From assembly GCA_000708525.1 (NCBI GenBank), contig JMRP01000010.1, forward strand, positions 1-64,000: 64,000 bases of DNA, in the 5' to 3' direction. Shown here piece by piece: positions 1 to 64,000 of the stretch. The position numbers and the translations under genes were made by a program. Source of the stretch: Cyanobium sp. CACIAM 14 (GTDB lineage Bacteria; Cyanobacteriota; Cyanobacteriia; PCC-6307; Cyanobiaceae). How positions within the stretch are numbered: position 1 is the first letter of the stretch; every line of letters begins with the position of its first letter. The notes beneath the pieces were generated by a model. That model was not told where the DNA came from. It worked only from the letters and a program-made list of their open reading frames with translations, and did not search any database.

Positions 1-493
1 GCAGCACCCGGCCGAACCAGGCCTACTCCATGAAACCGGACGCCGAGCCGGTGTCGATCAACAGGTTGGGGCGAAAGCGCTCCACGGCGAAATCCAGCGA
101 CGGCTCCAGCCGCCGCAGCTCGACGAGGGTGGCGGTGCTGATGGCGTGGATCGGGCAGGCGTCGAAAAAGGTGCCCGCCGGCAGCACCAGCTCGTTCACC
201 ATGTTCTGGAACTCGCGCTCCTTCACATCCGGCCAGTACTGATCGAGGCTGGCCCCTTCCGGCGGCCAGTCGAGCAGGCTCACGCTGCGCCCCATCCAGA
301 CGCTGAGCCGTTCGTTCACATCCGAATCGCCGCTGCGCAGCTCCAGCGACTCTTCGTCGGCGGCGGCGTCTGCCGCCTGAATCGCCATCGGCGCCGAGGG
401 TGCCCCCGGCTGCGGCTCCGTCAGCAAACGGGCCCAGAATCCCAGCAACTCCTTCCATACCAGGGGATTCTTGGCGCCTGACACGTACGACAT
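1..493 (-). pseudogene. MOSC-domain protein fragment with in-frame stop
   Basis: The 156-residue reading frame ends at a TAG on positions 23-25. It carries the middle of a MOSC-domain protein (molybdenum-cofactor sulfurase C-terminal family): VSGAKNP near the start, then HAISTATL and RFRPNLLIDT. Reading the same frame past the TAG to the window edge gives AWFGRVL, which matches the usual MOSC continuation (E-x-x-W-x-G-R-x-L). The stop therefore looks like a point nonsense mutation inside the domain. The usual N-terminal MOSC beta-barrel region of roughly 60 residues is absent, because the frame begins where the opposite-strand antitoxin gene starts. The gene is thus cut at its 5' end, nonsense-mutated and open at the window edge. 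A functional product is unlikely. Confidence 0.75.
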
Positions 494-767
494 TGCCGAG
501 CATCTGCGAACACCGGAGGAGATGGCGGCCTACCTGGAAGCCTGCATCGAGGAGGCGGATGGAGATGCTGCCTTCATTGCCAAGGCCGTCCTCGCACGAG
601 CCCAGGGGATGACCCAGGTGGCCAGAGATTCAGGTCTTTCCAGGGAAAGCCTCGACAAGGCCTTGTCTGGAGAACGCAGCCCTAGCTTCGACACCATCCT
701 GAAGGTCGTCTCGGCCCTTGGCCTGAAGTTGATCGCAACTGTGAGAAGTGAAGCGGAGGTGTCTTGA
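471..767 (+). CDS. HigA-type addiction-module antidote protein (orphan)
   Basis: This 98-residue protein matches the putative addiction-module antidote family: AEHLRTPEEMAAYLEA at the N-terminus, then a helix-turn-helix (GMTQVARDSGLSRESL) followed by SFDTILKVVSALGLKL. In that family it normally follows a RelE/HigB-like toxin in one operon, neutralises the toxin and represses the promoter. Here no toxin gene lies upstream; the space is taken by the MOSC fragment, which overlaps it on the other strand. The start shown is a TTG and is the only one that keeps the family N-terminus. The segment IAKAVLARAQGM is about two residues shorter than the usual form, which may disturb a helix. It is probably a leftover antitoxin, expressed or not. 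Confidence 0.7.
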   Translation: MAPDTYDIAEHLRTPEEMAAYLEACIEEADGDAAFIAKAVLARAQGMTQVARDSGLSRESLDKALSGERSPSFDTILKVVSALGLKLIATVRSEAEVS

Positions 768-1000
768 GCTCTGCTCGCGATGTGTAGGTCCGCAAACGCA
801 GCCTGTGGAGATGCGACACCTTCGATCAAGCCCCTGGGGTGGACAGGCCGCCGTCGAGTCTGCTTCGATAGCAATAGCTTCTTGCCGGCCAGGGGCAGCG
901 TCATGCCGCAAAGAACCTGCTGGCACCAATTGCCTGGAATCTACCTTAAGACAAATGCAGACTCCATGGCAAAACTAATGCTACCAAAACATTTGTTCAA

Positions 1001-1453
1001 ATGACGATTGATTCTACTGGCAATCAGCCCAATCCGCATGAAAACCAGCGCTTGGGATACACAGAGCTTTGCGCGACATACCATAGGCTGAAGAATTTCC
1101 GTGCCAGTCTGCTTGGGCTGCTACCGCTCGCCACTGGCGCTGGAGTCTTTGCCACCTTAAAAGAAACGCCAACAGCGGCTCCAATCATCAGCCTATTTGG
1201 CTTTTCGTTTACATCTGGATTATTGATCTATGAAATTCATGGCTCTCTCTTGGTGAAGAGGTTAATTTACATTGGCGCAAAAGCAGAAGCAGAATTAGGG
1301 ATTGAATGGGGGCAGTTTACGAATAGACCGAAAGGAATCGGAGGAGACGCTGGAGCCTTGATTGCTGCGATCGCCATCTATGGCGCGGCCCTTATTCTCT
1401 GGAGTTGTCTTGCATTTTTCTATAATGGAAGCCTCGAGAAACCGTGTGGCTAG
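1001..1453 (+). CDS. AT-rich three-helix membrane protein, unknown
   Basis: This 150-residue protein has about three hydrophobic segments (near residues 35-52, 60-78 and 118-140) separated by polar loops. A conserved-looking stretch (YHRLKNFRAS, then GIEWGQF and RPKG) follows the general layout of small SLATT-like membrane proteins, some of which are proposed effectors in defence loci; that link is only a resemblance. Base composition is clearly more AT-rich than neighbouring genes and codon choice differs, which suggests recent horizontal arrival. About 230 bases without a gene precede it. I do not recognise the family with certainty. Confidence 0.55.
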   Translation: MTIDSTGNQPNPHENQRLGYTELCATYHRLKNFRASLLGLLPLATGAGVFATLKETPTAAPIISLFGFSFTSGLLIYEIHGSLLVKRLIYIGAKAEAELGIEWGQFTNRPKGIGGDAGALIAAIAIYGAALILWSCLAFFYNGSLEKPCG

Positions 1454-1532
1454 TCGGCCTGATCCAAAAACAAGGATTCCGTCAGCCTGGCATACCTGAG
1501 TGGGCCAGCGAGGATTCAGGGACGAGGATAAG

Positions 1533-1810
1533 ATGTTCCAAATGCCTCTGCAAAAGCAGCCTGCTGCAACTACCCTCGCTGACTCTGTTCCCTGGGGGAG
1601 CTTCCGGACATTGCTTCAGCAGGGCGATGTCAATGAGCGAAAACATTGCCGGGAGAAACGGATCGAAACGCTCATCCTGTCCAAGATGCTGGTGATGCAG
1701 CAGTTGTCCAACCTCAGTGATGAGGAGCTGGAAGTCCTGGATAAAGAGAGGCGAACGTTCGAAGAGTTCATCGGCCTTGGAGTGATGAACACGATTCCCG
1801 TCTCAACGAC
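1533..1810 (+). mobile_element. IS5-type transposase N-terminal fragment
   Basis: The reading frame encodes the first 90 or so residues of an IS5/IS1182-type transposase (DUF772 region): LADSVPWGSF, ERKHCREKRIETLIL, MLVMQQLSNLSDEEL and RTFEEFIGLGVMNTIP. The DDE catalytic domain is missing, because the frame runs directly into the GIDVGG start of a DUF429 gene at about 1810. No terminal inverted repeats were found around it. It is a dead insertion-sequence stub left after a deletion or recombination. Confidence 0.7.
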
Positions 1811-2316
1811 CATCGGCATCGATGTCGGCGGCAACTGCAAGGGGTTCCACGCCTTGGCCCTGCGCGGCGGCGCCTACGCCGGCCAGCTGGCCTGCCGGGA
1901 TGTTGTGGAGCTCAGCCACTGATGGCCCCTGCCGCTCGAGCCCCAGAGCCGTGGAACATCCCACAGACTACTACGGCTGGATGCTGCAGGGCGAGGCCCT
2001 CTACCGGGCGCTGGAGCCCAGCCACCCGCTGCTCGCCCGCCTGCCGATCGAACGCCCTGTCGGCTTCGAGACCTTTCCCCATGCCATCACCTGGCACCTG
2101 CGCGGCGGTCACGCCGCGGCCGCCCGCAAACGCAGCCAGCGCCGATCCCTGCTCGCGCTGGCGGGCATCGACCTCGGTCCGCTCACCAGCATCGATCGGA
2201 TCGACGCCGCCCTCTGCGCCCTCACGGCCCACCACGCCGCCAGCGGCGAAGACTGCCTGAGCTTCGGCGAGCCGGCCACCGGGCTGATCGTGGTGCCGAA
2301 GGGTCCTGCGGCCTGA
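1805..2316 (+). pseudogene. DUF429 family protein, internally deleted and frameshifted
   Basis: The N-terminal motif IGIDVGGNCKGFHALAL and ACRDVVEL (ending at a stop near 1922) are in one frame. HPTDYYGWMLQGEALY, FETFPHAITWHLRGG, KRSQRR, DAALCALTAHHA and EPATGLIVVP follow in another frame up to 2316. Together they cover the start and end of a DUF429 protein, a family of unknown function with an RNase-H-like look. Intact homologues have several tens of residues between these two blocks, so an internal deletion has removed them and shifted the frame. The 5' end is fused in frame to a transposase stub rather than carrying its own start. It is a decayed gene. Confidence 0.75.
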
Positions 2317-2390
2317 GGCACGCCGCAGGGTCTGGGCGATGGCTGGGTCCACATCCGGACTAAGGTGGTTGCAGATCGGCGAGGCGGAGG

Positions 2391-2642
2391 ATGCGCACTG
2401 TCAACGTTCACGAGGCCAAGACCCAGTTCTCCAGGCTCATCGACGCAGCCCATGCCGGTGAAACCATCCTGCTGGCCAAGGACGGCAGACCTTGGGCGCG
2501 GCTGATGCCATTGGAGGTCGATCAGCCCCGTCGCCAGCCGGGGGTGCTGCGGGGGCAACTGCAACTTCCGGCCACCGATGTGCTGCTGGCCCCCCTTCCC
2601 CCAGAAGAACTCGACGCCTTCGACGCGCCTCTCCCAGGCTGA
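2391..2642 (+). CDS. Phd/YefM-type antitoxin
   Basis: This 83-residue protein opens with VNVHEAKTQFSRLIDAA, GETILLAKDGRPWARL, the DNA-binding half of the Phd/YefM family, followed by a short toxin-binding tail ending ELDAFDAPLPG. It pairs with the PIN-domain toxin that starts within its stop codon (TGATG overlap), so the two are translationally coupled. Proteins of this kind block the toxin and repress their own operon. The pair looks intact. Confidence 0.88.
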   Translation: MRTVNVHEAKTQFSRLIDAAHAGETILLAKDGRPWARLMPLEVDQPRRQPGVLRGQLQLPATDVLLAPLPPEELDAFDAPLPG

Positions 2643-3034
2643 TGGCCGCCACCCTCCTGCTGGACACCCATGCCCTGCTCTGGTGGCTGGCGGAGCCGGA
2701 GAAGCTCTCCCGCCGTGCCCGGTCGGCCATCCACGATCCAGCGGCCGACATCTTCGTGAGCGCCGCCTCCGGTTGGGAGCTGGCCACGAAATCCCGCCTC
2801 GGCAAGCTTCCCGGTGCCGAGGCGCTGCTGAGGGATCTGCCTTCACTGCTGCACCAGCAGGGGTTTCGGCCGCTCCCCGTTCAGTTGCACCACGGCATCC
2901 ACGCCGGCAGCTACACCCAGCCCCATCGCGATCCCTTCGATCGGCTGCTGGCCGCCCAGGCTGAGCTGGAGGGTCTCCAGCTGGTGAGCGTTGATCCCGC
3001 GCTGGCCGCCTTCCCCTGCCGCCTGCTCTGGTGA
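2642..3034 (+). CDS. VapC-type PIN-domain toxin
   Basis: This 130-residue PIN-domain protein is close to the subfamily typified by Sll0205 of cyanobacteria. All four acidic positions expected for the metal-dependent RNase site are present: LLLDTHALLWW (residue 8), SGWELATK, HRDPFDRLLAAQA and LVSVDPAL. The ATG overlaps the antitoxin stop by one base, so this start is preferred over longer upstream frames. Family members cleave RNA, often tRNA, when freed from the antitoxin. Nothing is missing, so it is probably functional. Confidence 0.88.
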   Translation: MAATLLLDTHALLWWLAEPEKLSRRARSAIHDPAADIFVSAASGWELATKSRLGKLPGAEALLRDLPSLLHQQGFRPLPVQLHHGIHAGSYTQPHRDPFDRLLAAQAELEGLQLVSVDPALAAFPCRLLW

Positions 3035-3068
3035 ACGGGGTGCGATGAGCACCCTGGCCAGAAGCTCC

Positions 3069-3100
3069 TTGACTCTCCAGCCAGGGGGAGACCCTACGTT
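3069..3100 (+). promoter_or_regulatory. MerR-type promoter with overlong spacer
   Basis: A TTGACT hexamer (3069-3074) and TACGTT (3095-3100) are separated by 20 bases, and a dyad TCTCC / GGAGA (3074-3078 and 3087-3091) sits within that spacer. Overlong 19-20 base spacers with a central dyad are the hallmark of promoters controlled by MerR-family metal sensors such as CueR. The next gene, a CopM-like copper-binding protein, begins 34 bases downstream. The assignment is inferred from layout. Confidence 0.45.
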
Positions 3101-3133
3101 GAGCGTCACCTCCTGTGGCGCCCCCCTGTCTCC

Positions 3134-3865
3134 ATGCCCTCCCCCCTCCGAGCCCTGCTGATCGGGCTGGCTGCCTCGCTCGCCCTGGCCGCCCCTTCCC
3201 TGGCCCAGGCCTCCCCCGTACTGGCCCAGAAGCCCGACGCTATGGAGCACCGGGAACCTCACGATCACGGCGCTCACGGCGGCGGCGGGGCTGCCGTGAC
3301 GGCGGGGCACACCCACGACCTGGGCCCCGCCGGCGCCACCTACGATCTGCGCTTCATCGACGGGATGGTGCAGCACCACACCGGGGCGCTGCGCATGAGC
3401 GAGTTCGTGTTCGGCATCGGCCAGCCCGGGGTGGGGGCCCTGGCCCGAAGGATCTGGCGCGATCAGGCCGACGAGATCCGGGCGATGGGGCTGTGGCGCA
3501 AGGCCTGGTACCCCCAGGCTCCCGTCTACCCGGTGGTCCTGGCCCCGGGCGGCGACCCGGACAGTCTCTCGGGCCTCCGGCGCATGAGCCCGGCCCAGAT
3601 CGCGGGGATGCGGATGACGGGCGAAGCTCCCACTCCGTCGAACCGGGTGGTGTGGTTCCTCGAGGGCATGCTCCACCACCACGGCGGGGCGCTGATCATG
3701 GCCCACGACGCCCTGGCCAAGAGCACCAATCCCACGATCCGGCGCTTCGCGCGGCAGGTGATCGTGGCCCAGCGGGCCGAGATCATCGAACTGCGCCGGA
3801 TGCTGGCGCTGGAGGGTCTGCACAAGCCGGAGTACAGCCGCTACGACAGCCTGTTCGCCCTCTGA
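3134..3865 (+). CDS. DUF305 periplasmic metal-binding protein (CopM-like)
   Basis: The first 25 or so residues form a signal peptide (hydrophobic run, then LAQASP). A His-rich linker (HREPHDHGAHGG, GHTHD) follows, then two related DUF305 half-domains: FIDGMVQHHTGALRMSEF and FLEGMLHHHGGALIMAHDAL. DUF305 proteins include Synechocystis CopM, which binds copper in the periplasm and medium and protects against excess copper. Closely spaced His and Met residues in both halves fit that role. The gene stands alone behind a MerR-type promoter, suggesting metal-responsive expression. The exact metal is inferred. Confidence 0.8.
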   Translation: MPSPLRALLIGLAASLALAAPSLAQASPVLAQKPDAMEHREPHDHGAHGGGGAAVTAGHTHDLGPAGATYDLRFIDGMVQHHTGALRMSEFVFGIGQPGVGALARRIWRDQADEIRAMGLWRKAWYPQAPVYPVVLAPGGDPDSLSGLRRMSPAQIAGMRMTGEAPTPSNRVVWFLEGMLHHHGGALIMAHDALAKSTNPTIRRFARQVIVAQRAEIIELRRMLALEGLHKPEYSRYDSLFAL

Positions 3866-4010
3866 GGAGGGAACTCTGAGAAGACCCTGCGCAGGGGCGG
3901 ACAACCGAAACCGTGCCCTTGCTCACCTGACGCTGTCGCCGCTGAACACCCATCGCGGTTCTCACCCGTCAGGATCACGCCCTCGTTCGGCACCGTTGAG
4001 ACGCATTCCA

Positions 4011-5576
4011 ATGCGCAGCAGTCCCACCGCCCGCGCCCTCCTGCTCCTGGCGGTTCTGGCACCGGCCGCCGCCCTGGCCGGCGAGCCCGATCTCGATGCC
4101 ATCCGGCGTTACGCCACACCGGCAGCCGGCAAGGAGCAGGTCACCAGCCTCAGCCAGTTCAGCGACATCAAGCCCACCGACTGGGCCTACCAGGCGCTCA
4201 CGGGCCTGGTGGAGCGCTACGGCTGTGTGGCCGGCTACCCCAACGGCAGCTTCGCTGGCAGCCAGGCCATGACCCGCTATGAAGCGGCGGCCCTGCTGAA
4301 CGCCTGCCTCGACCGCATCACCGAGGTGACCGACGAACTCAGGCGCCTGATGGCCGAGTTCGAGAAGGAACTGGCCGTGCTGCGCGGCCGCGTGGATGGC
4401 CTGGAGGCGAGGGTGGGTGAGCTGGAGGCCACCCGGTTCTCCACCACCACCAAGCTGAAGGGCAAGGCCACCTTCGTGGTGGGCGCGAACGCCTTCGGTG
4501 GCAGTGACGGCGCGAACGTTGCCCTGGCCAGGGCCACCGTGGGGGCCACCACCTTCAACTACGACCTGCAGCTGAACCTCGACACCAGCTTCAGCAGCAA
4601 GGATCTGCTGCGCACGGTGTTGCGGGGCGCCAACTTCGCCCGTTCGGCCTTCGGCGGCGCCGGACCCACCGGAAGCCTCTCCACCCTGGATATCGCCTTC
4701 GAAGAACCCGCTGGCCCCAACGTGGTGGGCATCGACCGCCTCTTCTACCAGTTCCCGATCGGCGGCTCGTTCACCGCCACCCTCGGCGGCCGTGTCGAGC
4801 AGGACGACCTGCTGGCGATCGTGCCCAGCGTCTACCCCGCCGACTCGATCCTGAACCTGTTCACCCTCAACGGCGCACCGGGGGCTTACAACAAGACCCT
4901 CGGATCCGGTGGGGCTCTCTGGTGGAAACAGGACGGGTGGGCCGTGAGCGCCGCCTACGTGGCCCAGAACGGAAACATCGGCAACCCCGCGCTCGGTGGC
5001 ATCGCCACCAACGCCTCCGCAGCCACCGGCTCGGTGCAGATCGGCTACGCCAAGGAGCAGTGGGCCCTGGCGGCCATCTATTCCTATGTGCAGTCGGGGG
5101 TGGCGGTTCCAGACACCACGCCGCTCGCCGGCGTCGCCTTCACCAACCCTGCCAGCCGCACCAACGCCTTTGGCATCAGTGGCTACTGGCAGCCCGCCAG
5201 CGCTGGCTGGTTGCCCTCGATCAGCGTCGGCTGGGGGATCAACAGCACCCGGTACTCCGTTGCCCAGGCGACCGGCACCACCCCGAGCACCAGCCAATCT
5301 TGGCAGGTGGGGCTGCAGTGGAGCGACTTGTTCGTCAAGGGCAATCAGCTGGGCCTGGCAGTCGGTCAGCCGGTGTTCACGACGGGCCTCAACGGTGGCG
5401 GCACGCCGGCCGACGGCAACTTCGTCTGGGAGGGCTGGTACAAGGTCCAGGTGAGTGATCACATCACGGTCACTCCAGCCTTCTTCTACCTCAGCCGGCC
5501 GCTGGGGCAGAGCACAACTCCTGGCACCAGCTTCCACCAGCTGGGGGGATTGATCAAGACCAGCTTCAACTTCTAG
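4011..5576 (+). CDS. SLH-domain OprB-type outer-membrane porin
   Basis: This protein of about 521 residues starts with a signal peptide (ALLLLAVLAPAAALAG), has one SLH domain (FSDIKPTDWAYQAL, GYPNGSF, MTRYEAAALLNACLDRI), a coiled coil (about residues 105-145) and a long OprB-type beta-barrel ending in the aromatic KTSFNF expected of outer-membrane proteins. The SLH domain attaches to the cell wall, and the barrel passes small solutes. This class is the major porin family of cyanobacteria, sometimes called iron-uptake porins. An ATG at 4011 is preferred over the TTG 15 bases earlier, as it starts directly on the signal sequence. A degraded copy lies about 0.6 kb downstream. Confidence 0.92.
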   Translation: MRSSPTARALLLLAVLAPAAALAGEPDLDAIRRYATPAAGKEQVTSLSQFSDIKPTDWAYQALTGLVERYGCVAGYPNGSFAGSQAMTRYEAAALLNACLDRITEVTDELRRLMAEFEKELAVLRGRVDGLEARVGELEATRFSTTTKLKGKATFVVGANAFGGSDGANVALARATVGATTFNYDLQLNLDTSFSSKDLLRTVLRGANFARSAFGGAGPTGSLSTLDIAFEEPAGPNVVGIDRLFYQFPIGGSFTATLGGRVEQDDLLAIVPSVYPADSILNLFTLNGAPGAYNKTLGSGGALWWKQDGWAVSAAYVAQNGNIGNPALGGIATNASAATGSVQIGYAKEQWALAAIYSYVQSGVAVPDTTPLAGVAFTNPASRTNAFGISGYWQPASAGWLPSISVGWGINSTRYSVAQATGTTPSTSQSWQVGLQWSDLFVKGNQLGLAVGQPVFTTGLNGGGTPADGNFVWEGWYKVQVSDHITVTPAFFYLSRPLGQSTTPGTSFHQLGGLIKTSFNF

Positions 5577-5999
5577 CGGATCGGAGACAGCTGCCCGAAG
5601 GCCCATGGCCGCACACGGAACCCAAGCACACCAGGCAGCGGCCCCCTCCGCAAGGCCGAGGCGCTCTCAGCCCTGGAGGCGAAGGACCTGCTCTTCCTGT
5701 CCGTCGCCATCGACGAGAAATTGGTAATGGGATCGGCTTCTCGCTGGATGCCAGCGGCCAGGTGCGGATCCACCAGCGCGGCAACGGTCTGCAGGCTCCC
5801 ATCGGCGGCCCAGCGGCCTCGCGAAAGAAGTAGGAAGCCACCGGAAGGGCTTGACGGCCCCGGCGAGCATCCCTTGCTCACACCCCTACGAGGCCTGGAG
5901 ATCTGCAGGAGCTGCCGGAACGTGACGCAGTCCCTCGAACGCTCTGCCCAGCTCCCTCCACCGGCCTCCCAACCGCTGGGACACGCCAGGGCCTGGCGA
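5577..5999. other. Intergenic stretch without a convincing gene
   Basis: This stretch separates the intact porin from the decayed one. Positions 5655-5832 can be read as AEALSALEAKDLLFLSVAIDE followed in another frame by GNGIGFSLDASGQVRIHQ, which looks like a small protein broken by a frameshift. I cannot assign it to a family, and its reality is uncertain. No terminator or RNA is evident. Confidence 0.3.
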
Positions 6000-6157
6000 T
6001 CAGCTGTCCCCACGAACCCGCCGGCCGGCCACGAACCAGACGGTGGCCTGGGCCGAGGTGAGCCAGTAAGCCCTCCAGCGGCGCGGATAGCGGTAACCGG
6101 CCCCCAGACCAGGGACCACATTCACCACCACCGCCACCCACCCGGCGGAGGCGGCCC
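6000..6157 (-). pseudogene. Remnant of small membrane protein (paralogue of 37632-37928)
   Basis: On the minus strand the frame reads SAGWVAVVVNVVPGLGAGY, RRWRAYWLTSAQATVWFVAG and then RRVRGDS before the stop. The intact gene at 37632-37928 has the same blocks in the same order but with about 40 residues between FVAG and KRVRGNG. This copy has therefore lost its N-terminal few residues and an internal stretch covering the last membrane helices. Its 5' end abuts the porin fragment at about 6157. It is a clear gene remnant. Confidence 0.75.
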
Positions 6158-7082
6158 CACCGGCTCCCTCTCCACCCTGGAGGTGGCCTTCCAGGAGGAG
6201 TGCAATCCCGGCCTCGACTGCACCAACGCGGTGGGCATCGACAAGCTCCTCTACCAGTTCCCCCTCGGCGGCGGCTTCACCGCCACGGTGGGCGGGCGCG
6301 TCGGCCAGGACGACATGCTGGCCCTCTGGCCCAGCGCCTATCCGGCCGACACGATCCTCGATCTGTTCACCCTCAGCGGAGCGCCGGCGGCCTACAACAA
6401 GAATCAGGGGCCGGGCGCCGGGCTCTGGTGGCGGCAGGGGGGTTTCAGCATCAGCGCCAACGACGTGGCCGCCAACGGCGCCGTGGGGGATCCCTCGCTC
6501 GGGGGAATCGGCACCAGATCTTCCGCGGGCACCGGCACGGTCCAGGTCGGCTACGCGAAGGAACGCTGGGGACTCGCCGCCATCTACTCCCGCCTGCAGT
6601 CGGACGTGGACGTGCCGGGCGCCACCCCGTTCACCACGCTCGCCTACCAGGACAACCCCGACAGCCGCACCGACGCCTTCGGCCTGAGCGGCTTCTGGCG
6701 ACCGGCCGCCGCCGGCTGGTTCCCATCGATCAGCGCCGGCTGGGGCATCGACGGCACCTCCTACGGGACACCCCAGGCTCCCGGGGCCCTGCGCACCAGC
6801 CAGTCCTGGATGGTGGGCCTGCAGTGGAACGACGCCTTCGTGAAAGGGAATGCCCTCGGCATGGCGGTGGGCCAGCCCAGCTTCGCCACCGCCCTCACAG
6901 GCGGCCAGACGCCCCAGGACGGCACCTTCGCCTGGGAGTGGTGGTACAAGCTCCAGCTCAGCGACCACATCAGCGTCACCCCGGCCCTCTTCTATCTGAG
7001 CCGGCCCCTCGGCCAGGACACCGCCCCCGGCACGAGCTTGCGCCAGCTGGGTGGCCTGGTGAAGACCTCGTTCCACTTCTGA
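6150..7082 (+). pseudogene. 5'-truncated copy of SLH/OprB porin
   Basis: From about 6150 the frame carries the porin barrel only: GPTGSLSTLEVAF, VGIDKLLYQFPLGGGF, then nearly every downstream barrel block of the intact upstream porin, ending KTSFHF. The signal peptide, SLH domain, coiled coil and first strands (about 215 residues) are absent; the sequence before 6150 belongs to a different gene remnant on the other strand. Codons further upstream in this frame do not resemble porin. Without export signals it cannot be a working porin. The barrel is diverged from the neighbour, so it is an old tandem duplicate rather than a recent copy. Confidence 0.85.
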
Positions 7083-7450
7083 GGCGGATCCTGTCCTGAT
7101 GCGGATCCTGCGCTGAACTACCCCCGGATGGGGATAGGAACGGGAACAGGCGCTTCGTATCTTGATTTCAAGACACAGGACCTCTCACATGGTCAACGCG
7201 CCGGACAACGGAGCCACCAACAGCCGGGGCCCAGGGGGGCGCGCCGAAGACATGGCGCGTCCGCCGACCTGTCTCGGCCGCACCTGCATGAAATGGACCC
7301 GCGACGGGGAGCTCTCCGACCTCGATGTCCAGCTGGTCCGGCAGCGCCTGATCGCGGCCGACGCCGAGGCGGCCGGCCTGCTGAGGTGAGCCCGGGTCGG
7401 GGCGGATGATGAACATCGGGTTGGCCCGCTGGGCCGCGGGGGTGGTCGCC
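7083..7450 (+). other. Upstream region of LuxR-type gene, possible small ORF
   Basis: An ATG at 7189 opens a 66-codon frame ending at 7389 whose C-terminus (ELSDLDVQLVRQRLIAADAE) looks protein-like, but I recognise no family and the N-terminal part has low complexity. A perfect palindrome lies at 7160-7173. Nothing else is visible. Confidence 0.25.
7160..7173. promoter_or_regulatory. Palindrome TCTTGA-TT-TCAAGA
   Basis: This is a perfect 6-base inverted repeat with a 2-base spacer in the region upstream of the LuxR-type regulator gene. It could be an operator, perhaps for autoregulation. No -10/-35 pair is clear, so the role is a guess. Confidence 0.3.
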
Positions 7451-8179
7451 ATGGATCTCACGCCGTTCCTCGAGAACCTGCGTGGCAACACCATCGACGA
7501 GGTGCTGGTGTCGGTGGCGGTGAAGGGCAAGGTGGCCATCGCCATGAAGGGCCGTTTCCTGCTGCGGGCCATCTGCGAGAGCATCAGCGACCGCAGCCTG
7601 ATCGGCTGCGCCATCACCGATGAGGCCACCTGCCTCGCCTATCTGCGGCGGGAGCCCTACGAACTGCTGTTCTGCACCGATCATCTGGAGGGGGGCAACG
7701 GCTTCGCGCTGACGCGCAAGGCCAAGGCACTGCAGCCCGGTCTGAAGGTGGTGATGCTCGCCCTCGGGGATGTGATTCCCGCGGAATACGAACACGCCCC
7801 CTGGCTCGAGGCGGTGGTCGCCGAAGCCGACATAGTCGATGACCGCCGGCCCCTGCAGGCCGCCGTGATCGCGGTGATGGGCCATCACTCCTACCGCAGC
7901 CCGTCGCTGCGCTCCGGCAAGCTCCCCTACCTCAGCTGCCCGCGGCTGACGCCCAGGGAATACGAGGTGCTGGATCTGCTGGCCAGCGGGCTGAGCGACC
8001 GGGAGATCGCCCAGAAACTGGTGGTGAGCGATCAGACGGCCCGCACCTACACCAAGCGCCTGCTGCAGACCCTCAACGTCAACAACCGCCTGCAGGCCGT
8101 GCTCAAGGGCGTCCGCTGCGGCATGGTGCAGCTGGGACCCTCCTACGGCGGCGAAGGGACCTCGCCGGTGGAGTCCTGA
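7451..8179 (+). CDS. LuxR-type transcriptional regulator with receiver-like N-terminus
   Basis: This protein of about 242 residues has a C-terminal LuxR/GerE helix-turn-helix (LTPREYEVLDLLASGLSDREIAQKL, then TARTYTKRLLQTLNVNNRLQAV). The N-terminal 150 residues (LIGCAITDEATCLAYLRREPYELLFCTDHLEGGNGF, LTRKAKALQPGLKVVMLALGD) have the alternating pattern of a receiver domain. A TD pair stands where the phospho-acceptor Asp would be. Such proteins bind DNA as dimers in response to phosphorylation or other inputs. The ATG at 7451 was chosen; another lies 45 bases earlier. Its 3' end overlaps the convergent permease gene by 37 bases. Confidence 0.78.
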   Translation: MDLTPFLENLRGNTIDEVLVSVAVKGKVAIAMKGRFLLRAICESISDRSLIGCAITDEATCLAYLRREPYELLFCTDHLEGGNGFALTRKAKALQPGLKVVMLALGDVIPAEYEHAPWLEAVVAEADIVDDRRPLQAAVIAVMGHHSYRSPSLRSGKLPYLSCPRLTPREYEVLDLLASGLSDREIAQKLVVSDQTARTYTKRLLQTLNVNNRLQAVLKGVRCGMVQLGPSYGGEGTSPVES

Positions 8180-9285
8180 TCCCGGGTCCAGAGCCGCAGC
8201 ATCTCGTAGCCGAGAGCCAGCACGACAGGCCCCGTGAACAGCCCCAGCAGCCCGAAGCTCAGGGTGCCCCCGATCACCCCCAGGTACACCACCACAAGGG
8301 GCACCGGCAACCCCCGCGCCATCCAGATCGGTTTGAGCACGTTGTCGCTCAGGGTGGCGAGCACGAGCCAGACGCTGAGCAACAGGGCGATCCCCTTGTG
8401 CATGGTCAACCAGGCGTAGATCAGCACAGGAACAACCACCAGCACCGGGCCGATCTGCACCAGGCAGAGGATGAAGCAGACCAGCGCCAGCAGGCCGGCC
8501 CAGGGAACCTGCGCCACCACCAGGGCGATGCCGATCAGGCCGCTCTGGACGACGGCGACCCCGATGACGCCCCGGATCACGTTCTGCAGCGTGGCGGTGG
8601 CCAGAGCGATGAGGCGATCGGCTTCGGAGGGTGCCAGTCGGCGCACCACCACGCCGAGGCGCCGGCGCAGCGGAGCGGCATTGCACATGAAGGCGGCGGC
8701 GATCAGCATCGCCACGATCATCTGCAGCGTGGCCACCCCCGTGTCCGCACCCCAGCCCAGAAGGAACTTGCCCGCATGTTCCAGCTGCGGTGCGAACCGT
8801 TCCAGGAGGTGAAGCAGGTCGGAGCGGGCCGAGCGCCAGAGTTCCGTGATCGAGGCGCCGATGAGGGGAAGTCCGCTCAGCCACTCGGGTACGGGGGGAA
8901 GCGACAGGGACCCATGGGAGACCTGCCTGGCCAGGGCCCTGACGTCATCGAACAGGCTGACGCCCAGATAGGCCACCGGGCCCAGGATCACACCGATCCC
9001 TGCCAGTCCCAGCAGCGAGGCCGCCAGCGTGGAGCGTTGCCCGAGGAGGCGGCTCAGCCAGAGATGGACCGGATCGAGCCCGATGGCCAGGATCGTGGCG
9101 AACGCCAGGATGGGTAGGAAGGGCCGGATCACCAGGAAGCACCACACCCCCAGGGCGGCCATCGCCGCCAGCCGCAGGGCGAGATCGACAGTCCGCTGGG
9201 TCGAGGTCACGGGGATCCGCTGACGGGAGTCCCATCCTGGCCCTGAGCCGGGGCGTCGATCCGCCGCCGGGGCAGCGGCGTCCAT
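8143..9285 (-). CDS. AI-2E family transporter (membrane permease)
   Basis: This protein of about 380 residues has eight or so hydrophobic helices in the pattern of the AI-2E transporter family (PF01594): an N-terminal pair (LAAMAALGVWCFLVIRPFLP), a long amphipathic stretch with MLIAAAFM, and a C-terminal helix set containing PVLIYAW and GGTLSFGLLGLFTGPV. Family members export small molecules or act as ion antiporters; the substrate here is unknown. ATGs at 9336 and 9402 give longer forms, but the extension is low-complexity and would run into the divergent hupE gene, so 9285 is preferred. The 3' end overlaps the convergent LuxR-type gene. Confidence 0.85.
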   Translation of the reverse strand: MDAAAPAADRRPGSGPGWDSRQRIPVTSTQRTVDLALRLAAMAALGVWCFLVIRPFLPILAFATILAIGLDPVHLWLSRLLGQRSTLAASLLGLAGIGVILGPVAYLGVSLFDDVRALARQVSHGSLSLPPVPEWLSGLPLIGASITELWRSARSDLLHLLERFAPQLEHAGKFLLGWGADTGVATLQMIVAMLIAAAFMCNAAPLRRRLGVVVRRLAPSEADRLIALATATLQNVIRGVIGVAVVQSGLIGIALVVAQVPWAGLLALVCFILCLVQIGPVLVVVPVLIYAWLTMHKGIALLLSVWLVLATLSDNVLKPIWMARGLPVPLVVVYLGVIGGTLSFGLLGLFTGPVVLALGYEMLRLWTRDQDSTGEVPSPP

Positions 9286-9363
9286 GCCATGGGCTCCCTC
9301 TGGATGCACTGCTCGGAGCATCCCCGATAGGGTCATTCCGTGGGGCAGGGCCGCCGCTTCAGG

Positions 9364-9999
9364 ATGAAACGCAACGGGCTGCTGCCGATGACGCGAAGCC
9401 ACTGGCGATCGACCCTGCTGGCCGCTGCCGCCCTGGCCGTGGCTCTGGCCCTGGCGCCGTCAGCGGCCTGGGCCCATGCCGAAGCCCATCCCGGCGGCGG
9501 TTTCGTGGCCGGCTTCCTTCACCCCATCGCAGGCCTCGATCACGTGGTGGCGATGGTGGCCGTGGGCCTCTGGGGGGCGGTGCTGGGCCCGCCGGCCCTG
9601 TGGGTGCTGCCGGTGGCGTTCCCTTTGGTGATGGCCTTCGGGGGGCTGCTGGGGCTGCTCGGGGTGCCGATCCCGGGTGTGAAGATCGGCATCGCCGTCT
9701 CGGGCCTGGTGATGGGCCTGATGGTGCTGATGGAGCTGAGGCCACCGCTCTGGCTGGCGGCCCTGATCGTTTCCGCTTTTGCGGTGTTCCACGGCCATGC
9801 CCATGGCGCTGAACTGCCGGCCGGCAGCCATGCCCTGCTCTACAGCCTGGGTTTTGTGATCGCCACCGGGCTGCTGCACCTGGTGGGGATCCTGCTGGGC
9901 GAGACGCGACGCTGGCCCGGTGGCCGGCGCTTCGTGCAGGGGGCCGGCGGGTGCGTGGCGCTGGTGGGGCTGTGGTTTCTGGAGCAGGCGCTCGCATGA
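9364..9999 (+). CDS. hupE: HupE/UreJ family metal permease
   Basis: This protein of about 211 residues has a signal-like first helix ending AWAHAEAHPGG, then the family signature FLHPIAGLDHVVAMVAVGLWG and a second His-rich site FHGHAHGAELP, within six helices. HupE/UreJ proteins take up nickel or cobalt; in cyanobacteria, B12-riboswitch-controlled hupE genes are predicted cobalt importers. It overlaps the following membrane gene by 4 bases (ATGA), forming an operon. No riboswitch is visible upstream, but one lies just downstream of the pair. An ATG 24 bases further in is also possible. Confidence 0.88.
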   Translation: MKRNGLLPMTRSHWRSTLLAAAALAVALALAPSAAWAHAEAHPGGGFVAGFLHPIAGLDHVVAMVAVGLWGAVLGPPALWVLPVAFPLVMAFGGLLGLLGVPIPGVKIGIAVSGLVMGLMVLMELRPPLWLAALIVSAFAVFHGHAHGAELPAGSHALLYSLGFVIATGLLHLVGILLGETRRWPGGRRFVQGAGGCVALVGLWFLEQALA

Positions 10000-10547
10000 C
10001 CCTGCCGCTGGCCCATCTGACGCCCACCGGCCTCGGCCCATGGGGAGATGGGATGGCCCGGCTGTTCCTGGAGCCCACGGAACTGCTGCTGCTGATCGGC
10101 CTGGTGCTGCTGAGCGTGCAGGCCGGCAGACCCTGCAGCGATCGCCTGCCCCTGCTGCTGCCGTTGGCCTGGCTGCTGGGAGGCCTGATCGGACTGCGAC
10201 AGCCGTCGCCCCTGCTGCTGGCCGTCGTCTGCACCGCCCTGGTGGCCCTGGTCGGGTTGCTCGTGGTCCTGCGGATACCGCTGCAGCCGCCGCTCCTGCT
10301 GCCTTTGGCGGGGGGCCTGGCGGGGCTGTTCGCCCTGGTGGCGGGATCGGCGCTCGCCGGCCATGAAGGAGCTCTGGCGGCCCTGCTGGGGGAGACCGTG
10401 GCCATCGCGGTGTTGACCACCCTGCTCTCGCAGGCTCTGGCCCCGCCGCACCCGCGCTGGCTGGCGATCGGCCTTCGGGTGGGTGGCAGCTGGATCACCG
10501 CCGCTTCGCTTCTGATGCTGGGCTGGCTGGCGCGTCATCCCCAGTGA
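9996..10547 (+). CDS. Membrane protein coupled to HupE
   Basis: This protein of about 183 residues is almost entirely hydrophobic (five or six helices, rich in Leu and Pro) and contains LALVAGSALAGHEGALAALLGET, which loosely recalls the second His site of HupE-type proteins. The ATG overlaps the hupE stop, so the two are co-translated and likely work together, perhaps as a second subunit in metal uptake. It lacks the first HupE signature. The family assignment is tentative. Confidence 0.6.
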   Translation: MTLPLAHLTPTGLGPWGDGMARLFLEPTELLLLIGLVLLSVQAGRPCSDRLPLLLPLAWLLGGLIGLRQPSPLLLAVVCTALVALVGLLVVLRIPLQPPLLLPLAGGLAGLFALVAGSALAGHEGALAALLGETVAIAVLTTLLSQALAPPHPRWLAIGLRVGGSWITAASLLMLGWLARHPQ

Positions 10548-10570
10548 TGCCGAGCGCACAATGGGAGGGA

Positions 10571-10705
10571 CGGTTCCAGCGGATCACTCCCTGGAGGCAA
10601 CGAGGAACGTCCGGTGGAGCGCAGGTTCGTCCTGAGCCGGCTTCGGCGCTGTCCCGCAGCTGTGATGGGGGCCATGGCCCCCTCAGTCAGACCGCTCGCC
10701 GCCCG
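10571..10705 (+). promoter_or_regulatory. Cobalamin riboswitch
   Basis: Conserved core elements appear in the right order: GAGGAACGTCCGGTG (10602-10616), CTGTCCCGCAGCTGTGA (10649-10665), a short GC hairpin (GGGGGCC/GGCCCCC) and AGTCAGACCGCTCGCC (10685-10700), preceded by a GGTTCC stem at 10572. These match the adenosylcobalamin riboswitch consensus. The element reads along the plus strand but is followed by 160 bases without a B12- or cobalt-related gene; the first intact gene downstream encodes a DUF296 protein. A 20-codon hydrophobic stretch ending at 10824 may be a relic of the original target gene. Confidence 0.82.
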
Positions 10706-10866
10706 CAGTCCCTTCATCACCGGCGCGGGCCGGATCCCACGATGACCCATCCTTCCCGGCCAGGTCCCTGGCCCTGTTCGGCGCGGCCTCAGCCCTCGGG
10801 CCGCTGGGGCTGCTGCTGCGCTGAGGCTCCGGTGAAGGTGCCGCAGCTGGTGGAGAGGCCGGGCCG

Positions 10867-11271
10867 ATGAGGGTGGTGCCGTTACGACTGCAGCCCGGCG
10901 ACGATCTGCGCCGCGCACTGGAAGCCTGGATGGGGGAACAGGAGGAGCAGGCGGGGTGTGTGATCAGTGCCGTCGGCAGCCTGTCGGTGGCCCAGGTGCG
11001 CTTTGCCGGAGCGGCCGAGGCCACGGCCATCCGCGGCGAGCTGGAGATCCTCAGCCTGGCCGGCACCCTCTGCACCGATGGCGCCCATCTGCACATCGCC
11101 GTGGCCGACGCCGATGGAGCGGTGCTCGGCGGCCATCTCTGCGCCGGCTCTCTGGTGCGCACCACCGCCGAAGTGGGGCTGGGGCTGCTGCCGGACTGGC
11201 AGTTCCAGCGGGAGCTGGATCCGGCCACCGGCTGCGCCGAGCTGCGGATCAGTCCTCGGGCCCTGGGCTGA
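10867..11271 (+). CDS. DUF296/PPC-domain protein
   Basis: This 134-residue single-domain protein has the PPC (plants and prokaryotes conserved) fold pattern: RLQPGDDLRRALEAWM, CVISAVGSLSVAQVRFAG, ILSLAGTLCTDGAHLHIAVADADGAVLGGHLCAGSLV and TTAEVGL. In bacteria this family stands alone and its role is poorly known; in plants the same domain joins AT-hook DNA-binding proteins. It is the first intact gene after the cobalamin riboswitch, but no known link ties the family to B12. Its 3' end overlaps the opposite-strand gene by 23 bases. Confidence 0.82.
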   Translation: MRVVPLRLQPGDDLRRALEAWMGEQEEQAGCVISAVGSLSVAQVRFAGAAEATAIRGELEILSLAGTLCTDGAHLHIAVADADGAVLGGHLCAGSLVRTTAEVGLGLLPDWQFQRELDPATGCAELRISPRALG

Positions 11272-11446
11272 GCGGCGGCAGGCGCCTCTCCACCTGCAGG
11301 AACACCAGCCAGGCCACGCCGGCGCTGAGGCCGCCGGTCCAATCGTTGCGCAGCAACTCCACCACCGCCACTGTGCTGGCGCCGATGCGGAGGCCACGCA
11401 GCAGGAAGCGGCCCAGCTTCTCCAGCGTCTCCAGGTTCACCGCCAT
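11249..11446 (-). CDS. Small membrane protein, unknown
   Basis: This protein of about 65 residues has an amphipathic start (LETLEKLGRFLLRGLRIG) and two short hydrophobic segments (GASTVAVVELL, SAGVAWLVFL). I do not recognise the family. The ATG at 11446 is preferred to one at 11503, because the upstream extension is Arg-rich and unlike protein. It follows the two coiled-coil genes on the same strand by 25 bases and may belong to their operon. Confidence 0.5.
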   Translation of the reverse strand: MAVNLETLEKLGRFLLRGLRIGASTVAVVELLRNDWTGGLSAGVAWLVFLQVERRLPPLSPGPED

Positions 11447-11471
11447 CGGCTGCCGCCTGCGCAGAGGTGAT

Positions 11472-11981
11472 TCAGGTTGGCGGCAACTCAGGGGTCGTCG
11501 CAAGTTGGGCGATCGCCTCCGGAGGCACGCCCACCTGCCGGGCGATCAGCCGCACCAGCTGCTCCAGCCGATCGAGCCGCAGCTCGAGGGCATGCAGTTC
11601 GAGGGCCCGCAGCTCAGCGGCATCTGCCTGGGCCCGGGCCTTGCCACCACCGGCAACGGCCTTGGTGCCCCTGGCGGCCCTGGCGGGGAGGGCGCTGCGC
11701 AGGGGTGGACCCTCCGGGTGGCTGAGCAGCAGCTCGATGAGCTGGTCTTTGGTCTTGCCGCTGACCCGCGGAAGAGCCCGCTGTCTGCAGAAGCTGAGCA
11801 GGACATCCCTTGTCTGTCCTTTCAGCTCCTCGCGACTGGCCCGGGCCTCCCCCGCCAGCACCGGTGTTGACTGGGGGGCGGAGGGGTCGCCCAGCTCCTC
11901 CTGGAGCCCGCGGTAGAGGCGGGCATCGGACTGGGCCAGGTCGCGCAGGGTGGCCCGCAGGCTGTCAGTGAGCTGGCCCAT
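11472..11981 (-). CDS. SAP-like motif protein, unknown
   Basis: This 169-residue protein has a central segment LLSFCRQRALPRVSGKTKDQLIELLL that resembles a SAP motif, a short helix-loop-helix used to bind DNA or RNA. The C-terminal third (RALELHALELRLDRLEQLVRLIARQVG) is a predicted coiled coil. It overlaps the upstream gene by 17 bases, so the two are coupled. A nucleic-acid-binding or structural role is possible. The full family is not known to me. Confidence 0.55.
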   Translation of the reverse strand: MGQLTDSLRATLRDLAQSDARLYRGLQEELGDPSAPQSTPVLAGEARASREELKGQTRDVLLSFCRQRALPRVSGKTKDQLIELLLSHPEGPPLRSALPARAARGTKAVAGGGKARAQADAAELRALELHALELRLDRLEQLVRLIARQVGVPPEAIAQLATTPELPPT

Positions 11982-12465
11982 GGCCCTCCGTGCCGCCGGG
12001 CGGCAGCCCCCCGGTCTTCTCCAGGAATTCCTGGCGCTTCCGGTCCAGCTGCACCACGCGTTCCCTGGTGCGGGTCCAGCGGTTGATGAAGCGGATCACC
12101 GCCTGCACCAGCCCGCCGAGGAAGGAGCCGCCCTGATAGCTCTTCCCGCCCAGCTTGTACCGCCCGAATTCGTTCACCAGGTCGTCACCCGCATCTTCCA
12201 GATCTCCCGCAATCGCGGTCACGATCTCCAGCATCTGATAGATGTCCGTGCGCACGGAGGCTTCCCTTGCCGCAAGATCCAGCAGCCGCTGCCGGAGCTG
12301 GGCCGTTTCCCCGCGCGCCCTGGCGGCCAGGCTGCGGTGCTGGCCGCGGCTGCGCATGGAGCTCTTGTAGCAGTTGCGCAGCTGCAGGTACACGCGGTTG
12401 AGCTCCTCCCGGCTCAGGGGTTCGGGATCGGGCGGAAAGTCGGTGGTGGGTGGAAGGACAACCAT
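11965..12465 (-). CDS. Coiled-coil protein, unknown
   Basis: This 166-residue mostly helical protein contains LSREELNRVYLQLRNCYKS, AQLRQRLLDLAAREASVRTD and a mid-protein segment YQMLEIVTAIAGDLEDAGDDLVNEFGRYKLGG, followed by a short hydrophobic stretch (FLGGLVQAVIRFINRW). It is the first gene of a minus-strand set with the SAP-like protein. Together with the plus-strand coiled-coil pair at 13.4-14.6 kb it suggests a small structural or partition-like module. No family was recognised. Confidence 0.5.
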   Translation of the reverse strand: MVVLPPTTDFPPDPEPLSREELNRVYLQLRNCYKSSMRSRGQHRSLAARARGETAQLRQRLLDLAAREASVRTDIYQMLEIVTAIAGDLEDAGDDLVNEFGRYKLGGKSYQGGSFLGGLVQAVIRFINRWTRTRERVVQLDRKRQEFLEKTGGLPPGGTEGHGPAH

Positions 12466-12521
12466 GCGGCCGGATCATCAGCGGCAATTCTGCCTGGTGC
12501 CGCACCCTGGGCCGGAACGAG

Positions 12522-12677
12522 TCAGGGTGCAGAACTATTCACTGGCTGCATAGCGAAGGCCTGCAGCACCACCGCCGGTCTGAGCTTGTTGGGCTCCGGA
12601 GCCCGGAGATCCTGAGCGGGAACGCCAGGATCTCTGCGCCAGTCAACGGTGACGATCTGCCCGGCCAGGAGCTCCAC
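12522..12677 (-). pseudogene. MazF/PemK-type toxin N-terminal remnant
   Basis: The minus-strand frame from a GTG at 12677 reads LLAGQIVTVDWRRD, then APEPNKLRPAVVLQ, and stops after 51 residues. The blocks G-x-I-V-x-V-D-W-R and E-P-N-K-L-R-P-A-V-V are characteristic of the first third of a MazF/PemK-like RNA endonuclease subfamily. About ten extra residues separate the blocks and the catalytic remainder is missing, so it is almost certainly inactive. It starts 9 bases after a small gene that may be its antitoxin. Confidence 0.65.
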
Positions 12678-12685
12678 TCTGTTGT

Positions 12686-12829
12686 TCAGCGGCTGTGGGG
12701 GTCAGGGATGGCCCAGTCGTCGATGAAGGCCCTCGCCTCCGGATCCGCAGCAATGTGCTCAGCGACAGATTTGCTGTGAACCCGAATCCGGGCGCGCAGG
12801 GCACCCATCCCACTGACCGAGCTGCTCAT
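12686..12829 (-). CDS. Possible small antitoxin of the MazF remnant
   Basis: This short frame of about 47 residues contains GALRARIRVHSKSVAEHIAADPEARAFIDDW. It sits just upstream of the MazF-type remnant, where its antitoxin would be expected. The family is not clear, and the assignment rests mainly on position. The surrounding 12466-13131 interval shows no other convincing gene. Confidence 0.35.
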   Translation of the reverse strand: MSSSVSGMGALRARIRVHSKSVAEHIAADPEARAFIDDWAIPDPHSR

Positions 12830-13131
12830 CTCCACAACCCGTTGCCCCTCCTGTTCCCGCTGGCGCACGGGAAAGGGTGCAGCGAGATTCCCGGTGGACG
12901 GATCGGCTGGGGTCATGGGGGCAGCTTCCGCAGCCAACTGCGTGGAATCCCTTCAAGGCGAAGGGCACATCCCGGGTACCGCTCTGCCCTGGCTCCACCT
13001 ACTCGAGACGGCACTGCCCGGCCCGCCCTGCGGAGGTATGCGGGGGCACTGCTCTTTCGCAGGAGAAAAGTGCCAGAACGTCAGGATCGGTGGAGGCTTG
13101 GCACAGGTGTTTCGAGGACCCCTTCCGTTCC

Positions 13132-13344
13132 ATGAACCAGATCGACCTTCCCCTGGCCGCTGAACTGGTGCTGGCCCTGCTGCTGGTGGCCACCCTGGAC
13201 CATCCCCTCCGGCCTGCGGCGTTGCCGGAGCAGCCATTGGAGGATCCCGCGCCGGCGGGGTGGACGCCGGAGACCGACCGTCACGCCCAGCGCATCCTGC
13301 GCCTGGAGCGGCGCCGTGGTGTGCCCCAGCACCCGCTGTCCTGA
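13132..13344 (+). CDS. Small protein with one membrane segment, unknown
   Basis: This 70-residue frame starts at an ATG after a Phe-Arg-rich upstream stretch. Residues 6-22 (LPLAAELVLALLLVATL) are hydrophobic; the tail is Pro- and Arg-rich. No family was recognised. It lies 66 bases before the coiled-coil gene pair on the same strand and could be unrelated. Confidence 0.35.
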   Translation: MNQIDLPLAAELVLALLLVATLDHPLRPAALPEQPLEDPAPAGWTPETDRHAQRILRLERRRGVPQHPLS

Positions 13345-13410
13345 GGGCAAGAATCGATGGAGCTTCCTAGAATTTGCGGCGACACGGTCACAGGACAGGC
13401 GGGGATCGCG

Positions 13411-14106
13411 ATGCTCGGCGGTGCAGACCAGAAGGCGCTGTTCGACTACTGGCACGACAGGGTGCAGCTGCAGAACTTCGATCGCATCGGCGCCAGGGAG
13501 CATGTCACCACGCAGGAGCTGCGGCATGAGTGCACGAACTACGACGCCCTGAGGCACCTCGAAGCCGTTCAGGCTCTCGACGAGCTGGAACGGTGCCGGG
13601 TCATCGCGATCATCAAATATGAGTCCACCGCCAAGGTGCTCCAGCGACGCACGGGACTGTTGCGGGAGTATGCCCGCGCCTGCGAAAAGCATGCTCAACA
13701 CCATAGCAAAAAGGAAAAGGGACTTCTCTCCGTCATACGCAAATTCAAGGACATCCTCAAGGGCAAGGACAGCTACATCGGGCGACTGGAATCACGCATT
13801 AAGGCCCTACAGGCGGAGAACGAAGCACTGCGCACCGAACAACAGCAATCTAAAGCCGAGTCGCAGTTGCAAACGGAGCTGGAATCTCTGCAGCGCGCCT
13901 TTGAGGCTGAGGTGGTGCGCCGCCAGCAACTGGCCAGGAACAACCAGAGCCTCGGTGGCCGGCTCGCCCACACCAACCGCTACCGGCGCGAGCGCGACGA
14001 GCTGCGCGAGGCCCTCAGGATCGAACGGCAGACCAGCGAGGCGCTGCGACAGGAACTGGAGCAACTGCGCAGCGGGGAGCCGCTGGGCCTGGGCCTCGCG
14101 GAGTGA
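13411..14106 (+). CDS. Long coiled-coil protein, unknown
   Basis: This protein of about 231 residues begins LGGADQKALFDYWHDRVQL. From residue 100 onward it is a continuous coiled coil rich in Glu, Gln, Arg and Leu (for example RIKALQAENEALRTEQQQ, ELESLQRAFEAEVV). An ATG 54 bases earlier is possible, but a TAGAAT box (13368-13373) lies between the two, which fits the later start. It overlaps the next gene by 4 bases. The long coil suggests a scaffold or filament role. No family was recognised. Confidence 0.55.
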   Translation: MLGGADQKALFDYWHDRVQLQNFDRIGAREHVTTQELRHECTNYDALRHLEAVQALDELERCRVIAIIKYESTAKVLQRRTGLLREYARACEKHAQHHSKKEKGLLSVIRKFKDILKGKDSYIGRLESRIKALQAENEALRTEQQQSKAESQLQTELESLQRAFEAEVVRRQQLARNNQSLGGRLAHTNRYRRERDELREALRIERQTSEALRQELEQLRSGEPLGLGLAE

Positions 14107-14582
14107 GCACCATGGCCCGCAGGTCTTCCCCACCGGCGAACGGGGCCAAGCCAGCCGCCAAAGCCCGGCGTAAGCGCCAGAAGGATCCGTCGCTGGCCGA
14201 CCTCAAGCGCCAGGTGTTGGGCCTGGCCAAGGTGTCCGGCACCAGGGAGCTCAAGCGAACCAACGTGGATCTGAGCCATCTCGATTTCCGCCTCAAGGCC
14301 AGCTGGCGCTCCGCCCTGGAAGTGCTGCAGCAGGCGGAGGAAGCCATGGCCGACTGGGACAGCAACCCATCGGAGGAGTACAAGACGTTGTTCGCCGAGA
14401 TCGATCAGGCGGCGGCGGCCTACAGCGCCTCGATCGAGCGGGGCTTCAAACTCAGTGACCAGTTGCTGCGGGCGGCCGACGATCTCGAGGCCTTCGCCGG
14501 TGAGCTGCAGACCGAGGCCGAGGAACTCAAAGCGATCGAGCAGGTCTCCCGCAGGCAGCGCCGGGTGCGTTCGCTGAACTGA
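14103..14582 (+). CDS. Basic-tail helical protein, unknown
   Basis: This 159-residue protein has a Lys/Arg/Ala-rich N-terminal tail (about 30 residues, AAKARRKRQKDPSLADLKR) suitable for contact with nucleic acid, then helical segments (SWRSALEVLQQAEEAMADW, DDLEAFAGELQTEAEELKAIEQV). It starts with GTG inside the preceding stop codon (an ATG lies 9 bases further), so it is coupled to the coiled-coil gene. No family was recognised. Confidence 0.5.
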   Translation: MSTMARRSSPPANGAKPAAKARRKRQKDPSLADLKRQVLGLAKVSGTRELKRTNVDLSHLDFRLKASWRSALEVLQQAEEAMADWDSNPSEEYKTLFAEIDQAAAAYSASIERGFKLSDQLLRAADDLEAFAGELQTEAEELKAIEQVSRRQRRVRSLN

Positions 14583-14601
14583 GTCTGGAGCAGCGTGAGG
14601 C

Positions 14602-15093
14602 TCAACCAGCTCCAGCGGGGTCTGAAAGCTGCAGCATCAACGTCCAGGTGCTGAGAGGCGAGGGGCGGAATCCGAGCGAGCGGTAGAACGCGGCCGCCTG
14701 CTCGTCGATCGCGTGCACCAGCAACACCCGGGCCCCGATCAGGCGCCTGGCGGCAAGGCTGCGCCGCAGAGCATCGGCAACCAGGGCACGGCCCAGCCCC
14801 CGGCCCTGATGGCGCCGATCCACCGCCAGCCGGCCCAGCACCACGACGGGCAGGGGATCCGGCATGTTGCGCCGCAGGGCCCCAGGCACCTCGGCCAGCA
14901 CGATCGCCCCGGCCGACAGACAGGCGTAGGCGATCACGTGGCTCCCCTCCTCCGGGCAGATCACCACCGTGCGGGAGACACCCTGGCGCTCATTGGCCAG
15001 GGCCCGCTGCTGCAGCCAGCGGTTCAGCGCGGCGTTGCCGCAGTCGAAGCCCTCCAGCCGATGCTGCGCGCCGAGGGACTCAGGCGGACGCAT
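14602..15093 (-). CDS. TacT-type GNAT toxin
   Basis: This GNAT acetyltransferase of about 163 residues opens LGAQHRLEGFDCGNAALNRWLQQRALANERQGVSRT, the standard start of TacT-like toxins. It has the acetyl-CoA loop RRHQGRGLGRALVADAL and the C-terminal AAFYRSLGFRPSP with the catalytic Tyr. Such toxins acetylate charged tRNAs and stop translation. The ATG at 15093 lies inside the antitoxin 3' end (14-base overlap). All key motifs are present, so it is probably functional. Confidence 0.88.
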   Translation of the reverse strand: MRPPESLGAQHRLEGFDCGNAALNRWLQQRALANERQGVSRTVVICPEEGSHVIAYACLSAGAIVLAEVPGALRRNMPDPLPVVVLGRLAVDRRHQGRGLGRALVADALRRSLAARRLIGARVLLVHAIDEQAAAFYRSLGFRPSPLSTWTLMLQLSDPAGAG

Positions 15094-15361
15094 GCCAGGG
15101 CTGCGGCATGGCGAGCAGCCGATCGATGCTGGCCTGATCCTCAGCGGCAGCGGCAGGATCCTCCAGGTCGGCAAGGAGGGCCTTGGTCTGCTCCGGCGTC
15201 AGCGAGAACAGGGTGCGATCCAGCAGCACATCCCGCGCCCGCTCCTGACAGCTGCGCAGGATGAACTCGGTGCGGCTGATGCCCTCCGCCGCAGCCGCCT
15301 GGTCGATCAGCTGGCGCTGCTCGGCCGTGGCCCGCAGCTGCAGCACCTGATCCCGCGGCAT
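15080..15361 (-). CDS. TacA-type (DUF1778) antitoxin
   Basis: This 93-residue DUF1778 protein has an N-terminal ribbon-helix-helix (VLQLRATAEQRQLIDQAAAAEGISRTEFILRS) and a toxin-binding tail (FSLTPEQTKALLADLEDP). The order antitoxin then overlapping GNAT toxin is the standard TacAT arrangement. Dimers bind the operon promoter and wrap the toxin. The pair looks complete. Confidence 0.9.
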   Translation of the reverse strand: MPRDQVLQLRATAEQRQLIDQAAAAEGISRTEFILRSCQERARDVLLDRTLFSLTPEQTKALLADLEDPAAAAEDQASIDRLLAMPQPWHASA

Positions 15362-15399
15362 GGCCCACTCTCGCTGTCATGACATTGTAATGCGCCCCC

Positions 15400-17535
15400 T
15401 CAATCCGCCTCATACACCGCCAGGGCCTCCTGCAGCTTCCGGCGGTGCTCGTCGCGCAGGGCGCTGGGGCTCTCGATGCGGATGCCGGCCCCGAAGCCGA
15501 ACAGCCAGTTGCGCAGGTCGATGTCGCGCTCCACGGTCCAGGGGGGCAGATCGAGCTCCACCGGATAGGGGTGGGTGTCGGCCGGCGAACCGGGCTCCAG
15601 CACGTGCGGTGCGTTGGGGTGGTGCCACCAGCGCTCGCCCGGTAGGGGCCGGGAGAAGCGGGTGTGCTCGATCGGGTAGCGCTGCAGCCCCTCGCGGATG
15701 AAGGCGAAGCTCCAGCCCTGGCAGCAAAAGCGCAGGGTCAGCAGCTGCCGGGCGCGCAGGCGGGGACTGGGGCTGGCCAGGCGCAGCTGGGCGTTCAGAT
15801 CATTCCCGAAGTAGATGCCGCCGCTGTGGTGCAGCAGCAGCTCCAGGCGCCGCAGGGCCTGGGCGTGGGCGTCGTCGCCGCGGCGGGTGCCGCGCTCGCT
15901 GCGGCGCAGGGCCAGGCGGTCGAGCCGCTCGCTGCGGATCAGGCCCACGCCCGTGCCGATGGCGTCCTCCTCGTAGACGAGATACCAGCCGATGTTGTGG
16001 AACAGCAGCTGCAGCGGCCACACCCGGAAGCTGCCGCTGGGACTGTCGGCGAAGGAGGCCACCGAGGCGTAGCGCTCCAGTTCGATGCGGCGCCGCTCCA
16101 CGATCGCCGTCTCCAGCGCCTCGGCCTGGCGCTCGGCCGCCAGCGAATCGGGCCGCACCAGGGCGGAACTCACGATCGAGCGGTTCGCGAACGCCCGCAC
16201 CGGCGGCGCACCGTCCACCGCGAGGCCTCCCCAGGCGAGCCGCTGCTCCAGTTCGGCCAGCAGGTCCTGGGCGGAGGGATCGGCCAGGCGCCTTGCCGCC
16301 TGGCTCACCACCCCATGGATCTCCCGCAGCCGCTGGGCCGAAAGCAGGGCCGTGCCCAGGGCGTAACCGTGGCGCACGTTGTCGTTGCGGCTGCGGAAGC
16401 CGTAGGGGGTGAGCAGTTTCTCGAGGTCCTTGCGCAGGGTGGCCGCCTCGCCGGGGAGGTAGGCGCCGGGGATGGCCTCGAGCCGGGCGATCAGGTGCTC
16501 CGACAGGGGGATGCCGGCGGCGCGATCGAAGGGGTGCTGCAGCAGGTGGCGCAGCAGCAGGAACACCCGCTCGAACACCGGCCCATCCCCCAGCGGCGGT
16601 ACGCCCCCGTGCACCCCGCCCAGCCACGCCTCCCCCTGCCGCGCCGGGCGGGGAGGCGGCAGCTGCAGGGGCGCCAGCGAGGGCTCGGCCGCGGTGAACC
16701 CGTTGGCCTCCAGCCAGGCCAGGTCGCCTTGGAGGGCGGCCGCATCGCCGTAGCACTCGCCGTGGAGCCGGCGCAGGTAGGCGGCGGCCCGATCGGCCAG
16801 GTCGCCCTCCGGCAGCGGCGACGCGATCGCCTCCATCTCGGCGCGGGTGGCGGGGTCGGCGCTGGAGAGCCCGGGCCAGGTGGTGAGCAGCCGCAGCAGA
16901 TGCAGGAGGCGCTCCAGGTCGAGCAGCCGGGAGTAGCCGTGCAGGCGGAAGCGGTTCTCGCGGTTGCGGGCCGAGCGGATGCGGTGCTCGAGGCGGGCCA
17001 GCTCGTCGCGCAGCAGCGGTTCGAGCTCCCGCTGGTGGGTGGGCTCCACCGCCACCAGCGCCGCGAACCCCTCGCTGCGGGAGGGCCCGAACACCGGATC
17101 GGCCAGGGCGGCGGCCAGCTCGCGGATCACCGGTTCGGGCACCAGGCGCGCCCGGGTCTGGTTCCACTGCAGGCAGGTGGCCAGGGGGGTGAACAGCCAC
17201 CAGCCGATCCACTCCACCGGAGCCGGCAGGGTGAGGGCCTGGGTGATGGCCAGGCGCCAGGGGCGGCGGGCGTGGGTGGCATCCACGATCACCGGAAGGC
17301 CGGCCGCCACGGCGTCGCGGATGCGCTGGTGCAGCAGGGCCTCGATGTCGCGCCACGGGCCCTGCACCGCCGCGTCGCCGAAGACCTCATCCCGCACCGC
17401 ATCGGTGGAGAGCACCACCGCGCCGGTGAGCTGCGCCAGCACGCCGGCCAATGTGGTCTTGCCGCTGGCGGGCGGGCCGATCAGCAGGTGGCAGCGCAGG
17501 GGCCGCTCCGGGGAGCTGGGCGGGGAACCAGGCAT
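15400..17535 (-). CDS. P-loop kinase / WYL-domain fusion protein
   Basis: This protein of about 711 residues starts with a P-loop kinase module (GPPASGKTT near residues 20-28, then VVLSTDAVRDEVFGD and PVIVDATHARRPWR), the layout of AAA_33 polynucleotide-kinase-like enzymes. A helical region of about 250 residues follows, and the last third carries a WYL-type domain (LLFHNIGWYLVYEED near residue 520). WYL domains sense ligands such as nucleotides and often control defence or DNA-repair genes. A nucleic-acid end-processing kinase joined to a WYL sensor suggests a repair or defence role, but this is inference. The ATG at 17535 is preferred over one 60 bases earlier. It is divergent from a LysR-type regulator gene. 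Confidence 0.72.
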   Translation of the reverse strand: MPGSPPSSPERPLRCHLLIGPPASGKTTLAGVLAQLTGAVVLSTDAVRDEVFGDAAVQGPWRDIEALLHQRIRDAVAAGLPVIVDATHARRPWRLAITQALTLPAPVEWIGWWLFTPLATCLQWNQTRARLVPEPVIRELAAALADPVFGPSRSEGFAALVAVEPTHQRELEPLLRDELARLEHRIRSARNRENRFRLHGYSRLLDLERLLHLLRLLTTWPGLSSADPATRAEMEAIASPLPEGDLADRAAAYLRRLHGECYGDAAALQGDLAWLEANGFTAAEPSLAPLQLPPPRPARQGEAWLGGVHGGVPPLGDGPVFERVFLLLRHLLQHPFDRAAGIPLSEHLIARLEAIPGAYLPGEAATLRKDLEKLLTPYGFRSRNDNVRHGYALGTALLSAQRLREIHGVVSQAARRLADPSAQDLLAELEQRLAWGGLAVDGAPPVRAFANRSIVSSALVRPDSLAAERQAEALETAIVERRRIELERYASVASFADSPSGSFRVWPLQLLFHNIGWYLVYEEDAIGTGVGLIRSERLDRLALRRSERGTRRGDDAHAQALRRLELLLHHSGGIYFGNDLNAQLRLASPSPRLRARQLLTLRFCCQGWSFAFIREGLQRYPIEHTRFSRPLPGERWWHHPNAPHVLEPGSPADTHPYPVELDLPPWTVERDIDLRNWLFGFGAGIRIESPSALRDEHRRKLQEALAVYEAD

Positions 17536-17706
17536 CGCCGCAGCCTGACCCTGAAGGTGGCCATTGGCAAGCCCTTCCTGCGAAGAAGCACACACCGATG
17601 CAGACAGGAACAGCTTTTCGCCCCAAGACGCTGCTCTTTCGCAGGAGATTCAAGCGCCCGTGGGCGCCCCGGCCGGAAGCTTCCTGCAACACCCCCGAGA
17701 TCCCGC

Positions 17707-18591
17707 ATGGACCTCAGCATCGACTCCCTGCCCAGGCCGGCGGAGCGCTACCGCCTCCCCGCCCTGCTGCAGGACATCCGCCTGCTCGATCTGCTGGAGC
17801 TCAGCGGCACCGGCCAGGAGGCCGCACGCCTGGCCTGCTTCAGCCAGCCCACCGTGAGCCGCCGCTACCGCTCGCTGGCCCAAGATTTCGCCCTGGAGCT
17901 GAACCGGCGCCGGCCCGTGGGCTGCCGCTACGGCACCACACCGGCGATCCAGCTGCTGCGCCTGAGCTGCCGTGCGCACCGCCTCATGGCCGGCGTGGCG
18001 CGGCTGGGGGCGGACGTGCTGCTCCAGCCCTTGCTGGCGGGCTGCTCCTGGCTGCTGCCGGTGCCGCCCCGGTTCCGGCCGGTGGAGAGCTGGCTGGAGC
18101 TGGTGCGCCAGGGGGTGCTCGATGGCGCCCTGGTGTCGGGGCTGGAGCTGCGGGAGCAGGCCCCGCCGGACACCCGGGAGCTGGAGCTGCTGCCGCTGGG
18201 CGCGCTGCCCCTGGCGCTGGCCATGGATCCGGCCGCTGCACCCAGCTCCGGAGACAGCCTCCCCCCAGTGCTGGTGCCCAACCGGGCGATAGGCCAGGGG
18301 CTGCAGCAGGCCCTGACGGAGCGCGGCCTCAGCCTCCGGATCAGCGGCCGCACCTGCCAGACCCCGGCGCAGTGGCTGCAGCTCCTGAGCCGATCATCCC
18401 TGGCGATGCCCCTGCCGGCCCTGGAGCCGGCGAGCTGGTGGGAGCCGCTGCAACGCCAACCCCTGCCGCAACCGCTGCACCTGCCCCTCTGGCTGGCGCT
18501 GCCGGCCAGCTGGCGCCAGCAGACGGTGCTGGTGCATACGGCCGAGCAGCTGCGGGACCAGGCGGGGTTGATCGCGGGGAAAGGGGGATGA
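17707..18591 (+). CDS. LysR-type transcriptional regulator
   Basis: This protein of about 294 residues has an N-terminal winged helix (DIRLLDLLELSGTGQEAARLACFSQPTVSRRYRSLAQDF) and a longer effector domain without a clear periplasmic-binding signature. It resembles LysR-type regulators in the cyanobacterial style, but the first helix differs from classical LysR and the C-terminal part is Leu/Pro-rich. The effector is unknown. It is transcribed away from the kinase/WYL gene with about 170 bases between them, so it may control that gene. Confidence 0.68.
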   Translation: MDLSIDSLPRPAERYRLPALLQDIRLLDLLELSGTGQEAARLACFSQPTVSRRYRSLAQDFALELNRRRPVGCRYGTTPAIQLLRLSCRAHRLMAGVARLGADVLLQPLLAGCSWLLPVPPRFRPVESWLELVRQGVLDGALVSGLELREQAPPDTRELELLPLGALPLALAMDPAAAPSSGDSLPPVLVPNRAIGQGLQQALTERGLSLRISGRTCQTPAQWLQLLSRSSLAMPLPALEPASWWEPLQRQPLPQPLHLPLWLALPASWRQQTVLVHTAEQLRDQAGLIAGKGG

Positions 18592-18802
18592 GGGAGGCGA
18601 GGGCTGTATCCGGGGAAACAGCGGCATGGGCTATAACTCCGGAGAGGAAAGTATGCACTGCGCGGATAGTGGAGCGAAGTCGAGTTCAGGGCCCCGTGTT
18701 GGTGGTTCACAGAAGCTCGTGCAAGCTCCAGACTGGCCTGAGCGTTCCGTTTAGCCCCCTGAAGCAGGCCCAGCCAACCTTCCTGGTGACGGAGCCCTGC
18801 TG

Positions 18803-20380
18803 ATGGACGTGTTTTCCTTTCGCGACCGGGTCGTCGAGGACTACGGGCAGTTCAGTCGCGGCTTCACCCAGATCAAGGCTCCGGACCTGCAGGAGTTTGT
18901 GGATGGGAGCTACGGCAAGGGCGAGTTCTGGCCCTCGCCGCTGATCCAGCTCAACCCCAGCTTCGTGAGCGGCGGCGCCATCGGCGAGCTGGTTGAGGCG
19001 GGGCTGCTGCACCCCGAATGCAGCCGGATCTTCCGCTGGAGCAAGGACCATGGCCCCGGGCAAGAGCTGCAACTCCATCGCCACCAGCGCGAAGCGATCG
19101 AGATTGCGCGGGGCGGCGGCATCTTTGTCGTCACCTCCGGAACCGGCTCGGGGAAGTCGTTGGGCTACATCATCCCGATCGTGAATCGGGTGCTGGAAGC
19201 CCGTGAGGCTGGCGATCTGCAGAAGCGCATCCGGGCGATCGTGATCTACCCGATGAATGCCCTGTGCAACAGTCAGCTGGAGGAATTACAGAAATATCTG
19301 GGCCTGGGCTATCCAGACGGCCCGAGAGTCACCTTCGCTCGCTACACGGGCCAGGAGAGCGATGAGGAACGTGAAAAGATCAAGAACGATCCCCCCGATA
19401 TCCTGCTAACAAACTACGTGATGCTCGAGTACATCCTCACCCGGCAGGATCCGCTGGATCAGAAGGTGATCAGCGATGCCAGGGGACTGGAGTTCCTGGT
19501 GCTCGATGAACTGCATACCTATCGTGGCCGCCAGGGTGCGGATGTAGCCCTGCTGGTGCGGCGGGTGCGGCAGAAACTCAACAGCAATCTGATCTGTATC
19601 GGCACCTCGGCCACCATGGCCTCGTAGGGTACGGCCAGGGAACGCAATGCCACGGTTGCGGCGGTTGCGAGCAAACTCTTCGGCACGGCGATCCCGAGTG
19701 AGCACATCGTCACCGAAACGCTGCAGCGCGTCACGGAAGGCGATCTGCCTGGCCCCGAGGAGTTGAAGGCAGCCCTGCAGGCGGATCTCTCAGAACCAGC
19801 AACGAAGGAATGGAAGGCAGCTGATCTTCGCCAGCACCCGCTGGCCCGGTGGGTTGAGCTGAAACTCGGCCTGGAGCGGGAAGACGGGCTGCCTGATGGC
19901 GAGTGGGTGCGCTGCAGGCCCCACACCCTGCAGGAGGCCAGCAAAGACCTGGCAGAACAGACAGGCCTCGCACACGAGCAGATCCTGGCCACACTCCGGG
20001 ATTTCCTGCTGTCCGCCTACAGGGTGGAGGTGGGCCCCAATCGCCGCTTCTTCGCCTTCATCGATCTGGAGCCGGCCCTCGGCGAACCCTGGCGCGAATG
20101 GGTGGTGACGCGTCTGCAGATGGATCTGGCCGCCGCCGCCGCCATCGAGCAGCGCCTCGGCCAGCTCAACGCCGCCATTGCCGCCGACAGCCGCCTCGGC
20201 AAGGCCTTCCGGATCGGCCACAGCTACGTCACCCCCACCCAGAGCCTGGAGGGTCGCTCCAGCCGCGACTGGTTCGCCGAAGTGGTAGCCAGCGAACTCA
20301 AACCCCTGCTCCAGGAGTACTGGTTCGATGCCCCCGAGGAAGCCGAACGCCAGGCCGCAGCCCTGTTGGAGGGGTGGTGA
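18803..20380 (+). pseudogene. DEAD/DEAH helicase fused to McrB C-terminus, with amber codon
   Basis: Residues 1-274 are the N-terminal part of a very large DUF1998-type DEAD/DEAH helicase of the kind found in defence systems such as Druantia: LHRHQREAIEIARGG, TSGTGSGKSLGY (residues 111-121), LLTNYVMLEYILTR, LDELHTYRGRQGAD, CIGTSATMAS. A TAG at 19625-19627 interrupts the frame exactly where homologues have Glu in MASEGT, and the same frame continues with helicase sequence. At about 20040 it switches in frame to the McrB C-terminus: FFAFIDLEPALGEPW, AFRIGHSYVTP, LLQEYWFDAPEEA. The helicase C-terminal half and the McrB GTPase domain are both gone, so a deletion joined two neighbouring defence genes. 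Confidence 0.82.
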
Positions 20381-20452
20381 GTAAACACTTCAGCGGGTCT
20401 CTTGTGGCCAGCAGCTTGATACAAGTAGCCTGGATGTAGTCTGCCTCTCGTC

Positions 20453-20902
20453 ATGACTGATCTAGAAACTGCCCCAGGTGGCGCTCTCGACAAGAAAAGC
20501 TGGCATGACATCTTATTGCTGCCTCTTACTTTTCTCGGGCTTAAAGATGATAAGGAAATTCAATTTATTAAATTCCTCAGGAGTACCCAGTGGGACAAGC
20601 TGCAAGCCGAGGACTTTGTGAATTTTACCCGCAAAGAACGTGTTGACTTGATCAATCAATACAGCAGCTCAATCTATCTCAGGAAGCACACCAAGGCCAC
20701 CAATAGGCTCGCGCTTGTCGCTGTGGTTTTGACTGGGTTCACGGGTTATGTGGCATTTGAGAACCTCAAGGATTCAAGGCAGGCGGCGATGTCCAGAAAT
20801 TCACCTGCCAAGATTATTGTCACAAGCGTCCCTCCGGTCCATCTCGTCACCGGAGATGCCCCCGCAACTTCTCCCGCGCGGCAACGAATCATGAAGCCAT
20901 AG
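20453..20902 (+). CDS. AT-rich single-pass membrane protein, unknown
   Basis: This 149-residue protein has one hydrophobic segment (RLALVAVVLTGFTGYVAF, about residues 83-100), a charged N-terminal domain (TFLGLKDDKEIQFIKFLRS, RKERVDLINQYSSSIYLRKH) and a disordered tail. Composition is distinctly more AT-rich than its surroundings. It lies between the McrB tail and McrC, where mcrB and mcrC normally overlap, so it was inserted later or sits at a recombination point. Upstream is a small palindrome CTTG-ATA-CAAG. I do not recognise the family. Confidence 0.5.
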   Translation: MTDLETAPGGALDKKSWHDILLLPLTFLGLKDDKEIQFIKFLRSTQWDKLQAEDFVNFTRKERVDLINQYSSSIYLRKHTKATNRLALVAVVLTGFTGYVAFENLKDSRQAAMSRNSPAKIIVTSVPPVHLVTGDAPATSPARQRIMKP

Positions 20903-20935
20903 CCCGAGTATCCGATCTTTTCTTTCTTGTGGACG

Positions 20936-21996
20936 ATGAGCATCCCGGTTCGCAATATCTGGTGGCTCATGCTCTACGCCTCCGATCTGGGGCCTGCCGC
21001 CAACCACGCCAAGCTCGCCGCCGAGGCCCTCCCCGACGACATCCCCGATCTGGTGGCCGAAATCCTGGCCCGCGCTGTGGAGCAACGGCAACGGCGCCAA
21101 CTCACCACGGCCTTCCTGCCCAGAGAAGCGGTGCTCAGCCGGGTGCGTGGCCGCATCGATCACCTCACCACCAGTCGCCATCGGCTGTTGGCCGAAGGGC
21201 AGGTGGCCTGCCGGTTCGAAGAACTCTCCGTCGACAGCCCCCGCAACCGCTACGTGCGTGCCGCGCTCGACACCGTTGGGCGGCTGGTGCGCAAACCCGA
21301 GCTGGCCCACCGCTGCCGCGGCCTGGCCCATGGCCTGCGGCTGCAGGGGGTGGTGGGGGAAGCGCCGACCCGCCAGCAGATCAGCAGCGAACGCTTCGGC
21401 CGTCACGACCAGGCCGACCAGCCGATGCTCGCCGCCGCCCGGCTGGCGATGGATCTGGCCCTGCCCACGGAAGAGGCCGGGCCCAACGCCGTGCTCGACC
21501 GAAGCGTTGCGTGCACTGGCTGCGGCGGCTGTACGAGAAGGCGATCGGTGGCTTCTACCGCCTGCATCTCGATGAAGCCCACTGGCTGGTGAACACCGGC
21601 AAGGCGCTCACGTGGCCATATGAGGAGGCCACCCCTGGTCTGGCCCAGGTGTTCCCCTCGATGCGCACCGACATCGTGATCGATCGCCGCGATCTGCCCC
21701 AGCGCCTGGTGATCGACACCAAATTCACGGGCGTGCTCGGCTGCGGCTGGTACCGCGAGAAGTCGCTGCGATCCGGCTATGTGTATCAGCTGTATGCCTA
21801 CCTTCACTCCCAGGTGGGCCGCGGCGACCCCTGGGCCGACCAGGCCTCAGGCCTGTTGCTGCATCCCGCCATCCATGGCGACTTCGATGAATCGGTGCGA
21901 ATCCAGGGGCATCGGCTGCGCTTCGCCACCGTGGATCTTGCTGGGAGTCACGGGGAGATCAGGGAGCGGCTGCTTGGGCTGGTACCGGAGGCTTGA
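20936..21996 (+). pseudogene. mcrC: McrC subunit, frameshifted
   Basis: The start SIPVRNIWWLMLYASDL, then LLAEGQVACRFEELSVDSPRNR and AMDLALPTEEAGPNAVLD are the N-terminal two-thirds of McrC, the nuclease subunit of the McrBC modified-DNA restriction enzyme. The frame is lost at about 21505-21515, and the rest (VHWLRRLYEKAIGGFYRLHL, MRTDIVIDRRDLPQRLVIDTKFTG, containing the PD-(D/E)xK residues) continues in another frame to 21996. Both halves are well conserved, so a single small indel broke the gene. Its partner McrB survives only as a C-terminal piece, so the system is dead. Confidence 0.88.
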
Positions 21997-22028
21997 TGCA
22001 TGCCGCCCCACTTCACACAGCAATGCCC

Positions 22029-22250
22029 TCAGCCGTTGAACTCATCGATGGGTGTTTCGGTATCCCAGGCCTTGCCGATGGAGCGGTCCAGGCGCTTGAG
22101 CAACGTGGCAAAGGTTTCGCCGTCCCGGCGCACCAGCAGCACCGGACAGTCGTAGCTGGTGCTGGCGGAGGCCACACACTCGGCCCCCACCCGACCCACT
22201 GTGATGTCGCCACCGTCCTCCAGGATTGCCTCGATGTTGGGATAGCTCAT
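22029..22250 (-). CDS. Small hypothetical protein
   Basis: This 73-residue protein reads YPNIEAILEDGGDITVGRVG, DCPVLLVRRDGETFATLLKRLDRSIGKAW. It looks globular, with one beta-rich half and one helix. No family was recognised. It is divergent from the RecQ-PRTase gene with 47 bases between the starts, so the two share a promoter region and it may belong to the same system. Longer in-frame starts exist but have unlikely Arg/Cys-rich sequence. Confidence 0.5.
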   Translation of the reverse strand: MSYPNIEAILEDGGDITVGRVGAECVASASTSYDCPVLLVRRDGETFATLLKRLDRSIGKAWDTETPIDEFNG

Positions 22251-22297
22251 GGTGTCGCGCCCAATGTCTCGCCTGTTCCGTGTCCTGCTGCGGTGGA

Positions 22298-24388
22298 ATG
22301 TCCGTGATGGCTTCCGTGATTTTCCAGCACACCCGCGCCCTTGAGTTGTTGCGTGCCGGCTCGGGCAACGCCGATGCTCAGTTCCGCGACGGCCAGCTGG
22401 AGGCCATCCAGGCAGTCTGTGAGCCATCCAGCCGTGTGCTCGTCGTGCAGAAGACCGGCTGGGGCAAGAGCTTCGTCTACTTCATCGCCACCAAGCTGCT
22501 GCGGGAAGCCGGCCGCGGGCCAGCCCTGCTGATCTCTCCCCTGCTGGCGCTGATGCGCAACCAGATGGCCGCCGCTGAGCGGATGGGCTTGGTTGCCCGC
22601 ACGGTGAACTCCACCAACCTCGACCAGTGGCAGGAGGTGGAAGAGCAGGTGAGCTCTGGCGCGATCGACATCCTGCTGATCTCTCCGGAGCGGCTCAACG
22701 CTCCTGCTTTTGTGCGCGGTCCCCTCGCCCAGCTCAACCCCAGCCTGGTGGTGATCGATGAGGCCCATTGCATCTCCGACTGGGGGCACGACTTCCGCCC
22801 CGACTACCGCCGTGTGGGCCGGCTGGTGCGGACCCTGCCCAACGTGAGCCTGCTGGCGACCACCGCCACCGCCAGCAACCGGGTGATGGCCGACCTGCAA
22901 CGCGAACTCGGCCCTGATCTCACCGTGCAACGGGGCGATCTCCACCGCCCCTCCCTCACCCTCCAGAGCCTGCGCATCCCCAGCCAGCCGGCCCGTCTGG
23001 CCTGGCTGGCGCAGACGCTGCCGGGCCTGGAAGGCAGCGGCATCATCTACGCCCTCACCACCCGCGATGCCGTGCTGGTGGCGGAGTGGCTGCAGACCTG
23101 CGGCATCGACGCCCGCGCCTACACCGGCGCCATGGACAGCGGCGATCGTGAGCGACTGGAGGAGGCCCTGATCGCCAACCAGTGCAAGGCGCTGGTGGCC
23201 ACCACGGCCCTTGGCATGGGCTACGACAAGCCCGATCTGGGGTTCGTGATCCACTACCAGGTGCCCGGCTCGGTGGTCGCCTATTACCAGCAGGTGGGTC
23301 GGGCCGGCCGGGCCCTGCCCTCCGCCTACGGCGTGCTGCTCAGCGGCGAGGAGGAGCTCGCCATCACCGACTGGTTCATCCGCAGCGCCTTCCCCACCCG
23401 CGACCAGGTCGAGCGCCTCCTCGAAGCCCTGGAACACGGCCCCGAAGAGGGCTGCACCGAAGCCGAACTGCTGGCCCAGCTCAACCTGCCCAAGGGGCGC
23501 CTGCTGCAGGCGCTCAAGATCCTGTCGCTGGAGACACCTGCGCCGATCGGCAAGCAGGGCTCCCGTTGGCAGCGGCTGCCGGCGGCGCTCCAGCCGGCGT
23601 TCTGGCAGCGGGTGGAGCGCCTCACGGTGTTGCGCGATGCCGAGGCTCATCAGATGCAGGCCTATGTGGATCTGTCCTTCGGGGAGCACATGGCTTTCCT
23701 GATCGAGGCGCTCGACGGCGACCCCAGCACCGTGGGTCCGCCCACCCTGCCGCCCCTACCGGAGACGGTGCCGGACGACCTGGCCCGCGAGGCCGCCAGC
23801 TTCCTGCGCCGCCTGCGCATCACCATCGACCCCCGCAAGCAATGGCCCTCCGGCGGACTGCCGATCAATGGTCTCAAGGGGCGCATTCCTTCCAACCGCC
23901 TGGCGGAACCTGGAAAAGCGCTGAGCTTCTGGTCCGACGCCGGCTGGGCAGAACTGGTGAAACTCGGCAAGTATCAAACCGGCCACTTCGATGAGGCGCT
24001 GGTGGAGGGGTGCATGCGGCTGATCCAGCAATGGCGGCCGGCTCCCCCGCCCGAATGGGTCACCTGCATCCCCTCGCGGCGCCATCCCACACTGGTGCCG
24101 GCCTTTGCGGCTCAGCTGGCCGCCGCCCTTGGCCTGCCCTTTGTCCCTGCCCTGGAGAAGGTGCGCGACACCGCCCAGCAGAAGGCCATGGAGAACAGCA
24201 CCCAGCAGGCCCGCAACCTCGACGGCAGCCTCGCCATCACGGGCCCCATCCCCACGGGGCCTTGCCTGCTGGTCGACGACATGGTCGATTCCCGCTGGAC
24301 CTACACCGTGGCGGCCTGGCTGCTGCGCGAGCATGGAGCTGGCCCGGTGTTCCCCCTGGCCCTCGCCCAGACCGGTCAGAGCGACTGA
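22298..24388 (+). CDS. RecQ-type helicase fused to a ComF-like phosphoribosyltransferase
   Basis: This protein of about 696 residues has a RecQ-type SF2 helicase core: Walker A QKTGWGKS (51-58), LLISPLLALMRNQM, VIDEAHCISDWGHDFRPDYR, TATA box, GIIYALTTRDA and YYQQVGRAGRA. A winged-helix-like region follows. The last 150 residues form a phosphoribosyltransferase domain of ComF type: TCIPSRRHP, VRDTAQQKAMENSTQQARN and LLVDDMVDSRWT, the PRPP-binding loop. ComF-like domains occur with DNA uptake and repair. The gene is followed 24 bases later by a DprA-like gene. ATGs at 22298 and 22307 are both possible. The system role is inferred. Confidence 0.85.
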   Translation: MSVMASVIFQHTRALELLRAGSGNADAQFRDGQLEAIQAVCEPSSRVLVVQKTGWGKSFVYFIATKLLREAGRGPALLISPLLALMRNQMAAAERMGLVARTVNSTNLDQWQEVEEQVSSGAIDILLISPERLNAPAFVRGPLAQLNPSLVVIDEAHCISDWGHDFRPDYRRVGRLVRTLPNVSLLATTATASNRVMADLQRELGPDLTVQRGDLHRPSLTLQSLRIPSQPARLAWLAQTLPGLEGSGIIYALTTRDAVLVAEWLQTCGIDARAYTGAMDSGDRERLEEALIANQCKALVATTALGMGYDKPDLGFVIHYQVPGSVVAYYQQVGRAGRALPSAYGVLLSGEEELAITDWFIRSAFPTRDQVERLLEALEHGPEEGCTEAELLAQLNLPKGRLLQALKILSLETPAPIGKQGSRWQRLPAALQPAFWQRVERLTVLRDAEAHQMQAYVDLSFGEHMAFLIEALDGDPSTVGPPTLPPLPETVPDDLAREAASFLRRLRITIDPRKQWPSGGLPINGLKGRIPSNRLAEPGKALSFWSDAGWAELVKLGKYQTGHFDEALVEGCMRLIQQWRPAPPPEWVTCIPSRRHPTLVPAFAAQLAAALGLPFVPALEKVRDTAQQKAMENSTQQARNLDGSLAITGPIPTGPCLLVDDMVDSRWTYTVAAWLLREHGAGPVFPLALAQTGQSD

Positions 24389-24412
24389 GCACCTGTCCCA
24401 TTGGCCGCCCTG

Positions 24413-25741
24413 ATGCCAACCCCCTCCGCCAACACCCAGGCCGTACTGCTGCTCACCTCTCCGCTGCTGCAGGAGGGGGGAAGGGCTGCCAGCAAGGAGC
24501 CCGTGCTCTCGGCAGCGGAGTACGCCCAGTTGGCGGCCGCTCTGCAGCAGGAGCAGTGTCAGCCGGCCGACCTGATCAACGGGACAAGAGACACCCTGCT
24601 CACCACTCTGTCGGCATCCTTCGCCGTCGATCGGCTCAACCGTCTGCTCTCCCGCGGCTTTCAGCTCAGCCAGGCGGTGGAGCACTGGGCCAACCGCTCG
24701 ATCAGCGTGATCGGCCGCGCGGATCCCGCCTACCCCCGGCGGTTCAAGCAGCGACTCAAGCGCTCCGCCCCGCCCCTGCTGTATGTCTGCGGCAACCTGG
24801 AGCTCCTGAACGCTCCCGACCTGGCCGTGGTGGGCTCCCGGAGCACTCCGGAAGCGCTGCTCCGGCAGGCGGAGGGGGTGGGCGCTCTTGCGGCTGCAGC
24901 CGGGGTGGTGATCGCCTCCGGCGCCGCCAGGGGCGTCGATGAAACCGCGATGGTGGGCAGCCTCGCCGCCGGGGGCTGCGCCATTGGCGTGGTGGCCGAC
25001 AGCCTCGAGACCATGAGTGCCCGGCCCATCTGGCGCCAGGCGCTGCTGGACGGCCGTCTGCTGCTGCTCTCCAGCGATGCGCCCAGCGCCCGCTTCCAGG
25101 TGTGGCGCGCCATGGGCCGCAACAAACTGATCTACGCCCTGGCCGATGCCGCCCTGGTGGTGAGCTCCGCCAAGGGGGAGGGCGGCACCTGGGCCGGCGC
25201 CACCGAACAGCTGCAGAACCTCCGCTTCTGCCCTGTCCATGTGCTCAGCGATCCCCGCGGCGGCCCGGGCCTGGCGGCCCTGGCGGATCTCGGCGCCCGC
25301 CCGTGGCCCGCACCCGCCTCAGCCGAGGCCCTGCAGGCTCTGCTGCGCAGCACCGAACAGGTCCCTGCTTCCGCCGTCATCGCTCCTGAGCAGGTTCAGC
25401 AGCGCTGCTTGCTCGAGGGTGTCTCTCCGGAGACAGCGCAAGCCAGCAGCGAGCCCAGCAACGCGAGAAGCAACCCGCTCATCAACGAACCGGTGCCGGG
25501 TTCTCCGCCGAAGCCGGCAGGGGAGCAGCAGACCCAGGCGCCGGCGGCCGCCTTGGCTGCTTTCGTCGACGAGCTGGTGCTCGGCTGTCTGCACGAGCCG
25601 CTCAGCATCGATGCGCTGGCCGAACTCCTCGATGTCTCCAGGACCGAGGTGAGGCGCTGGTGTCAGCGGCTGGTGGAGCAGGACAGAGCCCACAAGCTCT
25701 CCAAGCCGGTGCGCTACGTGCGCCTGCAGCCACCCGGTTGA
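24413..25741 (+). CDS. DprA/Smf-like protein with C-terminal winged helix
   Basis: This protein of about 442 residues has the DprA Rossmann core: YPRRFKQRL, LYVCGNLELL, VVGSRSTPE, VIASGAARGVDETA, FQVWRAMGRNKLIYALADAALVV and GEGGTWAGATE. DprA loads RecA onto single-stranded DNA in natural transformation. Here a long linker leads to an extra C-terminal winged helix (SIDALAELLDVSRTEVRRWCQRL), and the usual DprA N-terminus is replaced by a different segment. The linkage with a RecQ-PRTase gene and a HEPN-like gene suggests a specialised defence version rather than the housekeeping DprA. TTG at 24401 is a possible alternative start. Confidence 0.82.
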   Translation: MPTPSANTQAVLLLTSPLLQEGGRAASKEPVLSAAEYAQLAAALQQEQCQPADLINGTRDTLLTTLSASFAVDRLNRLLSRGFQLSQAVEHWANRSISVIGRADPAYPRRFKQRLKRSAPPLLYVCGNLELLNAPDLAVVGSRSTPEALLRQAEGVGALAAAAGVVIASGAARGVDETAMVGSLAAGGCAIGVVADSLETMSARPIWRQALLDGRLLLLSSDAPSARFQVWRAMGRNKLIYALADAALVVSSAKGEGGTWAGATEQLQNLRFCPVHVLSDPRGGPGLAALADLGARPWPAPASAEALQALLRSTEQVPASAVIAPEQVQQRCLLEGVSPETAQASSEPSNARSNPLINEPVPGSPPKPAGEQQTQAPAAALAAFVDELVLGCLHEPLSIDALAELLDVSRTEVRRWCQRLVEQDRAHKLSKPVRYVRLQPPG

Positions 25742-25753
25742 AGCAGCGGCTCC

Positions 25754-26350
25754 ATGTCTCCGCTTGCGCCTGACGCCGCCGCCGCCAACGCGGCCCGCAC
25801 CATAGCCCTGCAGATGCTGGAAGAGCGAGGCCGCGGCGCGGTGCTGGTGGGCGTGGCCCGGGTGGATGCCGCCCTGGAGCATCTCCTGCAGGCGCTGATG
25901 GCGCCAGGACCCTCCAAGGCGGATGGTCTGTTTCTGCCGGATCGGCCCCTGGGGTCCCTCTGGGCCAAGGTGGCCCTGGCCCGCCGGCTGGGGCTGATCG
26001 ACGCGCCGGTGGAGCGGGCCCTCTCCGTGCTGCGCAAGCTGCGCAATGCCTTCGCCCACTCGGCCGAATCGGCCTCCTTCAACGACCCCGTCCACAGCGC
26101 CCGCCTGGCAGAGATTTATGCAGCGGCCCGCGCCAATCCCCTCTGGGCTCCGCTGGAGGCCGCGTTGGCGGCCCAGCCACCCTCCGCCCGCGGCCCACTG
26201 GAGCCCGCCCTGCGCGAGTACATCCTGCTGATCACGATCCTGGTGGCCTTCCTCGAGGCCACCGCCCAGCAGCTCCGGCCCTATCGGCCGCCGGTGGTGA
26301 TGGGCTTTGCCGGCATCCGCAGGGTCGTCAGCACCCCTGCCGATTCCTGA
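25754..26350 (+). CDS. MtlR/HEPN-like protein
   Basis: This 198-residue all-helical protein contains WAKVALARRLGLIDAPVERALSVLRKLRNAFAHSAE. The R97-x4-H102 motif and the lead-in sequence match the mannitol-repressor (MtlR) family, which shares the HEPN-type fold. HEPN proteins with this motif are often RNases that act as toxins or defence effectors. No mannitol genes are nearby. It begins 12 bases after the DprA-like gene on the same strand, so it is probably the third gene of a recQ-PRTase / dprA-like / HEPN operon. Catalytic activity is inferred. Confidence 0.65.
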   Translation: MSPLAPDAAAANAARTIALQMLEERGRGAVLVGVARVDAALEHLLQALMAPGPSKADGLFLPDRPLGSLWAKVALARRLGLIDAPVERALSVLRKLRNAFAHSAESASFNDPVHSARLAEIYAAARANPLWAPLEAALAAQPPSARGPLEPALREYILLITILVAFLEATAQQLRPYRPPVVMGFAGIRRVVSTPADS

Positions 26351-26390
26351 CAGCCTCCACGGTCGCTGAGAGCGAGGTCCCGGCGATCGG

Positions 26391-26816
26391 GTGCACCTGC
26401 ACCTGGAGCACCCGCTGGTGATGCGGCTGCTCGATCGCTTCCTGATGCGCGGCTTCCACAGCGATGCCCTCAGCCGCGCCGTCGTGCTGGCCCGGCTGTC
26501 GCTCCATGGCCATGGCGCGACGCGGCTGCACCATGAGGTGCTGGCGATGGTGACCGAATGGGATCCGGCAGATCCAAACCGCCGCCTGCGCAAGCTCAGC
26601 GTGGAGAAGAGCGATCGGGCGATCAAGGAGCTGCAGGCCTCCCTGCAGCAGCATCTGGCGGCGGATGTGAGCCAGCTGCGCGAGGCCCTCGATCGGGTCG
26701 TGGAGGAGCGCCTGCAGACCATCGACAGCGACCTGGAGCGCGAACCCGAGCGCATCCGCCGCACCTTCGCGCTGCAGACCCACGGGGTGGGCCCAGCGGG
26801 TGCGATGGATCCGTGA
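26391..26816 (+). pseudogene. SNF2 helicase C-terminal fragment (DISARM DrmD-like)
   Basis: This 141-residue frame reads LHLEHPLVMRLLDRFLMRGF, ARLSLHGHGATRLHHEVL and then a helical tail rich in Glu and Arg. These blocks resemble the C-terminal part of the DISARM helicase DrmD and related SNF2 proteins, with a small internal deletion between SRAVVL and ARLSL. The whole ATPase portion is missing. It appears to be the end of a former large helicase gene, and the assignment is from memory of the family. It ends 73 bases before a TA array. Confidence 0.5.
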
Positions 26817-26889
26817 CCCCAGTACTGACTTCGGTACCACTCCATGTCAATAGTTCGTAGGATTGCCCCACTGACCGCCGTGCTGATCC

Positions 26890-27177
26890 ATGGCCGACCA
26901 GCCCCTGAACGTGCTCCGTTCGGCCGAGCTCAAGCGCCGCGGCATCGCGGCGGTGGAGGAGGCCTTGCGTGCTGGCCCGGTGCATCTGCTGAAGCGCAAC
27001 ACCCCGGCGGCCGTGGTGCTCAGCGAGGCCGACTACAACCGCCTGCGGCGATTGGCCGATCGACCTGCCGCTGCGGGGCCGAGCTGTCTGGACTGGTTGC
27101 TGGCCCTGCCCCCCGCGGCGACAGCCCGAAACAAGGAGGACATCGACGCCGAGCTGCGGAAGGAACGCGACTGGTGA
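26890..27177 (+). CDS. Phd/YefM-type antitoxin (VapB-like)
   Basis: This 95-residue protein has LRSAELKRRGIAAVEEALRAGPVHLLKRNTPAAVVLSEADYNRLRRL, a Phd/YefM-type N-terminus in which the β-strand KRNTPAAVVLSEADY follows the helix. The tail NKEDIDAELRKERDW is the toxin-binding region. The stop codon overlaps the GTG start of the VapC toxin gene. Apparently intact. Confidence 0.82.
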   Translation: MADQPLNVLRSAELKRRGIAAVEEALRAGPVHLLKRNTPAAVVLSEADYNRLRRLADRPAAAGPSCLDWLLALPPAATARNKEDIDAELRKERDW

Positions 27178-27614
27178 TCGCCTTTCTCGACGCCACCGCC
27201 GTGATCTACGCCGTGGAAGGAACAGCCGTGTGGGCCGAGGCTCTCAAGCAACAGCTGCGGCAGCTGGCCATTTCGGATGAATCCTCGGCAGGCGGCCTGC
27301 AGCTGGCCATCAGCCGCCTGAGCTGGCTGGAGTGCCGCGTGGGGCCACTGCGCAGGCAGGATGCAGCTGCCCTGGCCCGTTTCGACGCCTTCTTCCTGCA
27401 CCCGGATCTGGAGTGGGTGGAGCTCAGCCCGGCAGTTGTGGAGAGGGCCACGCTGCTGCGGGCCCGGCACAATCTGCGGACACCCGATGCCCTGCAGGCC
27501 GCCAGTTGCCTTCAGCTTGGCGCCGACACCGTGATGGTGACCGGCGATGCCGGGTTCCAGAGGGTGCCGGCACTCCGTCTGGCGCTCGTGAACGGAGATG
27601 AGGGAGGTGAGTGA
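27174..27614 (+). CDS. VapC-type PIN-domain toxin
   Basis: This 146-residue PIN protein starts VIAFLDATAVIYAVEG at a GTG inside the antitoxin stop codon. Acidic catalytic positions are present: the Asp in FLDATA, Glu in SRLSWLECRV, Asp in TPDALQAASCLQLGAD and Asp in VTGDAGF. Family members cleave RNA. Its last 17 bases overlap the MNT-HEPN gene, giving a tightly packed row of three TA genes. Confidence 0.85.
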   Translation: MIAFLDATAVIYAVEGTAVWAEALKQQLRQLAISDESSAGGLQLAISRLSWLECRVGPLRRQDAAALARFDAFFLHPDLEWVELSPAVVERATLLRARHNLRTPDALQAASCLQLGADTVMVTGDAGFQRVPALRLALVNGDEGGE

Positions 27615-28395
27615 TCCCGCTCCCCTGGTCACCCGAGCGGCTCTGGAGTCGTTCACCCAACGGCTGGTGGAGCACTTCGCTCCGGAGCAGGTGATCCTGT
27701 TCGGCTCCCAGGCGCGAGGCAACGCCCGCTGGGATTCCGATGCCGACATCCTCGTGGTGATGCCGTTCGAGGGGCCTTCGCGAGACACAGTTCAGGCGAT
27801 GCTGGATGCCTGCAAACCGGAGTTTCCGCTGGATCTGCATCTGCGGCGGCCGCAGGAGATCGCCCCGCGCTATCGGTGGGGGGACCCTTATATCCGTGAG
27901 GCGCTGGATCATGGCGAGATGCTGCACGGCGAAGCTGCTGCCATCCCGCTGGCGGTTCCAACCATTCCGGTTCGCAATCCGGTGGTGGAGGAGTGGATCG
28001 AGCACGCCGAACGCCACTGGCGGATGGCAACGCTTCTGCCTGATCTGCCACCTGGGTATCTGAGCGGACTGTTCCAGGTGCAGCGATGTCTGGAGACCTA
28101 TCTGCGCGCTGCGTTGATCGCCCTGGGGATCCCATCGCGCAAGGACCGTGATCTGCTCAGTTTGAGCCAGCGCCTGGGAACGGCGATCCCCGGCTGGAAC
28201 CCCGATGCCGACACCTTGAACATCCTCACCCAGGCCGCCCAGGCCTATCTCGATCCCGGCGAGGGCCACCCCGACCTCAGCCAGGATGGCGCCTGGGCCA
28301 TCGCCCAGGCCGGCCCCCTGCGCGATGGTCTAAGTCATTGGTTCGACAGCCTGGAGGTGGAACCTCTGGAAGCCGTGTCTCAGGAGGTGGCCTGA
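27598..28395 (+). CDS. MNT-HEPN fused nucleotidyltransferase/HEPN protein
   Basis: This 265-residue protein has an N-terminal minimal nucleotidyltransferase (VILFGSQARGNARWDSDADILVV, residues 33-53, with Asp48 and Asp50 as metal ligands) followed by a HEPN-like helical domain (VEEWIEHAERHWRMA, CLETYLRAALIALGIPSRKDRDLLSLSQRLG). Separately encoded MntA and HepT proteins form a TA pair in which MNT adds AMP to HEPN to silence it. Here the two are fused. The HEPN RxxxxH motif is weak, since the expected H position in KDRDLL is Asp, so the RNase may be inactive. Alternative start at GTG 27607. Confidence 0.75.
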   Translation: MREVSDPAPLVTRAALESFTQRLVEHFAPEQVILFGSQARGNARWDSDADILVVMPFEGPSRDTVQAMLDACKPEFPLDLHLRRPQEIAPRYRWGDPYIREALDHGEMLHGEAAAIPLAVPTIPVRNPVVEEWIEHAERHWRMATLLPDLPPGYLSGLFQVQRCLETYLRAALIALGIPSRKDRDLLSLSQRLGTAIPGWNPDADTLNILTQAAQAYLDPGEGHPDLSQDGAWAIAQAGPLRDGLSHWFDSLEVEPLEAVSQEVA

Positions 28396-28444
28396 TGCAA
28401 AGACTGCGCCAGCTGACCGTCATCCACCAGCCGAATGATCACGA

Positions 28445-28645
28445 TCAAGGCCGCCCCTCACGCATGAACGCGTCAATCTCATCGGGATCAAAGATGTGCG
28501 GCCCAAGGCTCGCCCTCAACGCTCTGATTCCGGCCAGCTCCTCCTCAACGGAGGGAACCACCGCCTCCAGGCCCGCCTCCAGGCAGGCGATGGCCTCCTC
28601 GTCAAGGCTGCGACGATGCCTCTTGGCCGCACCATGGAATGGCAT
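28445..28645 (-). pseudogene. FitA-type antitoxin remnant
   Basis: The minus-strand frame reads AKRHRRSLDEEAIACLEAGLEAVVPSVEEELAGIRALRASLG and ends FDPDEIDAFMREGRP, the second half of a FitA-like antitoxin. The N-terminal strand (normally T-L-R-N-V-P-D) is missing and replaced by unrelated sequence, and no PIN-domain partner follows. Without the strand it cannot bind DNA. It is a broken piece of a VapBC/FitAB locus. Confidence 0.7.
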
Positions 28646-28678
28646 GGCTTGTCTCGGCCCATTGGAGCTGACGTGCTG

Positions 28679-28955
28679 ATGGCTGACTGCACCACCCCCG
28701 TGCCGGTCTACGCCCGCATTGTCACCCGTGAGGGCATTGAGGTATTCACGCAGCGATTGGTTGACAAGTTGTCTCCTGAAAAGGTGATCCTGTTTGGCTC
28801 CCAGGCGCGAGGAGATGCCCGCCTGGATTCCGATGCCGACATCCTGTTGGTGATGCCTTATGAAGGGCGTGCCTTTGCCAAGGGTCGTGATACCAGCAGG
28901 GCCTGCAAGCCTGGTTTTCGGGTTGATCTATTGCTCTGGCAGCGCCAGTCCTATG
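28679..28955 (+). pseudogene. MNT nucleotidyltransferase remnant
   Basis: The frame reads VTREGIEVFTQRLVDKLSPEKVILFGSQARGDARLDSDADILLVMPYEG and then CKPGFRVDLLLWQRQ, a paralogue of the MNT half of the 27598-28395 gene. At about 28945 it departs from the family and runs into the reverse complement of a VapC gene. The HEPN half is absent. This is a truncated duplicate, probably from recombination between repeated TA modules. Confidence 0.75.
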
Positions 28956-29343
28956 AACCCGGTTTCAGCGCCAGCTCAGGAAACAGTTGCAGCAGCTTGC
29001 GATCAAAGGTCAGCAGCGGGCAGGCCAGCTGTTGGGCGAGCACCACGAATTCAGCGTCGTAGCTGGAGCAGCCGACCTGATGGGCCAGCCGCAGCGCCGC
29101 GGTGCTGTCGACAGCCATCGTTCGTGGCAGGAACTTCTGCTCAGCCACAGCCAGATGGTTCAGGGCCGTTGACAGATCGAGCCGGCCAACCCGTAGGAAT
29201 TTCAGAAGCACATGGCGAAACTCAGATACCCACAGGCTGGGCAGACGCCAATCGTCGTCGGTGTCTCGGCAAGCCAGAACGACCTGACAGAAAGGGCTTG
29301 GCAAAAAGAGCTCGATCAGCACATTGGTATCGGCGACCAGCAT
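28951..29343 (-). CDS. VapC-type PIN-domain toxin
   Basis: This 130-residue PIN protein starts LVADTNVLIELFLPSPF. Catalytic acids are present: Asp5 in ADTNVL, Glu in VSEFRHVLLKFLR, Asp in SSYDAEFVVLAQQL and Asp in LLTFDRKLL. Its ATG overlaps the antitoxin stop by one base. It appears complete and functional. The 3' end abuts the MNT remnant. Confidence 0.86.
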   Translation of the reverse strand: MLVADTNVLIELFLPSPFCQVVLACRDTDDDWRLPSLWVSEFRHVLLKFLRVGRLDLSTALNHLAVAEQKFLPRTMAVDSTAALRLAHQVGCSSYDAEFVVLAQQLACPLLTFDRKLLQLFPELALKPGS

Positions 29344-29774
29344 CAGGATTCCTGGTTGATTCGGAACCCAAAGAGATCCAATTCCGGCGGATGGCTCTCT
29401 CTTTCGATCGCCGCGATGATTTCTTGGCTCGTCAGCGGCGGCCCCTTGAACTGGCTTCGAAGGCGCGCGAAAAGCTCGCGCTCGGGCGCCTTCTCCTCCT
29501 CCGTCATCGGCAGCGGCGGCACCTGCCGAATGTCCCTGCCCTCAGCGGCAGCCTTGGCCCGCAGCCCGGCGCGGATCTCCTCCATGCGCCGCAATGTGGG
29601 TTCGATGTCTACAGGCTCGGCAGCAGACTGAGCCGTTGCCCCGCTGGCCGCCGCATCCGCCATCTCCAGGGCGGCGATGGTTTCGTTGTTGAGGCTGCGC
29701 CGGTGCCGTTTGGCGCGGGCCTTGAGACGCGCCACCAGATCGTCGGGCACGTTGCGCAGGGTGAGCGTGGCCAT
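29343..29774 (-). CDS. FitA-type ribbon-helix-helix antitoxin, long form
   Basis: This 143-residue protein begins ATLTLRNVPDDLVARLKARAKRHRRSLNNETIAALE, a FitA-like ribbon-helix-helix. A long charged helical region follows (EPTLRRMEEIRAGLRAKAAAEGRD) with a tail ending FGFRINQES. Typical FitA antitoxins are about 80 residues, so this one carries an extension of about 60. It is coupled to the VapC gene by a one-base overlap. Confidence 0.84.
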   Translation of the reverse strand: MATLTLRNVPDDLVARLKARAKRHRRSLNNETIAALEMADAAASGATAQSAAEPVDIEPTLRRMEEIRAGLRAKAAAEGRDIRQVPPLPMTEEEKAPERELFARLRSQFKGPPLTSQEIIAAIERESHPPELDLFGFRINQES

Positions 29775-29861
29775 CGATGCCGGCCTCCGGGTGCGTTGAA
29801 ATCATCCTGACGGCATTCTGACAGCGCTTCGCCACCACAGAGCCCTTTCCGTCCCCACCCC

Positions 29862-29960
29862 ATGGCCCGCACCACCACCCTCAGCTTTCAGGCCATCAAG
29901 CTCATGGGCGGGCTCTTGACGGGTTCCCTGTCGGAGCAGGTGGCCCGCCTGCAGCCCTGC
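29862..29960 (+). pseudogene. Methyltransferase N-terminal remnant (DISARM-like)
   Basis: The short stretch ARTTTLSFQAIKLMGGLLTGSLSEQVARLQ resembles the first 30 residues of large N6-adenine DNA methyltransferases that begin F-x-x-I-x-x-E-G-G-L-L-P-x-x-L, as in DISARM and related loci. After about 29960 similarity ends and the frame becomes low-complexity. In DISARM a methyltransferase gene of this type follows drmD; here the TA array stands between the two pieces. The identity is tentative because so little is left. Confidence 0.35.
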
Positions 29961-30318
29961 AGCGGCTGGCAACACGGCGACGCACATTTCCCGATCACCC
30001 TTCGGGCGTATGAGGGCGCCGTTCCCCTGATCGTGCGGGGCATCGCGGCCGATCAGCTCGACAAGGGCAACAGCCAGTCTGGCCAGAGGGCCGACGCCGC
30101 TCTCCGCAAAGCTGCATGCGGGAATGCCTCGATGCCGACGACAACGCCTACTGGAAATGCGCTGATGGCCAGACGATTCAAATCAGCCCAGCACATCCAC
30201 GGGGTAGTCGCGTACGAAGGTGGGGTTCCCCCGATTTCGTGGAAACCGCTCAGGAGTTCACAGGGGCTGTGTGCAGGCGCAGCGGATCCGCGGGCGAGAG
30301 CCGAGTGCCGAAATGGGT
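29961..30318. other. Degraded intergenic stretch
   Basis: No intact gene is seen. On the minus strand, 30190-30260 can be read as RNRGNPTFVRDYPVDVLG before a stop, which has protein-like character and could be the C-terminus of a lost gene, but I cannot name the family. It lies between the methyltransferase remnant and a TacAT remnant, so it is probably deletion debris. Confidence 0.3.
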
Positions 30319-30459
30319 TTAGAAGCTCTGCGCCCGTTCATCCCTGGCATGCCCCGCCAGGGCGAAGCGGATCAGGGAACGGCCCAGGGCTTCGTCGCCG
30401 TATCCAAAGGCCTCTACGGCATAGCTGGCGTGGTGCGGCTCGATCCGGTAGCGGCTCAC
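30319..30459 (-). pseudogene. TacT-type GNAT toxin N-terminal remnant
   Basis: From a GTG at 30459 that overlaps the antitoxin stop, the frame reads SRYRIEPHHASYAVEAFGYGDEALGRSL and stops after 46 residues. TacT-like toxins start R-x-R-I-E-P-L-x-x-x-H-x-x-x-x-F-x-C-G-E-x-x-L-x-x-Y-L. The Cys is already changed to Tyr, and the acetyl-CoA domain is missing. It is dead. Confidence 0.7.
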
Positions 30460-30683
30460 CCGGCAGCAGCGGCGGGCGGTTGTTCCAGCACGCTCGGCTC
30501 CTGCAGCAACCGCACCATTCGGGGATGCTCCTGAGGCGGGGCATCCAGGGCTGCCCCGAACGCCTCCCACTGCTCGGAATCCAGCTGGAAACTCTGCCGG
30601 TCTGGCAGGGTTTCAGCCGCCCTGGCCAGGGCGTTCTCCAGCACGAAATCGGTCATGCTGCGGTGCGCCGCATCGCCGCACAT
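30456..30683 (-). pseudogene. TacA-type (DUF1778) antitoxin, N-terminally truncated
   Basis: The frame contains SMTDFVLENALARAAETLPDRQSFQLDSEQWEAFGAALDAPP and HPRMVRLLQEPSVLEQ, the C-terminal two-thirds of a DUF1778 antitoxin. The ribbon-helix-helix strand (R-x-x-x-E-x-R-x-x-I-x-x-A-A) is missing and the first residues are unrelated. The toxin-binding half survives, but operator binding is lost. With the truncated toxin it forms a decayed TacAT locus. Confidence 0.75.
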
Positions 30684-30757
30684 CCTCCTCCCCCCTGGCC
30701 CTGCCTGCCAGACAACGTCATGACGGATGGAGCCGGTCTGTACGGATAAACCAGGTC

Positions 30758-31021
30758 ATGAACCAGGTTGCCAAAGCCATGGACGTCAGAATCGGCGCCT
30801 TCGAGGCCAAGGCCCAGCTGTCGCGTCTTCTGAGAGCCGTGGAACAGGGCGAGCGCTTCACGATTACCGTGCGGGGAAAACCCGTCGCCGATCTGGTTCC
30901 CCACCGCTCCGCCTCGCGCCAGGGCGTTCCAGCTGCCATCGCGGCCCTGCAGGCCTTCCCCCGGATCCGTGGCGTCAGCGATGCCGACGTCGCCGGCTTC
31001 GTGGGCGAGGGGCGACGTTGA
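30758..31021 (+). CDS. Phd/YefM-type antitoxin
   Basis: This 87-residue protein has MDVRIGAFEAKAQLSRLLRAVEQGERFTITVRGKPVADLVPH, the Phd DNA-binding module, and a C-terminal segment GVSDADVAGFVGEGRR that normally wraps the PIN toxin. An internal ATG 21 bases later may be the true start. Its stop overlaps the start of a severely shortened VapC frame, so only the antitoxin survives. It may still repress its own promoter or cross-neutralise a related toxin. Confidence 0.82.
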   Translation: MNQVAKAMDVRIGAFEAKAQLSRLLRAVEQGERFTITVRGKPVADLVPHRSASRQGVPAAIAALQAFPRIRGVSDADVAGFVGEGRR

Positions 31022-31167
31022 GCGGATCGCCGTCGACCTTCGTGATCGATGCCTCCATGGCCCTGGCCCGTGCCCATGGGATCTCCAGTCACGACGTCAC
31101 CTATCTGGAACTGGCCCAGCGGCTGGGGGCCAGGGGAATCGGTGTCGCCCTGTTCTCGGAGTCCTGA
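31018..31167 (+). pseudogene. VapC-type toxin with large internal deletions
   Basis: This 49-residue frame from a TTG (TTGA overlap with the antitoxin) reads STFVIDASMALA, then directly RAHGISSHDVTYLELAQRLG and ARGIGVALFSES. In full-length PIN toxins about 65 residues lie between the first two blocks and another dozen between the last two. The reading frame is kept across both joins. With the middle catalytic acid gone, it cannot be an RNase, but the peptide could still bind its antitoxin. Confidence 0.7.
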
Positions 31168-31397
31168 ACGGTGCCGCGCAGGAGCGCCAGGACCCTGGCG
31201 TTCACCCTTGGCGGACTCACTCCGATGGGCACCACCTCCCTTCCCGCTGCAAACCCCGATGCAGCGCAGAGGCTTGTCCAGCTGGTCCCCACTGCTGACG
31301 ATGTCACTGCCGCTCCGCACCCCCCTGCCCAGCTCACGGGATCGATCAGGAACCATCACCGCGTTCACACTGACGAATACTCACAGGCAGTCACGCC

Positions 31398-31652
31398 ATG
31401 GATGTCCTCCCCAGCCGCGTGTTCATGGACGGCGACAGCGAGGCCGTGCGCATCCCCGCCGAATTCCGGCTCGGTACGGATCGAGTGCAGATCAGTCGCA
31501 CCCACCAGGGAGATCTCCTCATCCATCCCCGCCCCGCCCAGCGAGGCCAGGCCCTGATCGAGCTGCTGGCCGGTTTCGACGCCGAATTCCTGGCGGCGCT
31601 CGAACGGCAGCAGGCAGGCACGTTGCGGGTTCAGGAGCGTAACGCCCCCTGA
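31398..31652 (+). CDS. VapB-type AbrB-fold antitoxin
   Basis: This 84-residue protein has PSRVFMDGDSEAVRIPAEFRLGTDRVQISRTHQGDLLIHP, a swapped-hairpin AbrB fold typical of VapB/MazE, and a helix (ALIELLAGFDAEFLAALERQQ) that binds the toxin. The stop overlaps the start of a truncated VapC. It is an antitoxin without a partner. Start at ATG. Confidence 0.82.
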   Translation: MDVLPSRVFMDGDSEAVRIPAEFRLGTDRVQISRTHQGDLLIHPRPAQRGQALIELLAGFDAEFLAALERQQAGTLRVQERNAP

Positions 31653-31762
31653 ACGACGGGCTCGACACCCACATCCTCATCGACCCGATCAGGCACCGGC
31701 CGCCGAATGCCATGGGCCGGCCGGTGGCAGTGGCTTCCGTGAGCGCTGGGAGCGGCCGTTGA
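31649..31762 (+). pseudogene. VapC-type toxin N-terminal stub
   Basis: Just after the VapB frame, 31649-31762 reads GLDTHILIDPIRHRPP, the first strand and helix of a VapC PIN domain (L-D-T-N-I-L-I-x-x-I-R-x-R-P), then turns into unrelated Val/Ser-rich sequence and stops. Its normal ATG is missing. Only 16 or so toxin residues remain, so the deletion removed the catalytic domain and spared the antitoxin. Confidence 0.6.
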
Positions 31763-31804
31763 CGCGGGCCGCGCTGGCGCTTGCGGTCCTGCGCGTGTCC
31801 ACCG

Positions 31805-32779
31805 GTGGCTGTTGCTTCGAAGATCTCCCCCGAGGAGAAGCTGGTGGGCTCCCTGATCCGCCTGCTGGAGGCCGGCACCACCCCCTGGCGGCGGGAATGG
31901 GATGCCGCCGCCGGCGGGCACCACGTGAATCTGCTCTCGGGCTGCCGCTACCGCGGGGCCAATCCGGTGCTGCTCACCCTGGGCCTGCACCTGCGGGGGT
32001 CAACGCTGCCCTACTGGTGCGGCTTCGCCGAGGCCAAGGTGCTCGGGCTCTATCCCCGCAAGGGCAGCAAGGCGGTGCATGTGCTGCGGCCCCAGCTGCA
32101 CCGGCGCAGCGAAGCTCAGCCCGCCGGGACTGAGCGCGACGACGCGGCCGCGAGCGAGCGCACCTGGGTGAGCTACCGGCCGGTGGCGGTCTTCAATGCC
32201 GCGGACCTGGAAGGCGACGCCCTGGAGGGGGTGATCCGGAAGCGCCGGCAGGCCGAGGGGGCGAGCCGGCGACCGGAGCCCGAGCGGCTGGCCGCCGCCG
32301 AAGCGGTGCTCAGCGCCTGGCCCGTGCCCGTGCGCTTCGGGGGAGACCGGGCCTGTTATCTGCCAGCAGCGGATCGCATCCAGCTGCCCGATCGTTCGGC
32401 CTTCCATTCGGCGGCTTCCCTCTATGCCACCTGGACCCATGAGGCGATCCATTCCACGGGCCACAGCTCCCGGCTGGCGAGGGATCTCTCCGGCGGCATG
32501 GGCCTCGATGGCGATGGCGGCAGGGCCTACGCCCGGGAGGAGCTGGTGGCCGAGCTGGGGGCGGTGCTGCTGGGGCATCGCCTGGAGATCGGCAGCGCCA
32601 TGGCCAATCACGCCGCCTACCTTGGCCACTGGGTGGAGCTGTTGCGCGCCACGCCGCGGGTGCTGCTGCAGGTGCTCGGCGAGGCCCGCAGGGCCGCCGA
32701 TCTGATCAGCCCCGAAGGCCCGGAGGTGGCAGACGCGGTTCTCCGCTCGCGAACCCGTCAGAAACGAGCAAATGCGTAG
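31805..32779 (+). CDS. ArdC-like antirestriction protein / zincin
   Basis: This protein of about 324 residues has an N-terminal ArdC-type ssDNA-binding domain (LIRLLEAGTTPWRREWDAAAGG, NLLSGCRYRGANPVLLTLG, PYWCGFAEAKVLGLYPRKGSKA) and a C-terminal metallopeptidase with zinc motif THEAIHSTGH and EELVAELGAVLLG downstream. ArdC proteins of plasmids protect incoming DNA from restriction. A chromosomal copy next to restriction remnants suggests arrival on a mobile element. The start is uncertain: GTG at 31805 or TTG at 31781. Key residues are intact. Confidence 0.82.
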   Translation: MAVASKISPEEKLVGSLIRLLEAGTTPWRREWDAAAGGHHVNLLSGCRYRGANPVLLTLGLHLRGSTLPYWCGFAEAKVLGLYPRKGSKAVHVLRPQLHRRSEAQPAGTERDDAAASERTWVSYRPVAVFNAADLEGDALEGVIRKRRQAEGASRRPEPERLAAAEAVLSAWPVPVRFGGDRACYLPAADRIQLPDRSAFHSAASLYATWTHEAIHSTGHSSRLARDLSGGMGLDGDGGRAYAREELVAELGAVLLGHRLEIGSAMANHAAYLGHWVELLRATPRVLLQVLGEARRAADLISPEGPEVADAVLRSRTRQKRANA

Positions 32780-32920
32780 GACTCCTCACCCGCCGAGACC
32801 GGGTACGCCATCTCTTGGTCCTGGCAGGGCAACCGCTCCTGGAAGCCGCGGATCGCCGCCTGTTGCACCGCTGCCATCACCTGGCCGCAGTGGGCCGCGC
32901 CGAATGCCATCCCATCGGGT

Positions 32921-33322
32921 TCAGCTCCTGGCAGGAGGCGGAGGAGGTGAAGGGGTGTGCTGGAGGGTGGAAGAACTGTCAGGGTCAAGAAGGGGCAGGA
33001 GCCTGGCCGTCACCATGGCCATGACGTCGGACGAAACACGCTCAATGAGCTTCGCCTTCCTGGCCCGCCAGTCAAGGCTCTTGAGCTGATCTGCAAGAAC
33101 AACGCCAACCACACTGCCGCCCTCAGGCAATTTGACCTCGAAAGGATATCCCTTGATTTTAGATGTCACTGGACAGAACAAGCCCAATCCAACCTTTCCG
33201 TTGTAGGACTTTGGCGAGACCACCAAGGCCGGTCGCCTTCCAGCTTGCTCGCTGCCAGTTTGTGGTGTGAATTCGAGCCATACCAGATCTCCGCGATCAG
33301 GTATGTAGGCGGGGGTCATCAA
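32921..33322 (-). CDS. mazF: MazF/PemK-type RNA endonuclease toxin
   Basis: This 133-residue protein has PDRGDLVWLEFTPQTGSEQAGRRPALVVSPKSYNGKVGLGLFCPVTSKIKGYPFEV and VVLADQLKSLDWRARKAKL, all core blocks of MazF. MazF cuts mRNA at short sequences when released from MazE. A Pro/Ser-rich tail of about 20 residues (PSPPPPPARS) is unusual. The ATG overlaps the antitoxin stop by 4 bases. Looks intact. Confidence 0.92.
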   Translation of the reverse strand: MMTPAYIPDRGDLVWLEFTPQTGSEQAGRRPALVVSPKSYNGKVGLGLFCPVTSKIKGYPFEVKLPEGGSVVGVVLADQLKSLDWRARKAKLIERVSSDVMAMVTARLLPLLDPDSSSTLQHTPSPPPPPARS

Positions 33323-33561
33323 AAGATCTCCAGCCCGACGGCCTCTCCTGTGTCTACAGCCGAATGGATGTTGTCGGATGTCACTCCAGCAAGGAGATCA
33401 TCCAGGTTGAGGCGGGCGGGAAGCGCTGGCTTCACAATCAACGCACCAGCCTTGGCGCTCAGGCTCACCTCTGTCCCGGCATCAAGGCCAATCTGATCAG
33501 CCAGGCTGCGCGGGATCCGCACGCCAAGGCTGTTCCCCCACTTCTGGACCCGCGTCTGCAT
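33319..33561 (-). CDS. mazE: MazE-type AbrB-fold antitoxin
   Basis: This 80-residue protein starts TRVQKWGNSLGVRIPRSLADQIGLDAGTEVSLSAKAGALIVKP, a MazE DNA-binding domain, and ends with the acidic tail DNIHSAVDTGEAVGLEIF that threads through MazF. It binds the operon promoter; tandem GTATAG repeats just upstream are candidate operators. Confidence 0.92.
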   Translation of the reverse strand: MQTRVQKWGNSLGVRIPRSLADQIGLDAGTEVSLSAKAGALIVKPALPARLNLDDLLAGVTSDNIHSAVDTGEAVGLEIF

Positions 33562-33875
33562 GCGAACACCACGGCTATACGCCGACTATACCCGCGTTGG
33601 ACTGCAGGCCCCTGGCGTCCATCTCTCCGACGTCCCATGGGGCGCGACGCATGCCGGAGGGAACAGGTCGGCCGTCAACGTGCCCGATGCGCGGGGACCC
33701 CTTGCCACTGGTCTTTCGCACGAAAAGGCGTCTCGCGGCCGGCCTGAAACGGCACGGTGGAGGTTCCTTCAGGAGCCCCGTGACCCATGAGCCCCAGCCA
33801 CCCTCCCTTCCCCATCGGCCACCCCCAGAACGGATGGCAGCCCCTGCCGCCAGGCGGCCGCCCACCCGCAGCTTG
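33562..33875. other. Intergenic region between mazE and merR
   Basis: Apart from the GTATAG repeats at its left end, this divergent intergenic region shows no gene, hairpin or repeat that I can support. The merR promoter begins at its right edge. Confidence 0.5.
33575..33591 (-). promoter_or_regulatory. Tandem GTATAG repeats upstream of mazE
   Basis: On the minus strand, GTATAG occurs twice with an 11-base repeat length (33586-33591 and 33575-33580), 13-30 bases upstream of the mazE start. One helical turn between repeats is ideal for cooperative binding by a MazE/MazF complex. One copy also reads as a -10 element (TATAGT). The function is inferred. Confidence 0.45.
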
Positions 33876-33904
33876 TTGACACCTGCACTGCAAGAGTTTA
33901 GAAT
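33876..33904 (+). promoter_or_regulatory. Consensus sigma-70 promoter of leaderless merR
   Basis: A perfect TTGACA (33876-33881), a 17-base spacer and TAGAAT (33899-33904) lie so close to the gene that transcription should start at about 33911, on the second of two consecutive ATG codons. The mRNA would then have no leader. A CTTG / CAAG inverted pair (33872-33875 and 33891-33894) flanks the -35 box and could be an autoregulatory site. Confidence 0.7.
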
Positions 33905-33907
33905 GCG

Positions 33908-34525
33908 ATGATGGTGGCCCCCGACTCCCCCGCCGATCCCGCCAACGCCGCGGAACCTCCTCAGGCCTACAGCCTCGAGGAACTGCTGGCCGTCGCGGGC
34001 CAGCGGCTGGGAGAGGGGATCACCCCGCGCACCGTGCGCCTCTATGCCACCCAGGGCCTGATCGATCGGCCCGGCAAGGAGGGGCGCAGTGCCGTCTACG
34101 GCCGCCGCCATCTGCTGCAGCTGCTGCTGATCCGCACCCTGGCCCGGCGCGGATTGAGCCTCTCGGCGATCGCGCCCATCGTGGTGCTGCCCGATGGGGA
34201 GCTGGAGCAGGAGCTGGCCTCCGTCCTGCCCAATCCCGCTGGAGATGCCGCCAACCCGGCCCTCGCCTACCTGCGCGGCCTCACGCCATTGCTGGGGGCG
34301 CCCCTGGAGTCCCCAGCCGAGCCGGCCTCGCGGCGCTCCACGCCAGCCAGGAGCGGCGGCAGTCGCCAGGCCGCCAGCCACTGGCACCGTTTCACCCTGG
34401 CGCCCGGCGTGGAGCTGCACATCAGCGACACCGTCGTCATTCCCCCCGCCGGCGAGCGGCGCCACTCCTGGCTGCGGCGCCTGGGCGAGCGCCTGATCGA
34501 ACTCCTCGACAACAGCCAGCTCTGA
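33908..34525 (+). CDS. MerR-family transcriptional regulator
   Basis: This 205-residue protein has an N-terminal MerR-like winged helix: YSLEELLAVAGQRLGEGITPRTVRLYATQGLIDRP, YGRRHLLQLLLIRTLARRGLSLSAI. The C-terminal half has no metal-binding Cys set and contains a beta-rich segment (FTLAPGVELHISDTVVIPP). The next gene, encoding a VWA protein, begins 24 bases downstream in the same operon. Two adjacent ATGs (33908 and 33911) are possible; the promoter favours 33911. The signal sensed is unknown. Confidence 0.8.
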   Translation: MMVAPDSPADPANAAEPPQAYSLEELLAVAGQRLGEGITPRTVRLYATQGLIDRPGKEGRSAVYGRRHLLQLLLIRTLARRGLSLSAIAPIVVLPDGELEQELASVLPNPAGDAANPALAYLRGLTPLLGAPLESPAEPASRRSTPARSGGSRQAASHWHRFTLAPGVELHISDTVVIPPAGERRHSWLRRLGERLIELLDNSQL

Positions 34526-34549
34526 ACCAAGTCTTCCAACCAACCCGCC

Positions 34550-35813
34550 ATGGATCAACCCACCCTTCGCTTCCGGCCCCTGCGTCCGGCGGTGGCCGCC
34601 GATGCCCCCACCTCCCTCGACCTGCTGATCACGGTCACCCCACCGGAGCTGCCGCAGGAGGCCGGCCGCCGGCCCCGCCCGCCGCTCAACCTCGCCCTGG
34701 TGATCGACCGTTCCGGCTCGATGGGCGGCCAGAAACTGAGCCATGCCCGCAAGGCCGCCCGCTTCCTCGTCTCCCAGCTCACCGCCGCCGACCGGCTGGC
34801 CCTGGTGACCTTCGACGACGAGGTGCAGCTGCTGATGCCCTCCAACCCCCGTGCGGGATCCCCAGCCCTTCCTTGCCGCCATCGACCGCATCGACAGCGG
34901 CGGCAGCACCGCGCTGTTCGACGGCTGGCTGGCCGGTGCGCTGCAGGCCGCCGAGCACCTCGATCCTGCGGCGCTCAACCGGGTGCTGCTGCTCTCCGAT
35001 GGCCAGGCCAACTGCGGCCTCACCGCCGGCGGCCAGATCGCCGCGAAGGTGGCGGGCCTCACCCAGCGGGGGGTGAGCACCAGCGCCTTCGGCCTCGGCG
35101 ACGACTTCGATGAGGATCTGATGGGAGCGATCGCCGCCGCCGGTGACGGCACCCTGGCCCACATCGAATCGCCGCGGCAGCTCGAGGCGCTGTACGCCGC
35201 CGAACTGCGCGGCCTGGCAACGACCTTCGGCCGCAAGGTGAGCCTGGGGATCCGGGCCAGGAACGGCGCCGCCCTGGTGGAGGTGCTCAACGACCTGCCG
35301 CCCACGCCGGCGGGGAACTTCCAGCTGCCGGGGCTGCGCCTGGGACAGGAGCTGAGCGTCGCCGTGCGCCTGCAGCTTCCGGCGTGGACGGCGAACCAGG
35401 AGATCGCCTCGGTGCGCCTGGCCTGGGACCCTCCCGGTGGGGCCGCGCGCCGCAAGCGGATCGAGCACCTCACCCTGCCGGTGCTGCCCGCCGCCGAGGT
35501 GGCCGCCCTGCCCAGCGACGATGCCGTGGCCGAGGAGTTCGCCGTGCAGGCCGCCAACCGGGCCCGCCGGCAGGCGATGGAGGCCCTCGACCGGGGAGAC
35601 CTCGCGGGGGCCGACAGCACCCTGGGGATGATGGCCGCCTCGATGGCGAGCCTGTCGCGCACGGAGCGCACCAGCCGGGAGCTGAAGCTGCTGGAGGAGA
35701 AACAGCTGCTGCTGCGCAGCGACCGGAACCGGGCCCGCAAGAGCCTCAGCCGGGAATCCCTGCGCTCCAGCCTGGAGGTGTGGGAGAGCGAGGACGGGCA
35801 CAGCGGCAACTAG
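34550..35813 (+). pseudogene. VWA-domain protein with homopolymer frameshift
   Basis: The N-terminal frame has NLALVIDRSGSMGGQKLSHARKAARFL, a VWA domain with the MIDAS motif DxSxS, up to QLLMPSN. A run of five C at 34846-34850 shifts the frame; with four Cs the protein would continue NPVRDPQPFLAAIDRIDSGGSTALFDGW, which is exactly what the second frame supplies to 35813 (LLLSDGQANCGL, FGLGDDFDEDLMGAIA). Everything downstream is well conserved, about 420 residues in all. Either the gene is freshly broken, the run is slippery and phase-variable, or the base is a sequencing error. VWA proteins bind metal and partners. Confidence 0.85.
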
Positions 35814-35831
35814 ACCGGCGGCCGTTGAGGA

Positions 35832-36284
35832 TCAGGGGGCTGGAGCTGACCTCACGGGCACGGTGGCGGTGGGCCCTGTGCCCGACTCCTGGTAGATCAC
35901 TTCGCCATCTTTGGCCCACAAATAGTGCGGCGTATGGGCGGGGGCCACGTAGACGCCGCCGGCGGGAATCGCCACCAGCTTCGATGCGTCGGCCACCGCG
36001 CCGAAGCCCACATACAGGGTGCCTGCCAGCACGGTGGAATGGCGCGCATCGGGATGGGTGTGGACGGGAATCCTTCCGCCCCTGGCGAGCCTGACGCGCA
36101 GCAGATAGGGACCCTGGCCCGACTCGGTGCCGATCACCCAGGCGGCACGGAGCTTCGGGTTGGTCGGCGCGCCGAACCACCGGAAGCGCTCCGGGAGCAG
36201 GGGCACCGGCACCACCGGCTGGGCCCAGCCGGCGGTGGAGCAGGACACCAGAAAAGCGATGGCCAGAGCCCTTCTCCCATCCAT
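35832..36284 (-). CDS. Exported cupin-domain protein
   Basis: This 150-residue protein begins with a signal peptide (RALAIAFLVSCSTAGWAQP). The rest is a single cupin barrel: GRIPVHTHPDARHSTVLAGTLYVGFG carries the His metal ligands, and VAPAHTPHYLWAKDGEVIYQESG is the second cupin motif. The role is unknown; similar proteins bind metal in the periplasm. It faces the VWA gene in the convergent direction. Confidence 0.78.
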   Translation of the reverse strand: MDGRRALAIAFLVSCSTAGWAQPVVPVPLLPERFRWFGAPTNPKLRAAWVIGTESGQGPYLLRVRLARGGRIPVHTHPDARHSTVLAGTLYVGFGAVADASKLVAIPAGGVYVAPAHTPHYLWAKDGEVIYQESGTGPTATVPVRSAPAP

Positions 36285-36422
36285 GGCTCACCCCCCACAC
36301 GGGCCTGGTGATCACCAGGAGCGGACGAACCGTGAGGCTATGGCACGAACGCCATCGGCCCTGGGGTGCCTCCACACCTTGGCGGGCACCGGCGGCAGGC
36401 GTGCAGGGCGCAACCGGCAACG

Positions 36423-37241
36423 TCAGCCCAACGGCTCCAGGGTGGCCGGCAGCACACCCAGCGCAGCCACCACCAGGAACAGCAGGGCCGTGGCGCTCTC
36501 GATCGCCGCGACTCGACCGATCGATGCCGAGCGGTAGGGCTCCAGCCGGGAGAGCAGCCAGGCGCCCTTGAGCAAGGCCACCCCATAGGCCAGCGCCTCG
36601 AAGGGTTGCAGCAGTCCCAGCCACCATCCGGCCGAAACCAGGGCGGTGGCCAGAGCACCGGCCATCAGCGCCGGGGCGATCCCGGCGGCGGCATCCCGCC
36701 TGACCTTGAGAAGCACGACGCTGCTGCCGAAATACAGGCTGCATAGCCCCCAGAGCCCAGCGGCTTCGGGCTCCAGGCTGCCGCTGCCCACCGTCCATGC
36801 AAACGGACCCGCCAGGGCGACGGCCCCGAACGCGATCAGCTCATGGGTGAGTCCGCGCTGGCGGCGCTGCAGAACGGCCAGGGCATCGAGGGCCAGCACC
36901 AGAACGGCGAGGATCCCGAGGGGGATCAAGGTGGGGCTCCGCCAGGCCAGCAGCGCTCCCAGGCCCACGGCAATGGCCCCGTAGAGCCCCAGCCACAGCA
37001 GCAACCGCGGCTGGAGGCTGCGACGCCGGCGGATCTGCTGCACCAGGGGGTGTTCGGCCTGGAACGCCGCGAGCACCACCACCAGGGCGAGGGTGGTGTC
37101 CACGGTCCAGCGGTGCGCGCCTGCGGCGCCCAGCAGAAACGACACGAGCAGGGCCACCAGCGGCCCATGCTGGTGGGAGAAGGTGGGCTGCCACCAGGGC
37201 CGCATCCCGCCGGCCGCCGACGGGCTGCTGCTCTCCGTCAT
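36423..37241 (-). CDS. YwiC-like membrane protein
   Basis: This 272-residue protein has eight or nine hydrophobic helices and an N-terminal WWQPTFSHQHGPLVALLVSFLLG, matching the W-x-P-x-x-H-G-x start of the YwiC-like family (PF14256). The function of that family is unknown. An ATG 36 bases later (MRPWWQP) is an alternative start. It shares its strand with two small membrane proteins upstream. Confidence 0.7.
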   Translation of the reverse strand: MTESSSPSAAGGMRPWWQPTFSHQHGPLVALLVSFLLGAAGAHRWTVDTTLALVVVLAAFQAEHPLVQQIRRRRSLQPRLLLWLGLYGAIAVGLGALLAWRSPTLIPLGILAVLVLALDALAVLQRRQRGLTHELIAFGAVALAGPFAWTVGSGSLEPEAAGLWGLCSLYFGSSVVLLKVRRDAAAGIAPALMAGALATALVSAGWWLGLLQPFEALAYGVALLKGAWLLSRLEPYRSASIGRVAAIESATALLFLVVAALGVLPATLEPLG

Positions 37242-37300
37242 CTCCAGATCCCCTCAGCCGGCGCGAAGCGCTCCAATCTGGCGCGGCGCAGGGGGCGCGA

Positions 37301-37573
37301 TCACGCCCAGGCGAAGCCGCCAAGACGAATGCCGGCACCCACCACCACGAAGGCGACCGCCAGGACGGTGATGCCGCCGATGTGCCAGGCCAGGGCGGTG
37401 AGGCCCAGCGGCTCGAACGTCGTCTCGAAGCTGCGGATGCGCTCGGCGCTGGCCTGCCGCAGGGCCACCGGCAGCACCCCCAGGGCCAGCACCAGATGGC
37501 CGCCGGTCCATACCCTGGCGGCCAGGGCGTGGACGATCACCAGGAGTGGGAAGACAGTCACCTCAGCGCCCAA
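37301..37573 (-). CDS. CopD-like small membrane protein, possibly internally deleted
   Basis: This 90-residue protein reads LLVIVHALAARVWTGGHLVLALGVLPVALRQASAERIRSFETTFEPLGLTALAWHIGGITVLAVAFVVVG. The first helix with VHALAARVWTGGH, the H-x-x-A-x-x-x-W-x-G-G-H pattern, resembles CopD-like proteins of about 150 residues with four helices. Here the middle two helices seem absent while the first and last are kept in frame, which suggests an internal deletion. A copper or electron-transfer role is unproven. Confidence 0.5.
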   Translation of the reverse strand: MGAEVTVFPLLVIVHALAARVWTGGHLVLALGVLPVALRQASAERIRSFETTFEPLGLTALAWHIGGITVLAVAFVVVGAGIRLGGFAWA

Positions 37574-37631
37574 GCGGCTCCATCGTGGATGGAGCCCCTG
37601 CCGCAGGTCTGACCATCCAGGGGATAGGGGC

Positions 37632-37928
37632 TCAGCCGTTCCCCCGGACCCGCTTGACGGCCAGGCCGGCCTCGGTGGCGGTGACGGCAGCCAGCAGAAG
37701 CAGGCCGATCAGCCCCACCAGCTGGTTCTGCGCTTCCGCCGTCGCATCGGCCGACTGCGCCAGCACGGCGCCGGCCACGAACCAGGCGGTGGCCAGGGCC
37801 GAGGTGATCCAGTAGGCCTTCCAGCGGCGCTGATAGAGGTAACCGGCCCCCAGGCCAGGGATCACGTTCAGCACCACCGCCACCCAGCCGGCGGAGGCGG
37901 CGAGGATCTGCTCACGGGTCGGCGTCAT
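37632..37928 (-). CDS. Small cyanobacterial membrane protein
   Basis: This 98-residue protein has three hydrophobic helices and the motif NVIPGLGAGYLYQRRWKAYWITSALAT, a loose match to TM2-type small membrane proteins that share a P-G-L-G-x-x-Y-x-x-x-x-x-x-x-x-W turn. A shortened remnant of a paralogue lies at 6000-6157. Function unknown. Confidence 0.7.
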   Translation of the reverse strand: MTPTREQILAASAGWVAVVLNVIPGLGAGYLYQRRWKAYWITSALATAWFVAGAVLAQSADATAEAQNQLVGLIGLLLLAAVTATEAGLAVKRVRGNG

Positions 37929-38418
37929 GACAGTGCGCGGAGGGCCTGCACTCTGGCGAGAGGAAGCGGGCGGCGGCGGACATGGACGTCAGATGGGAAC
38001 CGCTCCACCTTGCCGTTGGTCCCGGGGATGCAACGCCTTGTCCGATTCGCCTTTCGCCCAATGGCCTGAGTGGCTTTTCACCAGACCCGGGAGTTGTCGG
38101 CGGCTTCGTTAGCGCTGGGCAACCGGAACCTTCTCGTCGGGCAACACCCCGACACAGGACACGCCGTTCACGAGGGGACGGTTGTCTCTTCGCCCGATCC
38201 GATCCGCACAGGCAGCCAACTTGAAGCCCTGCGACGGCTGGGTGCAGCCGGTCTCAGCTCACATCGGTCGGCGCAGTCGGGCGAACCATCAGCCAACCTC
38301 ACCTCGCACTCAGTGGGAATGAATGGCGTGCCCCAGCGCAGGCACGGAAGTGAGTGGGATCCCCAGAGATCGCCACACCAGCTGCAGATCCGAGGCGGAT
38401 CTCTGGAAAGGATTGAGA
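37929..38418. other. Intergenic region, nothing identified
   Basis: About 490 bases between the small membrane gene and tRNA-Lys show no convincing open frame, riboswitch, repeat or strong terminator. A weak open frame at 38070-38400 lacks recognisable motifs. A promoter or non-coding RNA could lie here unseen. Confidence 0.5.
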
Positions 38419-38490
38419 TGGGTCGCCTGAGATTCGAACTCAGGACCAGTCGGTTAAAAGCCGAATGCTCTACCGCTGAGCTAGCGACCC
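38419..38490 (-). tRNA. trnK: tRNA-Lys (UUU)
   Basis: The minus strand folds as a 72-base cloverleaf: acceptor stem GGGTCGC/GCGACCC, D arm GCTCAGCGGTAGAGC, anticodon loop CTTTTAA (anticodon TTT) and T arm CTGAGTTCGAATCTCAG. The CCA end is not encoded. The anticodon reads AAA and AAG lysine codons. Confidence 0.95.
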
Positions 38491-38575
38491 GTCGCTGGGG
38501 AAGCTACCACCCGGCGGTGACCGGCTCCAAGCCGCCCGGCGGCCGGACAATGGCTGCAGCCGGTCCCCGCCCGCC

Positions 38576-39130
38576 ATGCCTTCCGCCGACGCCGCACCCG
38601 CCTCCAGCGACGCCACCGACGCCGAGGCCCCCTGGCCGGCGAGCTGGCCCGCCCCCCGGATCGACCCCGGCGCCTGGGTGGCGCCCACGGCGGTGGTGAT
38701 CGGGGATGTGGAACTGGCGGCCGGTGCCAGCCTCTGGCCCACCGCCGTGGCGCGGGGGGATGTCTGCCCGATCCGGGTGGGGGAAGGCAGCAACGTGCAG
38801 GACGGCGCCGTGCTGCACGGCGATCCCGGCCAGCCGGTGACCATCGGCGCCGATGTGACCATCGGCCACCGGGCGGTGGTGCATGGGGCCGTCCTGGAGG
38901 ACGGCTGCCTGATCGGCATCGGCGCCATCGTGCTCAACGGCGTCACCGTGGGGGCCGGCGCCCTGGTGGCGGCCGGCTCGGTGGTCACCCGTGACGTGCC
39001 CGCCGGCGCCCTGGTGATGGGGGCCCCGGCCCAGGTGAAACGCCAGCTGGATCCCGGCGTCATCGAGGGCCAGCGGCAGCACGCCCGCCGGTACCGGGAA
39101 CTGGCGGAGGCTCACGCCGGACTCCGTTAG
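38576..39130 (+). CDS. Gamma-carbonic-anhydrase-like protein
   Basis: This 184-residue left-handed beta-helix protein has repeated hexapeptides such as [67 protein letters not shown]. His residues in VLHGD and GHRAVVHG are at the positions used for metal binding in the gamma-class carbonic anhydrase family, also called YrdA-like. An Ala/Asp-rich N-terminal extension of 20-25 residues is unusual. Actual CO2-hydrating activity is not certain; many family members are inactive. Located 85 bases from tRNA-Lys and 30 bases before psbY. Confidence 0.85.
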
Positions 39131-39160
39131 GATCCCGCCATCCTTCCCTTCACCGTTGCC

Positions 39161-39283
39161 ATGGACCTCCGGCTGCTGCTCGTCGCCGCTCCGATCCTCC
39201 TGGCCGTGGGTTGGGCCGGCTTCAACATCGGCCGTGCTGCCGTGGGCCAGCTGCAGCTGATGATCAAGCGCGCCCGCGCCTGA
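39161..39283 (+). CDS. psbY: Photosystem II protein Y (PsbY)
   Basis: This 40-residue single-helix protein reads [22 protein letters not shown] and ends RRAA-like with MIKRARA; the pattern APxLLAxGWAxFNIG is characteristic of PsbY. PsbY lies at the edge of photosystem II near cytochrome b559 and is dispensable in most growth conditions. It is too short for many gene callers. Its stop TGA overlaps the trmFO start (TGATG), so the two are coupled. Confidence 0.9.
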
Positions 39284-40710
39284 TGGTGCTCGTCATCGGT
39301 GCCGGCCTCGCCGGCACCGAGGCCGCCTGGCAGATCGCCGCCGCCGGTGTGCCGGTGAAGCTGGTGGAGATGCGTCCGGTGCGGCCCTCCCCAGCCCATC
39401 ACACCGGCGAGTTCGCCGAGCTGGTGTGCAGCAACAGCTTCGGAGCCCTCTCCGCCGACCGGGCCGCCGGCCTGCTCCAGGAGGAACTCCGGCGGCTGGG
39501 TTCGGTGGTGATCGGCACCGCCGATGCCCATGCGGTGCCCGCCGGCGGCGCCCTGGCGGTGGACCGGGCCCGCTTCAGCGCCGCCCTCACCGCCGCCCTC
39601 GAGGCCCATCCGCTGATCACGGTGGAGCGCCGGGAGCAGGAGCACCTGCCCGATCCCGGCGAGATCGCCGTGCTGGCCACCGGTCCGCTCACCGCCGAGG
39701 CCCTGGCCGACGACCTGCGCCGCTTCACGGGCCGCGAGGCCTGCCACTTCTTCGATGCCGCCAGCCCGATCGTGGAGGGCGAGGGCATCGACCTCTCGGT
39801 GGCCTTCCGCGCCAGCCGCTACGACAAGGGCGACGCCGACTACATCAACTGCCCCATGGATCGGGAGCAGTACCTGGCCTTCCGCACGGCCCTGCTGAGG
39901 GCCGAGAAGGCCGAGCTGAAGGACTTCGAGCAGGAGAGCGCCCAGTTCTTCGAGGGCTGCCTGCCGATCGAGGAGCTGGCCCGCCGCGGCGAGGACACCC
40001 TACGCTATGGCCCCCTCAAGCCCATCGGCCTCTGGGATCCCCGCTGGGGCGACCTGCACGACCGGGACGTGCGCCGCGCGAAACGGGCCTACGCGGTGGT
40101 GCAGCTGCGTCAGGAGGACCGGGACGGGCGGCTGTGGAACCTGGTGGGCTTCCAGACCAACCTGAAATGGGGCGAGCAGCAGCGGGTGCTGCGCATGATC
40201 CCGGGGCTGGAGAACGCCAGCTTCGTGCGCTTCGGCGTGATGCACCGCAACACGTTCCTGGAGTCGCCGGAGCTGCTGGAGCCCACCCTGCAGTTCCGCT
40301 CCCGCCCCAGCCTGCTGGCAGCAGGCCAGATCACCGGCACCGAGGGCTATGCTGCCGCCGTGGCCGGCGGCTGGCTGGCCGGCACCAACGCCGCCCGGCT
40401 GGCCCGGGGCCTGGAGCCCCTGCGCCTGCCGGACACCACCATGGCTGGCGCCCTGCTGGCCTTCATCAGCGATGCAGGCCGCGGCACCAAAGGCGGCTTC
40501 CAGCCCATGCCCCCCAGCTTCGGACTGATGCCCGAGCTCCCCAGCCGGGTGCGCGAGAAGCGGGCCCGCTACGGCGCCTACCGCGACCGGGCCCTGGCGG
40601 ACCTGGAGCCCTTCCGCGGCTCATCCGATCGCTCGGCAGAGCGCGACGCCGATCGCATCGCCGATCACGCCGCCGCGCCCAGCGCCGCGCGGCTGCTCCA
40701 GGCACGGTGA
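39283..40710 (+). CDS. trmFO: tRNA m5U54 methyltransferase, folate-dependent (TrmFO)
   Basis: This 475-residue FAD protein starts [18 protein letters not shown] (dinucleotide-binding site). Family motifs follow: [71 protein letters not shown] and [12 protein letters not shown]. It makes 5-methyluridine at position 54 of tRNA with methylene-tetrahydrofolate as carbon donor and FADH2 as reductant. Standard length. The ATG overlaps the psbY stop. Confidence 0.95.
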
Positions 40711-40717
40711 GCCGGCG

Positions 40718-42058
40718 ATGACCACCACCCCTTCCCCCGCGGCTGAGCCCCTCACGGTGACGTTCTTCGGCCTCGGCGCCGTGGGCTCGTCGATGCTGAT
40801 CTGCCTGGCGGAACTGGCGGAGCGCGACGGGGTGCCCCTGCGCTTCGTGGTGGTGGTGCTCGAGCCCGAACTGGCCCGCGACGCTCTCTTTCACGCAGAG
40901 CGGCTCTTCGATCGCATCCAGTTCGTGGAGGTGGCGGACTTCGACAGCCTCCTCGACGGCGGCCAGCCCCGGCTGGCGGAGCTGGAGGGCACCGGGCTGG
41001 TCGTGAATGCGGCCCACCCGCGCTTCAACCGTCCGTTGCTGCAGCTGGGGCTCTCCCTGGGTGCCCATGTACTGGATCTGGCGTCCGACATGTACGACGC
41101 CGAAACCGAGCGCACCCTCACCTTCTCTCAGTACGCGTTCGATGCCCCCTACCAGGAACGGGGCCGCGCCGCGCTGATCAACTTCGGCATCTCCCCGGGC
41201 GTGACCAACTTCCTGATCGGTCTGCGGCTGCACCAGCTGCGGGCGGCCCGCCGCCGCGAACTGGAGATCGAGAGCGTGGACCTCTACCTCCTGGAGGACA
41301 TCGAAGCCGATGAGATCGTGTTCTCCTGGTCGCCGCTGGTGGCCCTCGAGGAACTGGCGGAGCGGCCCCGGCTGCTGCGCAAGGGCCGCGTGCAGGTGCT
41401 CGAACCGTTCAGCGCCGCCCGCGAGCACACCTTCCCGGGCGAGGTGGCCCCCACGCGCCAGTACCCCCTCTACCAGGAGGAACTGCTGTCGCTGCACCGC
41501 TCCTTCCCGGAGATCGATTCGATCGGGGTGTACAGCGGCGGCTCCGAAGTGGAGCTGGTGAAGGCGCTGTTCCAGCTCAACCTGCTCTCCAAGCGCACCC
41601 TGCCCGAGCAGAGCGAACTCACGGTGGAGGCGATGGTGCGGGCCATCCTGCCGGGCATGAACAAACCCCGCCGGATCGAGGAGTATCTGCGCAACGGCGT
41701 GATCCGGCGGGCCCATTTCGCCGCGGCGGCGGAGATCCGCTACACCGAACAGGTGCGCAGCGACCGCCAGACCACGATCGAGACGGTGGGCATCGGCTTC
41801 CTGCGCTACCGCGGGCTGCTCAACAGCCCCTACGCCGGTGCCACCTACATCTCCTACCCCACCGCCGTGGGGGCGGCGATCCTGGCCTGGCAGGCGCTGG
41901 CATTCGTGCGAGAGGACGGTGGCGATCTGCGGGGCGTGATCACCGGCGAGGACCTGGCCCGGCTGCTGCCGCAGACCCGCGTCGATGCCGTCCGGCGCGA
42001 TCTGGTGGCCTGGGACATCGACCTGTTCGAGAGCGTGCGCGACGCCACTCCCCTCTGA
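40718..42058 (+). CDS. Saccharopine-dehydrogenase-like oxidoreductase
   Basis: This 446-residue protein has a Rossmann start (TVTFFGLGAVGSSMLICLAEL), VVNAAHPRFNRPLLQLGLSLGAHVLDLASDMYD and INFGISPGVTNFLIGLRL, a set shared by the saccharopine dehydrogenase/homospermidine synthase superfamily. The C-terminal part is catalytic-domain-like. The substrate is unknown; polyamine or lysine-type imino acids are possible. It follows trmFO by only 7 bases, likely in one transcript. Confidence 0.75.
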   Translation: MTTTPSPAAEPLTVTFFGLGAVGSSMLICLAELAERDGVPLRFVVVVLEPELARDALFHAERLFDRIQFVEVADFDSLLDGGQPRLAELEGTGLVVNAAHPRFNRPLLQLGLSLGAHVLDLASDMYDAETERTLTFSQYAFDAPYQERGRAALINFGISPGVTNFLIGLRLHQLRAARRRELEIESVDLYLLEDIEADEIVFSWSPLVALEELAERPRLLRKGRVQVLEPFSAAREHTFPGEVAPTRQYPLYQEELLSLHRSFPEIDSIGVYSGGSEVELVKALFQLNLLSKRTLPEQSELTVEAMVRAILPGMNKPRRIEEYLRNGVIRRAHFAAAAEIRYTEQVRSDRQTTIETVGIGFLRYRGLLNSPYAGATYISYPTAVGAAILAWQALAFVREDGGDLRGVITGEDLARLLPQTRVDAVRRDLVAWDIDLFESVRDATPL

Positions 42059-42140
42059 ATCGGCACGCCCCCCGGCGGAGCAGTCCAGGAATCGTTGCTA
42101 GCGATGGGGCTTGCACCCTTCGCCTTCCGGGCGAACCGCC

Positions 42141-43787
42141 ATGAATTCGATCTTCGCCGACCTCAAGAACCGCGTCCTGGCGGCGGAGCGGGATCCGGCG
42201 GTGGACACCGGCCCGGCGGCGGTGGCGCTGCTGCGCGACTGGCTGGCCACCCATGAGGCCACGGTCAGCGCCGCCAAGGTGGCCGAGCCGACGGAGTTCA
42301 ACGGCACGATGATGCAGTGGTTCCACTGGTACAGCGACGCCGACGGTGGGCACTGGCGGCGGCTGAAGGAGGAGGCGCCGGCCCTGGCGAAGGCGGGGCT
42401 CACGGCGCTCTGGCTGCCGCCGGCCTGCAAGGGAGGCAGCCAGTGGGACGTGGGCTATGGCATCTACGACCTCTTCGATCTGGGGGAGTTCGACCAGAAG
42501 GGCACGGTGCGAACCCGCTGGGGCACCCGGGACGAGTACATCGCGGCGGTGAAGGCCTGCCAGGACGCCGGCCTGCAGGTGTACGCCGACGTGGTGTTCA
42601 ACCACAAGATGAACGCCGACAATCAGGAGGACTATCCAGCCACGCCCTTCGATCCGGCCGACCGCAACCGCCCCCTCGGCGAGGAGCGCACCATCCGCTC
42701 CTGGACCCTCTTCCGCTTCGACGGACGCGGCGGCCGCCATTCCACGATGCAGTGGCACTGGTATCACTTCGATGCCGTCGACTACAACAGCCTCGATCCC
42801 GACTACAGGGCCATCTGGCGTTCCCATGGCGCCGGCTTCGAGCACAACGTCGACCTGGAGAAGGGCAACTTCGACTATCTGATGGGCTGCGATCTCAACG
42901 TCAGCCATCCCGAGGTGCGCGGCGAATTGAAGTACTGGGGGAAATGGACTCTGGAGACCGTGAGCGTCGACGGCTTCCGCCTGGATGCGATCAAGCACAT
43001 CGCCAGCGACTTCTACCTCGACTGGGTCACCGAACTGGAGGAGCATGTGCGGCGCAACATCTTCGTGGTGGGCGAATACTGGAGCTACAACCTCGAAAGC
43101 CTGAACTGGTACGCGGCCAACACCGGCGGGCACATGAGCCTGTTCGACGCGCCGCTGCACCTGAACTTCCACCAGGCCAGCCGCAGCGGCGGCAACTACG
43201 ACATGAGCCGCCTGCTCGACGGCACGCTCATGCAGCACATGCCGCTGCTGGCGGTGACCCTGGTGGAGAACCACGACACCCAGCCGCTGCAGTCGCTGGA
43301 ATCGGTGGTGGAACCCTGGTTCAAGCCCTTGGCCTATGCCGTGATCCTGCTGCGTGACCAGGGCTATCCGTGCATCTTTCACGCCGATTACTACGGCGCC
43401 CATTACTCGGACAACAAGGGCGGCACCACCTACGAGATCTGGATGCCCAGCCACCGCTTCCTCATCGACCGCTTCCTGCTGGCCCGCGGCCACTGCGCCT
43501 ACGGCCCGCAGTACGACTACCTCGACCACTTCAACACCATCGGCTGGACGCGCCTGGGCACGCCGGGCCATCCACGGGCGATGGCGGTGCTGATGAGCGA
43601 CGGCGCCGCCGGCAACAAGTGGATGGAGGTGGCCAGGCGCAACACCGTGTTCCGCGATCTCACCGGCCACATCCGCGAACCGATCACCACCAACGGCGAC
43701 GGCTGGGCCGAATGGCGCTGCCCGGGTGGCTCGGTGTCCGTATGGGTGGAGGAGGCCGTACTGCCGGAGATGGGGGTGACGCTCTGA
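42141..43787 (+). CDS. GH13 alpha-amylase, cytoplasmic type
   Basis: This protein of about 548 residues lacks a signal peptide. It has the four GH13 motifs: VYADVVFNHKM, VDGFRLDAIKHI (nucleophile Asp), NIFVVGEYWSYN (general acid Glu) and LVENHDTQP. The start FNGTMMQWFHWYSDADGGHW and the W-x-P-P-A-x-x-G loop place it with the GH13_5 cytoplasmic alpha-amylases that degrade glycogen or maltodextrins inside the cell. ATG 42141 is preferred to 42111. The catalytic residues are all present. Confidence 0.92.
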   Translation: MNSIFADLKNRVLAAERDPAVDTGPAAVALLRDWLATHEATVSAAKVAEPTEFNGTMMQWFHWYSDADGGHWRRLKEEAPALAKAGLTALWLPPACKGGSQWDVGYGIYDLFDLGEFDQKGTVRTRWGTRDEYIAAVKACQDAGLQVYADVVFNHKMNADNQEDYPATPFDPADRNRPLGEERTIRSWTLFRFDGRGGRHSTMQWHWYHFDAVDYNSLDPDYRAIWRSHGAGFEHNVDLEKGNFDYLMGCDLNVSHPEVRGELKYWGKWTLETVSVDGFRLDAIKHIASDFYLDWVTELEEHVRRNIFVVGEYWSYNLESLNWYAANTGGHMSLFDAPLHLNFHQASRSGGNYDMSRLLDGTLMQHMPLLAVTLVENHDTQPLQSLESVVEPWFKPLAYAVILLRDQGYPCIFHADYYGAHYSDNKGGTTYEIWMPSHRFLIDRFLLARGHCAYGPQYDYLDHFNTIGWTRLGTPGHPRAMAVLMSDGAAGNKWMEVARRNTVFRDLTGHIREPITTNGDGWAEWRCPGGSVSVWVEEAVLPEMGVTL

Positions 43788-43846
43788 GGGAACGGGCAGG
43801 ACGGGTCCCGCCGATCCCTAGGGTGCCCGGCGGTGGCTTCTCCCCT

Positions 43847-45397
43847 GTGACCGGACCCTGGGACGTGATCGTGATCGGCGCCGGCATCGGCGGCCTCGTC
43901 ACCGCCAGCCAGCTGGCCGCCAAGGGGGCGACGGTGCTGGTGCTGGAGCGTTACCTGATCCCCGGCGGCAGCGGCGGCAGCTTCCGCCGCGACGGCTACA
44001 CCTTCGACGTGGGGGCCTCGATGATCTTCGGCTTCGGCGAGAAGGGCCACACCAACCTGCTCACCCGCGCCCTGGCGGACGTGGGGGAGCGCTGCGAAAC
44101 GGTGCTCGACCCGGTGCAGCTCGCCTACCACCTCCCCGGCGGCCTGCAGGTGGCGGTGGCCCGCGACTACGGGACCTTCCTGGCCGATCTCACCGCCCTG
44201 TTCCCCCACGAGGCCGAAGGCATCCGGCGCTTCTATGACACCTGCTGGGAGGTGTTCCGCTGCCTCGACGCCATGCCCCTGCTGTCGCTGGAGGATCCCG
44301 CCTACCTGGCCAAGGTGTTCTTCCGCGCGCCCCTGGCCTGCCTTGGGCTGGCCCGCTGGCTGCCGGTGAACGTGGGGGAGGTGGCCCGGAAGCACATCCG
44401 CGATCCGGCGCTGCTGAAGTTCATCGACATGGAGTGCTTCTGCTGGTCGGTGATGCCGGCCGATCGCACGCCGATGATCAACGCCGGCATGGTCTTCTCC
44501 GACCGCCACGCCGGCGGCATCAACTACCCCCGCGGCGGGGTGGGGGTGATCGCCGAGAAGCTGGTGCACGGGCTGGAGCGCCATGGCGGCGCCATCCGCT
44601 ACAAGGCCAGGGTGGTGAAGGTGCTGCTGGAGGGCGAAGGCAGCCAGGCCCGCGCCGTGGGGGTGCGGCTGGCGGGCGGCGAGGAGCTCCGCGCCCGCCG
44701 GGTGGTGAGCAACGCCACCCGCTGGGACACCTTCGCCGGCCCCGGATCAGCCGCCAGCACCCTGATCGACCGGGAGCACACCCCGGCGGCCGAGCGCACC
44801 TGGCGGCGCCGCTACAGGCCCTCCCCCTCCTTCCTCTCCCTGCACCTGGGCGTGAAGGCCCCGGCGATCCCTCCGGACACCCACGTGCACCATCTGCTGC
44901 TGGAGCGCTGGGAGGACATGGACGCCGAGCAGGGCACGATCTTCGTGTCCATCCCCACCCTGCTCGATCCCTCCCTGGCCCCAGGCGGCCACCACATCGT
45001 GCACACCTTCACCCCCTCGGCGATGGAAACCTGGCAGGGGCTCGCCCCGGCGGCCTACCGGACGGCCAAGGAGGCGGCCGCCACCCGGCTGATCGAGCGG
45101 CTGGAGGCGATCCTCCCCGGCCTCGGCGCGGCGATCACCCACCGGGAGATCGGCACACCCCGCAGCCACCGCCGCTTCCTGGGCCGCTTCGCCGGCAGCT
45201 ACGGGCCGGTGCCCGCCCTGCGGCTGCCCGGGCTGCTGCCCATGCCCTTCAACCGCACCGGCATCAGCGGTCTCTACTGCGTGGGCGATTCATGTTTCCC
45301 GGGCCAGGGGCTGAATGCCGTGGCCTTCAGCGGCTACGCCTGCGCCCACCGCATCGGCGCCGACCTCGGCCTCAACCCCTGGGCGCTGCCGGCCTGA
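43847..45397 (+). CDS. crtH: Carotene cis-trans isomerase (CrtH/CRTISO)
   Basis: This protein of about 516 residues starts DVIVIGAGIGGLVTASQLAAKG (FAD site) and has the CRTISO features PGGSGGSFRRDGYTFDVGASMIFGFGEKG, FIDMECFCWSVMPADRTPMINA, GINYPRGGVGVIAEKL and YCVGDSCFPGQGLNAV. It isomerises poly-cis lycopene to all-trans lycopene in carotenoid synthesis. The GTG at 43847 gives a normal length; the longer open frame upstream overlaps the amylase gene and is not family-like. Confidence 0.92.
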   Translation: MTGPWDVIVIGAGIGGLVTASQLAAKGATVLVLERYLIPGGSGGSFRRDGYTFDVGASMIFGFGEKGHTNLLTRALADVGERCETVLDPVQLAYHLPGGLQVAVARDYGTFLADLTALFPHEAEGIRRFYDTCWEVFRCLDAMPLLSLEDPAYLAKVFFRAPLACLGLARWLPVNVGEVARKHIRDPALLKFIDMECFCWSVMPADRTPMINAGMVFSDRHAGGINYPRGGVGVIAEKLVHGLERHGGAIRYKARVVKVLLEGEGSQARAVGVRLAGGEELRARRVVSNATRWDTFAGPGSAASTLIDREHTPAAERTWRRRYRPSPSFLSLHLGVKAPAIPPDTHVHHLLLERWEDMDAEQGTIFVSIPTLLDPSLAPGGHHIVHTFTPSAMETWQGLAPAAYRTAKEAAATRLIERLEAILPGLGAAITHREIGTPRSHRRFLGRFAGSYGPVPALRLPGLLPMPFNRTGISGLYCVGDSCFPGQGLNAVAFSGYACAHRIGADLGLNPWALPA

Positions 45398-45452
45398 GGC
45401 CGGGGGCCAGGAACGGCAGGGCGAGGATCGATCCAGCCGCCGGCCACCCGCC

Positions 45453-46388
45453 ATGGTTCCTGACCACCGCCTGCACACCTTCCTGCGTTCGCGGCCCCCG
45501 GCGGCCGGCGAGGGGCTGCGGCTGGGGATCTGGCAGGGAACCGGCAACGCCGGCAGCGCCGGCGCCGTCCTCGAGAACCTGCAGCGACTCGAGCAGGTCT
45601 GCGCCCTGGCGGCGGCCCACGGCGTGCAGCTGCTGGCCTTTCCGGAGCTCTACCTCACGGGGTACATCGTCACCCCCGCCATCGTCAGGGAGCTGGCCGA
45701 AGGAGTGGACGGCCCCAGTCTGGGGCGGGTCGCCGCAGCCGCCCGCCGGCACGGGCTGGCGGTGGCCTGCCCCTTCGCCGAGCGGGCCACCGTGGCGGGC
45801 GCGGAGCGCTTCTACGACGCGATCGCCCTGATCGACGCCGACGGCAGGCTGCTGCGCAACTACCGCAAGACCCACCTCTGGGGACCGGACGAGAAGCTCT
45901 GCTGGAGCCCCGGCTACCAGCACCCGGAGGAGGGGCCGGCCCTGACGGTGCAGCGGGTGAACGGTCTGGGGGTAGGGCTGCTCAACTGCTACGAGGCGGA
46001 ATTCCCGGAACTCACCCGCCGTCTGGCCCTGGAGGGAGCCCGGCTGGTGCTGATCCCGACGGCCGCCGATGCCTGGGCGTTGCTGAGCAGCGGCGAGCGC
46101 ACCGACCGCCCCTACCCGGATGTATCCCGCACCCTGATCCCCGCCCACGCGTTCGAGAACCAATGCTTCGTGGCCTATGCCAACCGCTGCGGCGAGGAAA
46201 CGGTGCACGGCCGGGTGATGGCGGCCTATCTGGGCAACAGCATCATCTGCGGCCCCCATGGCGACGTGCTGGTGGCCGCGCGGCCCGAGCCGACCCTGCT
46301 GATCGCCGACTGCCTGCCGGGCGACTACGGCCCCACCCACCCGGCGGGGACGAACTATCACCAGGACCGCCGGCCGGAGCTCTACTGA
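45453..46388 (+). CDS. Carbon-nitrogen hydrolase (nitrilase superfamily)
   Basis: This protein of about 311 residues has all three catalytic residues of the nitrilase superfamily: Glu in LAFPELYLTGY, Lys in NYRKTHLWG and Cys in LLNCYEAEFPEL. It acts on C-N bonds of nitriles or amides; the substrate is unknown. Motifs after the Cys (PTAADAW, AHAFENQCFVAYANRCG) fit the amidase-like branches. ATG 45453 is the first start after crtH that keeps the family N-terminus. Confidence 0.88.
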   Translation: MVPDHRLHTFLRSRPPAAGEGLRLGIWQGTGNAGSAGAVLENLQRLEQVCALAAAHGVQLLAFPELYLTGYIVTPAIVRELAEGVDGPSLGRVAAAARRHGLAVACPFAERATVAGAERFYDAIALIDADGRLLRNYRKTHLWGPDEKLCWSPGYQHPEEGPALTVQRVNGLGVGLLNCYEAEFPELTRRLALEGARLVLIPTAADAWALLSSGERTDRPYPDVSRTLIPAHAFENQCFVAYANRCGEETVHGRVMAAYLGNSIICGPHGDVLVAARPEPTLLIADCLPGDYGPTHPAGTNYHQDRRPELY

Positions 46389-46420
46389 GCACGACGGACC
46401 ACGGTCCCGCCCCAAGCGGC

Positions 46421-46438
46421 GTTACATTTCTTAATGAA
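46421..46438 (+). promoter_or_regulatory. HLR1-like element (candidate RpaB site)
   Basis: GTTACATT (46421-46428) is a perfect HLR1 half-site, the consensus being (G/T)TTACA(T/A)(T/A). After a 2-base gap, TTAATGAA matches only 5 of 8 positions of the second half. RpaB is the cyanobacterial light-stress response regulator that binds such repeats. The element lies in a local AT-rich island 16 bases before the next gene. Moderate support only. Confidence 0.45.
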
Positions 46439-46453
46439 TTAGTTCCCGGATCC

Positions 46454-46735
46454 ATGGCGGCTCCCCTGCCCAGCTCCACCGACCTGGCGCGCTACCTGGA
46501 GGCCCGCGGCGAGATGGGCAAGCCCTGGGTCTGGCATCTGCTGCGTCTCAGCAAGCTCAAGGAAGCGAAGGACACCATGGAGCCCAGCGAGTACGTGGAG
46601 CGGGTCGGTGAGGCCCATGCCGACCTGATGCGCCTCGGCGAGTTCTGGAAGGGACGGGAGGCGGAGGTGTTCGGTGGGCGCTACCAGCCCTCCGAGGTCA
46701 TCGAGCCCCTTCCCGGCTCTCCCGACGACCGATGA
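46454..46735 (+). CDS. Small picocyanobacterial protein, unknown
   Basis: This 93-residue soluble protein reads DLARYLEARGEMGKPWVWHLLRLSKLKEAKDTMEPSEYVERVGEAHADLMRLGEFW. It is helical with an acidic C-terminal tail. No domain is recognised. It overlaps the next gene by 4 bases and lies behind a possible RpaB-type site, so it may be light-regulated. It has the look of small proteins found widely in marine Synechococcus and Cyanobium. Confidence 0.65.
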   Translation: MAAPLPSSTDLARYLEARGEMGKPWVWHLLRLSKLKEAKDTMEPSEYVERVGEAHADLMRLGEFWKGREAEVFGGRYQPSEVIEPLPGSPDDR

Positions 46736-47301
46736 GCCTCCCTCCGGTCTGCCATCGCTACCCGATGGCGCCGCTGATCCGATTCACCCTCCTGGGCCTG
46801 TACCTGGCCCTGGCGGCGCCCCTGCCGCTGCTGGCGCCGGAGCCCCTGCGCCTCCCCCTGCTGCTGGCGGCCCTCACCGGTCTGCTGCTGGTGGTGGCGA
46901 TCACCAGCGAACGGGTGGAACTCGACGATCAGAGACTGCGGGTGGGCCATCCCGCCTGGTGCTCCTGGCTGCTTCGCCGCGGCTGGCAGCTGCCCTGGAA
47001 CCGCATCACCGCCCTGACGCCGGTGGCCACCAGCCAGGGGGGCCGTGTCTATTACGTGCGCACGGAGGGTTCGCCGGAAACCCCGTCTGGGTCGGCCTGG
47101 CTGCTGCCCCAGCGTGTGGCCCGCTTCGACGACTTCCTGCAGCGCTTCTCCCTCGCCACCGGCCTTGCCACGGACGGGATCGGCCGCCTCAGCCCCCCGT
47201 GGACCTACCGGCTCCTCGCCCTTCTCTCCGCCACCATGCTGGCCGGCGAACTGATCACCTTCGCCCTGCACCCTGCTGCCATGGCCCTGCAGCCAGCCTG
47301 A
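46732..47301 (+). CDS. Conserved membrane protein, unknown
   Basis: This 189-residue protein has two N-terminal helices (IRFTLLGLYLALAAPLPLL, LLLAALTGLLLVVAI), a soluble middle (VELDDQRLRVGHPAWCSWLLRRGWQLPWNRITAL) that resembles a PH-like domain of bacterial membrane proteins, and one C-terminal helix. No exact family. It is coupled to the preceding gene by an ATGA overlap. Confidence 0.6.
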   Translation: MSLPPVCHRYPMAPLIRFTLLGLYLALAAPLPLLAPEPLRLPLLLAALTGLLLVVAITSERVELDDQRLRVGHPAWCSWLLRRGWQLPWNRITALTPVATSQGGRVYYVRTEGSPETPSGSAWLLPQRVARFDDFLQRFSLATGLATDGIGRLSPPWTYRLLALLSATMLAGELITFALHPAAMALQPA

Positions 47302-47350
47302 GCCAACGAGCCCTGGGGAGACCAGGCCGGCGGAGATGGCGACAGATCCC

Positions 47351-48142
47351 TCAGTTGAGGCGGCCCGACATGGTGCCCGAGGAGACCATCACCGAAGCGG
47401 GAGACCCGGCGGAGGACTCCTCGACCGCCTCGGGGAGGGTGTCCAGGCTGAATCGGTAGCCTTGCTGGCGCATGGTCTCGATGCCGCCCCCTTCGCCGAG
47501 CCCGGCCTGTTCGAGCTTGCGTCTCAGGGTGAGCACCTGGGTATCGACGGAGCGGGGGCCTCCGCTGAAGGGAGGCCAGGCCATCCGCAGCAGTTCCTGC
47601 CGGCTGCGCACCACCCCCGGCGGCATGAGCAGGGCACAGAGGAGGGCGAACTCCCTCGGGCTGAGCTCCACCGGCTGGTCGCGCAGGGTGACCTGCCGCA
47701 GCAGCAGGTGCACCTCCAGGGGACCGACACAGACCCGCTCCTGCAGGCCGCTGCCGCTGCGCCGCAGCAGGGTGCGGCAACGGGCCGCCAGTTCCTCCAG
47801 ACCGAAGGGCTTGCGCAGCACATCGTCCGCACCGGCATCGAGAAGAGCCACCACCGGCTCTGAACCGGTGCGGGCGGTGAGCACCATCACCGGACAGTGG
47901 AGCTGGGCCGCCAGCCGCAGCGCCGAGGTCTCCTCCAGCAGCTCGGCGCTCACCAGCAGGTCGGGGGACTGGTCCTGGCAGATGTCGAGGGCTTCCTGGG
48001 CCGTGGCCACCGCAGCCGCCAGGTGGCCGTCCTGTCGAAGACGCTGGGCCAGCACCGTGCGCAGGGTGGCGTGGGGATCGACGACGAGGACCCTCCGCGG
48101 AGATCCTCCTGGGTCGCTCAGCTTGTCCTGGGCCACGGGCAT
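47351..48142 (-). CDS. OmpR/PhoB-type response regulator with atypical receiver
   Basis: This 263-residue protein has a receiver domain (RRVLVVDPHATLRTVLAQRL, VMVLTARTGSEPVVALLDAGADDVLRKPFGLEEL) and a winged-helix OmpR DNA-binding domain (LSPREFALLCALLMPPGVVRSRQELLRMAW, RSVDTQVLTLRRKLE). In the receiver, the phospho-acceptor position reads LLVSAELLEE instead of the usual L-V-x-D-L-M-x-P, so the Asp is missing. The Lys in LRKPFG and Thr in VLTART remain. It may act without phosphorylation. A tail of about 30 Ser/Ala-rich residues follows. Confidence 0.82.
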   Translation of the reverse strand: MPVAQDKLSDPGGSPRRVLVVDPHATLRTVLAQRLRQDGHLAAAVATAQEALDICQDQSPDLLVSAELLEETSALRLAAQLHCPVMVLTARTGSEPVVALLDAGADDVLRKPFGLEELAARCRTLLRRSGSGLQERVCVGPLEVHLLLRQVTLRDQPVELSPREFALLCALLMPPGVVRSRQELLRMAWPPFSGGPRSVDTQVLTLRRKLEQAGLGEGGGIETMRQQGYRFSLDTLPEAVEESSAGSPASVMVSSGTMSGRLN

Positions 48143-48347
48143 CTCCTCGGCATCACGATGACATCACAAGCGGGAGCGCCATTGGCTGATCAAGTGTTGG
48201 CATGCTAACGGGACCTCTGGGCGGAATCACGCAGCAGGCGCTGCTTTGCCAACCGTCCGCCCCCGCCATCGCAGGGGGTGACACGGCAGGATGGTCCCAT
48301 TCGCCGGCCTGTGCAGGCACAATGACGCCAAGGGCCCCCGCCCAGCC

Positions 48348-48614
48348 ATGACAGCACTCCAACATCCCGACGCGATCCGCCATTTCCAGTCCCTGTGCGA
48401 TGCCTGCCAGGCCCTCTCGGATCGCCACCACGGGCCTACCGAGCTTCGCCTTTACGCCGATGGCTACCTTCATGCCCTGCGGCGCACGGGCGTGCTCGAC
48501 CACCATTCCCAGCGCCGGCTGGAGGAGCTCATCGATCGCTGGATCCAGGATCCTTCGAGCTTCCTCGGACCCGACGGTCAGCCCCGGCTGATGATCGAGC
48601 GAAGCCTTCACTGA
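48348..48614 (+). CDS. DUF6761-like cyanobacterial protein
   Basis: This 88-residue protein reads LQHPDAIRHFQSLCDACQALSD, ELRLYADGYLHALRRTGVLD and RRLEELIDRWIQDPSSFLGPDG. It matches my memory of a short protein found only in cyanobacteria (DUF6761); role unknown. The ATG at 48348 is preferred over a TTG-type start 57 bases earlier. Confidence 0.68.
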   Translation: MTALQHPDAIRHFQSLCDACQALSDRHHGPTELRLYADGYLHALRRTGVLDHHSQRRLEELIDRWIQDPSSFLGPDGQPRLMIERSLH

Positions 48615-48682
48615 GCTGCTGCCAGCATCGGCGTGCACGCTCTCGCTGACGGCTGGGGCGCCCGGACGACCTGCCTGAGGGA

Positions 48683-49006
48683 CTAGGAGGCCAGGGCCAC
48701 TTCCAGCTTCTCGCGCAATTCACCGCTGTTGTACATCTCGATCAGGATGTCCGAGCCGCCCAGGAACTCCCCCTTCACGTACACCTGGGGGATCGTGGGC
48801 CAGTCGGAGAACTCCTTGATCCCCTGACGGATCTCCATGTCGGAGAGCACATCGAAGGTCTCGAACGGCACACCCAGGGCCTGCAGGATCTGAACCACAT
48901 TGTTGGAGAAGCCGCACTGCGGCATCAGCTTGCTGCCCTTCATGAACACCATCACGGGATGGGCGGAGATCAGGGCGTCGATGCGTTGGCGGGTGCTGGC
49001 ATCCAT
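48683..49006 (-). CDS. grxD: Monothiol glutaredoxin (Grx4 type)
   Basis: This 107-residue protein has the monothiol active site QCGFSNNVV within VMVFMKGSKLMPQCGFS, plus FDVLSDMEIRQGIKEFSDWPTIPQVYVKGEFLGGSDI. CGFS glutaredoxins bind [2Fe-2S] clusters with glutathione and pass them to targets. It lies 23 bases after bolA on the same strand; Grx and BolA form a [2Fe-2S] complex, so the pairing is functional. Confidence 0.95.
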   Translation of the reverse strand: MDASTRQRIDALISAHPVMVFMKGSKLMPQCGFSNNVVQILQALGVPFETFDVLSDMEIRQGIKEFSDWPTIPQVYVKGEFLGGSDILIEMYNSGELREKLEVALAS

Positions 49007-49029
49007 GGTGTCGGAAACGGGAAGCGTGA

Positions 49030-49263
49030 TCAGGCGGGAAGGGAGGTCTGGACGGCCAGGGCGTGGATCGCCTCGCTGGCCAGCTCGCTGCGCAGGGCGC
49101 CGTAGACGAGCTGGTGCTGACGCACCCTGTTGAGGCCGGCGAAGGCCCCGGAGACCACCCGCACCTGCAGGTGATCCCCACCCCCGGTGAGGTCCTCCAC
49201 CTCCACGGCGGCGTCGGGGAGGGCGCGGCGGATCGCGTCCTTGACCTGCTCCGGGTGAACCAT
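49030..49263 (-). CDS. bolA: BolA family protein
   Basis: This 77-residue protein has [53 protein letters not shown], the BolA fold with the conserved His ligand. It partners CGFS glutaredoxins in iron-sulphur handling. ATG 49263 gives the standard length; it precedes grxD in the same operon. Confidence 0.94.
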
Positions 49264-49310
49264 GGCAGAGGAGATCAGGAGGGTGGGCGGCCGGAGGAAT
49301 CTAGGGGCGA

Positions 49311-49886
49311 TCAGTTGCTGCCGGTCGATCCCGGGGCGGTGTAGGGGGTGAGCACGAAGCCCAGTTCCACCAGCTGCTGGTAGGCCTTGCGTCCCAGGTC
49401 GTTGGTGGGGGTCATGGTCTTGACCACTTCCACCAGCAGCGGGATGGCCACCTCGGGCTGATTCTGACGCCGGAACAGGGCGGCGAGCCGGAGGTTGGCT
49501 TCGGACAGCAGGCTCAGGGCCTCCCTGCCCTTGTCGTCCATCTCCCGGGGAATCCGGGCATCGAGGCCACGGAAGGAGCCACTCAGGTCCCGATAGAAGC
49601 CCAGCAGGCGGCGGCTGGCATCCCGGGCGAGATCGTAGAGGCGGCGTCCTTCGGCCAGATTGCCGCTGGCCACCGCCGCATCGCCGCGGCTGAGCAGCGA
49701 CCGGACCGCCGAGAGATTGAAGTCGGTGCCGGCGGGTTGCACGGTCTGGGCGGCAGCCTGGGCCCGCACCGGGGGTGTCGCCAGTGGCAGCAGCAGGGTG
49801 AGCAGGGTGAGGGAGCCTCCGCAGAGCCCGGCGAGGCGCGAGGGCCGGGCGGATCGAGGGGAAGGGACGGCGGAAGGCCTGATCAC
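49311..49886 (-). CDS. Exported TPR-like protein, unknown
   Basis: This protein of about 191 residues starts at a GTG with a signal peptide ([25 protein letters not shown]). The remainder is helical: [63 protein letters not shown], which has the spacing of tetratricopeptide helices. It probably binds partners in the periplasm or thylakoid lumen. Longer open frames upstream are not family-like. Confidence 0.68.
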
Positions 49887-49915
49887 GTCGACGCCAGACG
49901 GGTAACGGGCGAACT

Positions 49916-50647
49916 TTACGGGGAGCCGATCGGCCGCCCCACCGCCCTGCGGGCCGCTTGCTCGGCCGACTGCATGGCGCTGGCCAGCTGGGCGCTGAAG
50001 GCGAGGGCCGCCTCGCGGCCCTGGCCCTCGACCCGCAGGGGAGGGCCGAAACAGATGGCGGCCGCGTCTCCGGGGCGGGGATCGGCATGGCCGTAGGCGA
50101 TGCCCACCGGCACCACCGGCACGTCCACGCCCTGGCCGGCGGCCATCAGGGCCAGGCGGGCCAGCCCCTGGTGCAGGCGGATGGGGCCATCGTCCCGGCG
50201 GATGCGGCCCTCCGGGAACACCACCAGCTGCTGACCACCGGCCAGCAGCTCCACGGAGAAGCGCAGGCTGGCCAGGGTGGGGCGCCCCTGGTTCACCGGG
50301 AAGCAGCCCAGCCGGTGCAGGAACCAACCCTGCAGCCCCTTCATCTCGTCGACCGTGACCATGAAGCGGCAGTCACGGCCGGTGACGCGACGCCCCGCCG
50401 CCCAGGGGAGCATGAGGGCATCCCAGCGGGCCCGGTGGGTGGGTGCCAGCAGCACCGCTCCCCGCTTCGGCAGGTTCTCGCCACCCAGCACCTGCAGCTC
50501 GCCGAAATAGCCCTGGAGCGCCAGGTCGATGGCGACCACCATGGCCACCGGGGACAGCCAGGGGCTGATGCCGTTGCAGAGGGTGCTCTCCCGGGCGCTG
50601 ATCAGCGGGGAAAGGCCCGTCGTGGGGGGCGTCTGCGCCGCCAACAC
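49916..50647 (-). CDS. 1-acylglycerol-3-phosphate acyltransferase (PlsC-like)
   Basis: This protein of about 243 residues has the acyltransferase motifs THRARWD (HX4D), [10 protein letters not shown] and [12 protein letters not shown], and later [14 protein letters not shown]. PlsC-type enzymes add the second acyl chain to make phosphatidic acid in membrane lipid synthesis. The segment [14 protein letters not shown] before the active site is typical of cyanobacterial forms, so a start upstream of it is needed; GTG at 50647 or TTG at 50644 fits best. The start is uncertain. Confidence 0.85.
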
Positions 50648-50816
50648 TCTCGATCTGGCAGAACGTCGGCTCGAAGTTAGAGGCGAACGACCTTCGCCAC
50701 GGCCCGTGGCGGGCAGTTGGTCCTGCGGCCGCGTTCCGCTCCGGCCGGCCGATGCACCGCGGCAGGGCCCTCGGGTGTGGCGGTTCGGCAGGATCGTTCC
50801 TGCCGTCTTCGCGTCC

Positions 50817-51566
50817 ATGGCCAGCCTCGGGGTCAACATCGATCACATCGCCAACGTGCGCCAGGCCCGCCGCACGGTGGAACCCGACCCGGTGCGGCTC
50901 GCCCTGCTGGCCGAGCTGGGCGGCGCCGACGGCATCACGGTGCACCTGCGGGAAGACCGGCGCCACATCCAGGACCGGGACGTGGAGCTGCTGCGGGCGA
51001 CCGTGCGCACACGGCTCAACCTGGAGATGGCGGCCACGGCGGAGATGGAGGCGATCGCCCTGCGGATCCGCCCCGACATGGTGACCCTGGTGCCGGAACG
51101 GCGCCAGGAGGTGACCACCGAGGGGGGTCTGGACGTGGCCGGCCAGCTGGACGATCTCCGGCCCCTGGTGGAACGGCTGGAGGCGGCGGGGATCGGCGTC
51201 AGCCTGTTCGTCGACCCCGACGGACGCCAGCTGGAGGCCTGCCGGACCTGCGGGGCCCGCTGGGTGGAACTCCATACGGGTGGCTATGCCGAGGCGCCCT
51301 GGGAGGAGCAACAGCTACATCTTGCCAGGATCACCGAAGCGACGGCCGTCGCCCGGGGCCTCGGTCTGAGGGTGAACGCCGGCCATGGCCTCACGTATCA
51401 CAACGTGGAGCCGATCGCCGCGATCGAGGGCATGGAGGAACTCAACATCGGCCACACGATCGTGGCCCGGGCCCTGGCCGTGGGCCTCGAGGAGGCGGTG
51501 CGCCAGATGCGGGCGCTGGTGCAGAATCCCCGCCGCGACCCCCTGTTCGGCGACCGCCAGCCCTGA
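50817..51566 (+). CDS. pdxJ: Pyridoxine 5'-phosphate synthase
   Basis: This 249-residue TIM-barrel protein opens [18 protein letters not shown] and carries [66 protein letters not shown] and [12 protein letters not shown]. These are the PdxJ active-site blocks. It condenses 1-deoxyxylulose 5-phosphate with 3-amino-2-oxopropyl phosphate to form pyridoxine 5'-phosphate. ATG 50817 is the family start. Followed 13 bases later by ycf54. Confidence 0.95.
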
Positions 51567-51579
51567 GGCCCTTCCCGTC

Positions 51580-51900
51580 ATGCCCCTCTACCACTTCGTC
51601 GCCGCCAGCCGCGCCTTCCTGGTCGAGGAGGAGCCCCTCGCCGAGGTGCTGCGGGAACGCGAGCGCAACTATGCCGAGAAGACCAAGCCCATCGACTTCT
51701 GGCTGCTGGAGCGGCCCGCTTTCCTGGAGGCTCCCGAGCTGGCCGCCATCGGGGCAGCGGTGCCCCGCCCGGCGGCGGCGGTGGTGTCCACCGACGAGAA
51801 GTTCATCACCTTCATGAAGCTGCGGCTGGAGTTCGTGGCCCAGGGCAGCTTCGAAGCCCCCAGCGCCACCATTCCCGATCCGCTGGCCACCCTGAACTGA
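51580..51900 (+). CDS. ycf54: Ycf54, Mg-protoporphyrin monomethylester cyclase factor
   Basis: This 106-residue protein reads YHFVAASRAFLVEEEPLAEVLRERERNYAEKTKPIDFWLLERPAFLEAPELA and VVSTDEKFITFMKLRLEFVAQGSFEAP, matching Ycf54 (DUF2488). Ycf54 is required for normal activity or assembly of the cyclase that forms the fifth ring of chlorophyll. It marks the organism as an oxygenic phototroph. Confidence 0.92.
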   Translation: MPLYHFVAASRAFLVEEEPLAEVLRERERNYAEKTKPIDFWLLERPAFLEAPELAAIGAAVPRPAAAVVSTDEKFITFMKLRLEFVAQGSFEAPSATIPDPLATLN

Positions 51901-51912
51901 CTCCCAGCAGGA

Positions 51913-52257
51913 TCAGAAGAGGCCGAGGAAGCGGCGCCGGGGTTTGTCCCCCTCGGCCGAACCGGAACTCCCGGCCCTTCCCTGGCCGCCATCCTGCTGG
52001 TAGCGGGGCTTGCGGTCGCCGATGGTGAGCGGAGCTTCCTTGTTCTTCCACCAGATCCAGTCACGGATCGGCGGCGTGTTCTCCAGGTCGCGGCGGCTCA
52101 GCCCGAGTCCGAGACGGCTCGAGGCGTCCAGCAGCACGTCCAGCATGGCCTCGCCGTCCTGGCAGCGGGCCAGGGCCTCGTTGGTGCGCTTGGCCCCGTC
52201 GAGGGCCTTCACCAGCAGGTTGACGCGCTGGCTCACAGGCAGAGTCCTGAGGTCCAT
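51913..52257 (-). CDS. Small conserved protein, unknown
   Basis: This 114-residue protein has a helical first half (VSQRVNLLVKALDGAKRTNEALARCQDGEAMLDVLLDASSRLGLGLSRRDL), then PPIRDWIWWKNKEAPLTIGD and a Gly/Ser/Arg-rich tail. I do not recognise the domain; the helical half slightly recalls Nif11-like leaders. Convergent with ycf54, 12 bases apart. Confidence 0.65.
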   Translation of the reverse strand: MDLRTLPVSQRVNLLVKALDGAKRTNEALARCQDGEAMLDVLLDASSRLGLGLSRRDLENTPPIRDWIWWKNKEAPLTIGDRKPRYQQDGGQGRAGSSGSAEGDKPRRRFLGLF

Positions 52258-52377
52258 CCCTTCTCCTGCGTCGTGCGTGGGCGCACCGTATCAGCGCTGA
52301 GGGGAGCCCTGGAGGCCCGGCCGGGGGTGACAGAAGCCCACCCCGAGGGCAACACTGAGGGGGAAGCAGCTCGCTCG

Positions 52378-53049
52378 ATGACATTCCCGGACCGGCGTTC
52401 CCCCCGTCACTGGGTCATCGGGGACGTCCATGGATGCGCCGAAGCGCTGCACCGGCTGGTGTCGCTCCTGCCGAGCAACGACCGCCTGGTGCTCTGCGGC
52501 GATGTGATCAATCGCGGCACCCGCATCGAGGCCGCCATGGAACTGGCCTGGGGGCTGGTGCGCAGCAACCGGGCGGTCTGGCTCAAGGGCAATCACGAGC
52601 GCGATCTGGTCAGCCATCTCGACACGGGCAGCACCTCCTGCCCCCCCACCCTCAACGGCAGCGACACCTACCGCCAGCTGGGAGCGTCCCGGTGCCGGCT
52701 GTGGCGCGACCGCCTCGACCGGCTGCCCCTCGCCTACTGGGGAAGGGGCTGGGTGGCCACCCATGCCGGCTTCGATCCCCGCACCTGGGAGCCTGATCTC
52801 AACGTCCGCCTGGCCTTCTGGCAGGCCTACGACGACCGCTTCGGCGAGGTGATCGTCGGCCACACCCCCGGGCCCGGGCTGCGCCGGGTCGGCTCGATCG
52901 TCCTGATCGACACCGGCGCCTGCTATGGCGGCCAGCTCACCGCCTACTGCCCCGAAACCCGCCAGAGCCTCAGCGTCTCCACCCTTCCCGCGGAGAGCGG
53001 CCCTTCGGTGGCCCTGACCCCCGCGTCCGGCCTCCACTGCGTCCTCTGA
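52378..53049 (+). CDS. PPP-family metallophosphatase
   Basis: This protein of about 223 residues has the metallophosphoesterase motifs in order: VIGDVHGCAEAL, CGDVINRG, LKGNHERDL and VGHTPGPGL, with VATHAGFDP. These bind two metal ions in Ser/Thr-type or diadenosine-tetraphosphate-type phosphatases. The substrate cannot be told from motifs. It precedes recC by 10 bases on the same strand. Confidence 0.86.
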   Translation: MTFPDRRSPRHWVIGDVHGCAEALHRLVSLLPSNDRLVLCGDVINRGTRIEAAMELAWGLVRSNRAVWLKGNHERDLVSHLDTGSTSCPPTLNGSDTYRQLGASRCRLWRDRLDRLPLAYWGRGWVATHAGFDPRTWEPDLNVRLAFWQAYDDRFGEVIVGHTPGPGLRRVGSIVLIDTGACYGGQLTAYCPETRQSLSVSTLPAESGPSVALTPASGLHCVL

Positions 53050-53059
53050 CCCCGGTGCC

Positions 53060-56000
53060 TTGCTGACGGTCTTCCGCAGCAACCGGGCCGAACTCCTCGC
53101 CCGGTTGCTCGCCACCCAGCTGCGCCTGCAGCCTCCCGACCCCTTCGAGCAGGTGCAGGTGGTGGTCAACACCTGGCCCACCAGCCGCTGGCTCGGCGAG
53201 CAGCTGGCCATCCACCTGGGGGGCATCGCCGCCAACCTGCGCTTTCCCTTTCCCGGCGGCCACCTGCGCCAGCTCGTCGATGGCCTGCTGGCGGGGGACG
53301 TCGACGGCCCGGCCGCCATGGCAGGGGCGAGCGATCCCTGGCGGGCCGACCGCCTCGTCTGGCCCCTGCTGGGGCTGCTGCCGGCCATCGCCGAGGAGGC
53401 CGGGGGGGAACCCCTGCGCCACTGGCTCGGGGCGCGGGGAGCGGGGGCGCGGCTGGAGCTCGGCCGCTGGCAGCTGGGCCGCGCCATCGCCGATGCCTTC
53501 GACGATTACGCCCTTTACCGCCCGGAGATGCTGGAAGCCTGGGAAGCGGGCCAGGCCACCGACGCCGCCGGCCGGCCGCTGCCGCAGGCATTGCGCTGGC
53601 AGCCCCTGCTCTACCGGGGCCTGCACCGGGAGCTGGGCCGCGAGCCCTTCGGCCGGCGGGTGCAGGCGCTGATCGCCCGCCTGCACCGCGGCGAGCTGGC
53701 CGCCGAGGCCGGCGGCGCCCCCCTGCGCCTCTTCGGACTGAGCAGCATGGCGCCGATCCAGGTGCAGCTGCTGCAGGCCCTGAGCCGCCATCGGACGGTG
53801 GATCTCTACCTGCTCACCCCCTGCCCCGATCTCTGGCGCCGCTGCGGGGAACGGCGACGCCAGCTGAGCGATGCCCTGGCCCTGCGCCAGCCCCTCGACG
53901 CCGCCTGGCTGCTCGAGGCTCCCGGGCTGGAGGCCCGCTTCGGGCGGCTGGGGGGGGAATTCCAGCAACTGCTGGAGGGCACCGGCGAAGCCCAGCTCGG
54001 GGAGGAGCAGGAGCGCGACCTTTTCTTCGCCCCCGCCACCAGCGCCCGGCACAGCGCCCGGAGGCCCCGGCGGGCTCCCCTGCTGGCCCAGCTGCAGCAG
54101 CAGCTCGCCGACCCGGAGGGAACCCCCGGCCTGGTGCTCGATCCCCAGGACCGCTCCCTGGAGTTCCATGCCTGTCCCGGCCGGCTGCGGCAGGTGCAGA
54201 TCCTGCGCGACCGGCTGTTGCAGCTGCTGGCGGCCGATCCGGGCCTGGAACCCCGCGACATCCTGGTGATGACCCCCGACATCGACGGCTTCGCCCCGCT
54301 GGTGGCGTCGGTGTTCGGCGATGCGCTGGCCACCGGCGTGGAGCTTCCCTGGCGCCTCACCGACCGCAGCCAGCAGGAGGGGGCCGGCCTTGCCGGCACG
54401 CTCCTGCTGCTGCTGGATCTGGCGGGGGCCCGGATCACCGCCTCAGGCCTGGAGACCGTGCTGGGCTCCCGCCCCCTCCTCGACCACTTCGGTCTGGAGG
54501 CGAGGGAGGCGGCCCGGCTGGTGGAGGCCCTGCAGGAGGCGGGCTTCCGCTGGGGGCTCGACGGCGACGACCGGCGGACCGACGGCGGCGAAGGTCCTCG
54601 ACGGGACTCCGACGAGGAGACCGCCTGCCACAGCCTGGCCTGGGCGATCGACCGGATGCTGCTGGGCCTGGTGCTGCCCGCCAGCCCCGGGCTGGCTCCG
54701 GCTCAGACGGCCCCCTGGGACGGTGGCGTGCCCCTGGAGCTGAGCGGACGCTGGCTGCACCTGCTGCTTCGGCTGCGCCACTGGCTCGGGGAGCTGCGCC
54801 GCGGCGGTGGGGTCCCCGTCTGGGAGGAGCGGCTGCGGCAGCTGATCGCCGATCTGTTCGGTGAAGGGGGAGAGGCCGCAGGTGAACTGCGGGATCTGCT
54901 GGCGGCGATCGACAGCTGGAGAACGGCGGCCGAAGCCTGCCCCCTGTCCCTGGAGGCGCCGGTGGTGGCGGCGGTGCTGCGGGAGGCCCTGGGGGCGGAG
55001 AGCGGCCGCTTCGGGCACCGCAGCGGTGCCCTGACGATCAGTGCCTTCGAACCGATGCGGGCCATCCCCTACCGGGTGATCGTGCTGATGGGTCTGGAGG
55101 CGGGCGTCTTCCCGCGCCCGGGCGATCGCCCCGCCTTCCACCTGATGGAGGCCCAGCGCCGGCTCGGCGATCCCCATCCCGCCGACCAGGACCGCTACGT
55201 GCTGATGGAGGCGCTGCTCTCCGCCCGCGACCACCTGCTGCTCAGCTGGAGCTGCCGCGACGACCGCACCGGCGCCGCCCTGCCCCCCTCGGGTCCGGTG
55301 GGGCAGTGGCTGCAATGGCTCACCGCCCAGCTGGGTCCCGGGGCCCGGGAGCAGCTGCTGCTGGAGCACGCCGCCAACCCACTGGATCGGCGCCACTTCC
55401 TCCCCCTGGCCGGGAGAGAACCCGCCAGCTGCGATCGGCGCCTGCTGGAGGCCGTGCGACGCCTGGCAAGCGATCCGCCAGCCCCGCCCGTGGGGCTCCT
55501 GCGCGGCCCGGCCCCCCTCGCCCCCCTCGCCCCTGCGGAGCCAGACGCCTTCACCGATCTGCGCGACTGGCTGATGGCCCCCCAGCGGCACTGGCTGCGC
55601 TCCCTGGGGCTGAGGCCGGGGGAGTGGGAGCGGCGGATCGACGACCTCGAGGCCCTCTCCCTGGAGGAACGGGAGCGGTCGCGGCTGCTGCGGGAGAGGC
55701 TGCAGACCGGCGGGGATGAACCGGACCCGGCGACCCCCGCCAGCGCTGCCGACTGGCTGGAGCGGAGCCGGGGCCGGGGGCTGCTGCCGCCGAAGGCGGC
55801 GGGGATCCTCGAAGCCGAGGGGCTGCACCAGCGCTGGTCGAGCCTGATGGGCTCGCTGGAGGTCCTGGGTCCGCCCCGGCAGGCCATCCACCGGTGGGGC
55901 CCCTGGCAGGCGCCGGTCGGTTGGCGCGGCGACACGGTGGTGCTGGTGCACACCGCCGGTCCCCGGGCGGCCCACCGGCTGGACCTGTGGCTGCAGCTGC

Positions 56001-56419
56001 TGCTGGCGGCCGCCGACGACGGCCAGGCCGCCGCCCCTCGCCGGGGTGTGCTGATCGCCCGCCAGAAGGATCGCTTCGCCCAGGTGCTGGCGTTCATCCC
56101 CCCGGCGGCCCCGGCGGCGCGGGAGGAACTGGAACGGCTGGCGGCGCTGCAGCAGGCCTGGCGGACCCGCGGCTGGCCGGTGCCCCCCGAGACGGGCTGG
56201 GCCTACGCCGACACGGAGCGCCAGCAGGCGGGCAGCGGGCGCGCCAAGGCCGCCAGCACCTGGGAGGGCTCCCCCTTCCAACGCGGTGAGCGGGAGCAGG
56301 AGGAGATGGAGGCCTGCTTCGGCGCCGCCCTGCCGGCCGACGAGCTGCTGACCCCGGAGGTCCTGGCCCTGGCCGGGGACCTGTTCTCCCCCGTGCTGGC
56401 CTCGGTGGCGGAAGCATGA
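53060..56419 (+). CDS. recC: Exodeoxyribonuclease V gamma subunit (RecC)
   Basis: This 1119-residue protein starts LTVFRSNRAELLARLLATQL and has VVNTWPTSRWLGEQLA, LFGLSSMAPIQVQLLQAL, DILVMTPDIDGFAPLVASVFGD and ISAFEPMRAIPYRVIVLMGLEAGVFPR, the RecC blocks. RecC recognises Chi and splits the strands in RecBCD, the main double-strand-break repair nuclease-helicase. Start is a TTG. The stop overlaps recB by 4 bases. Confidence 0.93.
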   Translation: MLTVFRSNRAELLARLLATQLRLQPPDPFEQVQVVVNTWPTSRWLGEQLAIHLGGIAANLRFPFPGGHLRQLVDGLLAGDVDGPAAMAGASDPWRADRLVWPLLGLLPAIAEEAGGEPLRHWLGARGAGARLELGRWQLGRAIADAFDDYALYRPEMLEAWEAGQATDAAGRPLPQALRWQPLLYRGLHRELGREPFGRRVQALIARLHRGELAAEAGGAPLRLFGLSSMAPIQVQLLQALSRHRTVDLYLLTPCPDLWRRCGERRRQLSDALALRQPLDAAWLLEAPGLEARFGRLGGEFQQLLEGTGEAQLGEEQERDLFFAPATSARHSARRPRRAPLLAQLQQQLADPEGTPGLVLDPQDRSLEFHACPGRLRQVQILRDRLLQLLAADPGLEPRDILVMTPDIDGFAPLVASVFGDALATGVELPWRLTDRSQQEGAGLAGTLLLLLDLAGARITASGLETVLGSRPLLDHFGLEAREAARLVEALQEAGFRWGLDGDDRRTDGGEGPRRDSDEETACHSLAWAIDRMLLGLVLPASPGLAPAQTAPWDGGVPLELSGRWLHLLLRLRHWLGELRRGGGVPVWEERLRQLIADLFGEGGEAAGELRDLLAAIDSWRTAAEACPLSLEAPVVAAVLREALGAESGRFGHRSGALTISAFEPMRAIPYRVIVLMGLEAGVFPRPGDRPAFHLMEAQRRLGDPHPADQDRYVLMEALLSARDHLLLSWSCRDDRTGAALPPSGPVGQWLQWLTAQLGPGAREQLLLEHAANPLDRRHFLPLAGREPASCDRRLLEAVRRLASDPPAPPVGLLRGPAPLAPLAPAEPDAFTDLRDWLMAPQRHWLRSLGLRPGEWERRIDDLEALSLEERERSRLLRERLQTGGDEPDPATPASAADWLERSRGRGLLPPKAAGILEAEGLHQRWSSLMGSLEVLGPPRQAIHRWGPWQAPVGWRGDTVVLVHTAGPRAAHRLDLWLQLLLAAADDGQAAAPRRGVLIARQKDRFAQVLAFIPPAAPAAREELERLAALQQAWRTRGWPVPPETGWAYADTERQQAGSGRAKAASTWEGSPFQRGEREQEEMEACFGAALPADELLTPEVLALAGDLFSPVLASVAEA

Positions 56420-59400
56420 GCACCGCGAGGACCGCCGCTGAGGCCTTCGACGCCAACGCCTTCCCTCTCGACGACGGGGTGGCGCTGCTGGAGGCCAGCG
56501 CGGGCACGGGGAAGACCTTCGCCCTGGCCCATCTGGTGCTGCGGCTGCTGGCCGAGCGGCAACTGGGCCTGCGGGAGCTGCTCGTGGTCACCTACACGAA
56601 TGCGGCGGCGGCGGAACTGCGGGACCGCATCGGCCGCAGGATCCAGGACGCCCTCATCGGCCTCCAGGCCGTCCAGGCCGTCCAGGCCGGCGGCGACTGG
56701 CAGGCTCCCGATCCGGTGCTGGAGCACTGGCTGCGGCGGCAGCCGCAGGACGCCCAGGCCCGCGCAACCCTGCTGGGCCGGCTGCTGCTGGCACTCGAGG
56801 ACCTCGACGCCGCCGACGTCACCACCATCCATGGCTTCTGCCAGCGCAACCTGCGGCGGCAGGCCCTGGAGGCGGCCCGCTCCCCGGAGCTGACCCTCGA
56901 GACCGACGCCACCGAACTGGTGCGCCAGGTGGCGCATGACTACTGGCAGCAGCAGCTGCTGGCCCTCCCCCGCCATCTGGTGGAAGGGCTGCTGCAGGCG
57001 ATCCGCCCGGATGATCTGGAGGAGCTGCTGCTGCAGCTCGATGCCGACCCTGCCCTGCGGCTCGATCCGCTGCCGGCAGGCCTCAGCGTGGAGCGACCGC
57101 TGGCCGCTCAGCTGGCGGTGCTGTGGGAGGAGCCCTGGGCCCGGTTCCGCCGGGCCTGGGCGGCCGAGGGAGCGGCCCTGGACCAGGCCTTCCGCGCCGC
57201 GGCCGGGGAATGGCGGGCCGCGGGCGTCAGAAGCACCACCCCCTATGCCACCAGGCCCAAGAAGGACCGCTGCGCTCTGGTCGATGCCTGGCTGGCCGGC
57301 CAGGGGGAGGCCGGCAGCCATGCCGCCGCGAGGAGCCAGGAGGACCTGGGGGACTACTTCCACCCCGATCCCTTCTGCCGGATCGCCCGCAGGGCGGAGG
57401 GGCAGGCACGGGAGATCCGCCTGCCCTGCCCCGAGCTGATGGAGGCGCTGGCCGGGGTGCGGGAGGGTCCGGCGGAGATGGTGCTGCTGCACGCCTGCCA
57501 CTGGGGCCGGGCCGAGGTGGCCCGGCGCAGGGAGCGCGGCGGCAGCGTCGGTTTCGCCCAGCTGCTCGAAGGGCTCGACCCCGGGCCCGATGCCAGCGCT
57601 CCCACTCCCCTGCTCCAGGCGGTGGGGGCCCGCTACCGGGCCGCCCTGATCGACGAGTTCCAGGACACGGACCCGGTCCAGTGGCGGATCCTGCGGCTGG
57701 CCTTCGCCGACGGGGCCCACCGGCTGGTGATGGTGGGCGATCCCAAGCAGGCCATCTACCGCTTCCGCGGCGGCGATCTGGACACCTACCGCCGGGCCCG
57801 CCAGGAGGCGGGGAGCGTCCTTGAACTGCTGGAGAACCGTCGCTCCAGCCCTGCCCTGCTCGGCACCCTGAACGCGCTGATGGCCCCGGCGGGCCTGCCC
57901 CGCTCCGCCCTGCCGGTGCCGGAGGTGCTGCCCAGGGCGCGCCGGCGGGGTCCCGAGGGGATGGCTCCAGTCCGCCTGCTCTGGCTCGGAGGCGAGCGGG
58001 CCGCCGGTGAGTCGCCACCCAGCAAGGGGGAGCTGGAGTCCCGGCTGCCGGCCCTGGTGGCCGCCGGCGTCCGGGAGCTGCTGGACGAGGCACCCGCCCT
58101 GACGGCCGGCGAGGACGAACCGCCCCGGGCCCTGGGTGCCGCCGACATCGCCCTGCTCGTGGACAATCACCGGCAGGCGGAGGCGCTGCGCCGGGCCCTG
58201 GAACGGCTGGGCATCCCCAGCCGGCTGGTCAGCAAGGCCGACGTCTTCGCCAGTCCGGCCGCCACCGCCCTGCAGCGTCTGCTCGATGCCCTGGCGGATC
58301 CGGCCGATCCCAACCGGCTGCGGCTGCTGGCCGCCTCCCCCCTGCTGGGCTGGCCGCCCGGGCGGATCGCCAGCGCCGGCGACGGCGAGTGGAGCGCCCT
58401 GGCCGGCCAGCTGCAGGCCCTGGCCCGGGATCTGCCCGACCGGGGCCCCCTGGGGGTGCTCTCCCAGCTGGTGGACGGGGAGGGGCTGGCCCGGCTCAGC
58501 GCCGGCGGGCGGCTGCTGGCGGATCTGCAGCAGGTGGCCGAGCTCCTGCAGGAGCGGCTGCACGCCGAACGGCTCGGCGTGACAGCCGCCGCCGACTGGC
58601 TGCGGCGGCTGCGGCTGGACCGGAACCGGGCCGCCGGCTCCATCCCGGACGCCCATCAGGCCCACAGCGACAAGGTGGACGAGGCCGTGAGCGTGATCAC
58701 CGTGCACCGCAGCAAGGGCCTGGAATTTCCCGTGGTGTTCTGCCCCTTCCTGTGGCAGGCGGGGGGCACGCCGCCGGCGGGAATCCCCCGGCCGGGAGCC
58801 CGCTGGCTGCCGCGCCCCGGGGGGGAGGCCCACCTCGATCTGCACCTGCGCAGCCACTGGGGCCCCGGCTGGCGGGCCAGCCGGCAGCACCGGGACGCCG
58901 AACGCGCCGAGCGGGAGCGGCTGGCCTATGTGGCCGTGACCCGGGCCCAGCACCTGCTCGTGCTCGCCTGGGGACCGGCGAAGGGGCAGCAGGCCGGCCC
59001 GCTCTTCCCCTGGCTGTTTCCCGACGAACCCCTGCCCGATCCCGACGAGGACACCGTCGGCGAGCGCAGCGACCGGGACTGGCGCGAGCGACTGGAGGCC
59101 GCGATCGCACGTCGCGATCTGCGGCTGGAGCTGTGGGACCCCGACGGAAGCCCGCGCCCGCCCCGCCCCGGCCGAGCGGAGCAGGCCGGCCAGACCCTCC
59201 GCTGCGGACCGGTGCCCGGCCGCACCCTCGACAGCCGCTGGGGGCGCAGCAGCTACACCGCCTGGACCCGCGCCGCCCATGCGGCCGCGACGCCCCTGGC
59301 GGACCTCGACGCCGGACGCGACACCAGCGACCCCAGCCCGGAGGCGGAACCCCCAGAGAGCGCCATGGCCTCGGGCCTGTGGCCGGAGCAGGGCCCCCTG

Positions 59401-60231
59401 GGGGGCTTTGCCCGTGGCGCCACCGCCGGCGACGGCCTGCACCGGATCCTGGAGCTGATCGACTACCGCCTGCCCAGCGACGCTCCGGCCCACCGGGAGC
59501 TGGTGGAGCGCGAGCTGCGCCGGGCGGGCCTGGCGGACGAGCCCATCGAGCCGCTGCTGCAGGGGCTGGAGCAGGTGCGCCGCACCCCCTTCGGTGGCGA
59601 ACTGGGGCCCCTGCGGGTGGCCGACCTGGGGCCGGAGCATCGGCTGAACGAGATGAACTTCGACCTCACCCTGGGCTTCGCCAGGGCCGAGGGGCTGGCG
59701 GCGGCCTTCGCCGACCATCCTGGGGGCGCCTTCGGCGCCGCCTATGCCGAAGCGGTGGGGGCCCTGCCGGTGGCCAGCCGCGGCTTTCTCACCGGCTCGA
59801 TCGACCTGGTCTTCACCGCCGCCAGCGATGCAGGCCAGCCACGCTGGTGGGTGGCCGACTGGAAGAGCAACTGGATGGGCCGGCGCGATGAGGAGGGACG
59901 CCCCCAGGCCTGCGGGCCCCGCCACTACGGCCAGGAGGCGATGGCGGCCCTGATGGCGGCCAGCCACTACCCCCTGCAGGCCCACCTCTACCTGGTGGCC
60001 CTGCACCGCTATCTGGGCTGGCGTCTGGCCGGTTACACGCCGGAGCGCCATCTGGGCGGCTACGCCTATGTCTTTCTGCGGGGCACCCCGGGGGAGGAGG
60101 GCCTGCGGGCCCTGCCCGGAGCGGTGCCGGGGATGTTCGTGGAGCGCCCCCCCCTGGAGAGGATCCTCGCCCTCGATGCGGCCCTGGGCGGCCACCACCT
60201 GCCGGCCGATGACCTGGAGGAGGGCGCGTGA
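56416..60231 (+). CDS. recB: Exodeoxyribonuclease V beta subunit (RecB)
   Basis: This 1271-residue protein has a UvrD-type helicase: LEASAGTGKTFALAHLVL (Walker A), LLVVTYTNAAAAELRDRIGRR, IHGFCQRNLRRQALE, IDEFQDTDPVQWRILR, GDPKQAIYRFRGGDL and VITVHRSKGLEFPVVF. It ends in the RecB nuclease domain: GLHRILELI, LTGSIDLVFTA and WVADWKSNW carry the D, D, K metal site. It unwinds and degrades DNA in RecBCD. Overlaps recC and recD by 4 bases each. Confidence 0.95.
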   Translation: MSTARTAAEAFDANAFPLDDGVALLEASAGTGKTFALAHLVLRLLAERQLGLRELLVVTYTNAAAAELRDRIGRRIQDALIGLQAVQAVQAGGDWQAPDPVLEHWLRRQPQDAQARATLLGRLLLALEDLDAADVTTIHGFCQRNLRRQALEAARSPELTLETDATELVRQVAHDYWQQQLLALPRHLVEGLLQAIRPDDLEELLLQLDADPALRLDPLPAGLSVERPLAAQLAVLWEEPWARFRRAWAAEGAALDQAFRAAAGEWRAAGVRSTTPYATRPKKDRCALVDAWLAGQGEAGSHAAARSQEDLGDYFHPDPFCRIARRAEGQAREIRLPCPELMEALAGVREGPAEMVLLHACHWGRAEVARRRERGGSVGFAQLLEGLDPGPDASAPTPLLQAVGARYRAALIDEFQDTDPVQWRILRLAFADGAHRLVMVGDPKQAIYRFRGGDLDTYRRARQEAGSVLELLENRRSSPALLGTLNALMAPAGLPRSALPVPEVLPRARRRGPEGMAPVRLLWLGGERAAGESPPSKGELESRLPALVAAGVRELLDEAPALTAGEDEPPRALGAADIALLVDNHRQAEALRRALERLGIPSRLVSKADVFASPAATALQRLLDALADPADPNRLRLLAASPLLGWPPGRIASAGDGEWSALAGQLQALARDLPDRGPLGVLSQLVDGEGLARLSAGGRLLADLQQVAELLQERLHAERLGVTAAADWLRRLRLDRNRAAGSIPDAHQAHSDKVDEAVSVITVHRSKGLEFPVVFCPFLWQAGGTPPAGIPRPGARWLPRPGGEAHLDLHLRSHWGPGWRASRQHRDAERAERERLAYVAVTRAQHLLVLAWGPAKGQQAGPLFPWLFPDEPLPDPDEDTVGERSDRDWRERLEAAIARRDLRLELWDPDGSPRPPRPGRAEQAGQTLRCGPVPGRTLDSRWGRSSYTAWTRAAHAAATPLADLDAGRDTSDPSPEAEPPESAMASGLWPEQGPLGGFARGATAGDGLHRILELIDYRLPSDAPAHRELVERELRRAGLADEPIEPLLQGLEQVRRTPFGGELGPLRVADLGPEHRLNEMNFDLTLGFARAEGLAAAFADHPGGAFGAAYAEAVGALPVASRGFLTGSIDLVFTAASDAGQPRWWVADWKSNWMGRRDEEGRPQACGPRHYGQEAMAALMAASHYPLQAHLYLVALHRYLGWRLAGYTPERHLGGYAYVFLRGTPGEEGLRALPGAVPGMFVERPPLERILALDAALGGHHLPADDLEEGA

Positions 60232-61892
60232 GGGGGTCGGGCGGCCAGCCCCAGCCCTGGGTGGCCGCGCTCGCCGCCGCCCTGGCCGAGGCCCTGCCCC
60301 GGTTGCACGGCGCCGATGCCGATCCCCTCGTCGCCGAACTGACGACCGCCCTGACCGCCGCCCTGAGCCGCGGGGAACTGGAACTGGACCTGGACCGAGA
60401 GGCGCCTGCGGAGGTGTGCGCAGAGGCCTGGCCGCAGGAACACCGCCAGGCCCTGCAGAGGAGTGTCCTCTGCCGCGACCCCGACGGCCCCCTGGCCCTC
60501 GAGGGGAGCCGCCTGCAATGGCGCCGCTGGCAGCGGCAGCGCCGGCAGGTGATCGATGCCCTGATCGACCGGGCAAGCTCCTTGCCCCCCCAGGCGGCGG
60601 CCCAGCCGCAGGACTCCCTCCCCCTCGGCCCTCTTCCCCTGGGGACCCGCCAGCGGGAAGCGGTGGCGGCGGTGCTCCAGCACCGGCTGGTGCTGCTGGA
60701 GGGCGGTCCGGGGACCGGCAAGACCAGCACGGTGGCCGCCATGATCGCGGCACTCCAGGGCCGGGAGCCCGGCGCCCGCATCCATCTGGCGGCCCCCACC
60801 GGCAAGGCGGCGGCGCGGCTGCGAAGCGCCACGGGGGGTGCCGTTCCGTGCACCACCCTGCACCGGCTGCTGGAAAGCCGGGGGGAGCGGTTCGCCCGCC
60901 ATCGCGGCCGCCCCCTCCACCTGGATCTGCTGGTGGTGGATGAGGTCTCGATGGTCGACCTGAATCTCATCGCCGCCCTCCTGGAGGCCCTGCCCGCCTC
61001 CTGCCGGCTGGTGCTGGTGGGGGACCCGGCCCAGCTGCCCCCGATCGCGCCGGGCTCGGTGCTCCAGGAACTGCAGCAACCCGAGCACCGCCGTCGGCTG
61101 GGCGCCGCCGCGATCACCCTGGACACCACCTACCGCAACGCGGGCGCCATCGCCGCCGTGGCCGCCGTGCTGCGCCGGGCGATCGCCGCCGGCCCGGAGG
61201 CAGCGAGGCAGGCCCCGGTGACGCTGATCCGGCCGCTGCTGCTGCAGCTGGAGGAGTCCGACAATCTGCGCTGGCGCCCCTGCTCCGGCCAGAGCCTGCC
61301 GGCGGACGTGGTGGAGAGACTCCGCGCCCACCAGGCCTCCCTGGCGCTTCGGGCGGAACGCTGCCTGCCGGGTTCGGCTCAGGGGTGCCGGGACCTGCTG
61401 GCCGAGCGCGACCGGCTGCTGGTGATGGCCCCCCAGCGGCAGGGTCGCTGGGGTCTGGAGGCGATCCATCGGGTCCTGCTGGGATCGCGGCTGGAGGGTG
61501 AGCTCCAGGACCTGCCCGCCGGCACCCCCGTGCTCTGCCGGCGGAACCTGCCGGAACTGGGACTGGCCAACGGAGACGTGGGCGTGCTCGTGGGGGGGCC
61601 GGGCCCCTCGGCCCGGCTGCTGTTCGGAGACGGGGATGGCGAAGGGATCTGGATCCATCCCGGCCAGCTGGCCGGAGCGGCCGAACCCGCCCTGGCCCTG
61701 ACGGTGCACAAGGCCCAGGGAAGCGAGGCCGAGGAGGTGATCGTGCTGTTCCCCAGCGGCCCTCACCAGGACGGTCGCCTGCTCTACACCGCCCTGACCC
61801 GGGCACGGGCCGGGGCCCTGCTGCTCACGGCGACGGCGGACGACCCAAGCGGCGAGGCTGATGGCAATCGCAACGACATCGGCGATGACTGA
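60228..61892 (+). CDS. recD: Exodeoxyribonuclease V alpha subunit (RecD)
   Basis: This 554-residue SF1 helicase has LLEGGPGTGKTSTVAAMIAAL (Walker A), LAAPTGKAAARLRSATGG, LLVVDEVSMVDLNLIAALL, LVGDPAQLPPIAPGSVL and, near the end, LALTVHKAQGSEAEEVIVLFP. RecD is the 5'-3' motor of RecBCD. It starts with GTG inside the recB stop. Its 3' end overlaps the cupin gene by 32 bases. Confidence 0.94.
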   Translation: MRGSGGQPQPWVAALAAALAEALPRLHGADADPLVAELTTALTAALSRGELELDLDREAPAEVCAEAWPQEHRQALQRSVLCRDPDGPLALEGSRLQWRRWQRQRRQVIDALIDRASSLPPQAAAQPQDSLPLGPLPLGTRQREAVAAVLQHRLVLLEGGPGTGKTSTVAAMIAALQGREPGARIHLAAPTGKAAARLRSATGGAVPCTTLHRLLESRGERFARHRGRPLHLDLLVVDEVSMVDLNLIAALLEALPASCRLVLVGDPAQLPPIAPGSVLQELQQPEHRRRLGAAAITLDTTYRNAGAIAAVAAVLRRAIAAGPEAARQAPVTLIRPLLLQLEESDNLRWRPCSGQSLPADVVERLRAHQASLALRAERCLPGSAQGCRDLLAERDRLLVMAPQRQGRWGLEAIHRVLLGSRLEGELQDLPAGTPVLCRRNLPELGLANGDVGVLVGGPGPSARLLFGDGDGEGIWIHPGQLAGAAEPALALTVHKAQGSEAEEVIVLFPSGPHQDGRLLYTALTRARAGALLLTATADDPSGEADGNRNDIGDD

Positions 61893-62232
61893 ACGGGTCC
61901 ACCGTCCCTGGGGCTGGTTCGAAACCCTGGCGTCCGGAGACGGCTATCTGGTGAAGCGGTTGCGGATCACGGCGGAGCGCCGCATCAGCCTGCAGCGCCA
62001 CCACCACCGCAGCGAGCACTGGGTGGTGGTGGCCGGCGCCGGGGTGATCGAATGCGACGGCTCGCGTTTCGCCGCCACCCCGGGCTCCACCCTGTTCATC
62101 CCGTGCGGGAGCCTGCACCGGGCGGGGGCGGGAGCGACGGACCTGGAGATCGTCGAGGTGCAGCGGGGCGATGACCTGCGGGAGGACGACATCGAGCGGC
62201 TGGAAGATGACCACGGCAGGGTGATAAGGTGA
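61861..62232 (+). CDS. Mannose-6-phosphate isomerase-like cupin
   Basis: This 123-residue single-cupin protein has RPWGWFETLASGDGYLVKRLRITAERRISLQRHHHRSEHWVVVAGAGVIECDG and PCGSLHRAGAGATDLEIVEVQRGD. It matches the C-terminal half of type II phosphomannose isomerase/GDP-mannose pyrophosphorylase without the transferase half. It may isomerise sugar phosphates or help in polysaccharide synthesis. The 32-base overlap with recD is unusual; an internal ATG (61888) gives a shorter form that avoids most of it. Confidence 0.85.
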   Translation: MAIATTSAMTERVHRPWGWFETLASGDGYLVKRLRITAERRISLQRHHHRSEHWVVVAGAGVIECDGSRFAATPGSTLFIPCGSLHRAGAGATDLEIVEVQRGDDLREDDIERLEDDHGRVIR

Positions 62233-62350
62233 TGGATCAACCTTTGATCAAGGGCAAGGCAGCCCGGGTGCAGGTCACCATTCCCAAGCACCCATTTCCC
62301 ACGGTCCGCTGCCGGCCTGCGTTGAAGGAATCACCAGGCTCCAGCATCCC

Positions 62351-64000
<1,650 letters not shown>

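Follow-up and report, generated by a model that had tools for sequence, protein, structure and literature searches.

A helicase-McrB pseudogene in Cyanobium sp. CACIAM 14, probably left by a deletion through an ARMADA-McrBC defence locus

The reading frame at 18803-20380 joins the start of a large defence helicase gene to the end of mcrB. It is a well-preserved genomic accident and no new kind of gene. The best explanation, to which we give a probability of about 0.86, is a pseudogene formed by one deletion through a composite ARMADA-McrBC phage-defence locus. The window is the whole stretch of DNA that was analysed, 64,000 nucleotides of contig JMRP01000010.1. It contains the following features around this frame.

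15403-17595, minus strand: P-loop/WYL-domain gene of the upstream flank (PADLOC WYL model, 4.4e-15).
18803-20059, plus strand: 5' remnant (residues 1-417) of an ARMADA-type YprA/MZB helicase gene.
19625-19627, plus strand: in-frame amber codon, aligned with Glu in the nine nearest relatives.
20042-20380, plus strand: 3' remnant of mcrB, the last 112 codons and the stop, from the match to McrB C-termini.
20050-20059, plus strand: likely deletion join, CTTCGCCTT(C), within the overlap of homologies, where helicase and mcrB have a common codon phase.
20382-20936, plus strand: 555-bp insert splitting the mcrB/mcrC overlap of relatives, between TGAG copies at 20378-20381 and 20937-20940.
20936-21996, plus strand: mcrC pseudogene, one base short after 21498 compared with three relatives (frame shift).
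22226-24388, plus strand: PsyrT-like RecQ-type helicase, apparently intact (PADLOC PsyrT 1.2e-256, profile 5-688 of 689).
24401-25741, plus strand: PsyrA-like DprA-family gene, apparently intact (PADLOC PsyrA 1.7e-118, profile 3-395 of 398).
25754-26350, plus strand: downstream flank gene, found after McrC in G110, G270 and G167 and after the methyltransferase in G134.
28936-30154, plus strand: second ARMADA relic (last bases of SNF2, a toxin-antitoxin-like insert, 5' end of the methyltransferase).

The fused frame is on the forward strand and has 526 codons. It ends with its own TGA and contains a single internal stop, TAG at 19625-19627, after which it remains open for a further 250 codons. 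Over the same interval, the remaining two forward frames have 14 and 9 stops. The initial annotation had given these limits and this single stop correctly. It had also assigned the 5' part to a helicase N-terminus and the 3' part to the end of McrB, with most of both genes lost, and the searches agree with it. The 5' part matches Pfam DEAD (1.2e-27) and has 90-92% amino-acid identity to its two nearest relatives. The intact 1815-residue YprA/DUF1998 (MZB) helicase of G029 matches with residues 1-417 through 20059, that is, helicase-like sequence continues past the TAG. Used as a query on the own genome, this helicase had a single real match, with its residues 1-417 at 18803-20059, and the remainder of the protein was found nowhere. 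The other two rows of that search (E 2.7e-4 and 5.8e-4) were short matches to other helicase C-domains.

A search of 60 genomes with the last 107 residues of the frame gave McrB matches in six, the own genome included (best E outside it, 9.9e-58). The other five have open McrB frames of 739-763 codons, and G001 shows an additional weak match (E 8.1e-9). Five same-genus McrB proteins of 735-757 residues match from residue 624-646 to their end, at 20042-20377, with 72-85% identity. When the own genome was searched with full McrB, residues 640-752 were placed at 20039-20377 and there was no other match. Pfam found no significant family in the 3' part; the best was NusA_N at 0.023, under the cut-off. 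In the 745-residue McrB of G011, the AAA_5 motor occupies residues 479-637, a region lost here. The chimera cannot function as either parent, because translation ends after 274 residues and the McrB part is without the AAA+ motor. The 274-residue product contains the first RecA lobe only, without the second RecA lobe, the MZB or the nuclease-like domains.

The amber codon was examined in the relatives. A contig scan with the helicase part gave at least 595 stretches in at least 577 relatives, and the best 80 were used. The initial annotation placed the TAG correctly and expected Glu after the TSATMAS motif. This holds for nine of the nine nearest relatives; as an invariant residue it does not hold. 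Among the best 80, the codon that follows the match encodes Glu in 47, Asp in 16, Gly in 8, Thr in 5, and Ser, Gln, Met and Ile in one each. These codons were read at the match end without realignment, and the Ile comes from L088, whose match ends one residue early. None of the 80 has a stop at this codon. Since the residue varies and is never a stop, the TAG is a lesion at a tolerant position, beside what we take to be motif III. Programmed recoding of the TAG was rejected as the main reading, given this count of 0 in the best 80 of at least 577. Two other broken helicases also differ from this one in the kind and place of the break: that of G035 has a TGA at residue 545, and that of G019 a frame shift.

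The second element of the 3' side is mcrC. Its two halves match in different frames, and the second half is a weak Pfam match to McrBC. The window copy lacks the two parts that McrBC requires, the AAA+ GTPase motor and a full-length McrC. The 555-bp insert before it encodes an ORF of 149 aa (20453-20902) with a likely membrane segment, judged by eye. This ORF had no Pfam or NCBIfam match at 0.01 and no relative at E<=0.001 among 399 other family genomes. We tried 11 loci and placed both gene ends in 10; mcrB and mcrC overlap in six of the 10. The other four carry cargo, so this overlap is a recurrent insertion point. Three cargoes include a nucleotidyltransferase module (MNT-HEPN-like by eye): G011:C15 at 24519-25140, G035:C72, where it lies among other genes, and G167:C70. 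The cargo of the window differs, having the 149-aa ORF instead of this module. The amber codon, the mcrC frameshift and the 555-bp insert show that both systems are dead.

The join itself can be located closely. Helicase and mcrB homologies overlap at 20042-20059. Of the blastn alignments that extend to the join, those with helicases end at 20058-20059 and those with mcrB begin at 20041-20042. The peptides encoded in the overlap are RRFFAF in the helicase and RRRFAF in McrB, in a common codon phase. The RFAF/FFAF residues of the two genes are thus read in one phase at this point, which explains why the join is in frame. Such a common phase gives an in-frame product without any selection. The in-frame join described initially is thus correct. 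Its position, given as about 20040, has to be changed: it falls within 20042-20059, most likely at 20050-20059.

At 20050-20059 the window reads CTTCGCCTTC. An exact copy of the first nine letters of this word occurs in two of the 16 distinct helicase sequences compared and, for mcrB, in six of nine distinct sequences. The two helicases are L147, the nearest by DNA (84.8%), and L154. The other 14 of the 16 have runs of 5-8 bp in common with the join of the window, which weakens the case for a deletion at this exact word. Among random breakpoint pairs, runs of at least 9 bp appear with a frequency of 7e-5 (G011) to 1.4e-4 (G029), and runs of at least 6 bp with 0.002-0.003. Because long common runs are so rare at random breakpoints, the parents likely shared a run of 9-10 bp at the join. 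We infer the exact word and its length from these comparisons.

We looked for conservation of the chimera across genomes, a point raised in the initial annotation, with a 201-bp query over the join. The family run covered 400 genomes from a larger group; 23 matched at E<=1e-6, the own genome included. None of the 399 other family genomes has a match spanning the join at this threshold. Their matches are limited to query positions up to 101 or from 82 onwards, and the own genome alone covers the join. A conserved fusion family was therefore rejected on this sample of 399 other genomes. In the genus run (42 genomes, 19 matched at E<=0.001, own included), G007:C125 gave a weak 51-bp match over the join (76%, E 9.5e-4), outside the 1e-6 matches, which we take as chance. 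The same query had no match in plasmid and phage collections.

The initial annotation attributed the fusion to a deletion between two neighbouring defence cassettes. A comparison with relatives bears out this arrangement: G011, G029 and G062/L016 have an intact helicase and McrB on one contig, on one strand and head-to-tail in this order. In G011:C15, a single strand carries the helicase, an SNF2 ATPase, an Eco57I-type methyltransferase, McrB, a nucleotidyltransferase insert and McrC. The points corresponding to the join are about 12.9 kb apart in this locus (11264 to 24183). G029:C27 has a similar row, with HipA/HipB-like and other genes (by eye) between the methyltransferase and McrB. In G062:C11, the helicase at about 94.6-89.1 kb is followed by SNF2, the methyltransferase and the start of McrB; in the genome of L016, McrB lies at 78117-80366 of a contig with the same length. 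G110:C83 is collinear from the helicase 3' end, through SNF2, the methyltransferase, McrB and McrC, to the gene found at 25790 in the window.

The flanks also point to one site. The DNA upstream of the remnant is syntenic with the helicase-carrying loci L009, L012, L015, L016, L154 and L155. L155 (G134) aligns with the window at 80.7% over 15394-19938, and again over 25751-26307 after its helicase, SNF2 and methyltransferase. As this locus aligns on both sides, the remnant of the window lies at a site occupied elsewhere by ARMADA.

On the other hand, the nearest helicases by DNA, those of G286 (84.8%), G270 (83.2%) and L010 (80.6%), were not seen beside McrBC. In G286 the contig breaks off within the methyltransferase, and in G270 ARMADA and McrBC are found on separate contigs. 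The relatives with linked helicase and McrB belong to a more distant helicase subtype (71-74% DNA). For this reason, the support for the deletion reading comes from how the genes are arranged in a related subtype. In the seven genomes behind eight named loci, three have an McrB match. It is absent from G423 (L009, L012), G424 (L010), G425 (L011) and G426 (L013).

Recombination between unlinked loci could also have joined the two genes, for example if an McrBC fragment was imported into an ARMADA copy. We consider it unlikely. The separate contigs of G270 would suit it, and so would G134, where ARMADA occupies this site and neither McrB nor McrC was matched in the 20 kb examined. The second ARMADA relic downstream and the MAG with two ARMADA helicases (L009, L012) would suit it as well. 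However, the order and orientation from helicase to McrB in G011, G029 and G062 suit a simple deletion. Moreover, the gene that follows McrC in G110 and G270 is the gene downstream here.

An assembly artefact is less probable still. The assembler might have joined two loci at a short word, or the TAG might be a base error; the genome is a draft of 71 contigs with 96.56% completeness, and the word shared at the join is short. Nevertheless, a mis-join alone does not account for the failure to find the lost portions of either parent elsewhere in the assembly. The flanks correspond by synteny to a single site in relatives, and mcrC has a lesion of its own.

Least credible is a working gene, either a 525-residue read-through chimera or a 274-residue RecA1 fragment acting as a dominant-negative or regulator: the open codons after the TAG and the low dN/dS of the window branch (mostly probably older than the deletion) speak for it, but the fusion is absent from 399 other family genomes, neither motor is complete, mcrC is broken, and tRNA-Lys(ttt) was the only tRNA found on scanning the 64-kb window. 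It is just as improbable that the in-frame fusion is a recent gene birth, whose read-through product or RecA1 fragment would modulate PsyrTA or another defence system.

Under the deletion reading, the ancestor would have carried an ARMADA type I operon (YprA/MZB helicase, BrxHII/DrmD-like SNF2, PglX/DrmMI-like methyltransferase) followed by mcrB and mcrC on the same strand. Slipped-strand or end-joining repair may then have acted at a short sequence common to the helicase and mcrB genes. All the DNA between would have been removed, some 13 kb for an ancestor with the spacing of G011. The join would be in frame through the same residues, in the same codon phase, in both genes. The frameshift in mcrC takes away the partner of McrB too. 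We infer the single deletion and its repair route as parts of this explanation. The history of the locus is more complicated than one deletion, because a relic of the ARMADA middle lies 9 kb downstream.

For the region of this second relic, 26-34 kb, tblastx gave mostly GC-rich noise, so blastn was used. The methyltransferase of the relic has lost an internal segment at a shared CTGCAG, and its reading frame changes. Its gene order agrees with G063 and G270. An SNF2 query found no match in the own genome, and the methyltransferase is present there as this relic only. In addition, a part of PsyrT (22320-23810) has 86% DNA identity to a copy downstream of ARMADA in G063.

The intact row of the relatives appears to fit ARMADA type I by its helicase domains and gene order. 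The G029 helicase contains DEAD (3.3e-25), Helicase_C (1.3e-11) and MZB (7.6e-11), that is, the two RecA lobes and the MZB domain required; we take MZB to be the renamed DUF1998. The order with the helicase first, then SNF2 and the methyltransferase, is found in G011, G029, G062, G134 and G220. The best library match of the intact helicase is DruE3 of Druantia (3e-98). For the SNF2 ATPase, the best PADLOC model is DpdE of the Dpd system (2.3e-191, nearly full length), ahead of DrmD of DISARM and BrxHI/HII (2.8e-54). NCBIfam gives DrmD (1.4e-94) for this protein, and both families score below their NCBIfam cut-offs (DrmD 318 against 610, DpdE 172 against 500). The methyltransferase matches DrmMI (3.8e-63) and PglX (6.3e-12 and 2.1e-11). 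DUF559 (PF04480), presumably Vsr-like, was found in six of six helicase C-termini at E<=1, with the first member over the cut-off (23.2 vs 20.6 bits). A whole-protein Pfam scan found no DUF559 at 0.01. A PDB profile search with the helicase C-terminus found no Vsr structure; the best match was a helicase chain (E 0.24).

In PMC12458937, ARMADA is the disARM-related Antiviral Defense Array. Its type I begins with a YprA helicase, followed by a BrxHII-like and a PglX-like gene, and includes a C-terminal nuclease of Vsr type; according to the paper, many cyanobacteria have the order reversed. The relatives agree with this description in the helicase-first order, the SNF2, the PglX/DrmMI-like methyltransferase and the MZB/DUF1998 domain, and perhaps in the C-terminal DUF559-type domain. 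They fit less well in that the order is not reversed in those examined, and in that the best SNF2 model is DpdE. The window does not hold the intact set: only helicase residues 1-417 with the TAG remain, SNF2 is gone and the methyltransferase is a separate relic.

The pairing with McrBC is already in print. A DISARM-like association is particularly prevalent in some McrBC branches, according to a census (PMC11090510), and this is repeated in PMC12458937. G011, G029, G062 and G110 show the same pairing of McrBC beside a DISARM-like cassette as the one described there. The window differs, with 112 C-terminal codons of mcrB, a frameshifted mcrC and an insert between them. A literature search on ARMADA with YprA and McrBC found PMC12458937 alone; in another, for microhomology-mediated fusions of defence genes, none of the matches listed was relevant. 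The evidence supports the chimera as a decayed member of the known pairing of ARMADA and McrBC, an ordinary defence-island decay that is unusually legible.

The state of the helicase in other genomes was also considered. L010-L013 and L016 encode the intact protein, with lengths of 1816-1860 residues. That of L014 is interrupted by a stop at residue 545; those of L009, L015 and L017 run off their contigs. Ten same-genus genomes carry a close ARMADA helicase. Three of them are broken (own, G019 and G035), each differently; in six the frame stays open over a long stretch of 1788-1913 codons, and in G026 it is interrupted by the end of the contig. In G019, a single-contig genome (C1:2350000-2369000, L162), the helicase has a frame shift and SNF2 is matched only over its first 78 residues. 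The helicase with the TGA in G035 is on C25 (L136). Two ARMADA helicases seem present in G110 (C83 and C193), whose query ranges overlap and whose identities differ. L009 and L012 are ARMADA helicases on two contigs of one MAG (G423).

We estimated dN/dS over the helicase part. The value was 0.12-0.13 on the window branch, against 0.08-0.09 on that of L010 and 0.04 on that of L009; the uncertainty is large, these Nei-Gojobori values are rough, and several dS exceed 1. The low value of the window branch is compatible with most of the divergence having happened before the gene was lost.

This locus is a snapshot of the joint loss of neighbouring defence systems. One event appears to have disabled both ARMADA and McrBC, and its scar is still readable. 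It is also a caution for catalogues of defence genes, since automatic annotation could label such a scar as a helicase-McrB fusion. The three broken helicases among ten in the genus hint at a frequent turnover of ARMADA, with repeated loss. The clean in-frame join and this hint of repeated ARMADA loss in the genus are the most useful lessons of the finding.
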